Below are positions 1-58,310 of a stretch of DNA of 58,310 nt, one piece after another. The translations under genes were made by a program, and so were the position numbers. The notes beneath the pieces are model-generated. The model was given only the letters and a program-made list of their open reading frames with translations, was not told the DNA's origin and did not search any database. Each line of letters starts with the position of its first letter. Position 1 is the first letter of the stretch. This stretch comes from Bacteriovorax sp. BSW11_IV (GTDB taxonomy: Bacteria > Bdellovibrionota > Bacteriovoracia > Bacteriovoracales > Bacteriovoracaceae): NCBI RefSeq assembly GCF_000447755.1, contig NZ_AUNE01000033.1:1-58310 (forward strand). The letters are read 5' to 3'.

Positions 1-1928
1 CAAGTGTGGCCAACACTGATACGGTTCAAACTTCAATTGAAAAACTTCAAGGACAAGTTGATGCTGCAAAAACATCTTTAACAGGAAAAGAAGATGCCCT
101 TACCGCAGGAACGACTGCTCAATACTATAGAGGGGACAAAACTTGGCAAACTCTTGATAAGGCCGCAGTTGGACTTAGCAATGTTGATGATATTCAACAA
201 ATGCCACTTTCTTATCTAGATACAACGACAACTCTTGGAGCAGATGATGCGAAAGTTCCTTCTCAAAATGCAGTAAAGACTTACGTTGATTCAAATCTTG
301 TATGGTCTAAAAATGTTAACGATGTTTATTATAATACTGGAAAAGTAGGTGTAGGAACAACTATTCCTATCGCAAATATGCATGTGTCTGGAGGTTCGGC
401 CATTTATAATAGTTCTGCAGTGGATGCTCAAATTGGAGTTGGAGCAACTTTATTAATTGATTCTACAGCTAATGCAAATAATATGTTTTCTCAACTTGTT
501 TTTAAGCAAAGATCTACCGGGGATAATTATTCAAGAATTGTTTCTTCCGGAGGAACTGCTCCTGATTTAAGGTTTGTAACAGGAGCTTCAGATTCTATGA
601 TTATTGATAATTCTGGTAATGTCGGTATTGGTACAACAGCTCCTACGTCTTTGCTTCATGTAAAAGGAGCAGTGACCTCTGAAACTAATGGTTATTCAAT
701 TTTTAATGCAAAATCATACAGTGATACTGAAAGTCCTCACTTCGTAGGTTACAGAGCAAGAGGTACAGAAGCCGCTCCAACATATCCGTTGACTGGTGAT
801 GCTCTTGCAACTTTTCAAGGAAGAAATGGAATTGATAATCAAAATTCTGGAGGAATTGTTTTACGTGCTTCAGAAGATCAGTCGGCGACAAATCATGGGA
901 CAGAAATACGTTTTCAAACGACTGCTAATACAACACTTCCAGTGAGTGATAGAATGATTGTTGGCCATGATGGTAATGTGGGTATTGGAACAATGACTCC
1001 GGCCTCAAAGCTAGAAGTTGCTGGCGGTGGAATTGTTTCTTCTTATCTTGATGCTGGTCGATCGACAACAGATGGGGCCATGAGGTTTACGGCATCAACA
1101 GGAGCCGTTCTCTTTGATGCTGATGGAAATAAGAGAATTGCATGGAATGACGGACAGGCCGATTTTGCGATTCGCTCTGGTCATTATTTTGATGGTGGAT
1201 TGCCAAAATATCAAAAAGAAACTGGTGATCCTGATGGCGGAGCGGCCATGCTAAAAATGCTCACTGATGGTGTTCCTGGTACAATTGAACTCTCTGTTGC
1301 TGCTGTTGGAGCCCCTGCTGGATTTGTAAATTATAATAATAGAATCATGATCCAAGATGGTACTGGTATTGTTTTAAGTACAGGTGGTGGTTCTATGCAA
1401 GAAAGAATGAGAATTAAAACTGATGGTCTTGTCGGAATTGGTACAAGTAATCCTCAATACAAACTTGATGTCAGTGGTGGTGATATCAATGCTTCAGGTA
1501 ATGTGAGATCGGCCGGTGTTGTTTTAACTTCCGACGAAAGATTTAAAACCGATATTCAGGTCATAGAAAATGCAACGGAAAAACTTAAGCAACTTGTAGG
1601 GGTGTCCTACGTGTGGCGTCGCGATGAATTTCCTGATAGGCACTTCAATGACAGAAAGCAGATTGGGGTTATTGCTCAAGATGTTGAGAAGATTTTCCCA
1701 GAGCTTGTTGATAAAGATGCGAAAGGTTATATGAGCGTTAATTATCCTGGATTAATTGCACCACTAATTCAATCTGTGAAAGAGCAGGACGAGAGAATCT
1801 CTGAGCTTGAGAATTCACATAGAGAAATTGCATCATTAAAAGAAGAGAATGAATCACTTAAAAAAGAAGTTTCTGACATGAAAGAAATTCTTTGTGAGAT
1901 CAAGCCTGACGCAAAAATCTGTAATTAA
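1..1928 (+). CDS. S74 (intramolecular chaperone) fibre protein, 5' partial
   Basis: The reading frame is open to the left edge, so the N-terminus is missing; a GTG at 6 is the first possible start seen but is probably internal. About 640 residues are visible. The body is a beta-rich shaft with at least four copies of the tail-fibre motif VGIGT-x-x-P followed by a short L-x-V strand. From about residue 509 (nt 1530) comes a peptidase_S74 domain opening with SDERFK, the serine at which this family self-cleaves, then IGVIAQDVE, then a C-terminal coiled coil with heptads around REIASLKEEN. In this family the domain trimerises and folds the fibre and is then released. The coil and the last Cys pair closely match the fibre gene at 39564-43382, so they are paralogues. 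It is probably a surface adhesin; the anchoring end cannot be seen. Confidence 0.85.
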   Translation, partial: SVANTDTVQTSIEKLQGQVDAAKTSLTGKEDALTAGTTAQYYRGDKTWQTLDKAAVGLSNVDDIQQMPLSYLDTTTTLGADDAKVPSQNAVKTYVDSNLVWSKNVNDVYYNTGKVGVGTTIPIANMHVSGGSAIYNSSAVDAQIGVGATLLIDSTANANNMFSQLVFKQRSTGDNYSRIVSSGGTAPDLRFVTGASDSMIIDNSGNVGIGTTAPTSLLHVKGAVTSETNGYSIFNAKSYSDTESPHFVGYRARGTEAAPTYPLTGDALATFQGRNGIDNQNSGGIVLRASEDQSATNHGTEIRFQTTANTTLPVSDRMIVGHDGNVGIGTMTPASKLEVAGGGIVSSYLDAGRSTTDGAMRFTASTGAVLFDADGNKRIAWNDGQADFAIRSGHYFDGGLPKYQKETGDPDGGAAMLKMLTDGVPGTIELSVAAVGAPAGFVNYNNRIMIQDGTGIVLSTGGGSMQERMRIKTDGLVGIGTSNPQYKLDVSGGDINASGNVRSAGVVLTSDERFKTDIQVIENATEKLKQLVGVSYVWRRDEFPDRHFNDRKQIGVIAQDVEKIFPELVDKDAKGYMSVNYPGLIAPLIQSVKEQDERISELENSHREIASLKEENESLKKEVSDMKEILCEIKPDAKICN

Positions 1929-2002
1929 ATTAACTTAAATTTTACAAAAGTGGCGTTTCACATACTCCTAAATTATGTTTTAATGAATTTAAGGAGATTT
2001 AT

Positions 2003-2419
2003 ATGAAATTTTTTGCAGCCGTTCTATGTGCTCTGATGCTTACATCATGTTCAAGCCCAGAAAAGACATTTACTCTTGAAAAAGTTGAAACAAAAATGTC
2101 TCAATCATATGGTCCAGTTCAAGCGAAAGTAGATTACATAGAAAGCAAAGACGGCAACCTTTGGTTCAATGTTGAATTGATGAACCTTTCACAAAGACAA
2201 GTTGAAGTTGATAAAAAAGATTTTATACTTGAAACAAGTGGCCCTGAAATTAGTATCAGCGATAAAACTCCCATGAAGAACTTTATCCTTAAATCTCGTG
2301 AAAAAATGGTTGTTAAAATGGCCTTTGATCTCAGTTTAAATGCCAGCATCGATAGCATCATTTTTCGCTATAGCTCCAATCATTCAGAAATGCAGGAGTT
2401 TTTTAACGTAACTCATTAG
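2003..2419 (+). CDS. Small lipoprotein, unknown function
   Basis: This is a 138-residue protein with a lipoprotein signal peptide: a short hydrophobic stretch ending in LTSC, with the lipidated cysteine at residue 16. AAGGAG at 1991-1996 fixes the ATG at 2003. The mature part is beta-rich with alternating hydrophobic residues, and contains a pattern (FNVELMNLSQRQVEVD) that recalls small Ig-like or DUF4352-like extracytoplasmic domains, though I cannot assign a family. It lies 74 bases after the fibre gene, so it may share its transcript. An AT-rich hairpin follows. Outer-membrane or periplasmic location is inferred from the lipobox. Confidence 0.7.
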   Translation: MKFFAAVLCALMLTSCSSPEKTFTLEKVETKMSQSYGPVQAKVDYIESKDGNLWFNVELMNLSQRQVEVDKKDFILETSGPEISISDKTPMKNFILKSREKMVVKMAFDLSLNASIDSIIFRYSSNHSEMQEFFNVTH

Positions 2420-2431
2420 TTTTAATACGAA

Positions 2432-2480
2432 AAAAAATGTAAATCATTGAAAATTCGATGGTGAAATTTTACATTTTTTC
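2432..2480. terminator. AT-rich inverted repeat, probable bidirectional terminator
   Basis: The arm at 2432-2443 (AAAAAATGTAAA and flanking A) is complementary to 2468-2479 (TTTACATTTTTT). An A-run precedes the stem and a T-run follows it, so either strand could terminate here. It sits just after the small lipoprotein gene. Confidence 0.5.
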
Positions 2481-2507
2481 TTGCTCAAAAGCGAAGATTT
2501 GGTAATT

Positions 2508-3287
2508 ATGGGGGGCATCTTTCTAAGAGAGGTTCCCATTAAATCAATTTTGTTCTTAACGTTGTCGGTTCTAAATTTCTCAAGCTTTGCTTACACACAT
2601 TTTAAAGGTGATAAGTCATGGAGCGATCTAAAAACTCAACTTCAAGAAAAAAGAGAATACCGCGATCTCGTTGGTCTAGATAATAAATCATTAAAAGAAA
2701 AATTAGGTAAAATTGCAGCAAGTGGATACAGATCGCTAAGCTACGATCAAGCAAGACTGATCATGTTTACGATTATTGATAATGTTGATGGAGAAGTTTG
2801 CTCGGTTTATTCAAATCACGAATGCATTATCACTTATGAGATTCCAAATAATCAGGTAATGAATGCTGAACATACTTGGCCAAAATCATTAGGAGCGGGA
2901 ACTGTTCCTGCTAAAAGTGATCTTCACCACCTTTATCCAACGACAAATCATGCTAACTCTGTTCGTTCAAGCTTACCATTTTGTGAAGTGGTAAGATCTG
3001 ATTGGGAAAATGATGGAAGCCGCCGTGGTGTGGATGGGGATGATCACCACTGTTTTGAGCCTCCTGCATATCATAGAGGAAATGTTGCTCGTTCACTTTT
3101 TTATTTTGCTATTCGCTATGGCCATTCAATTGATGATAAAGACGAAGAAGTCCTTCGAAAGTGGCACCATGAAGATCCTGTAACAGATCAAGATATTGAA
3201 AGAAATGAGAAGATTAAGTCTTATCAACGCAATTCTAATCCATTTGTCGACATTCCTGACCTTGTTGATATGGTCGATAATTTTTAA
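2508..3287 (+). CDS. Secreted endonuclease I (EndA/NucM family)
   Basis: The protein carries the EndoI/Vvn beta-beta-alpha-metal signature: NAEHTWPKS, containing the catalytic histidine, followed by SDLHHLYPT and a downstream N-x-x-R (VRSS) segment. Family members are periplasmic or secreted nonspecific DNases/RNases, often with disulfides; several Cys are present (VCSVYSNHEC, LPFC, HHCF). A signal peptide ends near FSSFA. The start is uncertain. The frame is open from a TTG at 2481, the first ATG is 2508, and neither has a good ribosome site. AGAGAGG at 2526-2532 instead points at an ATT at 2538, which would give an ideal short signal peptide (KSILFLTLSVLNFSSFA). In a predator, a secreted nuclease would help degrade prey DNA; that role is inferred. 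Confidence 0.88.
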   Translation: MGGIFLREVPIKSILFLTLSVLNFSSFAYTHFKGDKSWSDLKTQLQEKREYRDLVGLDNKSLKEKLGKIAASGYRSLSYDQARLIMFTIIDNVDGEVCSVYSNHECIITYEIPNNQVMNAEHTWPKSLGAGTVPAKSDLHHLYPTTNHANSVRSSLPFCEVVRSDWENDGSRRGVDGDDHHCFEPPAYHRGNVARSLFYFAIRYGHSIDDKDEEVLRKWHHEDPVTDQDIERNEKIKSYQRNSNPFVDIPDLVDMVDNF

Positions 3288-3310
3288 ATAAATTCTACAC
3301 AAACCCGAAA

Positions 3311-3338
3311 AGCAATCTATGAAGATTGCTTTTTTTTT
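3311..3338 (+). terminator. Intrinsic terminator with the next gene's start codon in its loop
   Basis: A perfect 8-bp stem, AGCAATCT (3311-3318) and AGATTGCT (3323-3330), encloses a 4-base loop ATGA (3319-3322) and runs into nine Ts (3330-3338). It would terminate the nuclease transcript. The loop holds the ATG of the downstream secreted-protein gene, and the second arm with the T-run encodes the start of its signal peptide (KIAFF). Confidence 0.75.
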
Positions 3339-5067
3339 ATTCATTTCATTCATTTCCACACTTTCTTTGGCCGACTGTACAAAGGCAGAGCTGTGCTCTA
3401 AAAATCTTTCCCTTGAAGTCATGGAGCTTACTGAAAATATTCTTCCTATTACCAAAGAAGTTTTTCGTGACAACTGGTATCTCATTTTAGAAAAAGAAAA
3501 TTTAATGAAAAAACAGGAATTTCTAAATAATGAGAAGTCTTGCAAAAATGTAAATGATCTTATTTATGCTCCTGAAGGTTCACCTCTTGCTGATTTTCCT
3601 TATAAAAGTGATGAACCAAAATACTTCTTTATGAGTCGAGTGATGAAGCAGATTTTAGAGAGTAAAAAAATGGGGGGAGGACTACAGCTTGGAATCTCTG
3701 ATGTGTTTAAAAAACATATGGAATGGCAAAAGAACCTGCCTAAAGATGAGCTTGCTAAAAAGAAAGAAGAATATAAGCAGGAATTTTTAAAAAATTGCCA
3801 TGAAGATAAAAGTGAGCAGATTCTTTCTACATATAATGAGATCATGTCAGAGCATGGAGAACTAGAGGAACTTCAAATCGTTTTTCAAGAAATGAAAAAT
3901 GAATGTCAAAATATCTTTCCTGTTTATGGTACTGATTACGATACAGGGGCCAGATACTCGAAAAATGATTATGCATCAAAGTTTGATACTTTGAAAAACT
4001 TTGCAGAGCTTGGGTGTTATCCCATGGACCTAGTTGATAGATACTTTCGAGATGAGGAAACTGAATGTGGTAAGTATCTCGAAGATATTTATGAAATTGT
4101 AAATCCGGAATGTGCTAATAAGCTTGGAACTGACCTTGGATTTTTGTGTAATGGCCTTCATGATTACTTGGCCAAGCAATTTATACAAAATCCGATTTAT
4201 GATGAATATTTAGAGCGCTTTTTGGATCTACTTGAAAAAAATAAAAAGAACGGAAAACCTTTTGATCTCGATAAATTGGCGATGAAGGCCACTAATAATG
4301 ATCCAGTGGCGGCATGGAGGCTTATTGCGCTTTTAGGCCATGATGAAATTAATACGACTATGAAGATGATTCGTGAAGAGCTGATTCGTTCTGGGCAAAA
4401 TGAGCGTTTTATTAAAACTCGCCATCTCTATACGGGTGAATCAGATAATAAAGGGGAGCAGTCTTTTGTCTTTAAAGGTGAGGTTATAACTCAAGCACCT
4501 AAGCATCAAAATATGAAATTATTTGCTGATCTTATCAAAACCAATGGCCGTTTTGCGGGCGAAAAAGTTGATGGGCGCTACTATCACTATATTGCAGGTG
4601 GGATGGTTGCCTGTGAACTAAAGGCAAGAGGGCATTCTAATTTTAGAGCAAATCTAGCGGCGACGGGAACAGGTGTTGCTTATGAAGCCTATGATTTTGA
4701 ATCTCATACACATTTTGTGGAAAATTCCCAAATTGCCCATATGGGAAAGAAAGATCGACTCTCTGAGACTCAACTTTCAGATAAAATGTATGAAGGAACT
4801 AAGAAGTCTTTTGCCCAATATTCTAAGATGTATGAGGATAGTTTGAAGTCCTTTAATCAAGGGAATTTTAAAATTAATTACGAAGAGGCCTATGCGGCCT
4901 ATTCTCAAGAGTATGATAAACGAGAAGAAAGAAAATCTTATTGGTATCGTTTGAAGAATACACCGTGGAAAGATAGCTTCCAAAACTTTTATGATGATAG
5001 CTCTCTTCACAAAAGAGGAGGAGAGCTCGGTGCAAAGATGTGTCGTAAAACTACTTCAAAGCGTTAA
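3319..5067 (+). CDS. Secreted protein of unknown function (582 aa)
   Basis: I do not recognise this family. The N-terminus is a classical signal peptide (MKIAFFLFISFISTLSLA, then DC), so the product should reach the periplasm or beyond. The mature protein is mainly helical and charged, with several Cys (CTKAELCSK, CQNIF, CYPMD, CANKLG, FLCNG) that could form disulfides. A more conserved-looking block lies around residues 400-455 (KTNGRFAGEKVDGRYYHY, then YIAGGMVACELKARG), where tyrosines and histidines cluster. No SD is visible before ATG 3319, which lies in a terminator loop, so expression would depend on read-through. The 3' end overlaps the convergent TerB-like gene by 17 bases. Confidence 0.75.
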   Translation: MKIAFFLFISFISTLSLADCTKAELCSKNLSLEVMELTENILPITKEVFRDNWYLILEKENLMKKQEFLNNEKSCKNVNDLIYAPEGSPLADFPYKSDEPKYFFMSRVMKQILESKKMGGGLQLGISDVFKKHMEWQKNLPKDELAKKKEEYKQEFLKNCHEDKSEQILSTYNEIMSEHGELEELQIVFQEMKNECQNIFPVYGTDYDTGARYSKNDYASKFDTLKNFAELGCYPMDLVDRYFRDEETECGKYLEDIYEIVNPECANKLGTDLGFLCNGLHDYLAKQFIQNPIYDEYLERFLDLLEKNKKNGKPFDLDKLAMKATNNDPVAAWRLIALLGHDEINTTMKMIREELIRSGQNERFIKTRHLYTGESDNKGEQSFVFKGEVITQAPKHQNMKLFADLIKTNGRFAGEKVDGRYYHYIAGGMVACELKARGHSNFRANLAATGTGVAYEAYDFESHTHFVENSQIAHMGKKDRLSETQLSDKMYEGTKKSFAQYSKMYEDSLKSFNQGNFKINYEEAYAAYSQEYDKREERKSYWYRLKNTPWKDSFQNFYDDSSLHKRGGELGAKMCRKTTSKR

Positions 5068-5554
5068 GTGAATCCTTAACAGTGGCCTTGGCGGCCACAA
5101 AATGTTTTTGCTCTAGAACAAGGGCCTTTGCGATATAATTTATCTCATTAGATTCTTCATTATCCACACCATTACAGCTTGCAGCTAGATGAAAGAGTAC
5201 CTTCAAAATATTGTAACGAGTGTTGACGTCATACATTTCAACTAAAGGTGTACAGTAGGCCCTCGTATCGAGCCCTAAATGTTCTTGCATATCAGTTATA
5301 GCAAGTGAAGCAACAGTTTCTGCCTTCTCATCAGATAGTGCAAACCATGTCTTTAACGAACTGATCATTGTACTTTTTTCGGCATCACTTACTTTAAAAT
5401 CTGCGTAAATAACTTTACTCATTAGCCCAGCAAGACAGGCGAGCAGAATGAGATGTTTTTCTTCATTATCCGGGAACTGTGCTCTTAATGTCTCGTGAAG
5501 TGAGTTTACTGCGCTTGGTTTGTTATTAACTTTGAATATGTCCCAAAATGCCAT
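5051..5554 (-). CDS. TerB-like protein
   Basis: A 167-residue all-helical protein resembling the TerB/DjlA-N tellurite-resistance-associated fold. Two similar helical halves can be seen, each with an acidic loop followed by a helix (KVIYADFKVSDAEKSTM, and AASCNGVDNEESNEIN), the metal-binding-like loops of this superfamily. The frame is open up to 5632, but AAAGG placed just upstream of the ATG at 5554-5552, and the start MAFWDIFKVN, make the shorter form more likely. The protein is cytoplasmic, with no signal peptide. TerB-like domains occur in stress and envelope contexts; the substrate is unknown. It converges on the secreted-protein gene with a 17-base overlap. Confidence 0.7.
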   Translation of the reverse strand: MAFWDIFKVNNKPSAVNSLHETLRAQFPDNEEKHLILLACLAGLMSKVIYADFKVSDAEKSTMISSLKTWFALSDEKAETVASLAITDMQEHLGLDTRAYCTPLVEMYDVNTRYNILKVLFHLAASCNGVDNEESNEINYIAKALVLEQKHFVAAKATVKDSLNALK

Positions 5555-6001
5555 GAAGTCTACCTTTCTTAGTTTAAAAAAACATTTTAATGATAGGCCT
5601 TGGAAAACTTCTTGTCCACAAATGTAGGACATATTCTCTTTTTGAATTTTTTCAAAAATCTATTCTTATTTCTTCTTAGTAAAGTCGCGCAGTATGAATG
5701 AAAGATATTTGCGATTGTTAACGAAGAAAATGCTCTTTATCTTTGTGATGTTCTCGATCGATAGAGTTACTTGGGATTAGGATTTAATTGTTTAAGATTG
5801 AAGTGTTTTTCAATCGATATTTCTGCTTTTTTATGACGTCTTGCTAAAGTGCTAATATCAAAGGAGAGTTTACATAAGAGAATATAGAGGCATTAAATGA
5901 AGATGAATTCGTAAAGCTTTGAAATCTCTTGTCTTATCTTGTAATCAGAACAATATAAATAGATAATAGAAAGTGGAAATAGTTTTTATGGGAGAAAAAA
6001 G
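5555..6001. other. 447-base intergenic region upstream of clpS
   Basis: This holds the leader of the TerB-like gene on the minus strand and the upstream region of clpS. A possible -35/-10 pair for clpS is TTGTCT near 5929 with TATAAA near 5954, 19 bases apart, which is weak. An AAGGAG near 5861 has no useful ORF after it. A nine-codon ORF (ATG at 5988) overlaps the clpS start. No convincing RNA gene or repeat was seen. Confidence 0.4.
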
Positions 6002-6370
6002 TTGGTGTGTTTAGAAAGTAGGAATATTGACGTTTTGAAGTTCAATCCCATCTTTAGTGATGAAGGGCAGGAATCCCATGAACACGGTGTTGTGACCATC
6101 GAAAAAACTAAAGTGAAAAGGCCAAAGAAATACAAAGTCCTTATTCACAATGATGATTACACCACGATGGAGTTTGTGATTTATATCCTGCAGAAAATTT
6201 TTGGGAAACATTACGAAGAAGCGAAGGCCATAATGCTAAGAGTTCATCAAGATGGCCATGGAATTTGCGGAGTCTATACTTTTGAGATTGCGGAAACAAA
6301 AGTTGAAAAAGTTGTTAGTGAAGCAAGAGAGAATGGACATCCATTGAAATGTACAATGGAGCCTGAGTAA
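6002..6370 (+). CDS. clpS: ATP-dependent Clp protease adaptor ClpS
   Basis: ClpS binds N-end-rule substrates and delivers them to ClpAP. The core begins at about residue 40 (KKYKVLIHNDDYTTMEFV); the N-D-D residues hold the substrate's free amino terminus. GICGVYTFEIAETK and the C-terminal GHPLKCTMEPE complete the fold. The roughly 40-residue N-terminal extension is a little longer than usual; the flexible N-terminus normally contacts ClpA. The start is TTG at 6002 behind GGGAG (5990-5994), with GTG at 6005 as an alternative. clpA follows after 12 bases, the standard clpS-clpA operon. Confidence 0.95.
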   Translation: MVCLESRNIDVLKFNPIFSDEGQESHEHGVVTIEKTKVKRPKKYKVLIHNDDYTTMEFVIYILQKIFGKHYEEAKAIMLRVHQDGHGICGVYTFEIAETKVEKVVSEARENGHPLKCTMEPE

Positions 6371-6382
6371 GAAGGAATTTTT

Positions 6383-8722
6383 ATGTCGAAAAAATTAGAA
6401 GTGATCATTAATGATGCGATAAAAAGAGCGAATAAGCTTCGCCATGAATACTTGTCGCTTGAATCTGTCTTATTGGCCATGATGGACGATGAGGAAGTTG
6501 TTGCCGTATTAAACTCATGCGGGGCCAATGTTGTTCAAGTAAAAACTGAATTAGACCAATTCCTTCAAGACGAAAGTAACTTTAGCATTCTCTCTGAGGG
6601 TCAAGTTGAAGAATTGGGTGAAAAACAATTTGTTGATGAGGAGCTTCGTAAGCTTGCTGCTGAAAATGGCATTGAATATCAGCCAGAGATTTCATTATCA
6701 CTGCAAAGGGTGATTCAAAGGGCCGCGATTCATGTTCAATCTGCGGGAAAAAGACAAATTAAAGGAATCAATTTACTTGTGGCCCTCTTTCAAGAAAAAG
6801 AGAGCTTCGCTTTATACACTCTTCAAAAACAAGGAATCGAAAGATTTGATGTTGTGAAGGCCATCGCTCATGGTGTTGATGAGCCAATAACACAAAATAC
6901 AGTTGAAGAAGAAGTCGAAATGATCGAGGGTGAAAGTTTAGGAGCAGAAAAAGCTAAAAAACGCACGGCCCTCGATGAATTCTCTGTTAATTTAAATAAT
7001 CTTGCCAAAAAGAATAAAATTGACCCACTCATTGGTAGAAAAGAAGAATTAAAAAGAATTGTTCAAACTCTTTGCCGCCGCCGTAAAAATAATCCGCTTC
7101 TTGTTGGTGAAGCAGGTGTGGGGAAAACAGCGATCGCTGAAGGTCTGGCCTATGCCATTGAACAAGGTGATGTTCCTGAAGTACTGCAAGGTACAGAAGT
7201 TTTTAGTTTAGATATGGCCGCGCTACTTGCTGGTGCAAAATTTAGAGGGGACTTTGAACAAAGATTGAAGAGCGTTATCAATGAAATTGATAAAAGAAAT
7301 GAAAAAGGTCTCAAAACAATACTCTTTATAGATGAAATTCATACAGTGATGGGTGCTGGAGCAACGACTGGTGGAAGTATGGATGCTTCAAATTTATTGA
7401 AGCCCGCTTTATCTGCTGGAAAACTTCGTTGTATAGGTTCAACGACTCACGATGAATTTAGAAAATTCATTGAGAAGGATCATGCTTTCTCTCGTCGTTT
7501 TCAAAAAGTTGATATTGAAGAGCCTTCTGTTGACGACACTTATAAAATTCTTTTGGGACTTAAAGATAAATTTGAAGAATTTCATGGAGTTAAGTATTCG
7601 AATACTGTTCTCAAGTCAGCGGTTGATTTAGCAGAGAAACATATCACAGATAGAAAAAATCCTGATAAGGCGATTGATGTAATCGACGAGATCGGAGCAA
7701 GACTTCAACTTTTACCAGAAAGTAAGAAAAGATCTACTGTAACTAAAAGAGATGTTGAAGAAATTGTGGCCGAACTTGCACGTATTCCAAAAGTTTCAGT
7801 TCAATCTTCAGAAAAAGAGAAGCTTAAAGGCCTTAGGGATAATTTAAAACTCCTTATTTATGGTCAAGATCATGCGGTTGAGCAGGTTAGTGACGCAATT
7901 TTGATGTCGAGATCAGGACTTGGTCATGATTTAAAACCAATGGCGAGCTTCTTATTTGCAGGCCCTACAGGTGTTGGTAAAACAGAACTTGCAAGACAGC
8001 TTGCCATTCAATTAGGCAGTCATATAGAGCGTTTTGACATGTCTGAGTACATGGAAAAGCATACGGTAAGTAAGCTCATCGGAGCTCCTCCTGGTTATGT
8101 GGGTTATGAAAGTGGGGGACTTTTAACTGATGCGGTTAAGAAACATCCCCATTGTGTTTTACTTTTAGATGAAATCGAAAAGGCCCACCCTGATATCTTC
8201 AATATCCTTCTTCAAGTTATGGACCATGGGGTGTTAACGGATGCCCAAGGACGTTCAACTGACTTTAGAAATGTTGTCATTATTATGACAACTAATGCAG
8301 GTGCTCGTGAAATGGAAACGGGGACTATTGGTTTGTCTCAAGCATCAGGAAGCAATACAGGACGCAGGGACGATAAGATTAAACAGTATTTCTCTCCTGA
8401 ATTTAGGAACCGATTAGACGCCATTATCCACTTTAATAAACTTGATAATGCCTACATCGTTCAGATCGTTGAAAAGTTCTTAATGCAGTTGGAAGAAAAG
8501 TTGTCACACAAGCATGTTGAACTTGTCGTAACTGAAAATGCAAAAGAGTGGCTCGCTAAAACAGGCTTTGATCCTAAGATGGGAGCACGTCCTATAGCTC
8601 GTATCATCGATAATAAGATTAAGAGACCTCTATCAACTGAAGTTCTTTTTGGAAAATTAGAAAAGGGCGGAAAAGTAACAGTTGATGTTAAAAATGATGA
8701 TCTAGAATTTATCTTTTCATAA
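6383..8722 (+). CDS. clpA: ATP-dependent Clp protease ATPase subunit ClpA
   Basis: AAA+ unfoldase that feeds substrates to ClpP. It has two N-terminal Clp-N repeats (residues about 1-150), D1 with Walker A GEAGVGKT at 242-249 and Walker B ILFIDEIH, and D2 with Walker A GPTGVGKT at 527-534 and Walker B VLLLDEIEKAH. The ClpP-docking IGL loop is present (GTIGLSQASGSN), which separates it from ClpB. There is no ClpB/ClpC middle coiled coil. At 779 residues it is the usual ClpA length. The start is supported by AAGGAA upstream. It is co-transcribed with clpS; its protease partner clpP lies 45 kb away in this window beside clpX. Confidence 0.97.
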   Translation: MSKKLEVIINDAIKRANKLRHEYLSLESVLLAMMDDEEVVAVLNSCGANVVQVKTELDQFLQDESNFSILSEGQVEELGEKQFVDEELRKLAAENGIEYQPEISLSLQRVIQRAAIHVQSAGKRQIKGINLLVALFQEKESFALYTLQKQGIERFDVVKAIAHGVDEPITQNTVEEEVEMIEGESLGAEKAKKRTALDEFSVNLNNLAKKNKIDPLIGRKEELKRIVQTLCRRRKNNPLLVGEAGVGKTAIAEGLAYAIEQGDVPEVLQGTEVFSLDMAALLAGAKFRGDFEQRLKSVINEIDKRNEKGLKTILFIDEIHTVMGAGATTGGSMDASNLLKPALSAGKLRCIGSTTHDEFRKFIEKDHAFSRRFQKVDIEEPSVDDTYKILLGLKDKFEEFHGVKYSNTVLKSAVDLAEKHITDRKNPDKAIDVIDEIGARLQLLPESKKRSTVTKRDVEEIVAELARIPKVSVQSSEKEKLKGLRDNLKLLIYGQDHAVEQVSDAILMSRSGLGHDLKPMASFLFAGPTGVGKTELARQLAIQLGSHIERFDMSEYMEKHTVSKLIGAPPGYVGYESGGLLTDAVKKHPHCVLLLDEIEKAHPDIFNILLQVMDHGVLTDAQGRSTDFRNVVIIMTTNAGAREMETGTIGLSQASGSNTGRRDDKIKQYFSPEFRNRLDAIIHFNKLDNAYIVQIVEKFLMQLEEKLSHKHVELVVTENAKEWLAKTGFDPKMGARPIARIIDNKIKRPLSTEVLFGKLEKGGKVTVDVKNDDLEFIFS

Positions 8723-8729
8723 AAAAAAT

Positions 8730-8774
8730 GGGGAATCAGGCAACTTTTTATGGCACTTCATCGCCTGATTCCCC
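8730..8774. repeat. 12-bp perfect inverted repeat after clpA
   Basis: GGGGAATCAGGC (8730-8741) pairs perfectly with GCCTGATTCCCC (8763-8774) around a 21-base loop. On the plus strand the stem is preceded by eight As and is not followed by a T-run; on the minus strand it is followed by ATTTTTTTT. It is therefore shaped like a terminator for leftward transcription into clpA. It may still act as a 3'-end stabilising hairpin for clpSA mRNA. Confidence 0.6.
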
Positions 8775-9106
8775 TTAGCCTAGGCAGTTTTAACCCATTT
8801 TATTAAACACCTTTGTAAAAAATATCGCGGCCTACTTTTAGAAAAAAATCATACCCAAAAGTACACTTCACCGTACCTTCACTCCAAAAAAACAAAAAAC
8901 GCAATCGTTGAAACGTCGATGAACACGCACGTTCGAGCTTCGTAAAAAAAAAGTTAAAGAGAAATTTACAAGTGACCGATCTCAGAATAGAATGCTGAAA
9001 CTTTCGGAACGATAGAAATTTGAATAAAGCACTTCTTTTTTTGTTTGCGTTGAAGAAAATTTGTGTTTATTCTTAAAATATAAGTGTTGAAAACCAGGAG
9101 GATGTC
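8775..9106. other. Intergenic region between clpA and the H1-like gene
   Basis: Apart from the inverted repeat at its left end and the H1-like promoter at its right end, the region is A-rich and non-coding. A loose GAAC/GTTC and AACGT/ACGTT dyad lies around 8905-8935 without a T-run. No ORF with a ribosome site was found. Confidence 0.4.
9050..9079 (+). promoter_or_regulatory. Candidate sigma70-type promoter of the H1-like gene
   Basis: TTGAAG (9050-9055) and TAAAAT (9074-9079) are separated by 18 bases. The predicted start would give a leader of about 20 bases carrying a perfect AGGAGG (9096-9101) five bases before the ATG, which suggests strong expression. Confidence 0.45.
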
Positions 9107-9484
9107 ATGGCTGTTAAAAAGACAACTAAGAAAGCTGCTACAAAGAAAGTAGCAAAGAAAGCTACGAAGAAAGTTGCAACTAAAAAAGTTGCTAAGAAAG
9201 CTACAAAGAAAGTTGCTGCTAAGAAAGCAACTAAGAAAGTAGCTGCTAAGAAAGCTACTAAGAAAGTTGCTGCTAAGAAAGCAACTAAGAAAGTAGCTGC
9301 TAAGAAAGCAACTAAGAAAGTAGCTGCTAAGAAAGCTACTAAAAAAGTAGCTGCTAAGAAAGCTACTAAGAAAGTAGCTGTTAAGAAAGCTACTAAAAAA
9401 GTAGCTGCTAAAAAAGCTACTAAGAAAGTTGCTGCTAAGAAAGCTGCTCCAACGACAGCTACTAAGCCAGCTAAAAAGAAGTAA
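9107..9484 (+). CDS. Histone H1-like Lys/Ala repeat protein
   Basis: A 125-residue protein made almost only of K, A, V and T. After a short lead, residues 29-109 are nine tandem copies of the nonapeptide AKKATKKVA (one begins with V), ending in PTTATKPAKKK. This matches the C-terminal-tail-like histone H1 family (bacterial HctB/AlgP-type proteins), which bind and compact DNA without sequence specificity. There is no folded domain. A perfect SD (AGGAGG) and a UUCG-tetraloop terminator make this a compact single-gene unit, probably abundant. In a predator with distinct attack and growth phases it may help condense the nucleoid; that is inference. The minus strand has a long open frame that is only a shadow of the repeats. 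Confidence 0.88.
   Translation: MAVKKTTKKAATKKVAKKATKKVATKKVAKKATKKVAAKKATKKVAAKKATKKVAAKKATKKVAAKKATKKVAAKKATKKVAAKKATKKVAVKKATKKVAAKKATKKVAAKKAAPTTATKPAKKK
9191..9433 (+). repeat. Nine 27-bp tandem repeats within the H1-like gene
   Basis: Each 27-base unit encodes AKKATKKVA. The copies differ mainly at third positions (GCT/GCA, ACT/ACA, GTA/GTT, AAG/AAA). The near identity makes the copy number prone to slippage between strains. Confidence 0.85.
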
Positions 9485-9494
9485 TTCTTTAAAG

Positions 9495-9522
9495 AAACCC
9501 CTCTTCGGAGGGGTTTTTTTTT
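9495..9522 (+). terminator. Intrinsic terminator with UUCG loop after the H1-like gene
   Basis: AAACCCCTC (9495-9503), loop TTCG (9504-9507), GAGGGGTTT (9508-9516), then a T-run. A stable tetraloop hairpin 10 bases after the stop codon. Confidence 0.93.
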
Positions 9523-9737
9523 GCCTTTTTATTTTATCCGTCACTTCCACGCATATTTTTTTCATTTCTACATTTCTAAGTCATTAATATTCCATCTTCA
9601 AAAAGTTGTGCGCGACAAAAAATGATTTACAGAAATTAATAATATTGATAACTTGCGCGCGTTATAGAAATCGTCCAATTATCACACAGATAATTTATCG
9701 CCAGATTCAAAAACTGAGAACGGTAAGGAGTAGTTAA

Positions 9738-11231
9738 ATGAGTGAATTAACTTCACCAACAGGCCTTGGTCTTCGTGACGAAGGGCCACGCGAAGAATGG
9801 TTTAATGATGAGCAAACTGGAGAACGTCTTGTTCGCATGGGAGATTTAGTCTTCCCTCCAAGAAAAGTTTGGATAAAGACTTTTGGCTGTCAGATGAACT
9901 ACCACGATTCTGAAAGAATCTTGTCTCACCTTAAAGATCTTAACTTTTCTCATACTGAAGAAGTTGATGATGCAGACCTCGTTTTGTTTAATACATGTGC
10001 AGTTAGAGATCTTGCAAATAATAAGTTCTATTCTCATCTAGGAAACCTTAAGCATCAAAAGGCCAAGAACAAAGGCCTAGTTGTTGGAGTTGGTGGATGT
10101 GTTGCCCAAACAGAGGGTAAAGATCTTGTTAAAAAGTTTGATCATCTTGATTTTGCTTTCGGCCCAGACACGATTGATTCAATCAATGATATGGTTTTTA
10201 GAACATATGCAGGGGAGAGTAAATTCTCTGTAAATACTTGGGACCGTTCAAGTAACTTTTCAATTGAAACTAAAATTACTCACGGTAATCCACAGGCCTT
10301 CGTAAATATCATTAAAGGCTGTAACAAATATTGTACTTACTGTATCGTTCCTTATACTCGCGGAAAAGAAAGATCACGTCGTGCCCATGAGGTTTACGAT
10401 GATATCAGAAAACTTGTGGAGTATTCTGGGATTCAAGAAGTCATGCTTCTAGGTCAAAACGTGAATTCATTCGGTAAAGAAAACGGTGAATCACTGGCCG
10501 AGCTTCTTATGCTTCTAGAAAAAATTGATGGGCTAGAGCTTGTTCGTTACACGACATCTCACCCTTACGATATTTCAGATGAACTCATTGCTGTTCACGG
10601 TGAAGCAAAGAAATTGTCACGCCACCTTCATTTACCTGTCCAGTCAGGATCGGCAACAGTTCTTCAAAGAATGAACCGTGAATACACGCCAGAGCACTAC
10701 CTTGGCCTTTTGGAAAAAATGCGCGCGGCAAATCCAAATATGGTGATTTCAACAGATATCATTGCAGGATTTGTTAATGAAACAGACGAAGAGCACAAAG
10801 ATACATTAAAGCTTCTTGATGCCGCTCAGTTTGATTTCATTTACTCATATGCATATTCTGAAAGATCAAAAACTCGTGCATCAAGATGGCAAGACAACCT
10901 ATCAGATGACATTAGAGGTGAGAGACTTCGCGAAATTCAAGCTTACCAGCTTCAAATCCAAGAAAAAATCCGCGCTAAGATGGTAGGTAACACTTATCGC
11001 GTATTAGTAGATGGCAACAGAGTTTTCAAAGGTGAGAAAAAGTGGAAAGGAAGAACGAATTGTAATCGTATTATTCACTTTTTGCCTGAAACAACTGAGC
11101 AAAACTTGCAATGGCATTGGGTTGATGTTGAGGTTACTCAGACCACAGCGCTTTCATGCCAAGGAAAGATGATTACAAATATTGGAAGACGTATTCCAAA
11201 GGATCTTTCTGTTCCATATAAGCTCTGGTAA
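9738..11231 (+). CDS. miaB: tRNA-2-methylthio-N6-dimethylallyladenosine synthase MiaB
   Basis: Radical-SAM methylthiotransferase that adds the 2-methylthio group to i6A37 of tRNAs. The N-terminal UPF0004 domain has the cluster cysteines in TFGCQMN (C51), FNTCAVRD and GVGGCVAQ. The radical-SAM CxxxCxxC is C195-x3-C199-x2-C202 (GCNKYCTYCIVPYTRG), followed by a TRAM domain near the C-terminus. The variants GCQMN and YTRGKERSR favour MiaB over RimO or MtaB. The roughly 40-residue N-terminal extension is longer than in E. coli. AAGGAG precedes the ATG and a strong terminator follows, so it is a monocistronic housekeeping gene. Confidence 0.95.
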   Translation: MSELTSPTGLGLRDEGPREEWFNDEQTGERLVRMGDLVFPPRKVWIKTFGCQMNYHDSERILSHLKDLNFSHTEEVDDADLVLFNTCAVRDLANNKFYSHLGNLKHQKAKNKGLVVGVGGCVAQTEGKDLVKKFDHLDFAFGPDTIDSINDMVFRTYAGESKFSVNTWDRSSNFSIETKITHGNPQAFVNIIKGCNKYCTYCIVPYTRGKERSRRAHEVYDDIRKLVEYSGIQEVMLLGQNVNSFGKENGESLAELLMLLEKIDGLELVRYTTSHPYDISDELIAVHGEAKKLSRHLHLPVQSGSATVLQRMNREYTPEHYLGLLEKMRAANPNMVISTDIIAGFVNETDEEHKDTLKLLDAAQFDFIYSYAYSERSKTRASRWQDNLSDDIRGERLREIQAYQLQIQEKIRAKMVGNTYRVLVDGNRVFKGEKKWKGRTNCNRIIHFLPETTEQNLQWHWVDVEVTQTTALSCQGKMITNIGRRIPKDLSVPYKLW

Positions 11232-11263
11232 TTACAGAAAATTAACATTCATAAAATTAATTG

Positions 11264-11286
11264 GGGGCAAGTTTTTGCCCCTTTTT
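11264..11286 (+). terminator. Intrinsic terminator of miaB
   Basis: GGGGCAA (11264-11270), loop GTTT, TTGCCCC (11275-11281), then five Ts. Confidence 0.92.
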
Positions 11287-11319
11287 ATTTTTAGTGCAAA
11301 CTAAAGGTAGAATGAAGCT

Positions 11320-11937
11320 ATGAAAAGACTAGGCCTATTGGTTTTGCTATTCACATTCACTCAACCGGCCCTTAGCTTCTATGAGCTAGACGGGGAGTTT
11401 GCCTATGATAAGCAGTTGTATGGAACTGAAAGAAATAATAAAAGTGTTTCCAGATCCTACTATGCGAGCTTTGCTTCTTATTTTCTCACATTAACCGCAT
11501 TAGAGTTTAACTATTCGACGACTAAAGATATTGATACAAGATCAGACGAATATAAACTTACGGGAACGGACTATACACTTACAAGTGAGCAGGCGATTAT
11601 CGAGAGTTATTCATATGGAATTGGACTAAGACAGGCCTTTGCGAATAAAAACTCATTTCTTGTTCCAACACTAAGTCTAGGGTATGCCCGACAAATAACA
11701 ACTTATAGTACCGACTATACTTATAGAAATGACCTTGATAGTTCGACTCTTTTCATTCAAGGCGATAAGAAAAAGCAGAGACAGGACTCTATTTTTGGAA
11801 CTTTTTCTCTAAAAATTCAATTAACGAAAAATCTTTCACTAAAAGGTTCTGTAAAAACTCTCTTTCCTGCCGACGATTTCAATAAGGCCAAAGATTATCT
11901 CAAATACACGGCCGGCTTCTCATGGATGTTTCAATAA
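11320..11937 (+). CDS. Putative outer-membrane beta-barrel protein
   Basis: A 205-residue protein with a signal peptide (LGLLVLLFTFTQPALS). The mature part is a string of amphipathic strands rich in Tyr, Thr and Ser with polar turns (SYYASFASYFLTLTALEF, LRQAFANKNSFLVPTLSLGY) and ends in a strand finishing FSWMFQ, a pattern compatible with BAM-recognised outer-membrane barrels. Its size suggests about eight strands. No specific family is recognised. The next gene starts 16 bases before this one ends, in another frame, so the two are translationally coupled and may act together. Confidence 0.65.
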   Translation: MKRLGLLVLLFTFTQPALSFYELDGEFAYDKQLYGTERNNKSVSRSYYASFASYFLTLTALEFNYSTTKDIDTRSDEYKLTGTDYTLTSEQAIIESYSYGIGLRQAFANKNSFLVPTLSLGYARQITTYSTDYTYRNDLDSSTLFIQGDKKKQRQDSIFGTFSLKIQLTKNLSLKGSVKTLFPADDFNKAKDYLKYTAGFSWMFQ

Positions 11938-12998
11938 AAGCAATGTCTCTCATTGTTTTAATGCTTTTGTCTTCGTGCGCGAAGATGGGATATCTGTATG
12001 AACAGGGCACGGGGCAACTTTCTTTGCTGACTTCTGCTAAGAAAAATACTGAACTATTAAGTGACCCATCAATTTCTCCAGAAATAAAAGAAAAAGTGCA
12101 AAAGATAGGTGAGTATAAGGACTTTTTTTATAAATATTATGGAAAAGATCCGAGTCAAATCTATGACAAAACAACTTTATTAGAACGTGAGGCCGTAAGT
12201 TATCTTGTCATCACTTCTCCATGGTCAAAAATTGAAGCGCATAAAGAATGTTTCGTTTTTATGGGATGTTTTCCCTATCTTGGATTTTATTCTTTGGATT
12301 CGGCCAAAAAATATGCGAAGCGCATGGAAAGTGAGCACGATTATGTAACGTATATTCGTCCAGTTTATGCTTATTCAACTCTAGGATATTTTACGGATAC
12401 TATTTTATCGTCGTTCTTTGTTTTTGATGATTTTGAATTGTCTGAACTTATTTTTCACGAACTTTTTCACACAGTTTTTTTCATTAAAAATGAAGTTAAT
12501 CTTAATGAAAGCCTCGCCAATTATTTTGGAAAAGAGATGGCAGTGGAATATTTTAAGCTAGACTATCAAAAACAACAGGAACTTTCACAAAAAAGACATT
12601 TCCAAGAGAAGATGGGATTAAGAATTGTTGAGTTGGCAAAAGAACTTCAACATCGTTATAACAATTCTGGACCGAAATCTCGTGAAGAGGCCAAGAACAT
12701 TCTCGAAAATTTTATGAATGAGCGTTTTAACGGCGACATTCTGGCCCTGTGTGAATCACAAAGCAAAAGTGCACAAGATTGCTCTCCACTTAAAAGAGAG
12801 TGGAATAACGCCTCTTTTGCAGCTTATATGACTTATGAAGGTGATAGTGAACAGATTAGTAAACTTCGCCAATCATTAGGTCTAAGTTTGTCTGAATTTT
12901 TGTCATATATTCAAAAGAAATATGAAGAGTTTCAAAAATCTACAAAAGAGGGAAGCTTTTCGAGTTTTCTCTTTAACAAAGGTCATGAAAAGACGTAA
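11922..12998 (+). CDS. Predicted zinc aminopeptidase lipoprotein (DUF2265/Aminopep family)
   Basis: A lipoprotein signal ends in LSSC (Cys19). The mature protein has the signatures of the predicted aminopeptidase family (Pfam Aminopep): SYLVITSPWSKIEAH, a GCFPYLGFYS segment, RPVYAYSTLGYF, and the zinc motif HELFHTVFF followed by NESLANYFGKE (HExxH...E type). The usual family length is about 350 residues, matching this one. The family is known mostly from comparative genomics, and the substrate is not established. It overlaps the beta-barrel gene by 16 bases and is followed 26 bases later by the GshB-like gene. Anchoring in the envelope is inferred. Confidence 0.85.
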   Translation: MDVSIKAMSLIVLMLLSSCAKMGYLYEQGTGQLSLLTSAKKNTELLSDPSISPEIKEKVQKIGEYKDFFYKYYGKDPSQIYDKTTLLEREAVSYLVITSPWSKIEAHKECFVFMGCFPYLGFYSLDSAKKYAKRMESEHDYVTYIRPVYAYSTLGYFTDTILSSFFVFDDFELSELIFHELFHTVFFIKNEVNLNESLANYFGKEMAVEYFKLDYQKQQELSQKRHFQEKMGLRIVELAKELQHRYNNSGPKSREEAKNILENFMNERFNGDILALCESQSKSAQDCSPLKREWNNASFAAYMTYEGDSEQISKLRQSLGLSLSEFLSYIQKKYEEFQKSTKEGSFSSFLFNKGHEKT

Positions 12999-13024
12999 AA
13001 TGCCTTTATAAAATAGAGGTACTT

Positions 13025-13984
13025 ATGACTACAAAACGCCATATCTTATTGATCGATCCCCTTGAAAAACTAGTAATTAAAAAAGATAGCTCCCTTTTAC
13101 TTGCGCTTTCGATGAAAGAAAGAGGAATTCCTGTTTGTCTTGTCTTTGAAGCTGATTTTTTCTGTGCCAACAAAGGCCCAAAAAATTTAACAGTGACTGA
13201 CTTTGAAGGTGAATTCTTAGATGGAGGCCCTTATTTAAAAGAATTCAAACTGACAAAAAAATATGAAATTGAAGTTGGCGCCAATGATGTCTTTCACATG
13301 AGGCTAGATCCTCCTTTTGACTCTCGCTATTTAAGAATCTTGTGGATGCTTAAAATGTGGAAGTCCCAAGGGGCACACGTTATCAACTCACCAGAAGGAA
13401 TCGCGGCCTACAATGAAAAATTATTCGCCTACGAACAGGCCGATTCCCTGCAAACATACATTGGATCGTCTTATAGCGCCTTTCAAAATTATGTTTCAGA
13501 TATTAGAAAAAAAGGTGTTGAATTTTTAATCTTCAAACCACTGGATCTTTACCAAGGGATGGGGGTTGAAAAATTATCAATTAATGATGATCTCGAAAAA
13601 AGATTTCATGACAAAGTGAAAGAGTGTCATGGACCAATTATCGCCCAACCCTTTGATGCATCTGTAACGAGTGGAGAGGTGAGATCCCTTTACTTTATGG
13701 GCAAAGAGCTGGGAAGTATTTTAAAAGTTCCGCCAGCAGGAGCATTCCTTGCTAATATTGCACAAGGGGCGAGCTATGATGTTGTTGAGCTCAATGACAT
13801 TCAACGCAAGGCCTGTGAAAAAGTTTGTCATGAATTGATGGATGTTGGCGTGCCTTGGGTGGCCTTTGATATTCTTGGAAATAATGTCAGCGAAGTGAAT
13901 ATTACTTGTCCTGGACTTCTTGTCGAAGTTTCAAAGGCCAAGAAGAAAAACTTGGCCTTCGATATTATTGATCTTTTAAATTAA
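13025..13984 (+). CDS. GshB-like ATP-grasp protein (glutathione synthetase family)
   Basis: A 319-residue cytoplasmic protein with the order of prokaryotic glutathione synthetase: a Rossmann-like N-terminal domain, HMRLDPPFDSRYL, NSPEGIAAYNEKL, the ATP-grasp lysine region FKPLDLYQGMGVEKL, a loop EVRSLYFMGKELGSILKVP, and C-terminal SEVNITCPG (metal-binding E and N). Family enzymes ligate gamma-Glu-Cys and Gly. The usual RGN-L-A-x-GG loop is changed to FLANIAQGAS, so the acceptor could differ from glycine. No gshA is nearby. The SD is AGAGGT. The gene converges on a lipoprotein gene three bases downstream, with no visible terminator. Confidence 0.8.
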   Translation: MTTKRHILLIDPLEKLVIKKDSSLLLALSMKERGIPVCLVFEADFFCANKGPKNLTVTDFEGEFLDGGPYLKEFKLTKKYEIEVGANDVFHMRLDPPFDSRYLRILWMLKMWKSQGAHVINSPEGIAAYNEKLFAYEQADSLQTYIGSSYSAFQNYVSDIRKKGVEFLIFKPLDLYQGMGVEKLSINDDLEKRFHDKVKECHGPIIAQPFDASVTSGEVRSLYFMGKELGSILKVPPAGAFLANIAQGASYDVVELNDIQRKACEKVCHELMDVGVPWVAFDILGNNVSEVNITCPGLLVEVSKAKKKNLAFDIIDLLN

Positions 13985-13987
13985 AAA

Positions 13988-14737
13988 TTAAGGTAAATCT
14001 TGCGTGTAGTCTGTGGCAAATTGAATGTCAAAGACTGCACAGTGAGAATATGACAATCTTGCGTACGGACAAGCTGTCGATGGTGGAGTTGCATTATTAT
14101 CTGTGTAGTACTTGCAATAAGAATCTGTTTCCACACTTAAAACTTCTAATACAAGTGGGTCAGAAGTTACAAGCCCAGTTAGATTAAATTGATACTTTGG
14201 TGACCAACTTCCAACAGAGATATCAGAGAAAGTTGCCGTTCTAACACAACTGCCTGTCTTTGATCTTAGGCAGAGATTGATCTTCATTTTTGTATAAGGC
14301 ATGAAGTGTTCTTTACAAGCAACACCATTAGCATCAGTAGATCCTCTTTGTGCAACATTTTCAGCTTTCACCCTCACATTGAAGCGCGAGTTCGTAAGAA
14401 AAATTTGTTGGTCAGAAGTTCCAATTTTATCTTTTGACGACCACATATAGCTTTTGCCTGCATAGTGGTTTATTTGTGGTGAGCCTGTGTAGGTATCACT
14501 ACCGACAAGACTAATGTCATTTAACCAGTAGTAGTTTGCTGTTGGATCGCCATCATCTGTTGAACCTCCACCATTACTTCCACCAGTATCAACGTTTGTT
14601 CCGCCATCACCTGTGTTATTGCCCGTACTCGTATTAGTACTGCTTGATGTCGATTTTTTAGTGACACTTTTCTTCATACAGCCTACGAGCTGTGATGTGA
14701 TCAAAAGTGAGAGGAAAATGTAGACTGTTTTTTTCAT
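13988..14737 (-). CDS. Lipoprotein with Gly/Ser/Thr linker, unknown function
   Basis: The lipobox is LVGC (Cys20). It is followed by basic residues and a low-complexity linker of S, T, N, G and D (about residues 25-68), typical of a tether holding a domain away from the membrane. The C-terminal domain of about 180 residues is beta-rich with several Cys (GVACKEHF, KINLCLRSKTGSCVR, SYCKYY, STACPYAR, SHCAVFD) that may form disulfides. The family is not recognised. Its promoter region is shared divergently with the sigma-factor gene. Confidence 0.65.
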   Translation of the reverse strand: MKKTVYIFLSLLITSQLVGCMKKSVTKKSTSSSTNTSTGNNTGDGGTNVDTGGSNGGGSTDDGDPTANYYWLNDISLVGSDTYTGSPQINHYAGKSYMWSSKDKIGTSDQQIFLTNSRFNVRVKAENVAQRGSTDANGVACKEHFMPYTKMKINLCLRSKTGSCVRTATFSDISVGSWSPKYQFNLTGLVTSDPLVLEVLSVETDSYCKYYTDNNATPPSTACPYARLSYSHCAVFDIQFATDYTQDLP

Positions 14738-14882
14738 AAATTACCTACGTAATTACTATACTTCTCTTAATTTATCGGTAAATGTTTTGAAATCTTTAGT
14801 GATGCGACCAAAAAAGTCGGATTTTAGATAATTTAAGGTAAAATTTCTTTGCCGAAATCACGGACATTGTTAGAATGGTAGT

Positions 14883-15368
14883 GTGAATATAGAAGATATA
14901 AAGCAAAGAATTACAGGCTTTTCCAACGAATTATACCCTTTCGCCCATGCTCTCATCCCAGAAGAGTTACAGGCACAACAATTGGTCATAGACGGAATCT
15001 CATTTCTATTTGCAGATAAAGACTGCAAGACACGTCTTTTTGATCTTTTAGAAGTAACTGAGCATGAGTTTGTGAATAAAGAGTTTTTTGATCTTAAAAA
15101 AGTGAGCATTAAAGTAATTTATGCTCTGGCAAAAAAGCGCTTCACTCAGTTGGAATCAGGGCTAGATATTAATCAATTTGGCGTCTTTTACAGATTGGGC
15201 CTAAGTGCACGAGCTGCACTTTTTCTCAAATATAAATTTGGATTTGATGCAGATGAGGTGAGTGAGATTCTCTCTCTATCTCGTATTGAAGTTATGACTC
15301 TAACACACGAGTCGCGATCTCATATGGTCGACTTCATAAGGCCAGTTCAGGAGGGCCTACAGCAATAG
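14883..15368 (+). CDS. ECF-like RNA polymerase sigma factor
   Basis: A 161-residue protein with a sigma2-like N-terminal half (FSNELYPFAHALIPEELQAQ, with acidic and aromatic residues) and a C-terminal sigma4-like helix-turn-helix (LSARAALFLKYKFGFDADEV, then SEILSLSRIEV). The pattern of a growth-inducing helix followed by an 'A-E-I-L-x-L-S' turn is typical of ECF factors, but the sequence is divergent. GTG is the likely start. A gene for a zinc-type anti-sigma factor follows after three bases, which strongly supports the call. The regulon is unknown; such pairs usually govern envelope stress. Confidence 0.7.
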   Translation: MNIEDIKQRITGFSNELYPFAHALIPEELQAQQLVIDGISFLFADKDCKTRLFDLLEVTEHEFVNKEFFDLKKVSIKVIYALAKKRFTQLESGLDINQFGVFYRLGLSARAALFLKYKFGFDADEVSEILSLSRIEVMTLTHESRSHMVDFIRPVQEGLQQ

Positions 15369-15371
15369 CCT

Positions 15372-15764
15372 ATGGAAAATCATAGTAATTGTATTCATTC
15401 TCGCCAGGTTCAGGCCTTAGTTGATGGCAATCTTAAAGGAAAATTTTTATCTGAGCACGTCACGAATTGTACGACTTGTTTGAATAAGTATGAAACCATT
15501 AAAAATGAAGAAGAAATCATTGCAATGGCGATCCCATTTCAACAAGTTCCTGATGACGTTAAAGACTCTTTGCAATTAGATCTTGCGAGCATTACAGAAT
15601 CTCTTGATCGATATGTGAAAGATATAAAAGGTCGAAATCGCAAAAAGATTTTAGGTTTTATGAGCGGTCTTTCAAGGGATTTATCTCATTCGATTTTGAA
15701 GCCAATTCCCCTGACGTCATTGGCCTTTATTGCGGCCACGATTTTGTTAAAGATTTACTTTTAG
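15372..15764 (+). CDS. Anti-sigma factor with zinc-binding ZAS motif and C-terminal membrane segment
   Basis: It contains the HxxxCxxC motif of the zinc-associated anti-sigma domain (H29, C33, C36 in HVTNCTTC) near the N-terminus, which in this family clamps the cognate ECF sigma factor. The last 20 residues (from PIPLTSLAF) form one hydrophobic membrane segment, leaving almost no periplasmic part, so sensing would occur in or at the membrane. The start ATG follows GGAGG. The gene is three bases after the sigma factor and its 3' end overlaps the convergent TonB-like gene by 18 bases. Confidence 0.75.
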   Translation: MENHSNCIHSRQVQALVDGNLKGKFLSEHVTNCTTCLNKYETIKNEEEIIAMAIPFQQVPDDVKDSLQLDLASITESLDRYVKDIKGRNRKKILGFMSGLSRDLSHSILKPIPLTSLAFIAATILLKIYF

Positions 15765-16568
15765 AACAAAATAAATATTAAACTCTTCTTCTTTTCCCTC
15801 AAAAAACTCTTTTGGGGGGTTGGGCAAAGAGCCTAGTCCGCGCATTGTTCTTTCAAACAATTCATAAACGGCATCACTACTTTTTTCATTAAAAATTTTA
15901 ATGGCCATAATATTACCCTTCTTATCGAATGTGACTCTCGCTCTCACATAGTGCTTCTGGTTTTCAATATCACCGGCCAAGTAGGGTCTTTCAGTTAATA
16001 GTGAAAAGTAGTTTGTAACAAAAGAATTTACATACTTTTCATAGGTTCTTTTTATAAAAGAGTAGTAGATCTTGTCGAAGCTGTTAAGCTCATCTTCTGT
16101 AACTCCTTCTGGTGGAGTGAATTCGAGATCAAAGTCTTTATTCGCTAACATCTGTCGTGTTTCAGGAGTGCGCTGTGAGCTTTGAACAACAGTTTTTCTT
16201 GTTTCACCATCGGGACGCAAAACCCTCATTTGTGGGGTAGGGTGCTCTTTTTTGGGGGGAGAAATTTGAGTAACTTTTTTAGATACTGGAACGATTTTTT
16301 CTTGAGGGCGAAGTTTAGAGAGATCGATAATATTCTGATCTTGTTCGCTTTTCTTTTTTGGCGTCGGCCTAAAAGTTTTAATTTCTGATTTCTTATCACC
16401 CACGACTTTGATATAAGTTTTTTTATTCTCTTGAGCTGTTTGCTCGGGTTTGTTGTCGGTCGTTATAAAATAAAGAACAATTGCCACACACAAGTGAATA
16501 AATAATGAGACAAAAAGTGACAATGGAAAAATTGGGACAGAAACTGACCCTTTAGGTTCGCTACTCAT
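15747..16568 (-). CDS. TonB-like energy-transducer protein
   Basis: A 273-residue protein with TonB architecture: a short cytoplasmic N-terminus, one membrane helix (about residues 13-37), a long Lys/Pro/Gln-rich periplasmic spacer (about 40-150), and a C-terminal TonB_C-like domain (YVRARVTFDKKGNIMAIKI, then a conserved LPNPPKEFF). Such proteins transmit proton-motive force from ExbB/ExbD to outer-membrane receptors, or act in gliding or transport complexes. No exbB/exbD is seen nearby. It is convergent with the anti-sigma gene, overlapping by 18 bases. Confidence 0.75.
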   Translation of the reverse strand: MSSEPKGSVSVPIFPLSLFVSLFIHLCVAIVLYFITTDNKPEQTAQENKKTYIKVVGDKKSEIKTFRPTPKKKSEQDQNIIDLSKLRPQEKIVPVSKKVTQISPPKKEHPTPQMRVLRPDGETRKTVVQSSQRTPETRQMLANKDFDLEFTPPEGVTEDELNSFDKIYYSFIKRTYEKYVNSFVTNYFSLLTERPYLAGDIENQKHYVRARVTFDKKGNIMAIKIFNEKSSDAVYELFERTMRGLGSLPNPPKEFFEGKEEEFNIYFVLKVNL

Positions 16569-16729
16569 TAAGATTATGATGGCCTATTAAATAGGGGTCG
16601 AAAAGGCATTTTTCTCCCTTTCTTGACTGGAAATGCATGAATTGACAGAATCTAGTAAGGAGCGTGTTTTTAATAGAGGCGCGTCATGAGATTTTAATAG
16701 GTTACAGGATTGACTGAAGGAATATTGCC

Positions 16730-18184
16730 ATGAAGGAAGTAGTTCGCAAAACAAAGGCCCTTAAACCACTCGTTATTTTACTAATGACAGCAGGACTTTT
16801 GGCCTCAACTTATAGTGTCTATGACTCTTCGGAAAAATTGAAGAGAGCATCGGTATTAGAAGGTGGAATTCAAACTTGCTTCAACCGTGTAAATCAAAGT
16901 TATACTGCAAAAATGCTAGGGGATAAGTATTCTCCTTATATAGAAGCAACATTCACAAATATTACTGAAGAATGTGTGGCCGATGTTATCAATGCTTATG
17001 AAGAAACAATTGGTGCAGATGTTGAAATTCTTGCAAAAAAATTAAACACTCTTGCTTCAGATATTCACTGGTTTCATGGAAAAATTTTAAAAGAAGATAG
17101 CGCTGCCATCGTTGGTGGAGTGAAGGTTAACGAATTTGGCCCTAGATTCCAAAGAATTGAAAAATCAAAAGACAGTGCTCTTGAAAATCTGACGGAATAC
17201 AAAAAGAAAGTTACAGAAATACTATCGAGCTTAAAGTTGGCCTTTTACTCTTTAATGATTCTTTTCCCACTATTTCTTATTTGGGAATATGCAGAGAGAA
17301 GAGCAGTACAAAGACGTAATAGAGAAATTGAAGAAGAGGCCTTGGCCGAAATTTCATCAGAAGATTTCACAACAGACTCTAAGGTTGAGGACATTATTAG
17401 AACGGCCCTTGATCAAAATGAATTAATTTACTGTTCAAAGTTATTTACTCGTTATTCTGCAGATGTTTCACGCAAGATTCAAGGAATCACTCTGTCTGAT
17501 AAAGCGGGAAGAGTTGAACTTCTTAGAAAAGGTTCTAAAGAAGAAGTTGAAGCTCAAATCGAAAGAATTTGGCAAGAAAGTAGTGATGAGATTACTCTTC
17601 CAGAAATCAATTCAGGATTACCAATTACTTCATTCGATATGATCTCTTCAAAAGTTGTAGATCATCTTTCAAATAAGCTTTTGGCCGAAGGTGTGAGAAT
17701 TGAAATTGATGGAGAGTCAGACCTTTACGTAAAAGGTAATGAAGAGACTATCGAACAAGTTCTTTATCAAACACTTCTTTACGGAATCAAAACTGCTCAA
17801 GAAGGTATTGCTTCTAAGAGAGTTACAGTTGAAGGTAAGAAACTTGGTTCAATCATTGTGGCCAATATCAATAGCTACGGACAAGTTTTCTCATCAGATT
17901 TCTTGGCCTTTGAGAAAGGGTTGTCGACAACTGAAGTAGACAAGCCGCTTTCATTGCAAATTTGTGAAGAATTCATTGCTGAGATTAATGGTAAGATTCA
18001 ATACGATAATATCTATGAAGGTAAAAACGTTGTCGGATCACGTATTAAAATTACAATGCATGCTGGAGAGAAAGAAGAGAGTGTTGAAGATACTCAAAAA
18101 CCAGCAGTATCAGAAGTTCGTTTAGTAAATGTGACTAAGGGAACTAAGAAAGAAATCCTTGAACAAATGAAGCAATCTCTTTAA
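16730..18184 (+). CDS. Two-TM sensor protein with degenerate histidine-kinase ATPase domain
   Basis: Two membrane helices (about residues 12-29 and 168-187) flank a helical periplasmic sensor of about 140 residues. The cytoplasmic half resembles the end of a histidine kinase: an N-box-like helix (GNEETIEQVLYQTLLYGIKT, with the usual Asn changed) and a final segment SLQICEEFIAEINGKIQYDN, like the region after the G2 box. No H-box (H-E/Q-x-R-T-P) is visible, and the G1 motif (D-x-G-x-G) is missing. It may be a pseudokinase that senses and scaffolds instead of phosphorylating. The SD is GAAGGA. The stop overlaps the convergent ChaN-like gene by four bases. Confidence 0.6.
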   Translation: MKEVVRKTKALKPLVILLMTAGLLASTYSVYDSSEKLKRASVLEGGIQTCFNRVNQSYTAKMLGDKYSPYIEATFTNITEECVADVINAYEETIGADVEILAKKLNTLASDIHWFHGKILKEDSAAIVGGVKVNEFGPRFQRIEKSKDSALENLTEYKKKVTEILSSLKLAFYSLMILFPLFLIWEYAERRAVQRRNREIEEEALAEISSEDFTTDSKVEDIIRTALDQNELIYCSKLFTRYSADVSRKIQGITLSDKAGRVELLRKGSKEEVEAQIERIWQESSDEITLPEINSGLPITSFDMISSKVVDHLSNKLLAEGVRIEIDGESDLYVKGNEETIEQVLYQTLLYGIKTAQEGIASKRVTVEGKKLGSIIVANINSYGQVFSSDFLAFEKGLSTTEVDKPLSLQICEEFIAEINGKIQYDNIYEGKNVVGSRIKITMHAGEKEESVEDTQKPAVSEVRLVNVTKGTKKEILEQMKQSL

Positions 18185-19836
18185 AAGAGATTCTTCTTTG
18201 TTGTCCTATATGTTTCACGTGGCAATAGGGCCTTGAGAATATTCTTAAAGGCCTTTTCTTCAAAATCAAAATTCATAATTGCCTTTAAAACCTCTTTAGA
18301 TCCTTTTGATTTTTTTGTGTACGCCTCTTCGAAGTAGATATCTCCAAGAAGATAGCCAAGTTTTCTTGCAACCATAAAGGCATCAAGATCAGATGCTTTC
18401 TCAAAAATAGACTCTAATGGCGTTTTGGCCTTCATAACATCAAGGCAAAGTCTTAAAATCTTTTTATCTGAGACCTTCGTTTTAGAGTTTCTTAATTGCT
18501 TCAGAAGGTCTTGATAGCGATCACACTTCCTATAGGGATTAATCAATTTTGAAGAGAAATATCCCATGAAACTTTGATAGCAAAAGAAAATGAACTTCGT
18601 GTGGGTCTTTGTTCTGATGAGATAGTCATACTCATTGGCACCATCTTTCTTCTTTTGCAAAAGTTGCAGGTACAAGTGAATGCCCGCCAAGAAGGCCAGT
18701 CGATTTATTGAATAGCTTGGACAATAATAATTTTTGGTATCGGGAATCTTAAATGAACGACCACACTTTATTAGCTTCACATAGAAGTTTGTGAGGGACT
18801 TCGTTTTAAGGTGTTCTAATTTATCATGGATAAAATCAAGATTTTGATGATCATAAAGATTAAAGTCTTCAATCTCATAAGAGCTCAGGCCAAGTTTTAA
18901 ATTTTGATTAATTTGTGACGTAATATAAGCAAAATTGTCTACGGTATTACTATTAAAAGTAAATGCACCTTCTTGCTCGAGTACCGATTCGTGAATATCA
19001 AAATCAGGGTCTTCACTTAAATGCTCGTACCAATAGATCATACTTTCGTACTTAATCCATGGGGGAGAAGTTTGAAGAACATATTCGTGAGGACCAAAGG
19101 CCACAATACGATCGGTGCCACCTTTTTTATCTACAAGGCGCCAATAGACTTCATCTAAGTTTTGATGAATGATCGTTTGCTTGAATTTTTTATTGTGAAT
19201 ACTCTTTTTTACAATACCTGGAAGCTTAGATGGGACGATATGGTATTCCCCAAAAAGTACGAGAATTTTTTTATCTTCATTCTCTTCATAGAGCTCTTTT
19301 AGAATTGAGGCCGCAACCATATCTCTTTTTTTGAGTCCGCCATCTGAATTGAGGGCGACAATCTTCATTTGCATCTTTTTGGCGAGGACAAAAAAGTGTC
19401 GATAGTAGGACCACGGAAAGCGCCAAGACTCGTGGTACTGAATCGACTCTAAGAACTCGATTTCGGTTATGTGTCCTTCTAAATAGCTATCGATATATCT
19501 TTGATGTTTCTTATGAACAAACTCTACGCCCAATATATATGAATCATTGTCTTTTATGAGGACTCTTAGAAGTCTTTGGAGGTTGCGTGAGCTTTGGTCA
19601 AAAGTATGAAAGTCGCCAAGATAGATGATATTTGATTTATCAATGGCCCCTAGTAGGGTGTTAAAGGTGCAGATCTTAAATTCGCTTTTGCCATGTCTTT
19701 CGTGGTCTTTGCGATAGCGGGAGAACTCGTTTGAGACCTGTCCTTCGAAGCTCTTGGCCTTATTCTTCAAATAAGTGTAGATGCCTCGTTGTAAATGTGA
19801 AAGCTCCACGGAAGCTTTATATAATCCTTCACCCAT
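18181..19836 (-). CDS. ChaN-like (haem-binding uptake family) protein with helical C-terminal extension
   Basis: Residues about 60-290 match the ChaN/TiKi-like fold (Pfam Cofac_haem_bdg): IIYLGDFHTFDQSSRNLQRL, ILGVEFVHKKHQRYID, WRFPWSYYRHFFVLAKK, RDMVAASILKELYE and KILVLFGEYHIVP. The GDFHT and FGEYH pair corresponds to the conserved G-E-x-H motifs of the superfamily. ChaN itself is a lipoprotein binding haem pairs; this version has no signal peptide, so a cytoplasmic role is likely. Residues 300-551 are a helical extension of unknown function. It lies 42 bases downstream of the 972-residue gene on the same strand, probably one operon. Confidence 0.65.
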   Translation of the reverse strand: MGEGLYKASVELSHLQRGIYTYLKNKAKSFEGQVSNEFSRYRKDHERHGKSEFKICTFNTLLGAIDKSNIIYLGDFHTFDQSSRNLQRLLRVLIKDNDSYILGVEFVHKKHQRYIDSYLEGHITEIEFLESIQYHESWRFPWSYYRHFFVLAKKMQMKIVALNSDGGLKKRDMVAASILKELYEENEDKKILVLFGEYHIVPSKLPGIVKKSIHNKKFKQTIIHQNLDEVYWRLVDKKGGTDRIVAFGPHEYVLQTSPPWIKYESMIYWYEHLSEDPDFDIHESVLEQEGAFTFNSNTVDNFAYITSQINQNLKLGLSSYEIEDFNLYDHQNLDFIHDKLEHLKTKSLTNFYVKLIKCGRSFKIPDTKNYYCPSYSINRLAFLAGIHLYLQLLQKKKDGANEYDYLIRTKTHTKFIFFCYQSFMGYFSSKLINPYRKCDRYQDLLKQLRNSKTKVSDKKILRLCLDVMKAKTPLESIFEKASDLDAFMVARKLGYLLGDIYFEEAYTKKSKGSKEVLKAIMNFDFEEKAFKNILKALLPRETYRTTKKNLF

Positions 19837-19878
19837 ATACCTATTGTATAAGTTTTTGAAATTTTTGAAAGAAAGATT

Positions 19879-22797
19879 TTAGTTGGCCGAGATTTGTTGA
19901 CCCAGTAAGGCCACGATGTGCTTCAAAGTTTCGCCATGAAGTTTTGAAATACTCTCACTTAACATCTTGTAGTTTTCAAGAACCAATTTAAGCTCATCAG
20001 TTTTTGGTACTTTTAGCGCTTGAATGATATTCGAAATCTTCATTCCAGTAGCATTAGTGAGAACGAATTTAATGAAGTTGATCATGGCAGCTTCAGCATG
20101 GATTTTTACAATACAAGCACCAGCGGCCGAGTAAAGCTCGATAAAATGACCATTCTCATCATACTTAGATACCATCTCGCCAAGTGGCGCATGGATGTCG
20201 GCAAGATCAGTTGTTTCAATAGAAAGATAGATATCTCTGTTGTTTGGGTACACTGGGTATGTTTCAAGCTTGCAAAGAGGCTCTTTGACAAGTGGGTTCA
20301 TGAAGTTTACATCAGTGTGCTTAAATTCAGATAAACACTCTTCTAGGTTATATTTAAAGTTAGAAAGTAAGCTAAGTGTATGCCATGGATAGTTTTTACC
20401 AAGGTGAGCAAGTACTTTTGTTACATCATTGAAGTTGGCCCCAATATGATTCGGGTGCTGAGCAAGAAGCTCTTCTTTTTGAGTGTAAAGAAAGCGAACC
20501 GCTGGTTCAATATGCTTAGGGATATACTCATTTTGACCAAAGAATTTTGGAATCAATAGCGAGCGCAATTTAGACTTAACTTTAGTCGCTCCACCATTAA
20601 GACAGATTTGTACAACCTGGTTACCAACTGGCGTATTAAAGAAGTCACGAAATAGGTTGATATTGATGTCATTAATCTTTGGAATAAGACCAAAATATTG
20701 GAAATAAGCTTGTCCGTTTTGCTCAAGCTTAGCTTTATAAAGTTCTGATGAAGTAAGCTCAATCTTAATGGCCGCTTCATTTGTGTAATCAACGATCAGA
20801 AGAATTGGGAATCTTTCTTCTTGTTTAAAAGTAATCCCAAGAAGCTCAGAGGTTACACTCTTAACACTGGTTGTTTCACCGTGAAGGTTCTCAATAATGA
20901 AGAATTGATCTAGTGGAACACAAGACTTCATAAGGTTTTTGAAGTAGTTCGGGTGAGTGAACTGAGCATTTGAATTTGTCGTAGCGCTTAGAAGCTTTCC
21001 TTCAAGAATAGCATCTTGATGGAATTCAAGGCCAAGACCATCTTCAGTCTCTGTTTGGAAAATTGGTGTTGCATGAGGTGTCTTTGTCTTAAAGAAGCTA
21101 AAGAGTTCTGCTACAAATTTATTGAACTTTCCAAATTGAGAAAGCTGTCCTGTTAGGTTGAAGCTTAGAAGAGATTCTTTTTGCGCTTTGAGAGCATTTG
21201 GAGCTCTAAGAGCACGTCCTTGATTCACGTTTCTTTTTGTTATGATGTACAAGAAGTTTGCAATCTCACCACGGCCTTTTAAGTCTTCAAAATTGAAGCT
21301 GGCCTCAACTTTAAAATCTTTTAGAAATTGTTCAACACGATCAGACTGGCTTGGAACAAAAAGTTTCTGATTAGTAAAAACGTAAATATACCCATTTTGT
21401 GCCAGCTTATTAGCTGTCTGGTTGATCTTGTTGATGAGATAGTGGTGCGGGTTCTTCTTTGGAAGGGTCACAAGGTTCAACAGAGCACGATCATATGAAA
21501 TATGTGAGCTATCAGCATAAGAGAATAGAGTTGTGGCCTCTTGTCCCTTTCTTTGCTTTTGCTTAAACACTGAACAAATTAATTGAACAGCTTCATAATT
21601 TTGTTTTTTTGCCAAATGAACTAGGAAGCTTAAAAAGTGTAGCTCATGACAAATCTTTAAGTAGTGTCCGTCCGCAAAATTCTCACCCATGAAATCAGGG
21701 CACAGAATTTCACTCCACTTGATATTGCTATTAAACTCTTGGGCCAGCCAGTGAGCACTTGAAAGTGATTGCAAGTATTGACCACTGTAGAAAGTGTTGA
21801 TGGCCTTAGGACCTTTACCATTGATTGAAGTTGAGACTTTTCTCATTTCTAGCCAAGCTGGAAATTCAACCATGAGCTGATTTAAGAAAAGACCAAACGT
21901 TCTTGTTGAAAGAGAATGCGAATAGCTTTCTTTTTCAGCAATATGTTCAATATTAAAAGTGTGAGGACGACACAGTTTTAGAATCTCTGCGAGAGAGAGA
22001 CCATTGATATCTGAAACAGTTTTGTAGATTAACTCTTTCAATGAGCCACTTGGTCTATACCAGCTGTATTGGTTCTGTTGAAGAGCATCACTTTCGATTT
22101 CTGTAGAGCTTCCTTTTTTGAAAATCTTTCTTAGACAATAGTCTGGTGTAAGAAAATCATTTTCAGAAAATGCCATAGAAATATCAGTGCCAAGAACTAC
22201 GAAGAAGCGAATCTTGAAAAGATAAACAGTGATTGCTCTAAATGCCAAAATCTTTTTAAAGTTCGCGATATGGCGAGCATCGGCACTGTGATCGTTATTG
22301 TATTCAAGCCAAAAGTCAGTGAAGGTATCAATGTGCAGATCATTGATATCTCTCTCGTGAGCATATGAGAGGAATTCACTGTACACAGATTTTTTGATGG
22401 AATTATTTTTGTTATTGAAGTCTTCAATTTGAGAAAGAGCATCGTCGAAAAGCTTTTCTAGAAGGCGTTTTACCTTTACAGCTTCTTTGGATAGAAGAGA
22501 CTCACCCTTCCACTCAGGTATAATAAATTGTGATAGCGCAAACTTGCTGATCTCAGTATTCAGATCCCCAATTGGTGGGAGCTCTGGATTCTGCGTGGCC
22601 GGAAGAGGCGGCAGTTCGTCGTATCCCGAAGGGATAGAATCACCGTCTGCGACACTTGCAGAGAATTCATTTGAGTTCAGCCAGTTATTGGCCTTAAACA
22701 ATCTATTGCTCAAAAAGAGACCTTTATCGAATCTAGTTCGTTGTGTTCGTGTTATAATGTCGATTGGATCGAGCACAAATTTGTACCTAAAATTCAA
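19879..22797 (-). CDS. Large cytoplasmic protein with DNA-methyltransferase-like segments (972 aa)
   Basis: Not firmly recognised. Residues about 430-525 look like the second half of an N6-adenine methyltransferase: a helix, GYIYVFTNQKLFVPSQSD, then a strand and GEIANFLYIITKRN, as in 'G-x-x-V-F-V-T-P-x-x-L-F ... A-I-L-V-I-T-K'. Residues about 725-755 (VVQICLNGGATKVKSKLRSL, then LIPKFF) resemble the end of a target-recognition domain. NPPY and the SAM-binding F-x-G-x-G are not visible, so catalysis is doubtful. There is no signal peptide and an acidic, proline-rich stretch lies at 50-77. The start is unclear: a TTG directly after a stop codon, or GTG at codon 8 behind TAGGT. It heads the operon with the ChaN-like gene. 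Confidence 0.55.
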   Translation of the reverse strand: MNFRYKFVLDPIDIITRTQRTRFDKGLFLSNRLFKANNWLNSNEFSASVADGDSIPSGYDELPPLPATQNPELPPIGDLNTEISKFALSQFIIPEWKGESLLSKEAVKVKRLLEKLFDDALSQIEDFNNKNNSIKKSVYSEFLSYAHERDINDLHIDTFTDFWLEYNNDHSADARHIANFKKILAFRAITVYLFKIRFFVVLGTDISMAFSENDFLTPDYCLRKIFKKGSSTEIESDALQQNQYSWYRPSGSLKELIYKTVSDINGLSLAEILKLCRPHTFNIEHIAEKESYSHSLSTRTFGLFLNQLMVEFPAWLEMRKVSTSINGKGPKAINTFYSGQYLQSLSSAHWLAQEFNSNIKWSEILCPDFMGENFADGHYLKICHELHFLSFLVHLAKKQNYEAVQLICSVFKQKQRKGQEATTLFSYADSSHISYDRALLNLVTLPKKNPHHYLINKINQTANKLAQNGYIYVFTNQKLFVPSQSDRVEQFLKDFKVEASFNFEDLKGRGEIANFLYIITKRNVNQGRALRAPNALKAQKESLLSFNLTGQLSQFGKFNKFVAELFSFFKTKTPHATPIFQTETEDGLGLEFHQDAILEGKLLSATTNSNAQFTHPNYFKNLMKSCVPLDQFFIIENLHGETTSVKSVTSELLGITFKQEERFPILLIVDYTNEAAIKIELTSSELYKAKLEQNGQAYFQYFGLIPKINDININLFRDFFNTPVGNQVVQICLNGGATKVKSKLRSLLIPKFFGQNEYIPKHIEPAVRFLYTQKEELLAQHPNHIGANFNDVTKVLAHLGKNYPWHTLSLLSNFKYNLEECLSEFKHTDVNFMNPLVKEPLCKLETYPVYPNNRDIYLSIETTDLADIHAPLGEMVSKYDENGHFIELYSAAGACIVKIHAEAAMINFIKFVLTNATGMKISNIIQALKVPKTDELKLVLENYKMLSESISKLHGETLKHIVALLGQQISAN

Positions 22798-22961
22798 CTA
22801 TTTGTCATGAAAAAAACAGGTAAAAACTTCAGTAGTTGATTGTAACTGTACAATATTATTAGGACCACTTTTTATTAAAGATTCTTACATTTGAAGACGA
22901 AAAGCGTTATAGCGCTAATTGCGTGTCACTTACTTTGAAACACTGCACAGGAGACCTTCAT

Positions 22962-23612
22962 ATGAGCGATAATCAAACAGAAAATCTTGATCAAGGTTTT
23001 AACGATTCAGAACTAGAAGACATCATGAATGAGATTGAATCTCTAGAAAAAGAATTCGCTGTTGAGGGCGCTGATGAGAGTGAAACTCCTATGATGGAGG
23101 CCAGTGAAGATTTGGCCATCGAAGAGGCGGGAACTAACGGACTGCAAGATGTGATTGATCGCGAAGTCGAGAGCATTGAGTCAGAACTCCATAGTACTAT
23201 GGCCGAAGAAAGTGATGAAGTAAGTGCAGCGGCCGATAGTTTTGTAGACTCAATTGAAGATGAAGTTGAAGCTGTTGCGCAATCGGATGAATCAGTGATG
23301 GAAGAAGTAGAAGTAGTTTCAAATGTTGTTGCTTTTGAACCTAAGAAAACAACGACGACTCATACAGTGACAAGTGGCAGCAGTGATATGAATGTGCAAT
23401 TATCTGGTCAGATGAATATGGCCATGACGTTTCCTGTAGGTGATTCTCAGGCTGAATTTACAGTTAACGGGGGAGAGCTTTCTGTGCAAATGAATGGAAT
23501 GAGCATCTCGATTTCTGAAAATGAAGGCTGCACTGTGACTATGGAAAACGGTGTAAAATTCACAATTCCTTTGACCACTTCATCAACTCATTCTAAAAAG
23601 AGTGCAGCTTAA
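22962..23612 (+). CDS. Acidic low-complexity protein, unknown function
   Basis: A 216-residue protein whose first 120 residues are strongly acidic (runs of E, D, S) and probably disordered or coiled. The last 85 residues form a compact beta-rich domain with repeated Met and Gly (SGQMNMAMTFPVGDSQAEF, GELSVQMNGMSISIS). There is no signal peptide. The frame is open from 22923, but AGGAGA sits seven bases before the ATG at 22962, so I use that start. rsmD follows after 22 bases. It is divergent from the 972-residue gene across a 164-base gap. The function is unknown. Confidence 0.65.
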   Translation: MSDNQTENLDQGFNDSELEDIMNEIESLEKEFAVEGADESETPMMEASEDLAIEEAGTNGLQDVIDREVESIESELHSTMAEESDEVSAAADSFVDSIEDEVEAVAQSDESVMEEVEVVSNVVAFEPKKTTTTHTVTSGSSDMNVQLSGQMNMAMTFPVGDSQAEFTVNGGELSVQMNGMSISISENEGCTVTMENGVKFTIPLTTSSTHSKKSAA

Positions 23613-23634
23613 AAATTAATTAATAGGATTTTCT

Positions 23635-24240
23635 GTGAGTATAAAAATCTTGGGGGGAAAGGCCAAAGGTCTCTCCCTCGAAGTTCCCAAAGGCGATGCT
23701 GTTCGTCCAACTTCTGTGATGCTTCGTCGCAAGCTTTTCGATGCCCATCAAAATTGGAAAGGTATTCATTTCATAGACGTATGTGCTGGAACAGGTGCCG
23801 TATCTGCTGAGGCCCTAAGTCGTGGTGCAAACTCTGTTATCTGTATCGAGGGTGATAAGAAAGTTGCTCAGATCTTAAAAAGAAACTTCCAAGGTTTAGA
23901 GAAATCAGGCATCGATACTGAAAAAGTTTTGATCGTTATTCAAAAAGCGGAGAAGTGGATCTCTCATTTTGAGGCCCAATATTCCCATTATACTATTGAG
24001 CGCAAAGAGAGCTGTGTACTGTTTTTTGACCCCCCTTATGAAGTCCGCTCTCTTTATGAGGCCATAGCTAAAGAATTGTTTGAGAAAGACTGGTTTAAAG
24101 GCCAAGTTTGGATTGAAAGTGATGACCAGAAAGGGGTCAAAGAATCCGAGCTGTTTTCTCTGACAAATAAAGAGTTTAAAAAGCTCTACCGCCAAGGAAC
24201 AAGTTTTGTGGCCATTTATGATTGCCGAGAACATTCGTAG
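23635..24240 (+). CDS. rsmD: 16S rRNA (guanine(966)-N2)-methyltransferase RsmD
   Basis: Class I SAM methyltransferase that methylates G966 of 16S rRNA. It starts with the family signature ILGGKAKGLSLEVPKG and RPTSVMLRRKLF, has the SAM loop DVCAGTGAVSAEAL (from residue 48), and the catalytic DPPY at 132-135. Its length (201 residues) is typical. GTG is the start, behind AGGA. The neighbouring coaD is the common rsmD-coaD pairing. Confidence 0.93.
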   Translation: MSIKILGGKAKGLSLEVPKGDAVRPTSVMLRRKLFDAHQNWKGIHFIDVCAGTGAVSAEALSRGANSVICIEGDKKVAQILKRNFQGLEKSGIDTEKVLIVIQKAEKWISHFEAQYSHYTIERKESCVLFFDPPYEVRSLYEAIAKELFEKDWFKGQVWIESDDQKGVKESELFSLTNKEFKKLYRQGTSFVAIYDCREHS

Positions 24241-24302
24241 CACAAAAATTTATTCTCTGTTAAAATTTAACTAAGCTCATTTTTAGATTTAAGGACCTAT
24301 TT

Positions 24303-24788
24303 ATGATTAAAAAAGCCGTCTATGCTGGAACATTTGATCCGTTTACAAATGGGCATGATGATATCCTTAGAAGATCTCTTTCTTTATTTGAAGAGGTTAC
24401 TGTCCTTGTTGCTGTTTCTCCGTCGAAGAAACCTCTTTTCTCGGCAGAAGAAAGAGTGGCAATGCTAAAAGATCATTTTAAAAATGAGCCCCAAGTTAAA
24501 GTTGATTCTTGGGCGGGTCTGCTAGTTGATTACGCTAAAAATAACAATATTGGGGTCCTGATTCGTGGTCTTCGACCGACAGGGGACTTCGAGTTTGAAT
24601 TTCAAATGGCGAGTATGAATAATAAACTCTACCCAGAACTTGAGACAGTATTCTTAGTCACAGAAGGGCAGAATTATTATATTTCATCATCACTCGTAAA
24701 AGAGATTTATAATCACGGTCGTGATGTAAGTGAATTTGTTCCTGAAGCAATCTTGGAAAGATTAGTTAAAAAGCTTGGAGAGTCTTAA
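24303..24788 (+). CDS. coaD: Phosphopantetheine adenylyltransferase
   Basis: Transfers AMP from ATP to 4'-phosphopantetheine, the penultimate step of coenzyme A synthesis. The nucleotidyltransferase signature is GTFDPFTNGH (T10, H18); RGLRPTGDFEFEFQMA and the ISSSLVKEI motif, equivalent to ISSTxxR/K, are also present. At 161 residues it has the normal family length. AAGGA precedes the ATG. The stop TAA shares one base with the ATG of the aminotransferase gene, so the two are translationally coupled. Confidence 0.96.
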   Translation: MIKKAVYAGTFDPFTNGHDDILRRSLSLFEEVTVLVAVSPSKKPLFSAEERVAMLKDHFKNEPQVKVDSWAGLLVDYAKNNNIGVLIRGLRPTGDFEFEFQMASMNNKLYPELETVFLVTEGQNYYISSSLVKEIYNHGRDVSEFVPEAILERLVKKLGES

Positions 24789-26005
24789 TGAAATTAAGTA
24801 AACGTGTATCTGGAGTGACGGAGAGTTTGACACTAAAGCTCAATGCAAAGGCCAATCAAATGGCCAATGATGGGAGAAAAGTGCACAATCTAACGGCCGG
24901 TCAACTTCCTTTTAGACCGCTTACAGAGTTTACAGATGCCATTAGAAGTGAATCTGATTTTTTAAAAAGTTATCAATATAGTCCTGTTCCTGGATACCCA
25001 GAATTAAGAAAAAAACTTCTCGATTACTTTAAAACTTCAAGAAATATTTCTCTTGATCACGTAGAGTATGATTGCATTATCTCAAATGGTGGAAAGCACT
25101 CTTTGAGTAATATCTTTGCATCATTGATTGATAAAGATGATGAAGTGATTATTATCTCTCCTTACTGGGTTTCATATCCCGAACTCATTCGTCTTTATGA
25201 TGGTGTTCCAGTGTTTGTTGAAACAACAATCTATGATGCCTTCGTTCCTTTAATTGAATCCATTGAGAAAGCAATTACAAAGAAAACAAAAGCGATTATC
25301 ATTAATAGTCCAAATAATCCTACTGGGACTCATTACTCTGATGCGTGGATGAAAGATTTTGCGGCCATGATTAAAAAGCATGAAGATGTTATCGTAATTA
25401 GCGATGAAATCTACTATGAACTTGGCTACTATGATCCAACACCAACATACTTTTATCAACATGATCCGGAACTTTTGAAAAGAACAGTTATAGTTGATGG
25501 AATTTCAAAAAATCTAGCTTGTACTGGTCTAAGAATAGGTTATACATTTGCAACGAAAGAACTTATCGGGGCCATGGCAAACCTGCAGGGACAGACAACT
25601 TCTGGTGCGAATAGTTTGATTCAAAAAGCGCTAATGACTTTTGATTTTGATCATATTGACTCTTTTTTGGCCCCAATAAAACAACACCTAAGAGAGAATT
25701 CGGCCATCGTTCGCGATGCTCTTAAAGAAGCAAATTTGGCGAAATGTTGGTATCAAACTTCTTCTGCTTTTTATTTCATGATTGATTTCTCGCAAACTCC
25801 AGTGATGAAAAAATTTAGAACATCGGAAAACGATACGGCCGACTACTCTGGTCAGATTTGTGAAGATATTCTTGAAAAACATGGGGTAGCGATGGTTCCC
25901 GGAATTGCCTTTGGTATGGCAAATACGGCGAGAATTTCACTCGTTTCACAGAAAGAGTCATTCAAAGAGGCCATTCAAATTATAGTTGATTACCTTTGTC
26001 GATAA
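24788..26005 (+). CDS. Class I aminotransferase (aspartate aminotransferase-like)
   Basis: PLP-dependent fold-type I enzyme of 405 residues. Visible signatures are YQYSPVPGYPELRKKL, INSPNNPTGTHYS, VISDEIYYELGYYD (PLP-ring Asp and Tyr), the Schiff-base lysine in VDGISKNLACTGLRIGY, and a C-terminal ARISLVSQ with the carboxylate-binding Arg. It is closest in style to AspC of the Ib/Thermus type; the precise amino acid cannot be set from sequence alone. It overlaps coaD by one base and is followed by a hairpin terminator. Confidence 0.88.
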   Translation: MKLSKRVSGVTESLTLKLNAKANQMANDGRKVHNLTAGQLPFRPLTEFTDAIRSESDFLKSYQYSPVPGYPELRKKLLDYFKTSRNISLDHVEYDCIISNGGKHSLSNIFASLIDKDDEVIIISPYWVSYPELIRLYDGVPVFVETTIYDAFVPLIESIEKAITKKTKAIIINSPNNPTGTHYSDAWMKDFAAMIKKHEDVIVISDEIYYELGYYDPTPTYFYQHDPELLKRTVIVDGISKNLACTGLRIGYTFATKELIGAMANLQGQTTSGANSLIQKALMTFDFDHIDSFLAPIKQHLRENSAIVRDALKEANLAKCWYQTSSAFYFMIDFSQTPVMKKFRTSENDTADYSGQICEDILEKHGVAMVPGIAFGMANTARISLVSQKESFKEAIQIIVDYLCR

Positions 26006-26007
26006 AT

Positions 26008-26038
26008 AAGTGGCCACAGTTGCCACTTGTTTAAATCA
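26008..26038 (+). terminator. Probable terminator after the aminotransferase gene
   Basis: AAGTGGC (26008-26014) pairs with GCCACTT (26022-26028) around CACAGTT; a broken T-rich tract follows. Confidence 0.65.
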
Positions 26039-26077
26039 CTTTTTTAATCTGGCATACTATTAGACGGGAGCACTGTT

Positions 26078-27034
26078 ATGCGACGACGTCTAATGGCCAT
26101 TCTTACTTTTTTATCATTGCTTGTTTCCTGTGGAAAAACCAATGAAGAAAAAGTGCAATCTGAATTGAATTCAGCAGAAATTGATCTCACGAGAGGAGAT
26201 TGCGATTCTGCATTATCAAAATTGACGGGCATTTCAAGTCAAGATGACAATGCTAAGTTTTTAAAACTTCTTGCCTCTGCCTATGCTTGCAAAGCAGGGT
26301 ATAAAACAACAGTTTTTTTCACTGATGATCTTCCAAAACTTGATGCCAATTTTCTTTTAAGTTCTTTTACGTTGTTTAGTACATCCGATGTAATGAATTC
26401 ACCAACTCAAGAAGACTACTTAAATATTCAACGTGCGGTGAATATTTTAAAATTTGCGGGTGGATTTCCAACAAGTACAGATCCGACATCGGCCTTAAGA
26501 AAGCTTCGTTTCACTTCAAAAGAATCAGCACAAATTCATTCTTTTTTAATGTTTCTTTTGATGGTTAATCTTGGTCAATATTCGTACTTCTATGGAAATA
26601 CAGGAGCGACAGGAATTAAAGGTGCTGGTACAAACGTTAATGACTGCTTCATGAAATATGATGCCGCAATGATTGCGGCTATGGGCGGAAGCGGTGGAAG
26701 TTGTGACAATGCCGCTGATAGTGGTCATCCAAATCTTGATCCGGGGACAGTGAATTTTACTAATGCTTGTGAAGGCGTTGCTTTAATTAATGCCTTTATT
26801 GACGTTATCCCAGAAGTTATTGCTTCAGCTTCAGGAACAGATTTTAGTGAGCTTGGTGACTTTGATCCAAATGTTATTAAAACGGCCGCCTCAGCAGCTT
26901 TGACATTTGCAGGAAAGGGAACAGATATCCTCGACAAAACAAGTGCTGTGACTTGTGAATCTGATATTACTGACGAAGATACATTTAGATATTTCTTTGC
27001 AATGTTCTTTGACATTTTACATTCGAAAACATGA
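26078..27034 (+). CDS. Lipoprotein, unknown function, paired with an outer-membrane barrel
   Basis: The signal ends in LLVSC (Cys18). Residues about 25-75 look like a TPR-type helical pair (NSAEIDLTRGDCDSALSKL, then KFLKLLASAYACKAGY). The rest is helical with Cys in NDCFMKYD, GSCDNAAD, NACEG and VTCES. The family is not recognised. The last codons overlap the barrel gene by four bases, indicating tight coupling; such lipoprotein-barrel pairs often form one envelope assembly. The SD is GGGAG. Confidence 0.7.
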   Translation: MRRRLMAILTFLSLLVSCGKTNEEKVQSELNSAEIDLTRGDCDSALSKLTGISSQDDNAKFLKLLASAYACKAGYKTTVFFTDDLPKLDANFLLSSFTLFSTSDVMNSPTQEDYLNIQRAVNILKFAGGFPTSTDPTSALRKLRFTSKESAQIHSFLMFLLMVNLGQYSYFYGNTGATGIKGAGTNVNDCFMKYDAAMIAAMGGSGGSCDNAADSGHPNLDPGTVNFTNACEGVALINAFIDVIPEVIASASGTDFSELGDFDPNVIKTAASAALTFAGKGTDILDKTSAVTCESDITDEDTFRYFFAMFFDILHSKT

Positions 27035-28170
27035 TGAAAAACTCTTTATTACTTCTATTCATTTTTAGTTCTCTCTCCACATTCGCTGGAGAGATTACTT
27101 ATTTGGCAAGAAGTCCAAGAGCTCTTCTTATGGGAGATGCCTATACCGCACTCGCAAATGATGATGAATATACTTTGTTCTATAACCCAGCAGCACTTGG
27201 TTTAAATCAAAGTGTTAGTATCACTCCTCTAAATCCAAATATTGGTTTAACAAATGCACTGGATGAACTTGATCGTTTTGAAAATTTCCCTTCTAGTGAC
27301 ACCGCTGCAATTGCTGATAGGCTTTTAGGTTTTCCTGTCTATTTACATTTAGATGGTATTCCAACTATTAAAATGCCTTTCTTTGCAATTTCTCTCTTTG
27401 CTAGTTCGACAACAAGTTTGGTCTTAAGAAATGCCGTTCACCCGGCCTTGAATGTTAAGTATAGTTTGGACAAAGGTTTTGCCACAGGTTTTGCGTTTAG
27501 TTTTGGAAAAGGCGCAAAAAGAAAGAAAGGTTCAAAGATTGTTTCAACAGGACATAGAACTTCTGTTGGTCTAGGTGTGAAGTTTATTAAGCGTGAAGGT
27601 CTTGATAGTGAATTTGATTTATTCAGTACTGATATTTTAAATACTGTCAGTAATGGTGTTGAAAACGTGAGTGATCTTCGTGAGGCCCTTGGATATGCAA
27701 AAGGAAAGGGTTGGGGATTTGATCTTGGTATAGATCATGCGATCTCGACAGGAATGACAGAGTATCATTTGGCAGCAAGTATTTTAGATGTTGCAGATAC
27801 AAAATTTAGAAAAATTGGCGTGAGTGATGAGTCTGTTCCACGTCAAGATATGGCCATAAATCTAGGGGCATCAGCCAAGCAAAATTTTAAATTGATAGAG
27901 TGGAGCTTGGCCTTAGATTTTCATTCTATTAATCAGCCTGTAGATTACAGGAGAATGATTGGTGTTGGTGGAAGCTTTAGAATTTTTAATGTTGAATTTC
28001 TTGCTGGCTTTAATCAAGGTTATCCTAGCTATGGAGTTTCATTAAACCTTTGGCCAATAAAATTGACTGCAGGGTTTTATGGAGTTGAGCTTGGTGAAAA
28101 ATACCGCGAAGAAAAAGGTTCACGAGCAATATTACAACTAAGTCTTCTCGATATCGAGCTTGATCTGTAG
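27031..28170 (+). CDS. Outer-membrane beta-barrel protein (PorV/FadL-like N-terminus)
   Basis: A 379-residue protein with a signal peptide (LLLLFIFSSLSTFAG). The mature N-terminus SPRALLMGDAYTALANDD, then YTLFYNPAALG, is the signature shared by PorV/UPF0164-type and FadL-like barrels, where it forms a plug or hatch. It continues as alternating amphipathic strands with aromatic ends (GKGWGFDLGIDHAI, FNVEFLAGFNQGYPSYGVSL). It ends in LSLLDIELDL, without a terminal aromatic. It may transport a hydrophobic ligand or dock exported proteins; the cargo is unknown. It is coupled to the upstream lipoprotein gene. Confidence 0.75.
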   Translation: MMKNSLLLLFIFSSLSTFAGEITYLARSPRALLMGDAYTALANDDEYTLFYNPAALGLNQSVSITPLNPNIGLTNALDELDRFENFPSSDTAAIADRLLGFPVYLHLDGIPTIKMPFFAISLFASSTTSLVLRNAVHPALNVKYSLDKGFATGFAFSFGKGAKRKKGSKIVSTGHRTSVGLGVKFIKREGLDSEFDLFSTDILNTVSNGVENVSDLREALGYAKGKGWGFDLGIDHAISTGMTEYHLAASILDVADTKFRKIGVSDESVPRQDMAINLGASAKQNFKLIEWSLALDFHSINQPVDYRRMIGVGGSFRIFNVEFLAGFNQGYPSYGVSLNLWPIKLTAGFYGVELGEKYREEKGSRAILQLSLLDIELDL

Positions 28171-28213
28171 CATTTTTGTCGGATATTATTTTTTGATTTC
28201 AACATAAGTTTTC

Positions 28214-28241
28214 TTGAAATTTTGTAAACCTAATCTACAAT
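28214..28241 (+). promoter_or_regulatory. Candidate promoter of the PIN-PhoH/PilZ unit
   Basis: TTGAAA (28214-28219) and TACAAT (28236-28241) are 16 bases apart. This would give a leader of about 175 bases that contains a small hairpin, ACCTGA (28260-28265) with TCAGGT (28274-28279). Confidence 0.4.
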
Positions 28242-28422
28242 ATAAGAGTATAGCGAATCACCTGATATAATAGTCAGGTAACAAAGGTAGAACAATTAAC
28301 CAAATCGCTTTCTTCCTCAAAACTTTATTATTAAATCCAGTAAATCTTCATTTCTTATTTGATGAAAGAGCAGGGTCTCTTTACTTTGACCTTTTTTCTC
28401 TAAGAATGAACGGGAGGTCTCA

Positions 28423-29733
28423 TTGAAAAAAACGTTCGTTATCGACACTAACATTTTGCTTTTTGATCCAACAGCAATTTTCAAGTTCAAAGAGCACGAT
28501 GTCTTTATCCCACTTGTTGTCGTCGAAGAAGTTGACCGTTTTAAAAAAGATCAGAATGAGAATGGGAGAAATGCGAGACATTTTTCTAGAATTGTAGACG
28601 ATCTAAGAAAAAAAGGTTCAGTTGCCAAAGGGATTGATCTAGATGCTGGTGGAAAACTGATTATCTCTGTAGATAGAGAAGTAAGAAATAATCACAAGCA
28701 TATCGATTTATCTTTAAATGATAATAAAATTCTAGCTTCAGCTCTTTCTCTTAAGGATGAAGGCCTAGATGTTCACCTCATTACTAAAGATATCAACCTT
28801 CGCTTAAAAGCAGATATCCTCGGAATTACGGCAGAAGATTACGGTAAAAAAGACGTTAAGCTTGAAGAACTTTACTCTGGTCACAGAGTGTTTGAAGTAA
28901 GTGCAGCTGATCTTTCAGATTTTGAAAAAAATAGATTTTTACCAATTGAAAATCCTGAAGATGATGACATTTATCCAAATGAGTATCTTATTATTCAAGA
29001 AGTTGGAAATGACAGAAGAAGATCTCTTGGCCGTTATTCAAAGCAAAAAGGTGGAGCTGTTCCTCTTATACCAATGAGAGAAGGTGTTTGGGGAGTCTAT
29101 CCTAAGAACATGGAACAACAATTTGCACTTGATGCTCTTTTAAATGATGAAGTAAAACTCGTTACTCTTGTAGGTAAAGCGGGAACAGGGAAGACTCTTC
29201 TTGCAATTGCTGCTGGTCTGGAAATGGCCATCAACCAAGAAAAGTATTCTCGTCTTCTTGTATCAAGACCTATTCAACCGATGGGAAGAGATTTAGGATA
29301 TTTGCCTGGAGATGTTAACGAAAAGTTAGCGCCATGGATGCAGCCAATTTTTGATAACATGGATTTTCTATTTGACCAAAGAAGAGCGGGAACAAATTCA
29401 TCTTATGAATCATTAATTGAACACGGACTGCTTCACATTGAACCACTTACATATATTCGTGGTCGTTCAATTCCAGGTCAGTATTTAATTGTAGATGAGG
29501 CGCAAAACCTTTCTCCTCACGAAGTAAAAACAATTATTACAAGAGCAGGGGAAGGAACAAAAATTGTTCTAACTGGTGACCCTCAACAGATCGACAGTCC
29601 TTACTTGGATGAGATCAACAACGGTCTTGCTTATGTTGTAGAAAGATTGAAGACAGAAGATATTATCGGACACTCGACGCTTAAAATCGGAGAAAGGTCT
29701 GCTCTATCTGAGGCAGCTTCTAAATTCCTATGA
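28423..29733 (+). CDS. PIN domain-PhoH ATPase fusion (PhoH2 type)
   Basis: An N-terminal PIN nuclease domain (residues about 1-135) has the metal-binding acidic residues in FVIDTNILLFD, VVVEEVDRF and LITKDINL. The C-terminal PhoH ATPase has Walker A GKAGTGKT at 251-258, SRPIQPMGRDLGYLPGD and the Walker B-like VDEAQNLSPHEV. PhoH2 proteins of this arrangement have RNA helicase and RNase activity in mycobacteria. Its 436 residues match that class (Bacillus YlaK-like). The TTG start is supported by GGGAGG five bases upstream. The stop overlaps the PilZ gene (ATGA), so the two are made together. Confidence 0.9.
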   Translation: MKKTFVIDTNILLFDPTAIFKFKEHDVFIPLVVVEEVDRFKKDQNENGRNARHFSRIVDDLRKKGSVAKGIDLDAGGKLIISVDREVRNNHKHIDLSLNDNKILASALSLKDEGLDVHLITKDINLRLKADILGITAEDYGKKDVKLEELYSGHRVFEVSAADLSDFEKNRFLPIENPEDDDIYPNEYLIIQEVGNDRRRSLGRYSKQKGGAVPLIPMREGVWGVYPKNMEQQFALDALLNDEVKLVTLVGKAGTGKTLLAIAAGLEMAINQEKYSRLLVSRPIQPMGRDLGYLPGDVNEKLAPWMQPIFDNMDFLFDQRRAGTNSSYESLIEHGLLHIEPLTYIRGRSIPGQYLIVDEAQNLSPHEVKTIITRAGEGTKIVLTGDPQQIDSPYLDEINNGLAYVVERLKTEDIIGHSTLKIGERSALSEAASKFL

Positions 29734-30299
29734 CAGAAAAATCTTTTAGAAGGGCGCATCTTCGCGCCCCTTTAAATACCGGCGTACTTTATGTTGATGG
29801 CGAATACGTTCATCGTTGTAAAGTTGCGAATATTTCGGAAGGGGGGATTCTTTTAACTGAGCTCCCTCATATTCCGGAAATTAATGCTATTCCCTTAATG
29901 CTATGCTTGCCACGCTTTCCAGAGTTTTCAACTTGTTCACATGAAACACTTTTGGCCGCTTCTGTAAAAGATTTTCCAATGGATGTTTTACGCGTTCGCG
30001 CACGCATGGTTCGTCAGTTTGATAAGAAAGCGGAACTCGATGCGATTTTCACTAAAAATATTGGATGTCAGTTTGTACTTCCAACAGAAATTGTAAAAGG
30101 ACTTATTGCGTCTTATGTAAGGACAATGGCGAAGAATACAATTTTTCTTTTAGGTCTCTTTGAACAAAAGACTAAGAACGATCATAATATTAAATTAATT
30201 AGAAAAGTCGCAGGACTTCTTGGACATAATGAAGATGAAAAACTATCTCTTCTGCGTCTAAAAGTACTCCACGACTACCAAAGTTTAGAGAGTCTATAA
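29730..30299 (+). CDS. PilZ domain protein (probable c-di-GMP receptor)
   Basis: It carries both c-di-GMP-binding motifs of PilZ: FRRAHLR (R7/R8-x3-R12) at the N-terminus and ANISEGG (N34-x-S36-x-G38-G39), with IGCQFV closing the barrel. A C-terminal helical extension of about 70 residues is present. The protein is cytoplasmic. Its four-base overlap with the PIN-PhoH gene suggests that c-di-GMP may act on, or be read out together with, that RNase/helicase. Predatory Bdellovibrionota are known to use c-di-GMP to control their lifestyle. Its end overlaps a convergent small gene by six bases. Confidence 0.85.
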   Translation: MTEKSFRRAHLRAPLNTGVLYVDGEYVHRCKVANISEGGILLTELPHIPEINAIPLMLCLPRFPEFSTCSHETLLAASVKDFPMDVLRVRARMVRQFDKKAELDAIFTKNIGCQFVLPTEIVKGLIASYVRTMAKNTIFLLGLFEQKTKNDHNIKLIRKVAGLLGHNEDEKLSLLRLKVLHDYQSLESL

Positions 30300-30617
30300 T
30301 AGATCATTTAAGCGGATAATATTAGCTTCAAACTTCTTCTTAATATCTTTCAAAGCTTCTTTTAAGGCCAAGTTTCCTTCACTTGAGGCCCTGTGATCAA
30401 TCTCATGAATAATCTCACTTGAGATGAGCTCAACCTCTTGATTGATCTTTCCAGCAGAAATCTCTTTTATTACTTCTTGAGTCTCATTAATGAGCTCGTG
30501 GAAGCTCAGTAGTTTTAAATAAGCACGTACAGACTCTTTTTCTTTGTTGCTTACTGGTCGTGTGTTTTTCCAGGCAGCAAGAGAGACTACGTTGTTTTCG
30601 AATTGTTGTTGGTTCAC
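30294..30617 (-). CDS. Small helical protein, unknown function
   Basis: A 107-residue protein that is helical and charged throughout (KEKESVRAYLKLLSFHELIN, SSEIIHEIDHRASSEGNLAL), with no signal peptide or known motif. The frame is open to 30677, but GGAG (reverse of 30623-30626) lies five bases before the GTG at 30617-30615, so the shorter form is likely. The first codons (GTGAAC) lie inside one of the TTTGTGAA repeats upstream, suggesting that a repeat-binding regulator, perhaps the protein itself, represses it. It overlaps the PilZ gene end by six bases. Confidence 0.55.
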   Translation of the reverse strand: MNQQQFENNVVSLAAWKNTRPVSNKEKESVRAYLKLLSFHELINETQEVIKEISAGKINQEVELISSEIIHEIDHRASSEGNLALKEALKDIKKKFEANIIRLNDLL

Positions 30618-30722
30618 AAATTCTCCATCGTTCACAAAGCTTGTGAAGTATATGCACTGGCAAAAATGCTTTCGCAATATTTGTGAACGAAGGCCCGGAA
30701 AGATTTACACAGATTTTGTGAA
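30613..30722. promoter_or_regulatory. Cluster of TTCACAAA/TTTGTGAA repeats, operator-like
   Basis: Copies lie at 30613-30620 and 30631-30638 (TTCACAAA), 30641-30647 (TTGTGAA, forming the dyad TTCACAA-AGC-TTGTGAA at 30631-30647), 30680-30687 and 30715-30722 (TTTGTGAA). All lie upstream of, or across, the start of the small minus-strand gene, in a 145-base gap behind dedA. Confidence 0.55.
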
Positions 30723-30740
30723 CATGTAAGAATTTGTAAG

Positions 30741-30774
30741 AACAAGGCGCAATTTTAGGTGCTTACGCCTTGTT
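30741..30774 (-). terminator. Hairpin spanning the dedA stop codon
   Basis: AACAAGGCG (30741-30749) pairs with CGCCTTGTT (30766-30774). On the minus strand the first arm encodes the last sense codons of the DedA gene and the stop lies in the loop. The T-tract after it is poor (CTTACAAATT), so termination may be partial, letting transcription reach the small gene. Confidence 0.5.
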
Positions 30775-31371
30775 TTGAGACCTTTTCTTATGAATTAAGA
30801 TGCCAGAAACGATGGCCAGCGCCAGAGCAAAAAGGACTGTATTGGCCTGTTTCACGTAGCTGATGACTGTTTCCCCGTATGTGTAATAGAGATAAAAAAA
30901 GCTCACACATGAAATTGTACAAGCAATAAGATCTGAGATGGCGAACTTTATCGCATTCATTTTTCCAAGACCAGCAGTTAGGAATAAGGCATTTCTCACG
31001 CCAAAAGGAATGAAGCGACCAAAGATCAAAGTCCAGATTCCGTATTTTGCGTAGAAGTTTGTGACCTTATCTATTCGCTCAGGCGGTGCCATACTTGCGA
31101 AAAATTTAATCTTAAAAATTTTATTTCCAAGGTAGCGGCCCATGAGTCCATAGCAAATGAGATCACTAATATAGGCACCAGCAAAAACTCCAATAAATAA
31201 AGATGTCGCGTACTCTGGATTTTTAGCGGCAAGAATCGCTGAAATAAAAAGCATGGCATCTTCTGAAACGGGAATATTAAATCCAGCTAAGAATAAAAGA
31301 CCAAAAATAATGAAAGGGGCCATGGCAACATTGGCCTGAATGTAGTCCATAATTTGTGTGAAAAATTCCAC
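30763..31371 (-). CDS. DedA-family membrane protein
   Basis: A 202-residue integral membrane protein with five or six hydrophobic segments and the SNARE-associated/DedA (PF09335) signatures: IPVSEDAML near the N-terminus, where the acidic residue is functionally important in the family, and FGRFIPFGVRNALFLTAGLG with its conserved Arg residues. DedA proteins are proposed flippases, for undecaprenyl phosphate or phospholipid, and support membrane homeostasis. The start is a GTG with a weak GAG just upstream; an ATG seven codons later is an alternative. A hairpin overlaps the 3' end. Confidence 0.88.
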   Translation of the reverse strand: MEFFTQIMDYIQANVAMAPFIIFGLLFLAGFNIPVSEDAMLFISAILAAKNPEYATSLFIGVFAGAYISDLICYGLMGRYLGNKIFKIKFFASMAPPERIDKVTNFYAKYGIWTLIFGRFIPFGVRNALFLTAGLGKMNAIKFAISDLIACTISCVSFFYLYYTYGETVISYVKQANTVLFALALAIVSGILIHKKRSQNKA

Positions 31372-31685
31372 CTCAATACTCCATTTAGATGTGTCATTTC
31401 ATTTTAGTTAAAGGCCAAAAAAGTACAAAGGGCAGCGCATGAATTTTGTCGTTTCTTACAAAAAGTTTGCAAATTAGCCCTAGTGTTTAAGTCGGGAGAA
31501 CGAAAAATTGAGGTGAATTTATTTATAGTACTGAAATTACGTAATTTGACGCTTCGAAAAACACATTCATTTTATAAACATAATATATTCTATCAACGAT
31601 AGGGGTTTAGTAATGCGAACTTAGGTTTCTTGTTATTTGAGACTTTTAGAACGCTTAGTTTAAGAATATGAAACACGGATAATTT
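31372..31685. promoter_or_regulatory. Upstream region of the giant lipoprotein gene, with a palindrome
   Basis: This 314-base region separates dedA from the surface-protein block. It contains a perfect 14-base palindrome AAATTACGTAATTT (31534-31547) whose right end overlaps a -35-like TTGACG (31546-31551); the best -10-like hexamers after it (TTATAA near 31572) are slightly too far. The palindrome could be an operator for the block. Confidence 0.35.
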
Positions 31686-34600
31686 TTGACGTTAAAAAAG
31701 AGAATTTCAGATTTAAGAAGAAGAGTATTAGGAGTCGTAAAATTCCTCATACTGCTTGCTCCAATTCTTGTGCTTCCATCTTGTAACGAAAACAAAATTC
31801 TCGTTGATATTACACCCTTTGAAGTGAGTCAAAGTGGAGGCAGTGAAGCTCCTGATCCAGCGCTACCAACTGCACCTCTTGTCGTTCTAAAGGATCGAAC
31901 AAGTTCGGATAGTGACATATCGAATGAATTAACTGTTGATATTGAAGTTACTGATTTGGGGTCTATTGATTCATGGTGTATTTCTGAAACACAAGTAACA
32001 CTTCCACCAGATACTTCAACTTGTTCTTCTGGCGCGTGGACAACAACACTACCTACAGACTTTACCTTTACACCAGGTGAAGGTCTTAGAGAAGTATATG
32101 TTTGGTATGCTGACGAGAATGGAAATATTGCTTCCACTGCTGTGGTCGCTACAATTAACCTTGATACAACTTCACCAACGAGTGCGGTAACTACACTTCC
32201 AAGCACGATCATTGATATTTCAAATCAAGAGAGTTTTACTCTCTCTGGTACCTGTTCAGAAGAGGGAGGAGATGTCGTTATTTCTAATTCTGTTAATGCG
32301 ACTACCACTTGTACTGGAGGAGTATGGAATGTCGATCTCGATGTTTCTTTATTACCAAATGGAACTATTACTTTTGATATTGATCTTAATGATGAAGCGG
32401 GAAATAGTGCAAGTACTCAGACAATTAATCTAACTAAAAATACAGTAACACCTGATCCTGCACTTGCTTTATCGGATACAGATTCTTCAAGTACAACTTA
32501 TTCAAATAGCTTAACAGTAAACGCTGCGATAACGTCGGACACATATGCTAAAAGATGGTGTTTGTCTGAATTGCAAACGACTAAACCTTCGGATGTATCA
32601 ACTTGTGCTTCTAGTGCGTGGGTTTCTACAAAACCGACTTCTTATACATTTACAGCTGGAGAAGGAACAAGAACTTTATATACATGGGTTGCAGATATAG
32701 GCGGAAATATTAGTGAGAATTCAATTAGTGATTCAATAACGATTGATACGACACCTTCTCTCATTGATTTTTCAACAGCTGCAAATTCATCAGTTCTAAG
32801 TTCTGCAACTCTTTCTGGAACTTGTTCAGAAGATGGTATCATTTCTGTCTCAGGAGATGTCGTTAATAAAACGACTTCATGTGCTTCAGGAGTTTGGTCT
32901 GATACTTTTGATTTCAGCGCCCAAGCTGTTGGAACCATCACTGTTTCAATAGATCAAACTGATGTTGCAGGTAATATTTCAACGACAGTTCAAAGAGACT
33001 TTAGTCGCGTAAGTCTCATTTATAATTTAAATGCAGATACAGTTAATTCTTTTGATGTCGCAATCTCTTATGGCATAGGAGATGTTACAAACTTAAAAAC
33101 TTTTACATATAAAATAGCAGAAGGGGCAACACCTCCTTCGGATTGTTCTGCAGGTATTGATTTTGGTAATACAAACGCAACACAAACAATCTCTTCTTTA
33201 AAGGCCTCAACTCAATATGGGCTAACAGTATGCTATGTTGATACTTCTGATGTTGAATTAGAAAGAGTTAGTTTGACTTTTACGACTTTGGCACCAATTT
33301 CAAGTGGTACTGGATTGGTATGTAGTGGTGGTGGTGATGTTAATACGACTTGTTATGTAAATGATGTCCAAAATTTTGCAAGTAATTCTGTAATCTATGT
33401 CCCTGGAAATCTCGTTATGCAAAGCGGGGGCTCTCTTACATCAAACAATTTAGAAAAAATTATTTTAAAAGTTGATGGTAATACAACCATTGAAAGCGGT
33501 GGAAAGATCGCTGCGAATTTATCATTCTTGGAAACAACGATATTAGATATTCAAGCAGGTGGTGAAATAAATGTTTCAGCACTTGGTTATCTCGGTGGAA
33601 TTTCTCCAGCTCTTGCTGGAAACGGGCCTTCTGGTGGTCAAGGGCATTCAAATAGTAGTGCTGATCCTGGAGGTGCTGGACATGCAGGACCAGGAGGAAA
33701 TGGTCGCTCTAGTGGGGGAACTACTGTTTATGGTGATAGGAAAGAACCTGTAGATTTCGGATCTGGTGGTGGCGCAGGTGATGATGAAGTTGGTGGACAC
33801 GGTGGTGGCGTTGTTAAAATTATTGTGAATGATCTTATTGTTAACGGAAATATTTTTGCCAAAGGTGGGCAAGGGGAAAACTCTTGTTGTGATCAAGGTG
33901 CTGGTGGTTCAGGTGGTTCAATATGGATTCAGGTCAATAATTCATTCACTGGTTCTGGTGCAATAAGTGTTGGCGGGGGAAGTGCTGGTGGTGTTGATGG
34001 TAACGAGATCACTGGCGCAGGTGCGGCAGGACGATTGGCCATTTATCAAAACAGTGGAGCTTATGTTTACTCTGGCTCCATAGATATTAATGGTGGGAGC
34101 TCCGGTACGAGAGGATCAAGTGGTACTTTTTATCTTGAGCTAGCAAATATAAATCAACTTTGCGATAGCGGTGATTTCTCTTCGACTTGTACAATTAGCA
34201 CAGCTAAAACAATTGGCGGTGATACAAGCATTACGAGTGGAAATTTAGTCATTGATGCTACAGGTGCAATTGATATTAAAGGGATTGATTCAACGTTTGT
34301 GTTTAACAATCCCACTGGAAATTTTTCTATTAACACTGGTGGTTCATTTTCTATGGACCCAAAAACATCTGTTTCAAATCTTGTGGCCAATACTTTAACT
34401 GTTGATGGGTCATGGCTTGCAAATCTCACAGAATCTTCAATTGCGACTGCAAATATTTCTGGAACTTTTAATGCCAATGGCAAAGGTTATCTTGGAGGAA
34501 CTGGATCTTTAGATGGTGAAGGTCCTTCTCCGGGAAAAGGAACGGCCAATGATGGTGGAGGTGGTGCCCATGCTACTGATGGATTTGCAGGTGATGCTGG

Positions 34601-37600
34601 GACAGCTGGTTCTCCATCTTATGGTACGGCCACGGCCCCTGTTACTTATGGATCAGCAGGGGGAGCAGGTGGAACTCAAATTGGAGGTAGTGGTGGTGGT
34701 GCTATTAAGCTCATTGTATCGGGAGCACTTTCAATCACAGGTACACTTTCTGCGAACGGATTAAATGGAACTGTAAATAGTGATATTTCTGGTGGTGGTG
34801 CTGGAGGTTCTTTATGGATTGAAGCGGCAAGTTTATCGGGAACAGGAGCGATTACGACAAATGGTGGAGCATCAGGAAGTTCGGCCTCAAATGGAAACGG
34901 CTCTGGTGGATATATTTATTTGAAAGTAACGGATGCTTACTATTATGGAACTATCAGTTCTAAGGCCGGACGTAGCGTCGCCGAAGGAAGTGTTGTTGTT
35001 GATGTTACAAATGCATACATTGCATGCTCTGGTGGAGGAAGTGTTCTCACCACTTGTTATATAAATGATACACAAAATCTTGTTCCTTATTTTGAATATA
35101 CCGTTGGTGGAAATCTCGTTGTTCAAAATGGTGGATTGCTAAAAGGTGGAGTTGGAGAGTTAAATAAACTCACTGTTTCAGGAAATATCACTGTGGAAAG
35201 TGGTGGTTCAATTAATGCAAATTTTAGTTCATTAACTGGTAATGCTATTGATATTCAATCAGGTGGTTCTATTAGTGCTGAAGGACTTGGTTTTCTCGGT
35301 GGAAAAAACAGAAGTGAAAGTGGACAAGGACCATCTCCTGGACTTGCAAGTTCTGCAAGCCCTGCTGGTGGTGGTGCCCATGGTGCCAACGGTGGAAATG
35401 GTAGTTTGGCCGGAGGAAATGCTCCCTATGGAAGCGAGTCTGCTCCAGTAACATTTGGTTCAGGTGGAGGAGCATGTTGGGATGCTGATGGAGGAAACGG
35501 CGGTGGAGCAATTAAATTAATTGCGAACTCTTTAACAGTGAACGGAACACTTTCCGCTAAAGGAATTGATATTACTTCAACTTCAGCTTATGTCGCAGGC
35601 GGTGGGGCCGGTGGTTCTTTATGGCTGCAAATTGCCAACGCTTTTGATGGAAGTGGTACGGTGACAGTGGCCGGAGGATATGGACGCTTCCAATCAGGTG
35701 GTCTTTCTGGTGGTGGCGGTGGTGGCCGGCTTGCAATTGAGTTTAATGGATCAAGCTTTGCCTTTAATGGGAGTCTGTCTGTTTTAGGTGGACGATACTC
35801 TGGGAGAATTGGCGGAGATGGAACATACTATTTATCATTGGGAGATAGTAATTCTCTTTGTGATAGTGGTGATCTCACTTCAACATGTGTGATTAATTCG
35901 AAAAAAAATCTTGGTCATAATCTAATTCTTAACGGCAATAATATAACGCTTACATCAACAGGTCTTTTAGATGTTAGTGGAACGAATACAGGATTTTCAT
36001 TGGATCTAACCGGTGATCTTCAGTTGCAATCAGGTTCATCTATTGTTCATACAGAATATTTAAGTGATCTAGAAATCAAAGTTGATGGAAATCTTACCGT
36101 AGAAAATACCGCTAGTATTTTATCTAATATCAGTTTGCTTGAAGTTGGTACGCTAACTGTTGATGCTGGTGGAAAAATATCAGCATCGGGAATGGGTTAT
36201 CTCGGTGGATTGGGTGGAAAGGCCGGGGAAGGACCTTCTCCAGGTCTTGCTTCGGGCGGAAATGAAGGAGGTGGCGGTGGCCATGCTTCTGTTGGTGGGG
36301 ATGGAAATGGTGCAACCACCGCAGGTGGAACTGTTATATATGGCGATATGTTAGCGCCAATAACTTATGGATCAGGTGGTGGAGCAGGTTATTCTTTAAA
36401 AGGCGGAAATGGTGGTGGTGCAATTAAGGTTATCGCCAATGATATAAATCTTAATGGGGAGCTTTCGGCAAATGGCTCAGATTGTGCTTATACCGCATCG
36501 TATGTTGCAGGTGCAGGGGCAGGTGGCTCCCTGTGGTTACAAGTCGCCAATTCATTCACAGGTTCTGGTTCAATTACAGCAAAAGGTGGAAATGGTCATG
36601 TTGTAAGTGTTGGTAGCGGTGGTGGAAGTGGTGGACGTGTGGCCGTCTTTTTTAATGGAACAAATTTAGGTTATGGCGGAGAAGTTAGTTCGTTAGGTGG
36701 TCGTGGTTCTTCTGATTGGGGAGGAGATGGTACATATTATTTAAGCTTAGCGAGCATCAATTCAATTTGTGATGCGGGAGATTTTTCGACAACTTGTACA
36801 ATTAATAAGACGAAAACTCTTGGTGGTAATTTAGCGCTTACTGGTAATCATCTCGAACTGACTCCAACGGGTGGCCTGACAATTATGGGAAGTAATTCAG
36901 GAAGTAGTCTAGACTTTACAGGAAGCCTCACAATGAGAGGTGGCTCATCAATTAATCGATACGAATATTTATCAACATATGAAATGCTCTTTGATGGAGC
37001 TGTCACTTTGGAGAATGCAAGTTCAATCAATTTAAATCTATCTCTTTTAGAAGCAAGTTCTCTTAATTTACAGGCAGGAAGTACAATCAATGCATCAGCG
37101 CTTGGATATGCTGGCGGAGTTGGTGGGCAAGATGGCAAAGGGACTTCGCCAGGAAATGGAGCGAGTACAAAAGATGCAGGTGGTGGAGCTCACGCTAGAG
37201 ATGGTGGAGATGGGCAAGATTCTTCTACGCTTGGAGGAACTCCGTCATATGGTAGTGAAACTAATCCAACTGATTATGGCTCAGGTGGAGGTGGTTCGAA
37301 TAAATACAATGGTGGGGCCGGCGGAGGAATCGTGAAGATCGTTGCTCCGTCTATAACTATTGATGGAGAGATTTTAGCTGAAGGTGGAAATGGGAGTGGG
37401 AACTCTTCATATGAAGGTGGAGGTGGTGCCGGAGGTTCTATCTGGCTAGTTTCAACAACTTCACTTTCTGGCTCTGGAAAATTAAGTGTCGCCGGTGGAA
37501 ATTCTTATGGAACAAGCTCTGGGGCAGGCTCTGCTGGTAGGATATCTATTGAGCTTGGAAGTTCTCCATACAACTTTTATGGAAGTGTGGGATTACTGGC

Positions 37601-39413
37601 CGGAACGGGAAAAATTGCAAATTCAAAAGGAACATTAAATATTTCATTTAACTCAGAAGATCAGTTTTGCGATATTGGAGACTCCTCAAGTTCATGTGAG
37701 CTAAACACTAAAAAAGTTCTTCCAGCACTTTCTTTTGCAGGGGATCTCATTTTAAATGAAGGTGCTACTTTATATGATGATACGAATACATTTTCTGTCG
37801 CCGGAGATTTCACCTTAAAAGCAAATAAGAATTTAGTTTCTATTTCAAATTTTAAATACAATTTCAATGTCACAGGAACAACAACCTTTGAAGCAAACTC
37901 ACTAGTAAAAATGAATTTGAATAATTTCCAATCAGGAAATATGAACTTACTAGGTTCAATTGATGTTTCTGAAATGGGTCATTCTGGGCTTTCAGGTTTA
38001 GGAGCTGGTAAAAATTCATCAGGGGGAAATAACTCTGGTGGGGGTGCTAGTTACGGAAGTCTTGGAGGAAGAGGATATGATTCCAATACAGCGGGAGATC
38101 TCTATGGAGATGAAACTGCTCCAGTAGAATTTGGTTCAACAGGAGGAAAAGAATCTTCTGTTCTTGGTGGGGCCGGTGGAGGCGCTGTAAAATTATCTGT
38201 TACAAATACTCTAAACTTCACGGGATCAATTTTATCTAATGGTGGCAATGGTGTAAATGTTAGTACCGATCACTCTAGTGGAGGTTCAGGAGGTTCCATT
38301 TGGTTAGTTGCGGGGTCAATTATTGGTAATGGTTCTCTTTCAGCTAAGGGGGGAAATCCTGCTGCTTCTTGGTCTGCGTGCGGTGGTGCGGGTAGGATTG
38401 CGATTAATGCCACAAATGCCGCTGGAAATTATCAATATGGCGGAGTTGTTGACATGAAATGTATAGATCGAGGTGTTGATGAAGGATCATTCTATTTAAC
38501 ACTTGCTGATCCAAATATGATTTGTGATTCAGGAGACTTCTCAAGTACATGTACTATTAGCTCTGATCGAACCTTAGGGGGCGTTCAAAACTTCACAGGA
38601 GTGGGAAGTTTCTCTCTTTCACCAAGCACAAATTTAAGAGTCTATGGAAATTCCTCGGCCATTAGTTTTGATTTATCTGGAAGCTTCTCATCTGGCGTTG
38701 GAAGTTTGATTTATTCAAGTAAGAAGATTTCTAAAATTCATACAGGAACAACGATTAATTTAGCAGGAGCAGTCGAAGCATCTCTACCTGATGTTTACGC
38801 TGTCGGTGATATCACGGTGGATGGAGTAATTAGTGCTTTTAATAAAGGTGGTCTTCCTGGCCACTATGCTATGGCCGGAATTGGTCTTGGTGGTGGTTTA
38901 CCATGTTCTGGGGGGAATAATCCAGGAGGTGGTGGTGGCCATGGTGGTGCTGGAGGAGATGGGTATTGCGCAAGTAGTGGTGGTGCTTCTTATGGAAATA
39001 TTTTACGGCCAGACACTGAAGGATCAGGCGGTGCCAGTGATACAGATACAGACACTAGCGGTGGAGCAGGTGGAGGTGTCATAAAAATGATTTCAGATGG
39101 TCATATTGCGATCAATGCAAATATAAATTCGAATGGTCAAGATGGTGAGGTTGTTGGTGGAAGTGCCGGTGGTGGAGGTGCAGGAGGTTCTGTTTATCTC
39201 GATGGACTTTCATGTGATGGCACTGGAAATTTATCTGCGATTGGAGGTTCAAGTACAGGAACTTTGTATGCGGCCGGTGGAGGTGGAGGTCGTATCCATC
39301 TAAGTTGTGCAACGAACTCTTGGAGTGGAGTCGCTGATGTCACTGGAGGAATTGCTGACAATGCTGGACGCTATGGTTCTAGTGGGACAATTGACTACAC
39401 AGTAATACCCTAG
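31686..39413 (+). CDS. Giant modular lipoprotein with seven Gly-rich repeats (2575 aa)
   Basis: A basic N-terminus and hydrophobic stretch end in VLPSC (lipid Cys33). The start is a TTG with a poor ribosome site and no better alternative. Residues about 60-430 hold two tandem pairs of domains: an 'aWcls...STC...aW' domain (WYADENGNIAS, WVADIGGNISE) followed by a bacterial Ig-like domain (SGTCSEEGG, SGTCSEDG). A fibronectin-III-like domain follows to about 545. From nt 33320 to the end run seven modules of about 280-300 residues. Each opens with C-x-x-G-x(4)-TC, continues as a beta-helix-like stretch, then has a loop region of G-rich motifs (GYLGG, GGGAH, GSGGGA, GGGAGGSLWLQ). The family is not recognised; an extended surface adhesin or matrix protein is likely. 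Confidence 0.8.
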   Translation: MTLKKRISDLRRRVLGVVKFLILLAPILVLPSCNENKILVDITPFEVSQSGGSEAPDPALPTAPLVVLKDRTSSDSDISNELTVDIEVTDLGSIDSWCISETQVTLPPDTSTCSSGAWTTTLPTDFTFTPGEGLREVYVWYADENGNIASTAVVATINLDTTSPTSAVTTLPSTIIDISNQESFTLSGTCSEEGGDVVISNSVNATTTCTGGVWNVDLDVSLLPNGTITFDIDLNDEAGNSASTQTINLTKNTVTPDPALALSDTDSSSTTYSNSLTVNAAITSDTYAKRWCLSELQTTKPSDVSTCASSAWVSTKPTSYTFTAGEGTRTLYTWVADIGGNISENSISDSITIDTTPSLIDFSTAANSSVLSSATLSGTCSEDGIISVSGDVVNKTTSCASGVWSDTFDFSAQAVGTITVSIDQTDVAGNISTTVQRDFSRVSLIYNLNADTVNSFDVAISYGIGDVTNLKTFTYKIAEGATPPSDCSAGIDFGNTNATQTISSLKASTQYGLTVCYVDTSDVELERVSLTFTTLAPISSGTGLVCSGGGDVNTTCYVNDVQNFASNSVIYVPGNLVMQSGGSLTSNNLEKIILKVDGNTTIESGGKIAANLSFLETTILDIQAGGEINVSALGYLGGISPALAGNGPSGGQGHSNSSADPGGAGHAGPGGNGRSSGGTTVYGDRKEPVDFGSGGGAGDDEVGGHGGGVVKIIVNDLIVNGNIFAKGGQGENSCCDQGAGGSGGSIWIQVNNSFTGSGAISVGGGSAGGVDGNEITGAGAAGRLAIYQNSGAYVYSGSIDINGGSSGTRGSSGTFYLELANINQLCDSGDFSSTCTISTAKTIGGDTSITSGNLVIDATGAIDIKGIDSTFVFNNPTGNFSINTGGSFSMDPKTSVSNLVANTLTVDGSWLANLTESSIATANISGTFNANGKGYLGGTGSLDGEGPSPGKGTANDGGGGAHATDGFAGDAGTAGSPSYGTATAPVTYGSAGGAGGTQIGGSGGGAIKLIVSGALSITGTLSANGLNGTVNSDISGGGAGGSLWIEAASLSGTGAITTNGGASGSSASNGNGSGGYIYLKVTDAYYYGTISSKAGRSVAEGSVVVDVTNAYIACSGGGSVLTTCYINDTQNLVPYFEYTVGGNLVVQNGGLLKGGVGELNKLTVSGNITVESGGSINANFSSLTGNAIDIQSGGSISAEGLGFLGGKNRSESGQGPSPGLASSASPAGGGAHGANGGNGSLAGGNAPYGSESAPVTFGSGGGACWDADGGNGGGAIKLIANSLTVNGTLSAKGIDITSTSAYVAGGGAGGSLWLQIANAFDGSGTVTVAGGYGRFQSGGLSGGGGGGRLAIEFNGSSFAFNGSLSVLGGRYSGRIGGDGTYYLSLGDSNSLCDSGDLTSTCVINSKKNLGHNLILNGNNITLTSTGLLDVSGTNTGFSLDLTGDLQLQSGSSIVHTEYLSDLEIKVDGNLTVENTASILSNISLLEVGTLTVDAGGKISASGMGYLGGLGGKAGEGPSPGLASGGNEGGGGGHASVGGDGNGATTAGGTVIYGDMLAPITYGSGGGAGYSLKGGNGGGAIKVIANDINLNGELSANGSDCAYTASYVAGAGAGGSLWLQVANSFTGSGSITAKGGNGHVVSVGSGGGSGGRVAVFFNGTNLGYGGEVSSLGGRGSSDWGGDGTYYLSLASINSICDAGDFSTTCTINKTKTLGGNLALTGNHLELTPTGGLTIMGSNSGSSLDFTGSLTMRGGSSINRYEYLSTYEMLFDGAVTLENASSINLNLSLLEASSLNLQAGSTINASALGYAGGVGGQDGKGTSPGNGASTKDAGGGAHARDGGDGQDSSTLGGTPSYGSETNPTDYGSGGGGSNKYNGGAGGGIVKIVAPSITIDGEILAEGGNGSGNSSYEGGGGAGGSIWLVSTTSLSGSGKLSVAGGNSYGTSSGAGSAGRISIELGSSPYNFYGSVGLLAGTGKIANSKGTLNISFNSEDQFCDIGDSSSSCELNTKKVLPALSFAGDLILNEGATLYDDTNTFSVAGDFTLKANKNLVSISNFKYNFNVTGTTTFEANSLVKMNLNNFQSGNMNLLGSIDVSEMGHSGLSGLGAGKNSSGGNNSGGGASYGSLGGRGYDSNTAGDLYGDETAPVEFGSTGGKESSVLGGAGGGAVKLSVTNTLNFTGSILSNGGNGVNVSTDHSSGGSGGSIWLVAGSIIGNGSLSAKGGNPAASWSACGGAGRIAINATNAAGNYQYGGVVDMKCIDRGVDEGSFYLTLADPNMICDSGDFSSTCTISSDRTLGGVQNFTGVGSFSLSPSTNLRVYGNSSAISFDLSGSFSSGVGSLIYSSKKISKIHTGTTINLAGAVEASLPDVYAVGDITVDGVISAFNKGGLPGHYAMAGIGLGGGLPCSGGNNPGGGGGHGGAGGDGYCASSGGASYGNILRPDTEGSGGASDTDTDTSGGAGGGVIKMISDGHIAINANINSNGQDGEVVGGSAGGGGAGGSVYLDGLSCDGTGNLSAIGGSSTGTLYAAGGGGGRIHLSCATNSWSGVADVTGGIADNAGRYGSSGTIDYTVIP
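33320..39413 (+). repeat. Seven coding repeats of about 840-900 bp in the giant lipoprotein gene
   Basis: The module-opening Cys codons lie at 33320, 34161, 35025, 35869, 36768, 37668 and 38523, giving lengths of 841, 864, 844, 899, 900, 855 and 890 bases. Protein similarity is clear but DNA identity is only moderate, so the duplications are old. Modules 1 and 3 open CSGGG-x-V-x-TTCYxND and the others CDxGD-x-x-S/T-x-C, hinting at an early two-type ancestor. Confidence 0.8.
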
Positions 39414-39418
39414 TCGAT

Positions 39419-39442
39419 GACTATATTTTTAGTCGGTTTTTT
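39419..39442 (+). terminator. Weak terminator after the giant lipoprotein gene
   Basis: GACTA (39419-39423) and TAGTC (39430-39434), then GG and a run of six Ts. The short stem makes efficiency uncertain. Confidence 0.4.
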
Positions 39443-39563
39443 CCATTAAATTGGGACTTCAAAATTGATATTGCTAACATAAGTGACCGATATTAAGGTC
39501 TGCTAATTTTTTTATCATAAGTATCCGAAAATGAATGACAGGAGAAGGTAAAATAAGGCAGAT

Positions 39564-42500
39564 ATGTTTATTGCAATACTAGAGACATTTTTAAAAATCT
39601 TTTTGATCATAATGATCTCAGTGTCCTGTATTGGAAATAAAAACATTCAAGTTAAAATTCATAACACTTCAGATGGTGCTAAAGGTTCTCAAAAGGCCGT
39701 TCTACTAAATGCAGATATTAGAAATAATCAACTAACACTTCTAGGTGAGGGCCTTAGCTCTGTAACCGAGATTCGTATCAAAAATAATTCAGGATTAGAT
39801 GAACAGCTTATAATTGATTCACAGAGTTCAACCTCACTTATTGCAAAGGCAATGGGCAATCTTGTTATTCCCCTAAATGGTGCTCTCTCATTACTTATTA
39901 AAGATTCTTATGGTGCCACCACATACCCATTAACTTTTGAATTACAAGATGGTGTCGTCACTGCTGCAAAACTGGATTCAATGGGCGCGATCTCTGGACA
40001 AGTTCTTATGTTTGATGGAACGAGTTGGGGACCACAAGATTTATCAGGTTTAGTTTACGCAGGAAACTGGGATGCGAATTCAGGTTCTGCTCCAACTTTA
40101 ACTCCCGGAGCAGGAGAGTATTACATTGTAAATAATGCCGGTACGACTTCTTTAAATGGAATAAATTCCTGGGCCATTGGTGATTGGGCCGTTTGGAATA
40201 GTGTCGATTCGCAGTGGGAAAAAATTGATAATGCCCCTTATGTTAGAAGTTTTAATGGAAGACCTGGAGATATTGTTCCAATGGCAGGTGATTATAATAT
40301 TAGTGATCTCGCTGGAGTTGATCTTACTGGTAATGCCAATGGTAAAGTTTTAAAGTTCAATGGGACTAATTGGGTACCTGCTGATGATTTAACTGGAGGT
40401 GCCGGTTCAGTTACTGAAACGCAATTACAAGATGGTGCTGTCACGACTAATAAAATTGCAGATGGAACAATTACAAATGCAGATATAGATAACGCTGCAG
40501 GAATTGCTCAATCAAAAATTAGTGGGCTTACAACTGATCTTTCTAACAAGCTTGGACTTAATGGTGGAACAATGGCCGGTCATATTGATATGAACGGTTC
40601 TAATATTGTAAATCCTGGAACTGTTGATGGCGTGGATATTTCTGCTCTATCTACATCTGTTGGAACAAATACGACAGCAATCTCAAATAATGTTTCTTCA
40701 ATAAATGCAAATACAACAAGTATATCAACGAACGCTACAAATATTTCTGGGAATACAACTGCTATTTCAGCCGTTAGTAATAGAAAGGCCGAAGAGTTCA
40801 CAACTGCTTGTACTGATAATCAATTTTTAATCGCTAGTAGTGGTGCTCTTGTGTGTGCAGATCCTAGTGGTGATTTAAGTTATGCTTCTTCAGGAAGCTC
40901 TCCTAATAATATGGTTTATGTTGATGACAATGGAAGAGTGGCAGTTGGTGATGGAGCAGCAACATCGACCATTACAAGAACCATTGTAAATAATAAAAAT
41001 CATCCAAACTTACTTATTACTACCAAAGGAAACGCTGATGTTTTAGCTTCTCCTGTTTTAGGTTTTGAAAATAATAAAAGTGATTATGCCGCTATAAGAT
41101 GGGCAGATTATGGTGATTTGATTTTTAGTATTGGCCATCCTTCGTTGGATAACTCTAATGCAACTTATGATATTTTTTCTTTAAATGGAACAGATCAAAG
41201 AATGAATATTCATAAGAAGGCCTACTTTGAAGATAAAATAGGTGTCGGTTTATCGAATCCAACTGAGAAAATTGAAGTTGTAGGTAATGTCAAGGCCACG
41301 GCATTTATTGGAGATGGTTCACAGTTAACTGGACTTAGTACGACGGGTGCAAGTAGTACGACGAGTGCTGTGATTACGGCCGATAGCGATTCAAATGGTT
41401 CAGGAGATATTTTATTTGTTACGGCAGGAACAGAAAAAGCAACTATTTTGAATAATGGAAATATGGGTGTAGGAGTGAGTGCTCCGACGGCGAAGCTAGA
41501 AGTTGATGGAACTATTAGATCAACTTCAACAACACCTTATTTTGAAATGAAAGATTCTGATACGGCCTATGGTTCAAATCCGCAATCAGCTCTCATATTT
41601 AAAGATTCTGCTGATACACAGTACTCTTATTTTGGTGCAACTGCAGGAGCCATGAGATGGGACAGTTTACTTCCAATATACTTAAACTCCAATGGTAGTG
41701 GTGGGGTTTATGTTAATACTAATGGTCGAGTCGGTATTGGAACAACTTCACCAAATGCACTTTTAGATATTGGTGGCACTGTTCGTGCTCAAGAACTATG
41801 TGATGAAACAGGTACTAAGTGTCATGATCTTTCTACTGGTGTAACACCAGTTCTAACTGGGATCTCAAGAGGAACAGCTGCGGCCCCATCAATAATGTTT
41901 GGTACAGATACAAATACAGGAATTTATTCACCAGGAACTGATCAAGTCGGTATTAGTGTCGCAGGAGTATTAGATGCTCGCTTTAATTCAAATGCCATTA
42001 GTTTTTATAAAAGATTAAACGTAACAAATTACAACAACACATCTATCGTCCCTGAGTTGGGAACAAGTTCTAGTGGAACGATCAATGCTGGAACACTTGT
42101 TGGTGAACATGTTTTTGATTATGGAGGAAGAATTACTCCTGATAGAGCATCAATTTACTTAGAGGCCAGTGAAACATTTTCAACTACTGCACAAGGGGCG
42201 TCTTTAAATTTTTCTACAATCTTAAATGGAACAACCACGGCCTCAAAAAAAATGACCATAGCAAATAACGGTTATATTGGTGTGGGTTCTCATTCTCCAA
42301 CAAGTTTATTCCATATTAGAGAACCTGATGATTCGTGGAATAGTTCATTTCGCATGGACCGTTCATGGGAGCCTACCACAGATTATTTTCAAATGATGTA
42401 CGACTATCAAGGTTTAAAAATTAGAACTATGGCCAATGACACTGATGAGGCCCATATTATTTTTAAGCCTCTTGATAGTGAGGCCATGAGAATTACAGAA

Positions 42501-43382
42501 GATGGGAAAGTAGGAATTGGTGTTACGAGCCCAAATACGGCCCTTAGTGTAGCTGGAACTGTTGAAGCGACTGCCGTATCAGCAGTAACGACCACAACAG
42601 GAACTCTTGGTGTCGTAAGTGGAGTTAGTGGAAATGTTGTGGCGACATTTCGAAACACATCTGATTCGGGGCTTTCAGGTTTTTCTTTTAGGGCCTATGA
42701 AAATTCAGACGTTGGATATATGGGCTTTGTTAATCCTGCTGTTCCTGGGCCATATCCTGCAGGTACAGTGACCTTACAGGGGATTGGTATACCTGTTACT
42801 TTAGGGATGAGTAATTCTGAAGTCATGAGAGTTCATACGAATGGTAATGTTGGAGTTAAGACGACAAATCCTACACATGACTTTCAAGTAGAAGGTACAG
42901 CTGGTCTTTCTTCGGGAACTGCCTGGACGAGTACATCAGATATTCGTTTAAAAGATATTCGTGGTGACTATGAATATGGATTAGACGAAGTTTTGAAACT
43001 TCATACCGTTCGATTTAATTATAAAAAAGATAATCCCCTTGGACTTAATAGTGAGCGAGAGATTATTGGATTTATTGCCCAAGAAGTAGAGCAAATTATC
43101 CCTGAAGCGATAAAGAGAAGAGATGATGGCTATCTTGAACTTAATGTGGATCCTATTCACTGGGCCGCAATCAATGCGATTAAAGATTTAAACGAAAAAG
43201 TTGAGTTGAATAAAGAGATGTTTACTTTTATGAGCAATGGCCTCTCTGAAAAAGTTGAAGATAATTCTCGCGAAATTGCCTCTTTAAAAGAAGAAAATCA
43301 AATCTTAAAAGACAGAATTGAACTTCTTGAGAAATCTCTCTGTGAATCGAATCCGTCCTTATCTATCTGTTCGAAAAACTAA
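39564..43382 (+). CDS. Lipid-anchored S74 fibre protein 1 (mosaic adhesive trimer-like, 1272 aa)
   Basis: The hydrophobic N-terminus ends in ISVSC (Cys22), a lipobox, so the N-terminus is probably membrane anchored. Residues about 45-165 are a base domain shared with the next fibre (LTLLGEGLSSVTEIRIK, then GATTYPLTFELQDG), partly IPT/TIG-like, followed by a 'G-x-W-D-A ... YYIV ... GDWAVWN ... SFNGRPGDIVP' segment known from phage tail fibres. A coiled stretch of N-T-x-I repeats (about 355-405) and beta-shaft repeats VGIGT-x-SP follow. S74 starts at Ser1125 (SDIRLKD, GFIAQEVE), with a C-terminal coiled coil. Family knowledge: S74 domains trimerise fibres and self-cleave at this Ser. A surface adhesin role is inferred. 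Confidence 0.85.
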   Translation: MFIAILETFLKIFLIIMISVSCIGNKNIQVKIHNTSDGAKGSQKAVLLNADIRNNQLTLLGEGLSSVTEIRIKNNSGLDEQLIIDSQSSTSLIAKAMGNLVIPLNGALSLLIKDSYGATTYPLTFELQDGVVTAAKLDSMGAISGQVLMFDGTSWGPQDLSGLVYAGNWDANSGSAPTLTPGAGEYYIVNNAGTTSLNGINSWAIGDWAVWNSVDSQWEKIDNAPYVRSFNGRPGDIVPMAGDYNISDLAGVDLTGNANGKVLKFNGTNWVPADDLTGGAGSVTETQLQDGAVTTNKIADGTITNADIDNAAGIAQSKISGLTTDLSNKLGLNGGTMAGHIDMNGSNIVNPGTVDGVDISALSTSVGTNTTAISNNVSSINANTTSISTNATNISGNTTAISAVSNRKAEEFTTACTDNQFLIASSGALVCADPSGDLSYASSGSSPNNMVYVDDNGRVAVGDGAATSTITRTIVNNKNHPNLLITTKGNADVLASPVLGFENNKSDYAAIRWADYGDLIFSIGHPSLDNSNATYDIFSLNGTDQRMNIHKKAYFEDKIGVGLSNPTEKIEVVGNVKATAFIGDGSQLTGLSTTGASSTTSAVITADSDSNGSGDILFVTAGTEKATILNNGNMGVGVSAPTAKLEVDGTIRSTSTTPYFEMKDSDTAYGSNPQSALIFKDSADTQYSYFGATAGAMRWDSLLPIYLNSNGSGGVYVNTNGRVGIGTTSPNALLDIGGTVRAQELCDETGTKCHDLSTGVTPVLTGISRGTAAAPSIMFGTDTNTGIYSPGTDQVGISVAGVLDARFNSNAISFYKRLNVTNYNNTSIVPELGTSSSGTINAGTLVGEHVFDYGGRITPDRASIYLEASETFSTTAQGASLNFSTILNGTTTASKKMTIANNGYIGVGSHSPTSLFHIREPDDSWNSSFRMDRSWEPTTDYFQMMYDYQGLKIRTMANDTDEAHIIFKPLDSEAMRITEDGKVGIGVTSPNTALSVAGTVEATAVSAVTTTTGTLGVVSGVSGNVVATFRNTSDSGLSGFSFRAYENSDVGYMGFVNPAVPGPYPAGTVTLQGIGIPVTLGMSNSEVMRVHTNGNVGVKTTNPTHDFQVEGTAGLSSGTAWTSTSDIRLKDIRGDYEYGLDEVLKLHTVRFNYKKDNPLGLNSEREIIGFIAQEVEQIIPEAIKRRDDGYLELNVDPIHWAAINAIKDLNEKVELNKEMFTFMSNGLSEKVEDNSREIASLKEENQILKDRIELLEKSLCESNPSLSICSKN

Positions 43383-43410
43383 TTTTAAAAAGTACTGAAT
43401 CGAAACAGTC

Positions 43411-43429
43411 CACTAATGACATATTAGTG
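43411..43429. repeat. Perfect 7-bp hairpin in the gap between the two fibre genes
   Basis: CACTAAT (43411-43417) and ATTAGTG (43423-43429) surround GACAT. No T-run follows, so it is more like an operator or a processed 3' end than a classical terminator. The rest of the 270-base gap shows no ORF and no clear promoter. Confidence 0.45.
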
Positions 43430-43652
43430 CCTCAAAAAATTGCGTAACAAAATTGCCACAAGGCTTGAATGATCTAAGTCGCCTTATAGTATTGAGCTTT
43501 AATTTTCAAAAGGTTGTATTACTCGGAATGGGGGATGTGAAAAACTGTATGAAATATTAAACGTTTTTCATTGTTGAGCGATAAGATTCTAGTAAAGGTG
43601 TGTGAAGAATTATGTGTTTTAAGGGTGATACATAGTTCTATCGTGAGGAATC

Positions 43653-46600
43653 ATGCGACTTAAAAATTTAATAAATAAAATTCTATCATTAATAATCGCC
43701 GTTTTTATTTTCATTTCATGCGTGGCCGATAACGGTAAGATTAATGTTAGTTTTAACGGATCTGTTTTCGGCGGACAAACAATTGGTGAAAAATCATCTC
43801 TTGTCAGCGCAGATATTCATAATGATGTCTTAACTATTCAAGGGCAGTATTTAAATGGAGTAAAAGAAATTAGAGTTAAAAGTAGTGGAGGTTTTGATGA
43901 AGTGTTTGTAATAGAAAATCAAACCAGTTCATCTATCACCGCTAAATCGACCCATCCTCTTCTCATCCCTCTTAATGCTGCACTTTCAATTATCATAAAA
44001 GACTCATTCGGGGCGACAACTTATCCACTTACATTCGAACTTCAAGATGGTGCTGTTACACAAGCAAAACTTCACGACATGGGTGCAAACGATGGTGATG
44101 TTTTAACTTTCAATCAGTCCATTGGAAAATGGGAGCCTCGCAATTTAAGCGGTCTAAATTTTAAAGGATCATGGGACGCAAGAACAGTTGCTGAAGGTGG
44201 GGCCGAAGTTGAACCCGATATTTCACCACAGCCGGGAGATTACTGGCTTGTTGCAAATCCAGGAAATACAGATTTAGATGGAACAATTAATTGGAGAAGT
44301 GGAGACTGGGCCATCTTTAATGGAACGAGTTGGCAAAAAATAAGTAATTCAAGTGATGTCATTAGTTTTAACGGTAGACAGGGGGCCGTTGTCCCTGCTT
44401 CAGGGGATTATACTTGGGCCGATATTAATAAGACGACTTCTTCAATTAACGATATTGCAGATGTTGATACTTCTACTGTAGCTAGTGGTCAAGTTTTAAA
44501 GTGGAATGGAACTCAATGGCTACCAGCAAATGATGATACAACTGCAGTTGCTGGAAGTGTTGGTTCATCAGAAATTGCAGCAGGTGCAATTGATAATTCT
44601 CACGTAAGTGCAACTGCTAATATTGATCAATCCAAAATTTCAAATCTAACAACTGATCTTGCAGCGAAATTAAGTCTTGCTGGTGGAATCATGACAGGTG
44701 CCATTGATATGGGTGGAAATAATATTGGCAATGTTGGGACAGTCGATGGAGTCGATATTTCAGCTCTTAATACTGCTGTTGGAACAAATACGACAAGTCT
44801 ATCAAATAAAGTAGATAAAACCACAACAATAAACGGACAGGCGTTATCTGGAAACGTCACATTAACAACAACAGATGTGTCTGAAGGAACGAATCAATAC
44901 TTTACAGATGCACGCGCAAAAGCAGCAAGTGTTGTGAATTCTACTTCAGGAAGTGAAACCGATCAGGCTGCTTCTGTCGATGCAATGAAAAGTTATGTAA
45001 CTGCACAAGTTGGGGCGATTAGTTCATCACAGTGGACCACTAATGGATCTGATATTTATTACAACGCAGGTGGCGTCGGAATTGGTGTCTTAGCTCCAAC
45101 TGAAAAATTAGATATTGCTGGTAACATTAAAGTTAACGGCCTTCTTCTTGGTACTGGTTTAGGTAATGATACAACCAATACAGCATTTGGAAAAAACGCT
45201 TTAGTCGCAAACTCGACTGGATGGCAGAACGTTGCAATTGGAGAGTTGGCCATGGAGGCGGCCGTAGGTTCGACTCAAAATACAGCAATAGGTTCCTATG
45301 CAATGAGATATGATACAGGTTCAACTAATAACGTCGCCGTTGGAACCTATGCTCTAGAGGGAAATCAGGGGGGAAGTTACAATACAGCGGTTGGAGTTTT
45401 CGCTCTTGAATATAATACTTCTGGTAATGATAACGTTGCAGTAGGTGAACAAGCACTTTTAGTGAACTCTACTGGAAGTAATAACGTAGCTGTTGGAAGG
45501 CAAAGTTCTGTTTATAACAGAACAGGATCTGGCAACGTTACCATAGGCCACTCTGCTGGGTATGGGACAAGTTCTGTTTCTGATTATTCTAATAATACAA
45601 TCGTTGGCCATAGAGCTGGTCGTCTTGTTAGAACGGCCGCAAGTAACAACGTATTAATAGGTTATCAAGCTGCAGATTCGTTAACTACGGGTGCAAATAA
45701 TATTGTCATTGGCCATGACATTGATCTGCCTTCAGCAGCAAGTGCAAATATGCTCAATATCGGAAATCTAATCTATGGTAGCGGTGTCGATGGAAGTGGG
45801 ACAACTGTCTCCACTGGAAATGTTGGTATAGGCGTTGTAAATCCAAGTTCAAAATTAGAAGTTGCGGGTGATTTAAAGGTATCTTCACTCTCAGGCAGTG
45901 GGACGAGATGTCTGCAAACAGACACTAACGGTGTGATAAGTTTATCATCAGGAGCATGTGTTACAGGGGGAGTTGGTGAAGTTAATACTGCATCTAACGT
46001 TGGGACTGCGGGTGTGGGCGTATTTAAGCAAAAGATAAGTTCTAATCTAGAATTTCGAAATATTTCTAGTAATGGTGCAATAAATGTCGTTGATGATAGT
46101 GCTAATAATGAGATTGATATTGCAGTTAAAGTAGATAATTCAACAATTGAAGTGAGTTCGGATTCATTACAAATAAAGAATGGGGGAGTTGATCTTACGA
46201 CAAAAGTTACTGGAGCGCTTCCTATATTGAATGGTGGAACAGGAGCAAGCACAGCATCAGGTGCACGAACTAATTTAGGATTAGGTAGTAGTTCTATTGC
46301 AAATGCTCCTGCTCTTGCTTGTGTGGCAAGTGAAAAAGTCACTTATGATGGAACAAATTATGTTTGCGCGACAGATTTAAATTCTGATGCGACAAAACTT
46401 CCTCTCACTGGTGGGACAATGAGTGGTGCGATTGCAATGGGTGGTAATCTAATCACTGGTCTGTCAAATCCCTCTTCTAATCAAGATGCTGCAACAAAAT
46501 CTTATGTTGATTCGGCCATATCAAGTTCAAATTTATGGACATTAACAGGCGCAGATGTCTCTAGATTGACTGGTAATGTTGGAATTGGGATCGCAACACC

Positions 46601-47867
46601 GCTTTCAGATTTTCAAGTTCATAGGGCCAATGGATGGACAACATCTCGAGTTTCAAGTGGAGACTCTGGAGTACAATTACTGTTGAATTCAGTAGGTACT
46701 ACAGGCTATGACGGTGTCATAAATTATGGTTCAACAAAAGCTTTTTCTATTACTACAGATTATCAATCTAGTGCAGCAGCAGACTTTACTATTTTAGCAA
46801 ATGGTAATGTCGGTATTGGAACTTCTTCTCCAGCCGTTGAACTCGATGTAAACACTGGGACAATTAATGCTGCATTTTTATGTGATGAAAACAATTCGAA
46901 TTGTCGCGACCTCTCAGTACCTGTTGCGGGCGATAATCTTGGAAATCATCAGGCCACTCAAAATTTGAACTTACAAGGACATAAATTAGTCGGAAGTGGA
47001 GGCTCTTCTGGTCTATCGATTAACTCCAGTGGGGCAATTTCTTTTGATGGCTTTATGCAGAACCACTCTTTTAACGCAGGTACAATTACTGGTCTAACTG
47101 GTTTATCTATGAATATGTCGAAAAGGCATATGATAAATGTAAATGCCAATAATTCATCTTCTTATAGTTCATCAAGTGTCTCCGTAGCGACGCCAGATGG
47201 AAACGTGGGGATATATAGTGGAAATAGTGCAACAGTGGATGGCGCAGGAGCATTCTATCAACTTGGGGCGAATAATGCCGCTGGTAATGAGCAGAGAGCA
47301 TATATTGGAGTATCGAGTAATGTTACAGGATATTCTCCTAATCTTGTATTTGGTCATCAGACAGGTCTTAACAGCTATAGCGAGGTTATGAGAATCGATT
47401 CTTCTGGCAATGTCGGTATTGGGACTTCTTCTCCAACTTCAGAATTAGATGTTGTTGGAGATATTCAGTATACGGGAGTACTTACTGACGTTTCCGATAT
47501 TCGTTTGAAAAAAGATTTTGAAAAATTAGAAGGAGCGCTTGAAAAGATAAATAGAGTGGAGACGTACTCTTATGTTATGAGAAATGATCAACATTCAAGA
47601 AGAGAATTTGGTGTTATAGCTCAAGAAATAGATGAGATATTTCCTGAATTAGTGAAGATTTTCGATAAGAAAGATGGTCTTTTAAGCGTGAATTATATTG
47701 GACTTATTCCATGGACAATTTCAGCGATACAAGAAGTTGACGTTAAAATTGAATCCAATACTAGAAGTATTGCAAGTGTCGAAGATCGAATTGCTAAATT
47801 AGAAAGAGAAAATAAAGAACTAAAAGAAAAGTTAAATTTGTTGATTGAGAAGTTGAATGCCAAATAG
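43653..47867 (+). CDS. Lipid-anchored S74 fibre protein 2 with YadA-head-like repeats (1404 aa)
   Basis: The lipobox is FISC (Cys23). The base domain (about 50-165) is closely similar to that of fibre 1, including GATTYPLTFELQDGAVT. After a tail-fibre segment (SFNGRQGAVVPASGDYTW, then TDARAKAA), residues about 515-690 are left-handed-helix repeats of the YadA/collagen-binding head type (NTAIGSYA, NNVAVGTYAL, NDNVAVGEQAL, NNVLIGYQA), which fibre 1 lacks. More VGIGT-x-SP shaft follows. S74 begins at Ser1281 (SDIRLKKD, GVIAQEIDEIFPEL), with a coiled-coil end. AGGA precedes the ATG. The LVIVD gene starts 11 bases before this gene ends. Same architecture as the mosaic adhesive trimers of Bdellovibrio. 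Confidence 0.87.
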   Translation: MRLKNLINKILSLIIAVFIFISCVADNGKINVSFNGSVFGGQTIGEKSSLVSADIHNDVLTIQGQYLNGVKEIRVKSSGGFDEVFVIENQTSSSITAKSTHPLLIPLNAALSIIIKDSFGATTYPLTFELQDGAVTQAKLHDMGANDGDVLTFNQSIGKWEPRNLSGLNFKGSWDARTVAEGGAEVEPDISPQPGDYWLVANPGNTDLDGTINWRSGDWAIFNGTSWQKISNSSDVISFNGRQGAVVPASGDYTWADINKTTSSINDIADVDTSTVASGQVLKWNGTQWLPANDDTTAVAGSVGSSEIAAGAIDNSHVSATANIDQSKISNLTTDLAAKLSLAGGIMTGAIDMGGNNIGNVGTVDGVDISALNTAVGTNTTSLSNKVDKTTTINGQALSGNVTLTTTDVSEGTNQYFTDARAKAASVVNSTSGSETDQAASVDAMKSYVTAQVGAISSSQWTTNGSDIYYNAGGVGIGVLAPTEKLDIAGNIKVNGLLLGTGLGNDTTNTAFGKNALVANSTGWQNVAIGELAMEAAVGSTQNTAIGSYAMRYDTGSTNNVAVGTYALEGNQGGSYNTAVGVFALEYNTSGNDNVAVGEQALLVNSTGSNNVAVGRQSSVYNRTGSGNVTIGHSAGYGTSSVSDYSNNTIVGHRAGRLVRTAASNNVLIGYQAADSLTTGANNIVIGHDIDLPSAASANMLNIGNLIYGSGVDGSGTTVSTGNVGIGVVNPSSKLEVAGDLKVSSLSGSGTRCLQTDTNGVISLSSGACVTGGVGEVNTASNVGTAGVGVFKQKISSNLEFRNISSNGAINVVDDSANNEIDIAVKVDNSTIEVSSDSLQIKNGGVDLTTKVTGALPILNGGTGASTASGARTNLGLGSSSIANAPALACVASEKVTYDGTNYVCATDLNSDATKLPLTGGTMSGAIAMGGNLITGLSNPSSNQDAATKSYVDSAISSSNLWTLTGADVSRLTGNVGIGIATPLSDFQVHRANGWTTSRVSSGDSGVQLLLNSVGTTGYDGVINYGSTKAFSITTDYQSSAAADFTILANGNVGIGTSSPAVELDVNTGTINAAFLCDENNSNCRDLSVPVAGDNLGNHQATQNLNLQGHKLVGSGGSSGLSINSSGAISFDGFMQNHSFNAGTITGLTGLSMNMSKRHMINVNANNSSSYSSSSVSVATPDGNVGIYSGNSATVDGAGAFYQLGANNAAGNEQRAYIGVSSNVTGYSPNLVFGHQTGLNSYSEVMRIDSSGNVGIGTSSPTSELDVVGDIQYTGVLTDVSDIRLKKDFEKLEGALEKINRVETYSYVMRNDQHSRREFGVIAQEIDEIFPELVKIFDKKDGLLSVNYIGLIPWTISAIQEVDVKIESNTRSIASVEDRIAKLERENKELKEKLNLLIEKLNAK

Positions 47868-50800
47868 AATTATAAAGAAAATACTCTTTTGCCTTTTCTT
47901 CATGCTTACTAGCTTCTTCTCGGATGCTGCCTGTGTTTCACCTAATGCTTCGGCCGGTTCAATAGATTATAATTCAACAACTAAAAATTCAACTTATTGT
48001 AATGGCAGTGAGTGGAAGAATTTAAAATACGGGGGAGTTGATTTCTTATCCGATATTGGTGATGCAAAGAACTTTAAGGCTTCGTCCATAAATTCTCTAG
48101 ATATGTCTGGAAATTATGCATATGTTACACATGGTACTTCGATGTATGTAATAGATGTCACAGATGTTTCAAACCCCACTTATATTGCAAGTTTTAATCA
48201 TCCAAATAATACTCAGATAGTGGGCGTGAAGATAGATGGAACAACAGCATACCTTATTTCGAGTAACTGGGTGTTGGCCTTAGATGTAACTATTCCTTCT
48301 AATCCTACTCTTATTGGAAGCATATACAATAGCGCAATGACATCTCCTAGATTAATTGAATTTCATAATGGCTATGTGTATGGCCTAAAAGATGGTGCTA
48401 TTTTTGTATTTGATTTTCTTATTCCAAGTGCTCCTGTTTTTGTTGCATCTTTAGTGGATGCTGTAAATATTAGGCAACCTTTTTCAACTTATGTAAGCGG
48501 TAACTTTTTATATATCAGTGACCAAAATTATGATCAGTTAACTATTTTAGATATCACAAATCCAAGTACTATTTCTGTTGAGAGTATGATCAGCGATTCT
48601 GTCAAATTAAATGGAATTAGTGATTTGTATGTTCAAGGGAATTATCTTTATGGTGTTGCAAAGTTGGCGAGTTCATTAGTCATTGTTGATGTCACTGATA
48701 AAGCAAATCCTTCTATCCTTAAGGAGTTTAAATCATCTGGAATTAATAATGGTGTAAGGCTTGTGGCCTATAATCAATTTCTTTTTGTTGGGTGTGATAC
48801 TGGTTCCAGCTCTGGAAGCTACTTAACAACTATTGATATTTCGAATCCACTTGAACCCGAAGAAATTTTTAAAATATATATCGAGGGAGGCCGTTTTCCT
48901 GGTGCAGATTACATGAAGGCCTCATCAGGACGACTTGCTCTTTATTCCAATGATTCTAATTTTATCTCTACATATGATATTAGCTCAAAACCTTTAGGTA
49001 AGCAGAGTATCGAAAATTCATTATTTGCAAAAAACAATAGTTCAACATCTATGATTGCCAGTGCCGGCAATTATGCCGTTGCTGCTGGCGGCGCTGAAGA
49101 AATCTTCATCTATGATGTTTCAACACCTTCAACCCCTGTTCCAAGGGGAGCTTGGAGAACACCGCATGGAGTGAATTTATACGGCAGTGCTCTAGAGTTC
49201 GATGGACAATATGCGTATTATGGGGCCACAAATCGCGCTACAGTTTATATCGTTGATGTCGGAACAAATCCCGATAGACCAAAAATGGTTGCACAAATAA
49301 CCGATAATTTGATTGGGTCAGTACACAATATCATTTATCAGAATAACTATATTTATGTTGCAAATAAATTTGGGTCTCGATTAACAATTGTCGATGTTAC
49401 GAATAGGGCAAACCCAATAATCGTTGGAAGTTTACAAGATTCTACCAATCTCTCTGGTATAGTTGGGCTATTTAAAGAAGGCAATTATGTCTATGTTGCC
49501 TCTGGAACTGCAAAAACTTTTTCTATTATCGATGTTTCAGATAAGGCGAATCCAACTCTTGTATCTTCTATAACTGATGCGACGCTCTTCAGTGCACTTG
49601 TAGATGTCACAAAAGTTGGAAACTATGTTTATCTGTTAGCTCAAGGTAATGATTCTTTATTCATTATTGATGTAACAAATCCCTTATCACCAGTTTACGT
49701 TTCTCAATTTCAAAATTCTACTTACTATGACTATGGATATTCCTTAATTGCGAAAGGAAGCACTCTGGTCATCAGTTCTTTTTTAAGTGGTATTAGTTTT
49801 GTTGATATTTCAAATCCATTGAATCCAACACCATATTTTAGAGAAACAGGTTCGAACACGCTTTTCGCAATTAATGGAAATTACGTTTATAACCCAGGTA
49901 ACTGGGGAATTAAGACCTATGATATTACAACACCTGCAACACCGACTTCTCTAGGAATAGTTAATTATGTCGGCCAGCTCCAAGGAGCGTCTTCATTTCA
50001 AAAAGTTGGAAATTATGGACTAATTACAAGCACGACCAATAAGAGTATCGCAATTGTAAATTTAACAGATGTAAACGATTTATTTTTTGAATCATCATTC
50101 ATTGATACCACTAATCTAAATGGTTCAATTGATATGGTTGTTGATGGTAGTTATGCGTATGTGTTGGGATCAAATCAATTTTCAATATACGACATTTCGA
50201 CCCTGCCCTCTATTTCATTTGTTTCTAAAGTTACAGATATTTCGACAATTTCTTCAGCATCTCGTTTAATCGTAGAGGGTAATTATTTGTATCTTTCATC
50301 GAGCAGTGCGAGCCGAATTACAATTTATGATATTTCTAACAAAGCATCTCCTACTTTGGTCAGTTCTTTAAACGATTCTAATTTGTCAGGTGCTTTTGAT
50401 ATGAAAAAGATCGGCAATTACATTTATACAACATCAAAGACTGCAAAGACGTTTTGCTCAGTTGATGTTAGTAATGTGAGTTCTCCTGCAATTGGTAATT
50501 GCTATTCAGATGCAACATATTTTGATGGAATACAAGAATTTGAGATTATCGGAAATATTGCCTTCGTTACAACATACACAACTTCAACGAATCCTACACT
50601 TACAAGGTTGGATATTTCTAATCCATTAAATATAACTCTTATTGAAAGTATTAAAACTGGAAGCTCTATGTTTTCCCTAATTAAAAAGGGAAATACAATA
50701 TTCTTTTCTCATGATAACGGTACAAAATATGGTCAATTTTTTGTTGATGCTTCAGGTGAAGTAAGAGCGCAATCAAAAGATATTGCCTATTATGGTAACT

Positions 50801-52080
50801 CGACCTATCAGCGATTATATGTGGTGGGTGATTACCTTTATTCAGTAAGTAGTTTAGGTGGGACTTTTTCCATCGTGGATATTTCTGACAAGACCGCACC
50901 AAGTTACTTAGAAACTTTTTTTAAACAATCCGATTCAATTAGTTCCGTTAATGAAACCTCTTATGATCATCCCTACTTATATGGGATCAATTATACTGGA
51001 TATCTACATCGAATAGATGTCAGTGATCCTTTAAACGCCTCTTTAGTGGATGAAGTTCCAAACGTGGCCTACAGTCAGGCAGGAGGTCTCTATGTTAAAA
51101 ATAATATTGCATTCGTCACAGTGCCCACTTCATCTTCAATATCAAGTTATGATATTAGTAATTTTCAAAGACCAAAACTTCTAAAAAGTATTGCAAGTTT
51201 TTCTAATCAAAATAACATTGGTAAAATTAAAGCTGTTGGAAACACTCTCTATGCAGCAGCTGGAAGTTCATCTGTAATTGCTTCTTTTGATATCTCAGAT
51301 CCTGCTAACTTTACGAGCCTTCATTATTTAAAAGACACAACTAATTTTTCATGGTTTTCATCATTTGATATTTCAGGAAATTATTTATATTTTTGCACTC
51401 CTTCAACTGATAAATTACATATCATTGATATCTCGAATCCCTCGGCAATGGTTCGAGTTGATTCAATTGTGGATTCTGTGAATTTTGACAATTGCAGCGA
51501 CTTGAAGGCCGATGGAAATTATTTGTATCTCTTATCGGCTAGTACAGATTCGTTAACTATAATTGATATCTCGAATCCGACAGTTCCTACTGTTGTTAGT
51601 CGTCTTGTTGATCCAGTGAAGCTCGATTATTTACAAAGAATGGTTGTGAACGGGAATTATATCTTGGCCTCAACAACGCTTAGCTCTGGATACACTCTTA
51701 TAGATATTACGAATAAGAATTCTCCAGAAGTTAATACTAATTTTCAAAATAACTACAATAATGGTGCGGCTTCGATTGGGTTAATCGGTGGCAAGTATTT
51801 TAGTTATACAAATAACTCTACAACAGGCCGATTTCTGACCTTTGAGGTGAGACCGGAAATTAATCTGTCTTCATGTTCTGTCGAGGGCCAAATCGCTTGG
51901 GATCCCGTCAATAAGGCAATGGGATTTTGCAACGGAACTCATGTGAAGTCCATGGGGACCATCCCCGGTGCTGGCGGAAGCGGATGCTCTTCTCCTTCAG
52001 GTATCGCAGGAGCAATGGAATATAATACATCACTTAACCAATTTCAATATTGTGATGGAGCAAATTGGATATCGATATAA
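47857..52080 (+). CDS. Secreted LVIVD-repeat beta-propeller protein (1407 aa)
   Basis: A signal peptide ends near FFSDA before ACVSP. Residues about 60-1330 contain roughly 27 repeats of about 45 residues with the LVIVD consensus (GNYVYVASG, then IIDVSDKANPTLVSSI), which fold as beta-propeller blades; this number would make three or four propellers. Both ends carry a small Cys module: CVSPNASAGSIDYN...YCNGSEW at the N-terminus, and CSVEGQIAWD...FCNG plus CSSPSGIAGAMEYN...YCDGANW at the C-terminus. LVIVD proteins are surface or secreted and usually bind other proteins or sugars. The 11-base overlap with fibre 2 implies coordinated synthesis, so it may associate with that fibre. A terminator follows. 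Confidence 0.85.
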   Translation: MPNRIIKKILFCLFFMLTSFFSDAACVSPNASAGSIDYNSTTKNSTYCNGSEWKNLKYGGVDFLSDIGDAKNFKASSINSLDMSGNYAYVTHGTSMYVIDVTDVSNPTYIASFNHPNNTQIVGVKIDGTTAYLISSNWVLALDVTIPSNPTLIGSIYNSAMTSPRLIEFHNGYVYGLKDGAIFVFDFLIPSAPVFVASLVDAVNIRQPFSTYVSGNFLYISDQNYDQLTILDITNPSTISVESMISDSVKLNGISDLYVQGNYLYGVAKLASSLVIVDVTDKANPSILKEFKSSGINNGVRLVAYNQFLFVGCDTGSSSGSYLTTIDISNPLEPEEIFKIYIEGGRFPGADYMKASSGRLALYSNDSNFISTYDISSKPLGKQSIENSLFAKNNSSTSMIASAGNYAVAAGGAEEIFIYDVSTPSTPVPRGAWRTPHGVNLYGSALEFDGQYAYYGATNRATVYIVDVGTNPDRPKMVAQITDNLIGSVHNIIYQNNYIYVANKFGSRLTIVDVTNRANPIIVGSLQDSTNLSGIVGLFKEGNYVYVASGTAKTFSIIDVSDKANPTLVSSITDATLFSALVDVTKVGNYVYLLAQGNDSLFIIDVTNPLSPVYVSQFQNSTYYDYGYSLIAKGSTLVISSFLSGISFVDISNPLNPTPYFRETGSNTLFAINGNYVYNPGNWGIKTYDITTPATPTSLGIVNYVGQLQGASSFQKVGNYGLITSTTNKSIAIVNLTDVNDLFFESSFIDTTNLNGSIDMVVDGSYAYVLGSNQFSIYDISTLPSISFVSKVTDISTISSASRLIVEGNYLYLSSSSASRITIYDISNKASPTLVSSLNDSNLSGAFDMKKIGNYIYTTSKTAKTFCSVDVSNVSSPAIGNCYSDATYFDGIQEFEIIGNIAFVTTYTTSTNPTLTRLDISNPLNITLIESIKTGSSMFSLIKKGNTIFFSHDNGTKYGQFFVDASGEVRAQSKDIAYYGNSTYQRLYVVGDYLYSVSSLGGTFSIVDISDKTAPSYLETFFKQSDSISSVNETSYDHPYLYGINYTGYLHRIDVSDPLNASLVDEVPNVAYSQAGGLYVKNNIAFVTVPTSSSISSYDISNFQRPKLLKSIASFSNQNNIGKIKAVGNTLYAAAGSSSVIASFDISDPANFTSLHYLKDTTNFSWFSSFDISGNYLYFCTPSTDKLHIIDISNPSAMVRVDSIVDSVNFDNCSDLKADGNYLYLLSASTDSLTIIDISNPTVPTVVSRLVDPVKLDYLQRMVVNGNYILASTTLSSGYTLIDITNKNSPEVNTNFQNNYNNGAASIGLIGGKYFSYTNNSTTGRFLTFEVRPEINLSSCSVEGQIAWDPVNKAMGFCNGTHVKSMGTIPGAGGSGCSSPSGIAGAMEYNTSLNQFQYCDGANWISI

Positions 52081-52182
52081 TGAAATTTATATAAGGTAGG
52101 TGTGGGAAGTAAATCTGGTCTCTAATCACATGAAATTATAATTTAAGGCAAACAGTTCTGCGTCGGTAACGTTTCAAAGTTA

Positions 52183-52209
52183 AAGGCCTCTTACGAGGCC
52201 TTCATTTTT
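52183..52209 (+). terminator. Intrinsic terminator closing the surface-protein block
   Basis: AAGGCCTC (52183-52190), loop TTAC, GAGGCCTT (52195-52202), then CATTTTTT. It lies directly against the stop codon of the convergent peroxiredoxin gene. It is oriented for the plus strand; the minus strand has no good T-run. Confidence 0.8.
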
Positions 52210-52808
52210 TATAGCTTGTTGAAATACTCTTGAGATCCTTTTGGATCAGCTTTCATAGTGTCGCCACCTTTGTTCCAACCAGCAGGACAAACTTCTCCGT
52301 GCTTAGCTGTATATTGGTAACCGTCTACTAGACGAGCGATTTCTTCAACATTTCTACCAACTGATAGGTTGTTGATTGAACAGTGTTGAACAACATTGTT
52401 GTCGTCGATGATGAAAGTTCCACGGAAAGCAACAGCTTCGTCCATTAGTACACCGTAGTTTCTAGAAACTTCTTTTGTAAGGTCAGCAAGAAGTGGGTAG
52501 TTGATTTCTCCAAGACCACCTTTGTTTCTTGGTTGTTGTGTCCAAGCAAGGTGAGAGAATTCAGAATCAACTGAACAACCGATAACTTCGCAGTTCATAT
52601 CTTTGAACATTGCAATTTTATCAGAGAAAGCTGTGATTTCAGTTGGACATACAAATGTGAAATCTAGTGGGTAAAAGAAAAGAACTTTCCACTTTCCGTT
52701 AAAATCTGAAAGTGAGATTTCTTTGATAGCTCCATTAACAACAGCGTTTCCTTTGAAGTCTGGTGCTTGTTTTCCGACTAGAGTAGTTGGGTAAACTTTT
52801 TCAGTCAT
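52209..52808 (-). CDS. Typical 2-Cys peroxiredoxin (AhpC/Prx1 family)
   Basis: A thiol peroxidase that reduces H2O2 and organic peroxides. The peroxidatic cysteine is C54 in FTFVCPTE and the resolving cysteine C174 in GEVCPAGW. The protein also has GGLG (97-100) and a C-terminal YF (195-196), the pair linked in the family to sensitivity to over-oxidation. Its length (199 residues) is normal. AAGGAG precedes the ATG. No ahpF is adjacent, so the electron donor is probably thioredoxin. It is likely stress-induced, but no OxyR or PerR site was recognised. Confidence 0.94.
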   Translation of the reverse strand: MTEKVYPTTLVGKQAPDFKGNAVVNGAIKEISLSDFNGKWKVLFFYPLDFTFVCPTEITAFSDKIAMFKDMNCEVIGCSVDSEFSHLAWTQQPRNKGGLGEINYPLLADLTKEVSRNYGVLMDEAVAFRGTFIIDDNNVVQHCSINNLSVGRNVEEIARLVDGYQYTAKHGEVCPAGWNKGGDTMKADPKGSQEYFNKL

Positions 52809-53073
52809 AACCTTCTCCTTATTGATGGTTTAGTTAAGAGTAAATTAGCAAAAATCGTAATTTCAAAAACTCTAGTTGTAAATGCGCTGTATTTCAATTT
52901 AGGGGCCTTTTTAGCCTAGGAGGAAATTATTGACGTATTTTTTACAAACCTTAGTGATATTAATATGTTATCATTGGCTGTCAGCTTTTTAGGATTTATT
53001 TAAAGATTCTAGTTCGCACTGACGATAAGATTATTTGAAATGGAACAACATTCGACTGGAGAAAGGGGAAAAT

Positions 53074-53694
53074 ATGACTAAGTCCACTGTCAACTACATT
53101 CCAAACCCAATTGTTATTGAACAAACATCGCGTGGTGAGCGTCAATACGATATTTATTCTAGACTCTTAATTGATAGAATTATCTTTTTAGGTACACAAG
53201 TAAACGATACTGTGGCCAATCTTCTTATTGCTCAAATGCTTTTCCTAGAGCAAGACAATCCAGAAGATCCAATTCACTTTTACATCAACAGTCCAGGTGG
53301 ATCTGTTTACGCAGGTCTTGGGATTTACGATATTATGCAACACGTATCTTGCCCAGTTTATACTTACTGTGTAGGTCTTGCGGCATCTATGGGTTCACTT
53401 CTTCTTGCTGCTGGTGAAGCTGGGCATAGACACGCTCTTCCTCACTCGAGAATTATGATTCACCAACCACTCGGTGGAGCGCAAGGTCAGTGTTCTGATA
53501 TTCAAATTCAAGCGAAAGAAATTCAAGATCTAAAAGATCAGTTGAACGGTATTTATATCAAGCACTCTTCTGTTGATATGGACATGGCAAAAATCGTGGC
53601 CGCAACAGATCGTGATAATTATCTAAATCCTAATCAAGCAATTGAGCTTGGGATTATTGATCACATGATTGAACCAAAAAAACTTAGAAAATAA
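53074..53694 (+). CDS. clpP: ATP-dependent Clp protease proteolytic subunit ClpP
   Basis: Serine protease barrel that works with ClpX and ClpA. The catalytic triad is visible: S105 in GLAASMGS, H130 in RIMIHQP and D181 in TDRDNYL. The family N-terminus ([20 protein letters not shown]) fits the ATG at 53074 behind AAGGGG; the frame is open further upstream to 53035 but without a ribosome site. clpX follows 31 bases later. The upstream 265 bases hold promoter-like elements (TTGACG at 52930, TTTACA/TATGTT at 52941-52969), and the usual tig gene is absent. Confidence 0.96.
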
Positions 53695-53725
53695 TTAGCG
53701 TAGGCTTTAGAAAAAGGAACTGAAG

Positions 53726-55033
53726 ATGTCAGACAAAAAAACAAGCTACAACAGTGCACTACACTGTAACTTCTGTGGTAAGTCGCAAAGAGAAGTAAAA
53801 AAGCTTATTGCGGGGCCGGCAGTTTACATTTGTGATGAGTGTATTGAGCTTTGTAATGAAATTATTTTTGAAGACTCGATGAAATCGACTTCAAAAGCGG
53901 CGCTTGATAATGTGCCTAAGCCACATGAAATTAAGACGCACCTTGATCAATATGTTATTGGTCAGGAAAGAGCGAAGAAAATTATTTCTGTTGCCGTTCA
54001 TAACCATTACAAGAGACTTGCTCATGGTGACATGAAACTTAAAGATGGTGTTGAACTTCAAAAGTCTAACATCCTACTTGCAGGACCGACAGGATCAGGG
54101 AAAACTTTGATCGCTCAGTCACTTGCTAAGTTTTTAAATGTTCCTTTTGCTATTGCCGATGCCACTTCACTCACAGAAGCTGGTTACGTAGGGGAAGACG
54201 TTGAGAATATCATTCTTAATCTTCTTCAAAACTGTGACTTTGACGTAGAAAGAGCAGAGCGTGGAATTGTTTATATTGATGAGATTGATAAGATTGCAAG
54301 AAAATCTGAAAACCCATCAATTACAAGAGACGTTTCTGGTGAAGGTGTTCAGCAGGCCCTTCTAAAACTAATTGAAGGTACTGTTGCAGCTGTTCCTCCA
54401 AAAGGTGGAAGAAAGCACCCACAACAAGAGTTTATTCAAGTTAACACAAAGAATATTCTTTTCATCGTTGCAGGAGCTTTCGTAGGGCTTGATAAAATTA
54501 TCGAAAAGCGTATGACGAAGAGACCAATGGGTCTAGTATCTACTAAAGACAAAACGGCTGAGCAGTCAGTTGTAGAAAAACTTGGTGGAATTGAGGTTGA
54601 AGATTTAACTCGCTTCGGATTAATTCCAGAGTTTATTGGACGTCTTCCTGTAAACGCACTTCTTTCTGAACTTGATGAAGAAGCACTTGTTTCGATTCTT
54701 ACAGAGCCAAAAAATGCGATTACGAAGCAGTACCAAAGACTATTTGAGTTTGATGGTATCAAGCTAGAATTCGAACCAGACGCTCTAATTGAAGTTGCAA
54801 AAATTGCACTTGAAAAGAGAACTGGGGCCAGAGGTTTAAGAGCAATTCTTGAGCAGACAATGCTAGACGTAATGTATGATGTTCCGACAAACGAAACAAT
54901 TAATAAAATCATCGTTACTAAGAATGCAATTCTTGGAACTGAGAAGCCAAAACTAATTGAAGGTGAGAGATCTGAATTCAAACCAGCAATTGATGCTTCT
55001 AAGAAAAAAGATAAAATCGGATCAGCTTCTTAA
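53726..55033 (+). CDS. clpX: ATP-dependent Clp protease ATP-binding subunit ClpX
   Basis: AAA+ unfoldase partner of ClpP. The N-terminal zinc-binding domain has CxxC...CxxC at C14, C17, C36 and C39. Walker A is GPTGSGKT, Walker [12 protein letters not shown]; pore-loop region GYVGEDVEN, sensor and ClpP-binding regions are all recognisable. At 435 residues it is the usual length. SD AAAGGAAC. It is co-transcribed with clpP and closed by a strong terminator, with no lon gene after it. Confidence 0.97.
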
Positions 55034-55060
55034 GAAAAATTCCAAAATGATTTTTTCATA

Positions 55061-55096
55061 AAGGCCCACTTTTATAGTGGGCCTTTTCTTTTTTTT
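55061..55096 (+). terminator. Intrinsic terminator of clpP-clpX
   Basis: AAGGCCCACT (55061-55070), loop TTTAT, AGTGGGCCTT (55076-55085), then a T-rich tract. Confidence 0.93.
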
Positions 55097-55194
55097 GACA
55101 AAAAAACTCAAACTTAAATTTCTTTTATTTTAATTTAGACATTCTTATAATCTTATTTACATTACAAACTAAGGTGAAGGGAAAGGAGAATTTC

Positions 55195-55446
55195 ATGAGG
55201 AAATTAACCCTAGCAGTTGTTGCTTTTGCTGCCGTCGCAAGCACAAATGTACTAGCAGGTGCTAAAGAAGATTTTATTGATGCTGTTGTTAAACAATGTG
55301 GAAAGTCACAAGCTGATGCTGAGGCGATGGCCACACCAGGAAGATCGGGAAATGTGATCAAGTTTAAAACTTGTTCAAGTGCAACTGTAGACATCGATGG
55401 ATGTACTCTACAGTGTAAAGATGCGTCTTCTTCTATTGGTGGTTAA
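55195..55446 (+). CDS. Small secreted Cys-containing protein, unknown function
   Basis: An 83-residue protein with a clear signal peptide (MRKLTLAVVAFAAVASTNVLA) leaving about 62 mature residues with four Cys (KQCGKS, KTCSS, DGCTLQC), enough for two disulfides. AAGGAG at 55184-55189 selects the ATG at 55195 over an in-frame upstream ATG at 55174. The family is not recognised. It lies 25 bases before the porin-like gene and is probably co-transcribed, so it could be a periplasmic partner. Confidence 0.65.
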   Translation: MRKLTLAVVAFAAVASTNVLAGAKEDFIDAVVKQCGKSQADAEAMATPGRSGNVIKFKTCSSATVDIDGCTLQCKDASSSIGG

Positions 55447-55471
55447 TTAAAATTTTAAAAGGATTTAAAAA

Positions 55472-56815
55472 ATGAAAAGAATTATTGCTAGCACATTTGC
55501 TCTTGCAACACTTTCAGGAGCTGCTTACGCTCAAAACGTAAAAGACTTAGAAAAAAGAATTGAAGACCTTGAGTTTTCAAACTATGAAAAATACTTCTCA
55601 TGGTCAGGTTCTCTTGAAAACAGATTTGATTCAACAACATCTGAAGAGAAAAAGCCAACGACTACAAACAAAGGAACTCAAAGTTACTTTGAAACACAAT
55701 TAATGATCGATATGATGTCTAGGCCATCAGACAAACTAAGTTTCTTTGGTCGTCTCTCAATGAGAAAACTTTGGAATGATGGTTCATACAATGCTGCTCA
55801 AACAAGTGGAAATAATGGGGGAGACGCGCGTGGAAATGACGGTCTTTTCACGACATGGGGTTATGGTAGAGAAAGAGGAACTGCAGCTGTTTATGTAGAA
55901 AGAGCATTCATGAACTACCAAATGATGCCAAGTTTAACTTTCACAATTGGTCGTCTTCCAACGATTGATGGTATGCCTAAGCATATTACTTCGGCCTCTC
56001 CAACTCTTGGTTCATATCCAACTCTTGCTTTCTCTGCCATTCTTGATGGTATGGCCCTTACTCATGGTGCTAAAGTTGGTGGTGGAGATCTTAAAACGAG
56101 ATTCATCTATACTCCGCTTCAATTTGCCAACTACAATGCCAACCCAACAAATACAAGTGGTCGTGGAATTGGTAATACAAATGATACAGATGGCAAGAAA
56201 GTTTCAACAAACAACCTTATGTATTCTTTCATGCTAGATTACACAAAAGGTGCAACTAAGTTCGTAAGAAATACAAATCTCATTCTTCAGTGGGTAAATA
56301 TTAATGAAGCGTTCTTTGGTGCAAGTACTTCATCTACGCTAAGACTAACAAACCAAAGACTTGCTCTATATGCTGAGTTTGCTGGTATCGCGGGAACAGG
56401 ATTTGATTTTGCTGCTCAATTTGCAATGTCTAAGTCAGAATCAGAAGGTAAGTTAAGTGGTGCTCTAGGTGTTTATTGTAACGAGAGCAAGTGTGATGTT
56501 GATGGTAACTCATATGTGCTAACAGCTAAGTATAACTTTGGTAAATTTGCTCTTGGTTATGAGTACATTAACCACGATAAAAACTCATTTGCTTACGACG
56601 TAGCTAACCGTGGACCATTAAATATCTATGGTACAGCTGCTTCAAATACTCACCACATGTTTGCGAACTGGAAAATCGATAACAACCTTAAAATGGTTTT
56701 TGGTTACCAAATGCAACAAGTTGACGAACTCTACACTTACGGACTATTCGGTAAGGGGACAGCGGCAGATGTTGAAAGAACAAATTTCTACACACGTCTA
56801 ATTGCCAACTTCTAA
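55472..56815 (+). CDS. Outer-membrane porin-like protein (DUF3373-like)
   Basis: A 447-residue protein with signal peptide ending TLSGAAYA. A short coiled coil (KDLEKRIEDLE) follows, as in porins that attach to peptidoglycan or trimerise, then a long run of amphipathic strands. SLTFTIGRLPTIDGMPKHI, then SYPTLAFSAILDGMALTHG, resembles the DUF3373 putative outer-membrane family. The C-terminal strand TNFYTRLIANF ends in Phe, the standard BAM signal. Good SD (AAGGA) and a strong terminator suggest high expression; it may be a major porin. Confidence 0.75.
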   Translation: MKRIIASTFALATLSGAAYAQNVKDLEKRIEDLEFSNYEKYFSWSGSLENRFDSTTSEEKKPTTTNKGTQSYFETQLMIDMMSRPSDKLSFFGRLSMRKLWNDGSYNAAQTSGNNGGDARGNDGLFTTWGYGRERGTAAVYVERAFMNYQMMPSLTFTIGRLPTIDGMPKHITSASPTLGSYPTLAFSAILDGMALTHGAKVGGGDLKTRFIYTPLQFANYNANPTNTSGRGIGNTNDTDGKKVSTNNLMYSFMLDYTKGATKFVRNTNLILQWVNINEAFFGASTSSTLRLTNQRLALYAEFAGIAGTGFDFAAQFAMSKSESEGKLSGALGVYCNESKCDVDGNSYVLTAKYNFGKFALGYEYINHDKNSFAYDVANRGPLNIYGTAASNTHHMFANWKIDNNLKMVFGYQMQQVDELYTYGLFGKGTAADVERTNFYTRLIANF

Positions 56816-56844
56816 TGCTAGTGTGAAATAAAATTAGTTCCTTG

Positions 56845-56870
56845 GACCCCCATTTTTGGGGGTCTTTTTT
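56845..56870 (+). terminator. Intrinsic terminator of the porin-like gene
   Basis: GACCCCC (56845-56851), loop ATTTTT, GGGGGTC (56858-56864), then six Ts. Confidence 0.94.
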
Positions 56871-56954
56871 ATGAAGATATCCCCAAATTCATCTACTTCT
56901 AACTGCTTATTTTTCTTAAGAATCTCTTGATCAAATTTCTCAACGAGAAGCGTT

Positions 56955-56960
56955 TATAAT
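56955..56960 (+). promoter_or_regulatory. Consensus -10 box eight bases before the kinase start
   Basis: A perfect TATAAT ends seven bases before ATG 56968. Initiation at the usual distance would begin at or next to the A of the start codon, giving a leaderless mRNA. The -35 is poor (TTGATC at 56927 is 22 bases away). Confidence 0.35.
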
Positions 56961-56967
56961 TCTCGAT

Positions 56968-58310
56968 ATGAAATTACAAAACAACCTCTACAAATTTTTG
57001 TTTTTTACACTCGTTATCCTTGGTGCAGGGCTTGCGCTTATACACAATAAGAGCAACCACGTGCGAGAGCATTTAAATGTGATCGCAAGACAAGAGATTT
57101 CGCTCGTTCAGGAGAGTTATAAACTCGAATATGAGCTTAGAAAGATTCAGATCAATGTGGAAAAGGTCCGAACTTTCTTAGAGTCAAACCTTGCAAGCGG
57201 GGATCAATTAAATGAATCCTTTAGTGTAATCTTTAAAGATGCTCAAACTGAAACTCAAAAATCCATGGATAAGATTAATGAGGTTGTGGGCAGTATGAAG
57301 GCAAGTATTGTCAGCAATGGAGAGCTTGCAACGATGGCAAGACTTGGCGTGAATTCCTTTCAAGAAGAGCTTGCGACACTGTCAACACTACTTGAAGAAC
57401 TTAATCAAGAAGTAGAAATCGCTATATCTTCTAAGGAAATTCTTCCTTTACAGGATAAATTTACAAAAATTTTGGAAGAAATCGATTTCATTTCAAGCGC
57501 CCTTCGCAGTGACTTTGAATTGATCACAGGCACAAGTAAAAGAGTGATTGTAAATGATGCCCAAGATATGGGAACTATCTTTATGGTGATGTCGATTGTT
57601 TCAATTTCTTTTCTAGTTGGAATCACTCTCTATGTAAGAAGAAGAATATTTAGGCCACTTGATGAAGCGACAAAAATTGCCAATGACGTAAAACGTGGCC
57701 GTCGTAAAATTTTTCATGGGCCCGAGACAGATGATGAACTTGGAAATTTTATGGAAAGTGTTCGCAATATGACATTTTCTTTAAGAGAATTTGAACACAA
57801 ATTACAATTTGAAAGAGACAAGGCCCAATTTTCTGAAAAATCATTATTTAACTTTTTAAAGAATCTTAATCATCAAGTACGAACACCACTTTTTGTTATT
57901 TCTGGTTTTATTGGTGAATTGGAAGAAGATAAACTCACTCCAAAAGGTAAAGGCCTTGTCACAGAAGTTCATAAAGAAGTTGATCGTATTCACCGTGTTC
58001 TTGATGAAGTTATGAACTTTTTAACTTTAAGAATTGGAAATTCTAAAGTTGAGAAAAATCCAATTGCTGTGGATGACTTTAAACATTTTCTTTATGACGA
58101 GTTTTATACAAAGGCCATAGCTAAAGGAATTCATTTTCATGTTGAGATGTCCAATAATCTAAATGAACAAAAAGTTATTGTGACAGATCAAGAATTGTTA
58201 AAAAGAGTCACCTACGAAATTGTAGATAATGCTATTAAAAATACCTCCAGTGGAGGAGTGGATATCCACTTTAATTTAGATAGTGAGAGTTTTTCAATTA
58301 CGGTGGCCGA
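56968..58310 (+). CDS. Membrane sensor histidine kinase, 3' partial
   Basis: The gene runs off the right edge after 447 codons. TM1 (about residues 8-25) and TM2 (about 201-223) flank a helical periplasmic domain of about 175 residues without a recognised ligand fold. A HAMP-like linker follows (RRRIFRPLDEATKIAND, DDELGNFMESV). The phosphoacceptor H302 is in LNHQVRTPLFVISGF (H-box), and the N-box begins at YEIVDNAIKNTSSGG near the edge. An active two-component kinase is likely; its regulator would lie beyond the window. No upstream in-frame start exists and no SD precedes the ATG. Confidence 0.88.
   Translation, partial: MKLQNNLYKFLFFTLVILGAGLALIHNKSNHVREHLNVIARQEISLVQESYKLEYELRKIQINVEKVRTFLESNLASGDQLNESFSVIFKDAQTETQKSMDKINEVVGSMKASIVSNGELATMARLGVNSFQEELATLSTLLEELNQEVEIAISSKEILPLQDKFTKILEEIDFISSALRSDFELITGTSKRVIVNDAQDMGTIFMVMSIVSISFLVGITLYVRRRIFRPLDEATKIANDVKRGRRKIFHGPETDDELGNFMESVRNMTFSLREFEHKLQFERDKAQFSEKSLFNFLKNLNHQVRTPLFVISGFIGELEEDKLTPKGKGLVTEVHKEVDRIHRVLDEVMNFLTLRIGNSKVEKNPIAVDDFKHFLYDEFYTKAIAKGIHFHVEMSNNLNEQKVIVTDQELLKRVTYEIVDNAIKNTSSGGVDIHFNLDSESFSITVA

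Follow-up and report, generated by a model that had tools for sequence, protein, structure and literature searches.

A Probable Lipoprotein of Bacteriovorax with Seven Glycine-Rich Modules of Predicted β-Helix Fold and a Possible Role in Surface Contact

Introduction

Several described systems resemble the protein discussed here in location, fold, or composition. Bdellovibrio bacteriovorus HD100 has 13 S74 and 8 non-S74 mosaic adhesive trimer (MAT) fibres; those that were tagged are found on the surface of the predator, and one S74 fibre binds prey glycans (PMC10769870). In prasinoviruses (Ostreococcus), FhaB-like right-handed β-solenoids are encoded in a hypervariable region for host interaction (PMC12906663). 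With regard to composition, Gly-rich triplets are the signature of the polyglycine II (PGII) sandwich (PMC9436101), and gp38 of phage PP01 joins such a sandwich to a β-helix (PMC12892980).

The subject of this work is a 2575-residue protein encoded in the window, by which we mean the whole 58,310-nucleotide stretch of Bacteriovorax sp. BSW11_IV that was analyzed (NZ_AUNE01000033.1). It likely shares its location and its cluster with the Bdellovibrio MAT fibres, with two S74 fibre lipoproteins encoded directly downstream, but Pfam and PHROGs searches find neither an S74 domain nor tail-fibre repeats in it, and it is modelled as a single-chain β-helix. That predicted fold, parallel and right-handed, is shared with the TPS exoproteins HxuA, HMW1, and EtpA and with tapirin and SRRP. 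In contrast to the TPS exoproteins, the window protein is composed of discrete Gly-rich modules of ~290 residues with a probable lipid anchor and Ig-type spacers. No TPS secretion domain (Haemagg_act) was found when the full sequence was compared with Pfam down to matches of E 10; Pfam likewise gave no match to an autotransporter C-terminal β-barrel, and module 7 reaches the C-terminus.

Gene and Protein Architecture

The open reading frame begins with a TTG start codon, and all module matches in the source genome fall within this one gene. Its features are as follows.

31686..39413, + strand: whole gene, 2575-aa probable lipoprotein with seven Gly-rich modules of predicted β-helix fold (ORF, translation)
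31686..31784, + strand: signal peptide and atypical putative lipobox (VLPSC, Cys33), from the sequence and from relatives with AFSSC and LLGC
31875..33305, + strand: putative Ig-like/Fn3-like spacer, aa 64-540 (weak Big_13; Big_7 in a relative; Fn3 by eye)
33321..34160, + strand: module 1, 280 aa, Cys pair at aa 546 (module alignment)
34161..35024, + strand: module 2, 288 aa, Cys pair at aa 826 (module alignment)
35025..35858, + strand: module 3, 278 aa, Cys pair at aa 1114 (module alignment)
35859..36767, + strand: module 4, 303 aa, Cys pair at aa 1392 (modelled as a right-handed β-helix)
36768..37667, + strand: module 5, 300 aa, Cys pair at aa 1695 (modelled in tandem with module 4)
37668..38522, + strand: module 6, 285 aa, Cys pair at aa 1995 (module alignment)
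38523..39410, + strand: module 7, 296 aa, Cys pair at aa 2280, C-terminal, ending in IDYTVIP (module alignment)

The leader consists of a basic stretch, then a hydrophobic stretch, and then Cys33. The sequence VLPSC33 agrees with the lipobox [LVI][ASTVI][GAS]C except for a non-canonical Pro at -2, and the corresponding sequences are AFSSC and LLGC in two similarly arranged relatives. An N-terminal lipid anchor is read as probable from sequence. Ig-like repeats alternate at aa 64-540, where the Fn3-like part was assigned by eye. The sole Pfam match of the protein at E up to 10 is a sub-threshold Big_13 (E 0.0038), and Big_7 scores above its cut-off in the N-terminal region of a relative (G300 / L083). 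An earlier note on this DNA, made from the sequence alone, had placed Ig-like domains behind a lipid anchor and ahead of the modules; we infer the same arrangement, backed by the lipoboxes and the Big_7 domain of the relatives.

The seven Gly-rich modules of 280-300 residues that had been described were confirmed, with lengths of 278-303 aa. Their alignment has 318 columns, 37 of them invariant and 29 of these Gly, and pairwise identity among the seven is 29-50%. A Cys pair does open every module as proposed, but the motif given for it (C-x-x-G-x4-T-C) is strict only in modules 2, 4, 5, and 7; modules 1 and 3 have one additional residue and module 6 ends in SC. The turn motif GG(G)[AS]GGS[ILV][WY] is found in six modules, and module 4 has the variant GAGAGGSLWLQ. 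Profiles of the module match 42-43 ORFs from the fetched loci, and the same ORFs give zero matches when reversed or shuffled in 20-aa blocks, so the modules are not an artefact of chance or composition. Four GGxGxD matches are scattered over the 2575 residues, and the RTX-type GGxGxDxxx nonapeptide array is absent. Across 37 modules from many phyla, 16 columns remain invariant (14 Gly, Pro167, and Ser224), Arg260 and Tyr161 are nearly so, and Ser172, Trp226, and His/Tyr142 complete the conserved non-Gly positions.

Predicted Fold

AlphaFold2, supplied with 37 aligned sequences, predicts module 4 as a right-handed parallel β-helix (pLDDT 91.7, pTM 0.90). This model of one module supports the β-helix-like strands and Gly-rich turns that had been read from the sequence. 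Two tandem modules (4 and 5) were predicted almost equally well, and these scores (pLDDT 91.6, pTM 0.88) argue for a defined module junction, with the start of the second module, including its Cys pair, at pLDDT 95. The β-helix apparently runs on across the junction in this model.

Structural comparison of the single module by VIA-align returned β-helix adhesins at Z 12-16 and rmsd 2.2-3.3 Å, with a sequence identity of just 9-20%. HxuA ranks highest (Z 16.2, 2.6 Å over 175 residues) and is followed by HMW1 (Z 15.4), EtpA (15.1), tapirin (14.9), and SRRP (12.5). Several matches of the tandem model extend beyond the junction; it aligns with 4rm6 from model residues 3..345 (2.3 Å over 174 residues) and with the HK620 tailspike from 1..370 (3.1 Å); both ranges span the junction, and such ranges give the first and last aligned residue only. 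Because Foldseek alone finds no significant match for the single module in the PDB, we treat these results as a match of fold class and not as proof of homology. The assignment of the module to the right-handed parallel β-helices is well supported as a prediction rather than a solved structure. From the strand list we estimate ~11 coils per module. The usual rise per β-helix coil is 4.8 Å, which would give ~5 nm per module and 35-40 nm for all seven, an estimate made without coordinates.

The earlier note had also likened the Gly density to polyglycine II bundles, and this likeness is not supported, the model being a parallel β-helix. Residues 109-187 of the module form a 79-residue coil with ~40% Gly that is confidently predicted almost without regular secondary structure; it could reflect either PGII-like packing or no more than tight turns. 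In the Gly-rich segment, the frequency of Gly pairs at lag 3 (0.149) is close to that of shuffled sequences (0.145, z 1.1), whereas a slight enrichment is seen at lag 2 (z 4.0). The Foldseek match to the gp38 adhesin chain 9v85_C is insignificant (E 2.6, TM 0.16-0.20). With the triplet periodicity missing and the gp38 match insignificant, the PGII reading is not supported. A high Gly content is common to the module, PE_PGRS proteins, and gp38, and gp38 likewise has a β-helix domain. The window protein differs from PE_PGRS proteins in having no GGX triplet periodicity and no PE domain (no Pfam match). Similar Gly-rich proteins are present in plants, which we mention as a lead only.

Giant-virus proteins gave another likeness. 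Foldseek against BFVD matched predictions from an Ostreococcus virus, a Bathycoccus virus, Orpheovirus, and Pandoravirus (E 1.4e-8 to 1.6e-6, TM 0.4-0.5). The entries A0A6H1QWC9, A0A7S6NY19, S4VX73, and A0A2I2L380 share the predicted module fold, and some of them are labelled collagen-like. The prasinovirus FhaB-like solenoids belong to the same fold class but are viral, and the BFVD matches may or may not be the proteins of the published study.

Family Status and Distribution

Searches of Pfam, NCBIfam, PHROGs, and PDB sequences returned only the sub-threshold Big_13 and AgmC_N (NCBIfam NF047640). AgmC_N matches the window protein at E 2.2e-6 with 27.3 bits against a cut-off of 275, over positions 248-394 of a 412-position profile, and it matches 18 of the 37 module sequences (best E 1.1e-9). 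About half of the module is covered, namely the Gly-rich half, and the profile is nowhere matched over its full length. What AgmC does is presumed here from its name, and a literature search yielded no useful paper about AgmC or about Bdellovibrio surface lipoproteins rich in Gly. Two other candidates were rejected. Tau, matched by profile in the PDB at E 0.13, is attributed to chance, and the G8 domain has no match in the window modules; one Lentisphaerae module start passes and two aligned modules are weak. The layout is thus one for which no named family was found, as had been supposed, since no Pfam family covers the module. The stronger statement that the protein is apparently undescribed stands in part: neither Pfam nor PHROGs has a family for it, but AgmC_N holds a related stretch and FhaB-like solenoids have been described (PMC12906663).

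The profile search places tandem copies of the module in many bacterial lineages, Planctomycetes and Gammaproteobacteria among them, and in a nanoarchaeal MAG. Within the source phylum the module is present in 31 of 291 genomes, and 14 of 129 genomes of the source family have a match. A scan of named genomes found it in Chloroflexi, Anaerolineae, Nanoarchaeota, Verrucomicrobia, Phycisphaerae, Lentisphaerae, Bacteroidales, Marinobacter, and Microbulbifer (MAGs or strains by title), and its copies there are mostly in tandem arrays. Samples of the respective phyla gave 24/149 genomes (16%) for that of the Phycisphaerae genome (planctomycete sample), 8/115 (7%) for Verrucomicrobia, 4/249 for that of the Microbulbifer genome, and 3/148 for that of the Bacteroidales genome. 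The nanoarchaeal MAG has four module matches on two contigs; single MAG cases could be explained by contaminating contigs. Phage origin was considered and rejected, as the phage, plasmid, and IMG/VR collections hold no relative of the module.

We put forward tentatively, with confidence that falls slightly short of even, that the module is a distinct uncatalogued β-solenoid family, common to numerous phyla of bacteria, to some archaea, and to giant viruses, and that it has served repeatedly as a stackable unit for surface rods with which cells and viruses contact other cells. The module is widespread and uncatalogued, yet right-handed β-helix rods themselves are known. It has no Pfam entry despite its presence in about one-tenth of the sampled source-phylum genomes and in the planctomycete and verrucomicrobial samples, and its carrier proteins (700 to >8000 aa) are for that reason easily left "hypothetical". 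A module profile gives these proteins one fold and one likely form. Modules also lie within giant open frames of 14967 aa (G831:C1:3963220-3967584, verrucomicrobial phylum) and 8751 aa (G058, L049/L050).

The relatives have a common layout of an export signal (often a lipobox), Ig-type domains, and tandem modules. Judged by eye at their N-termini, ~16 relatives from the source phylum have a lipobox and ~11 a plain signal peptide, counts that are approximate, with false positives among the automatic lipobox calls. The lipobox forms tend to carry Ig-type spacers (Invasin_D3/Big_1, He_PIG, fn3) ahead of the modules, and the plain-signal forms consist of modules only. A C-terminal T9SS sorting tail is present in two relatives that belong to other phyla. 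Lipoboxes, signal peptides, and T9SS tails together argue for a location outside the cell.

Comparison with a 2550-aa relative from another genus (genome G045) bears on the age of the array. Window modules 1, 2, 3, 5, 6, and 7 are closest to the same positions of that protein (49-68%), and two of its positions are equally close to module 4. This module-by-module match indicates that the seven-module array is older than both genera, and recent tandem amplification was rejected on the same grounds. A protein from a second genome of that genus (G300) has eight modules in 3872 aa. Between orthologous modules, strand residues are 49% and non-Gly coil residues 43% identical, so the coils are not clearly more variable and there is no signature of diversifying recognition loops; hypervariable loops were discarded as a candidate on this basis.

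Genomic Island and Fibre Neighbours

The gene is the first of four same-strand genes for surface proteins, which agrees with its description as first in a fibre block.

31372..52208, strand not assigned: 20.8-kb island, VTT-protein gene to AhpC-type peroxiredoxin gene (absent at this site in five relatives)
39564..43382, + strand: neighbour, 1272-aa S74 fibre protein with lipobox SVSC (domain search)
43653..47867, + strand: neighbour, 1404-aa S74 fibre protein with lipobox FISC (domain search)
47857..52080, + strand: neighbour, 1407-aa LVIVD β-propeller protein with signal peptide (domain search)

Both S74 fibre proteins have canonical lipoboxes. The propeller protein contains 15 LVIVD stretches, and its gene overlaps the preceding fibre gene by 11 bp. 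Measured by match ends, the VTT and AhpC genes are 20.8 kb apart in the window but only 68-78 bp apart in G008, G050, and G300; the distance is ~0.9 kb in G045 and reaches 1.3 kb in G059 of the same genus. Since the two flanking genes are nearly adjacent in these five relatives, the four genes constitute an accessory island. G045 encodes an unrelated Ig-rich lipoprotein of 3265 aa nearby, between its PilZ and VTT genes (L105:2551-12348), and its module protein is encoded elsewhere. The VTT locus is possibly a hot spot for giant proteins of the cell surface. With the gene in an accessory island and the insertion site variable among relatives, the surface repertoire can be tested one gene at a time.

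The source genome has ten S74 domains, and a third S74 protein of the window (640 aa, 6-1928) lies at its opposite end. A fibre gene is found beside the module gene in 5 of 38 module-protein loci and in none of the other 33. S74 adjoins the module gene in the window only, so S74 linkage was rejected as a general rule; the four other loci have fibre-like genes in which no S74 was detected. The module proteins of the closest relatives, G045 and G300, are without fibre neighbours.

Function and Alternative Readings

We consider it somewhat probable that the protein is a surface-anchored β-solenoid rod that serves in contact or adhesion. The rod form is likely, and the contact or adhesion role is plausible. 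Several lines of evidence favor this reading: the structural neighbours are secreted β-helices, largely adhesins; two S74 fibre lipoproteins and a propeller are encoded beside it in the accessory island; relatives repeat the combination of export signal, Ig-type domains, and tandem modules; the seven-module array has been kept module by module in another genus; and the conserved non-Gly residues include no catalytic set. The Pro at -2, the lack of a variable coil signature, and the fibre neighbour in so few loci are points against it.

In the proposed arrangement, the N-terminal Cys would be lipidated and the protein exported to the outer membrane, where the Ig/Fn3-like domains would raise the rod off the membrane. 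The seven modules would follow one another as a single, continuous right-handed parallel β-helix, with a Cys pair, presumably a disulphide, at each junction and with Gly-rich turns that permit tight packing. The rod, if exposed on the surface, would most likely serve contact with or adhesion to other surfaces such as prey or substrate, and it would be one item of a swappable set of surface proteins that includes the trimeric S74 fibres. A likely predator would thereby gain a second class of surface rod beside those fibres.

The strongest rival, which we regard as rather unlikely, is a passive surface coat or matrix scaffold in which rods space, shield, or stiffen the surface without a specific partner. 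The low-charge composition rich in Gly, Ser, and Asn would suit a coat, as would conservation confined to structural Gly and hydrophobic core positions and the lack of a variable-loop signature. However, a single gene that is absent from most relatives (14/129 family genomes have a match) argues against a general coat, and this gene is grouped with fibre genes in an accessory island. The earlier suggestion of a long stalk or surface coat is thus retained as to the stalk, which is the likely form, with the coat left as a rival reading.

An adhesin for gliding or surface motility like myxobacterial AgmC, which would couple the cell to the substrate in movement, is improbable. Of the curated models, AgmC_N alone gives repeated matches to the module, but its score is about one-tenth of the cut-off over a partial profile and may simply reflect the module's Gly-rich half, itself found across many phyla. 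Still more doubtful is a tip partner of a trimeric fibre that caps the fibre and recognizes a receptor, as in phage gp37-gp38. Four loci (L042, L043, L046, and L087) resemble the phage gene order, in that a fibre-like gene is followed immediately, in the same orientation, by the gene of a plain-signal module protein, and gp38 offers its combination of β-helix and PGII sandwich as a precedent. The window protein, in contrast, has its own probable lipid anchor, and its gene precedes those of the fibres. Most module proteins are encoded without a fibre gene beside them, the structural match to gp38 is insignificant, and hypervariable loops are not seen. Pectate and alginate lyases appear among the structural matches with the same fold, but the conserved non-Gly positions over 37 modules look structural and provide no conserved acid or Lys set, which makes a polysaccharide lyase or other β-helix enzyme very improbable indeed.

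A propeller is found beside module proteins in a second case, L045, where a 1326-aa RCC1-type propeller lipoprotein (L045:8214-12194) is encoded between two module lipoproteins of ~2430 aa each.
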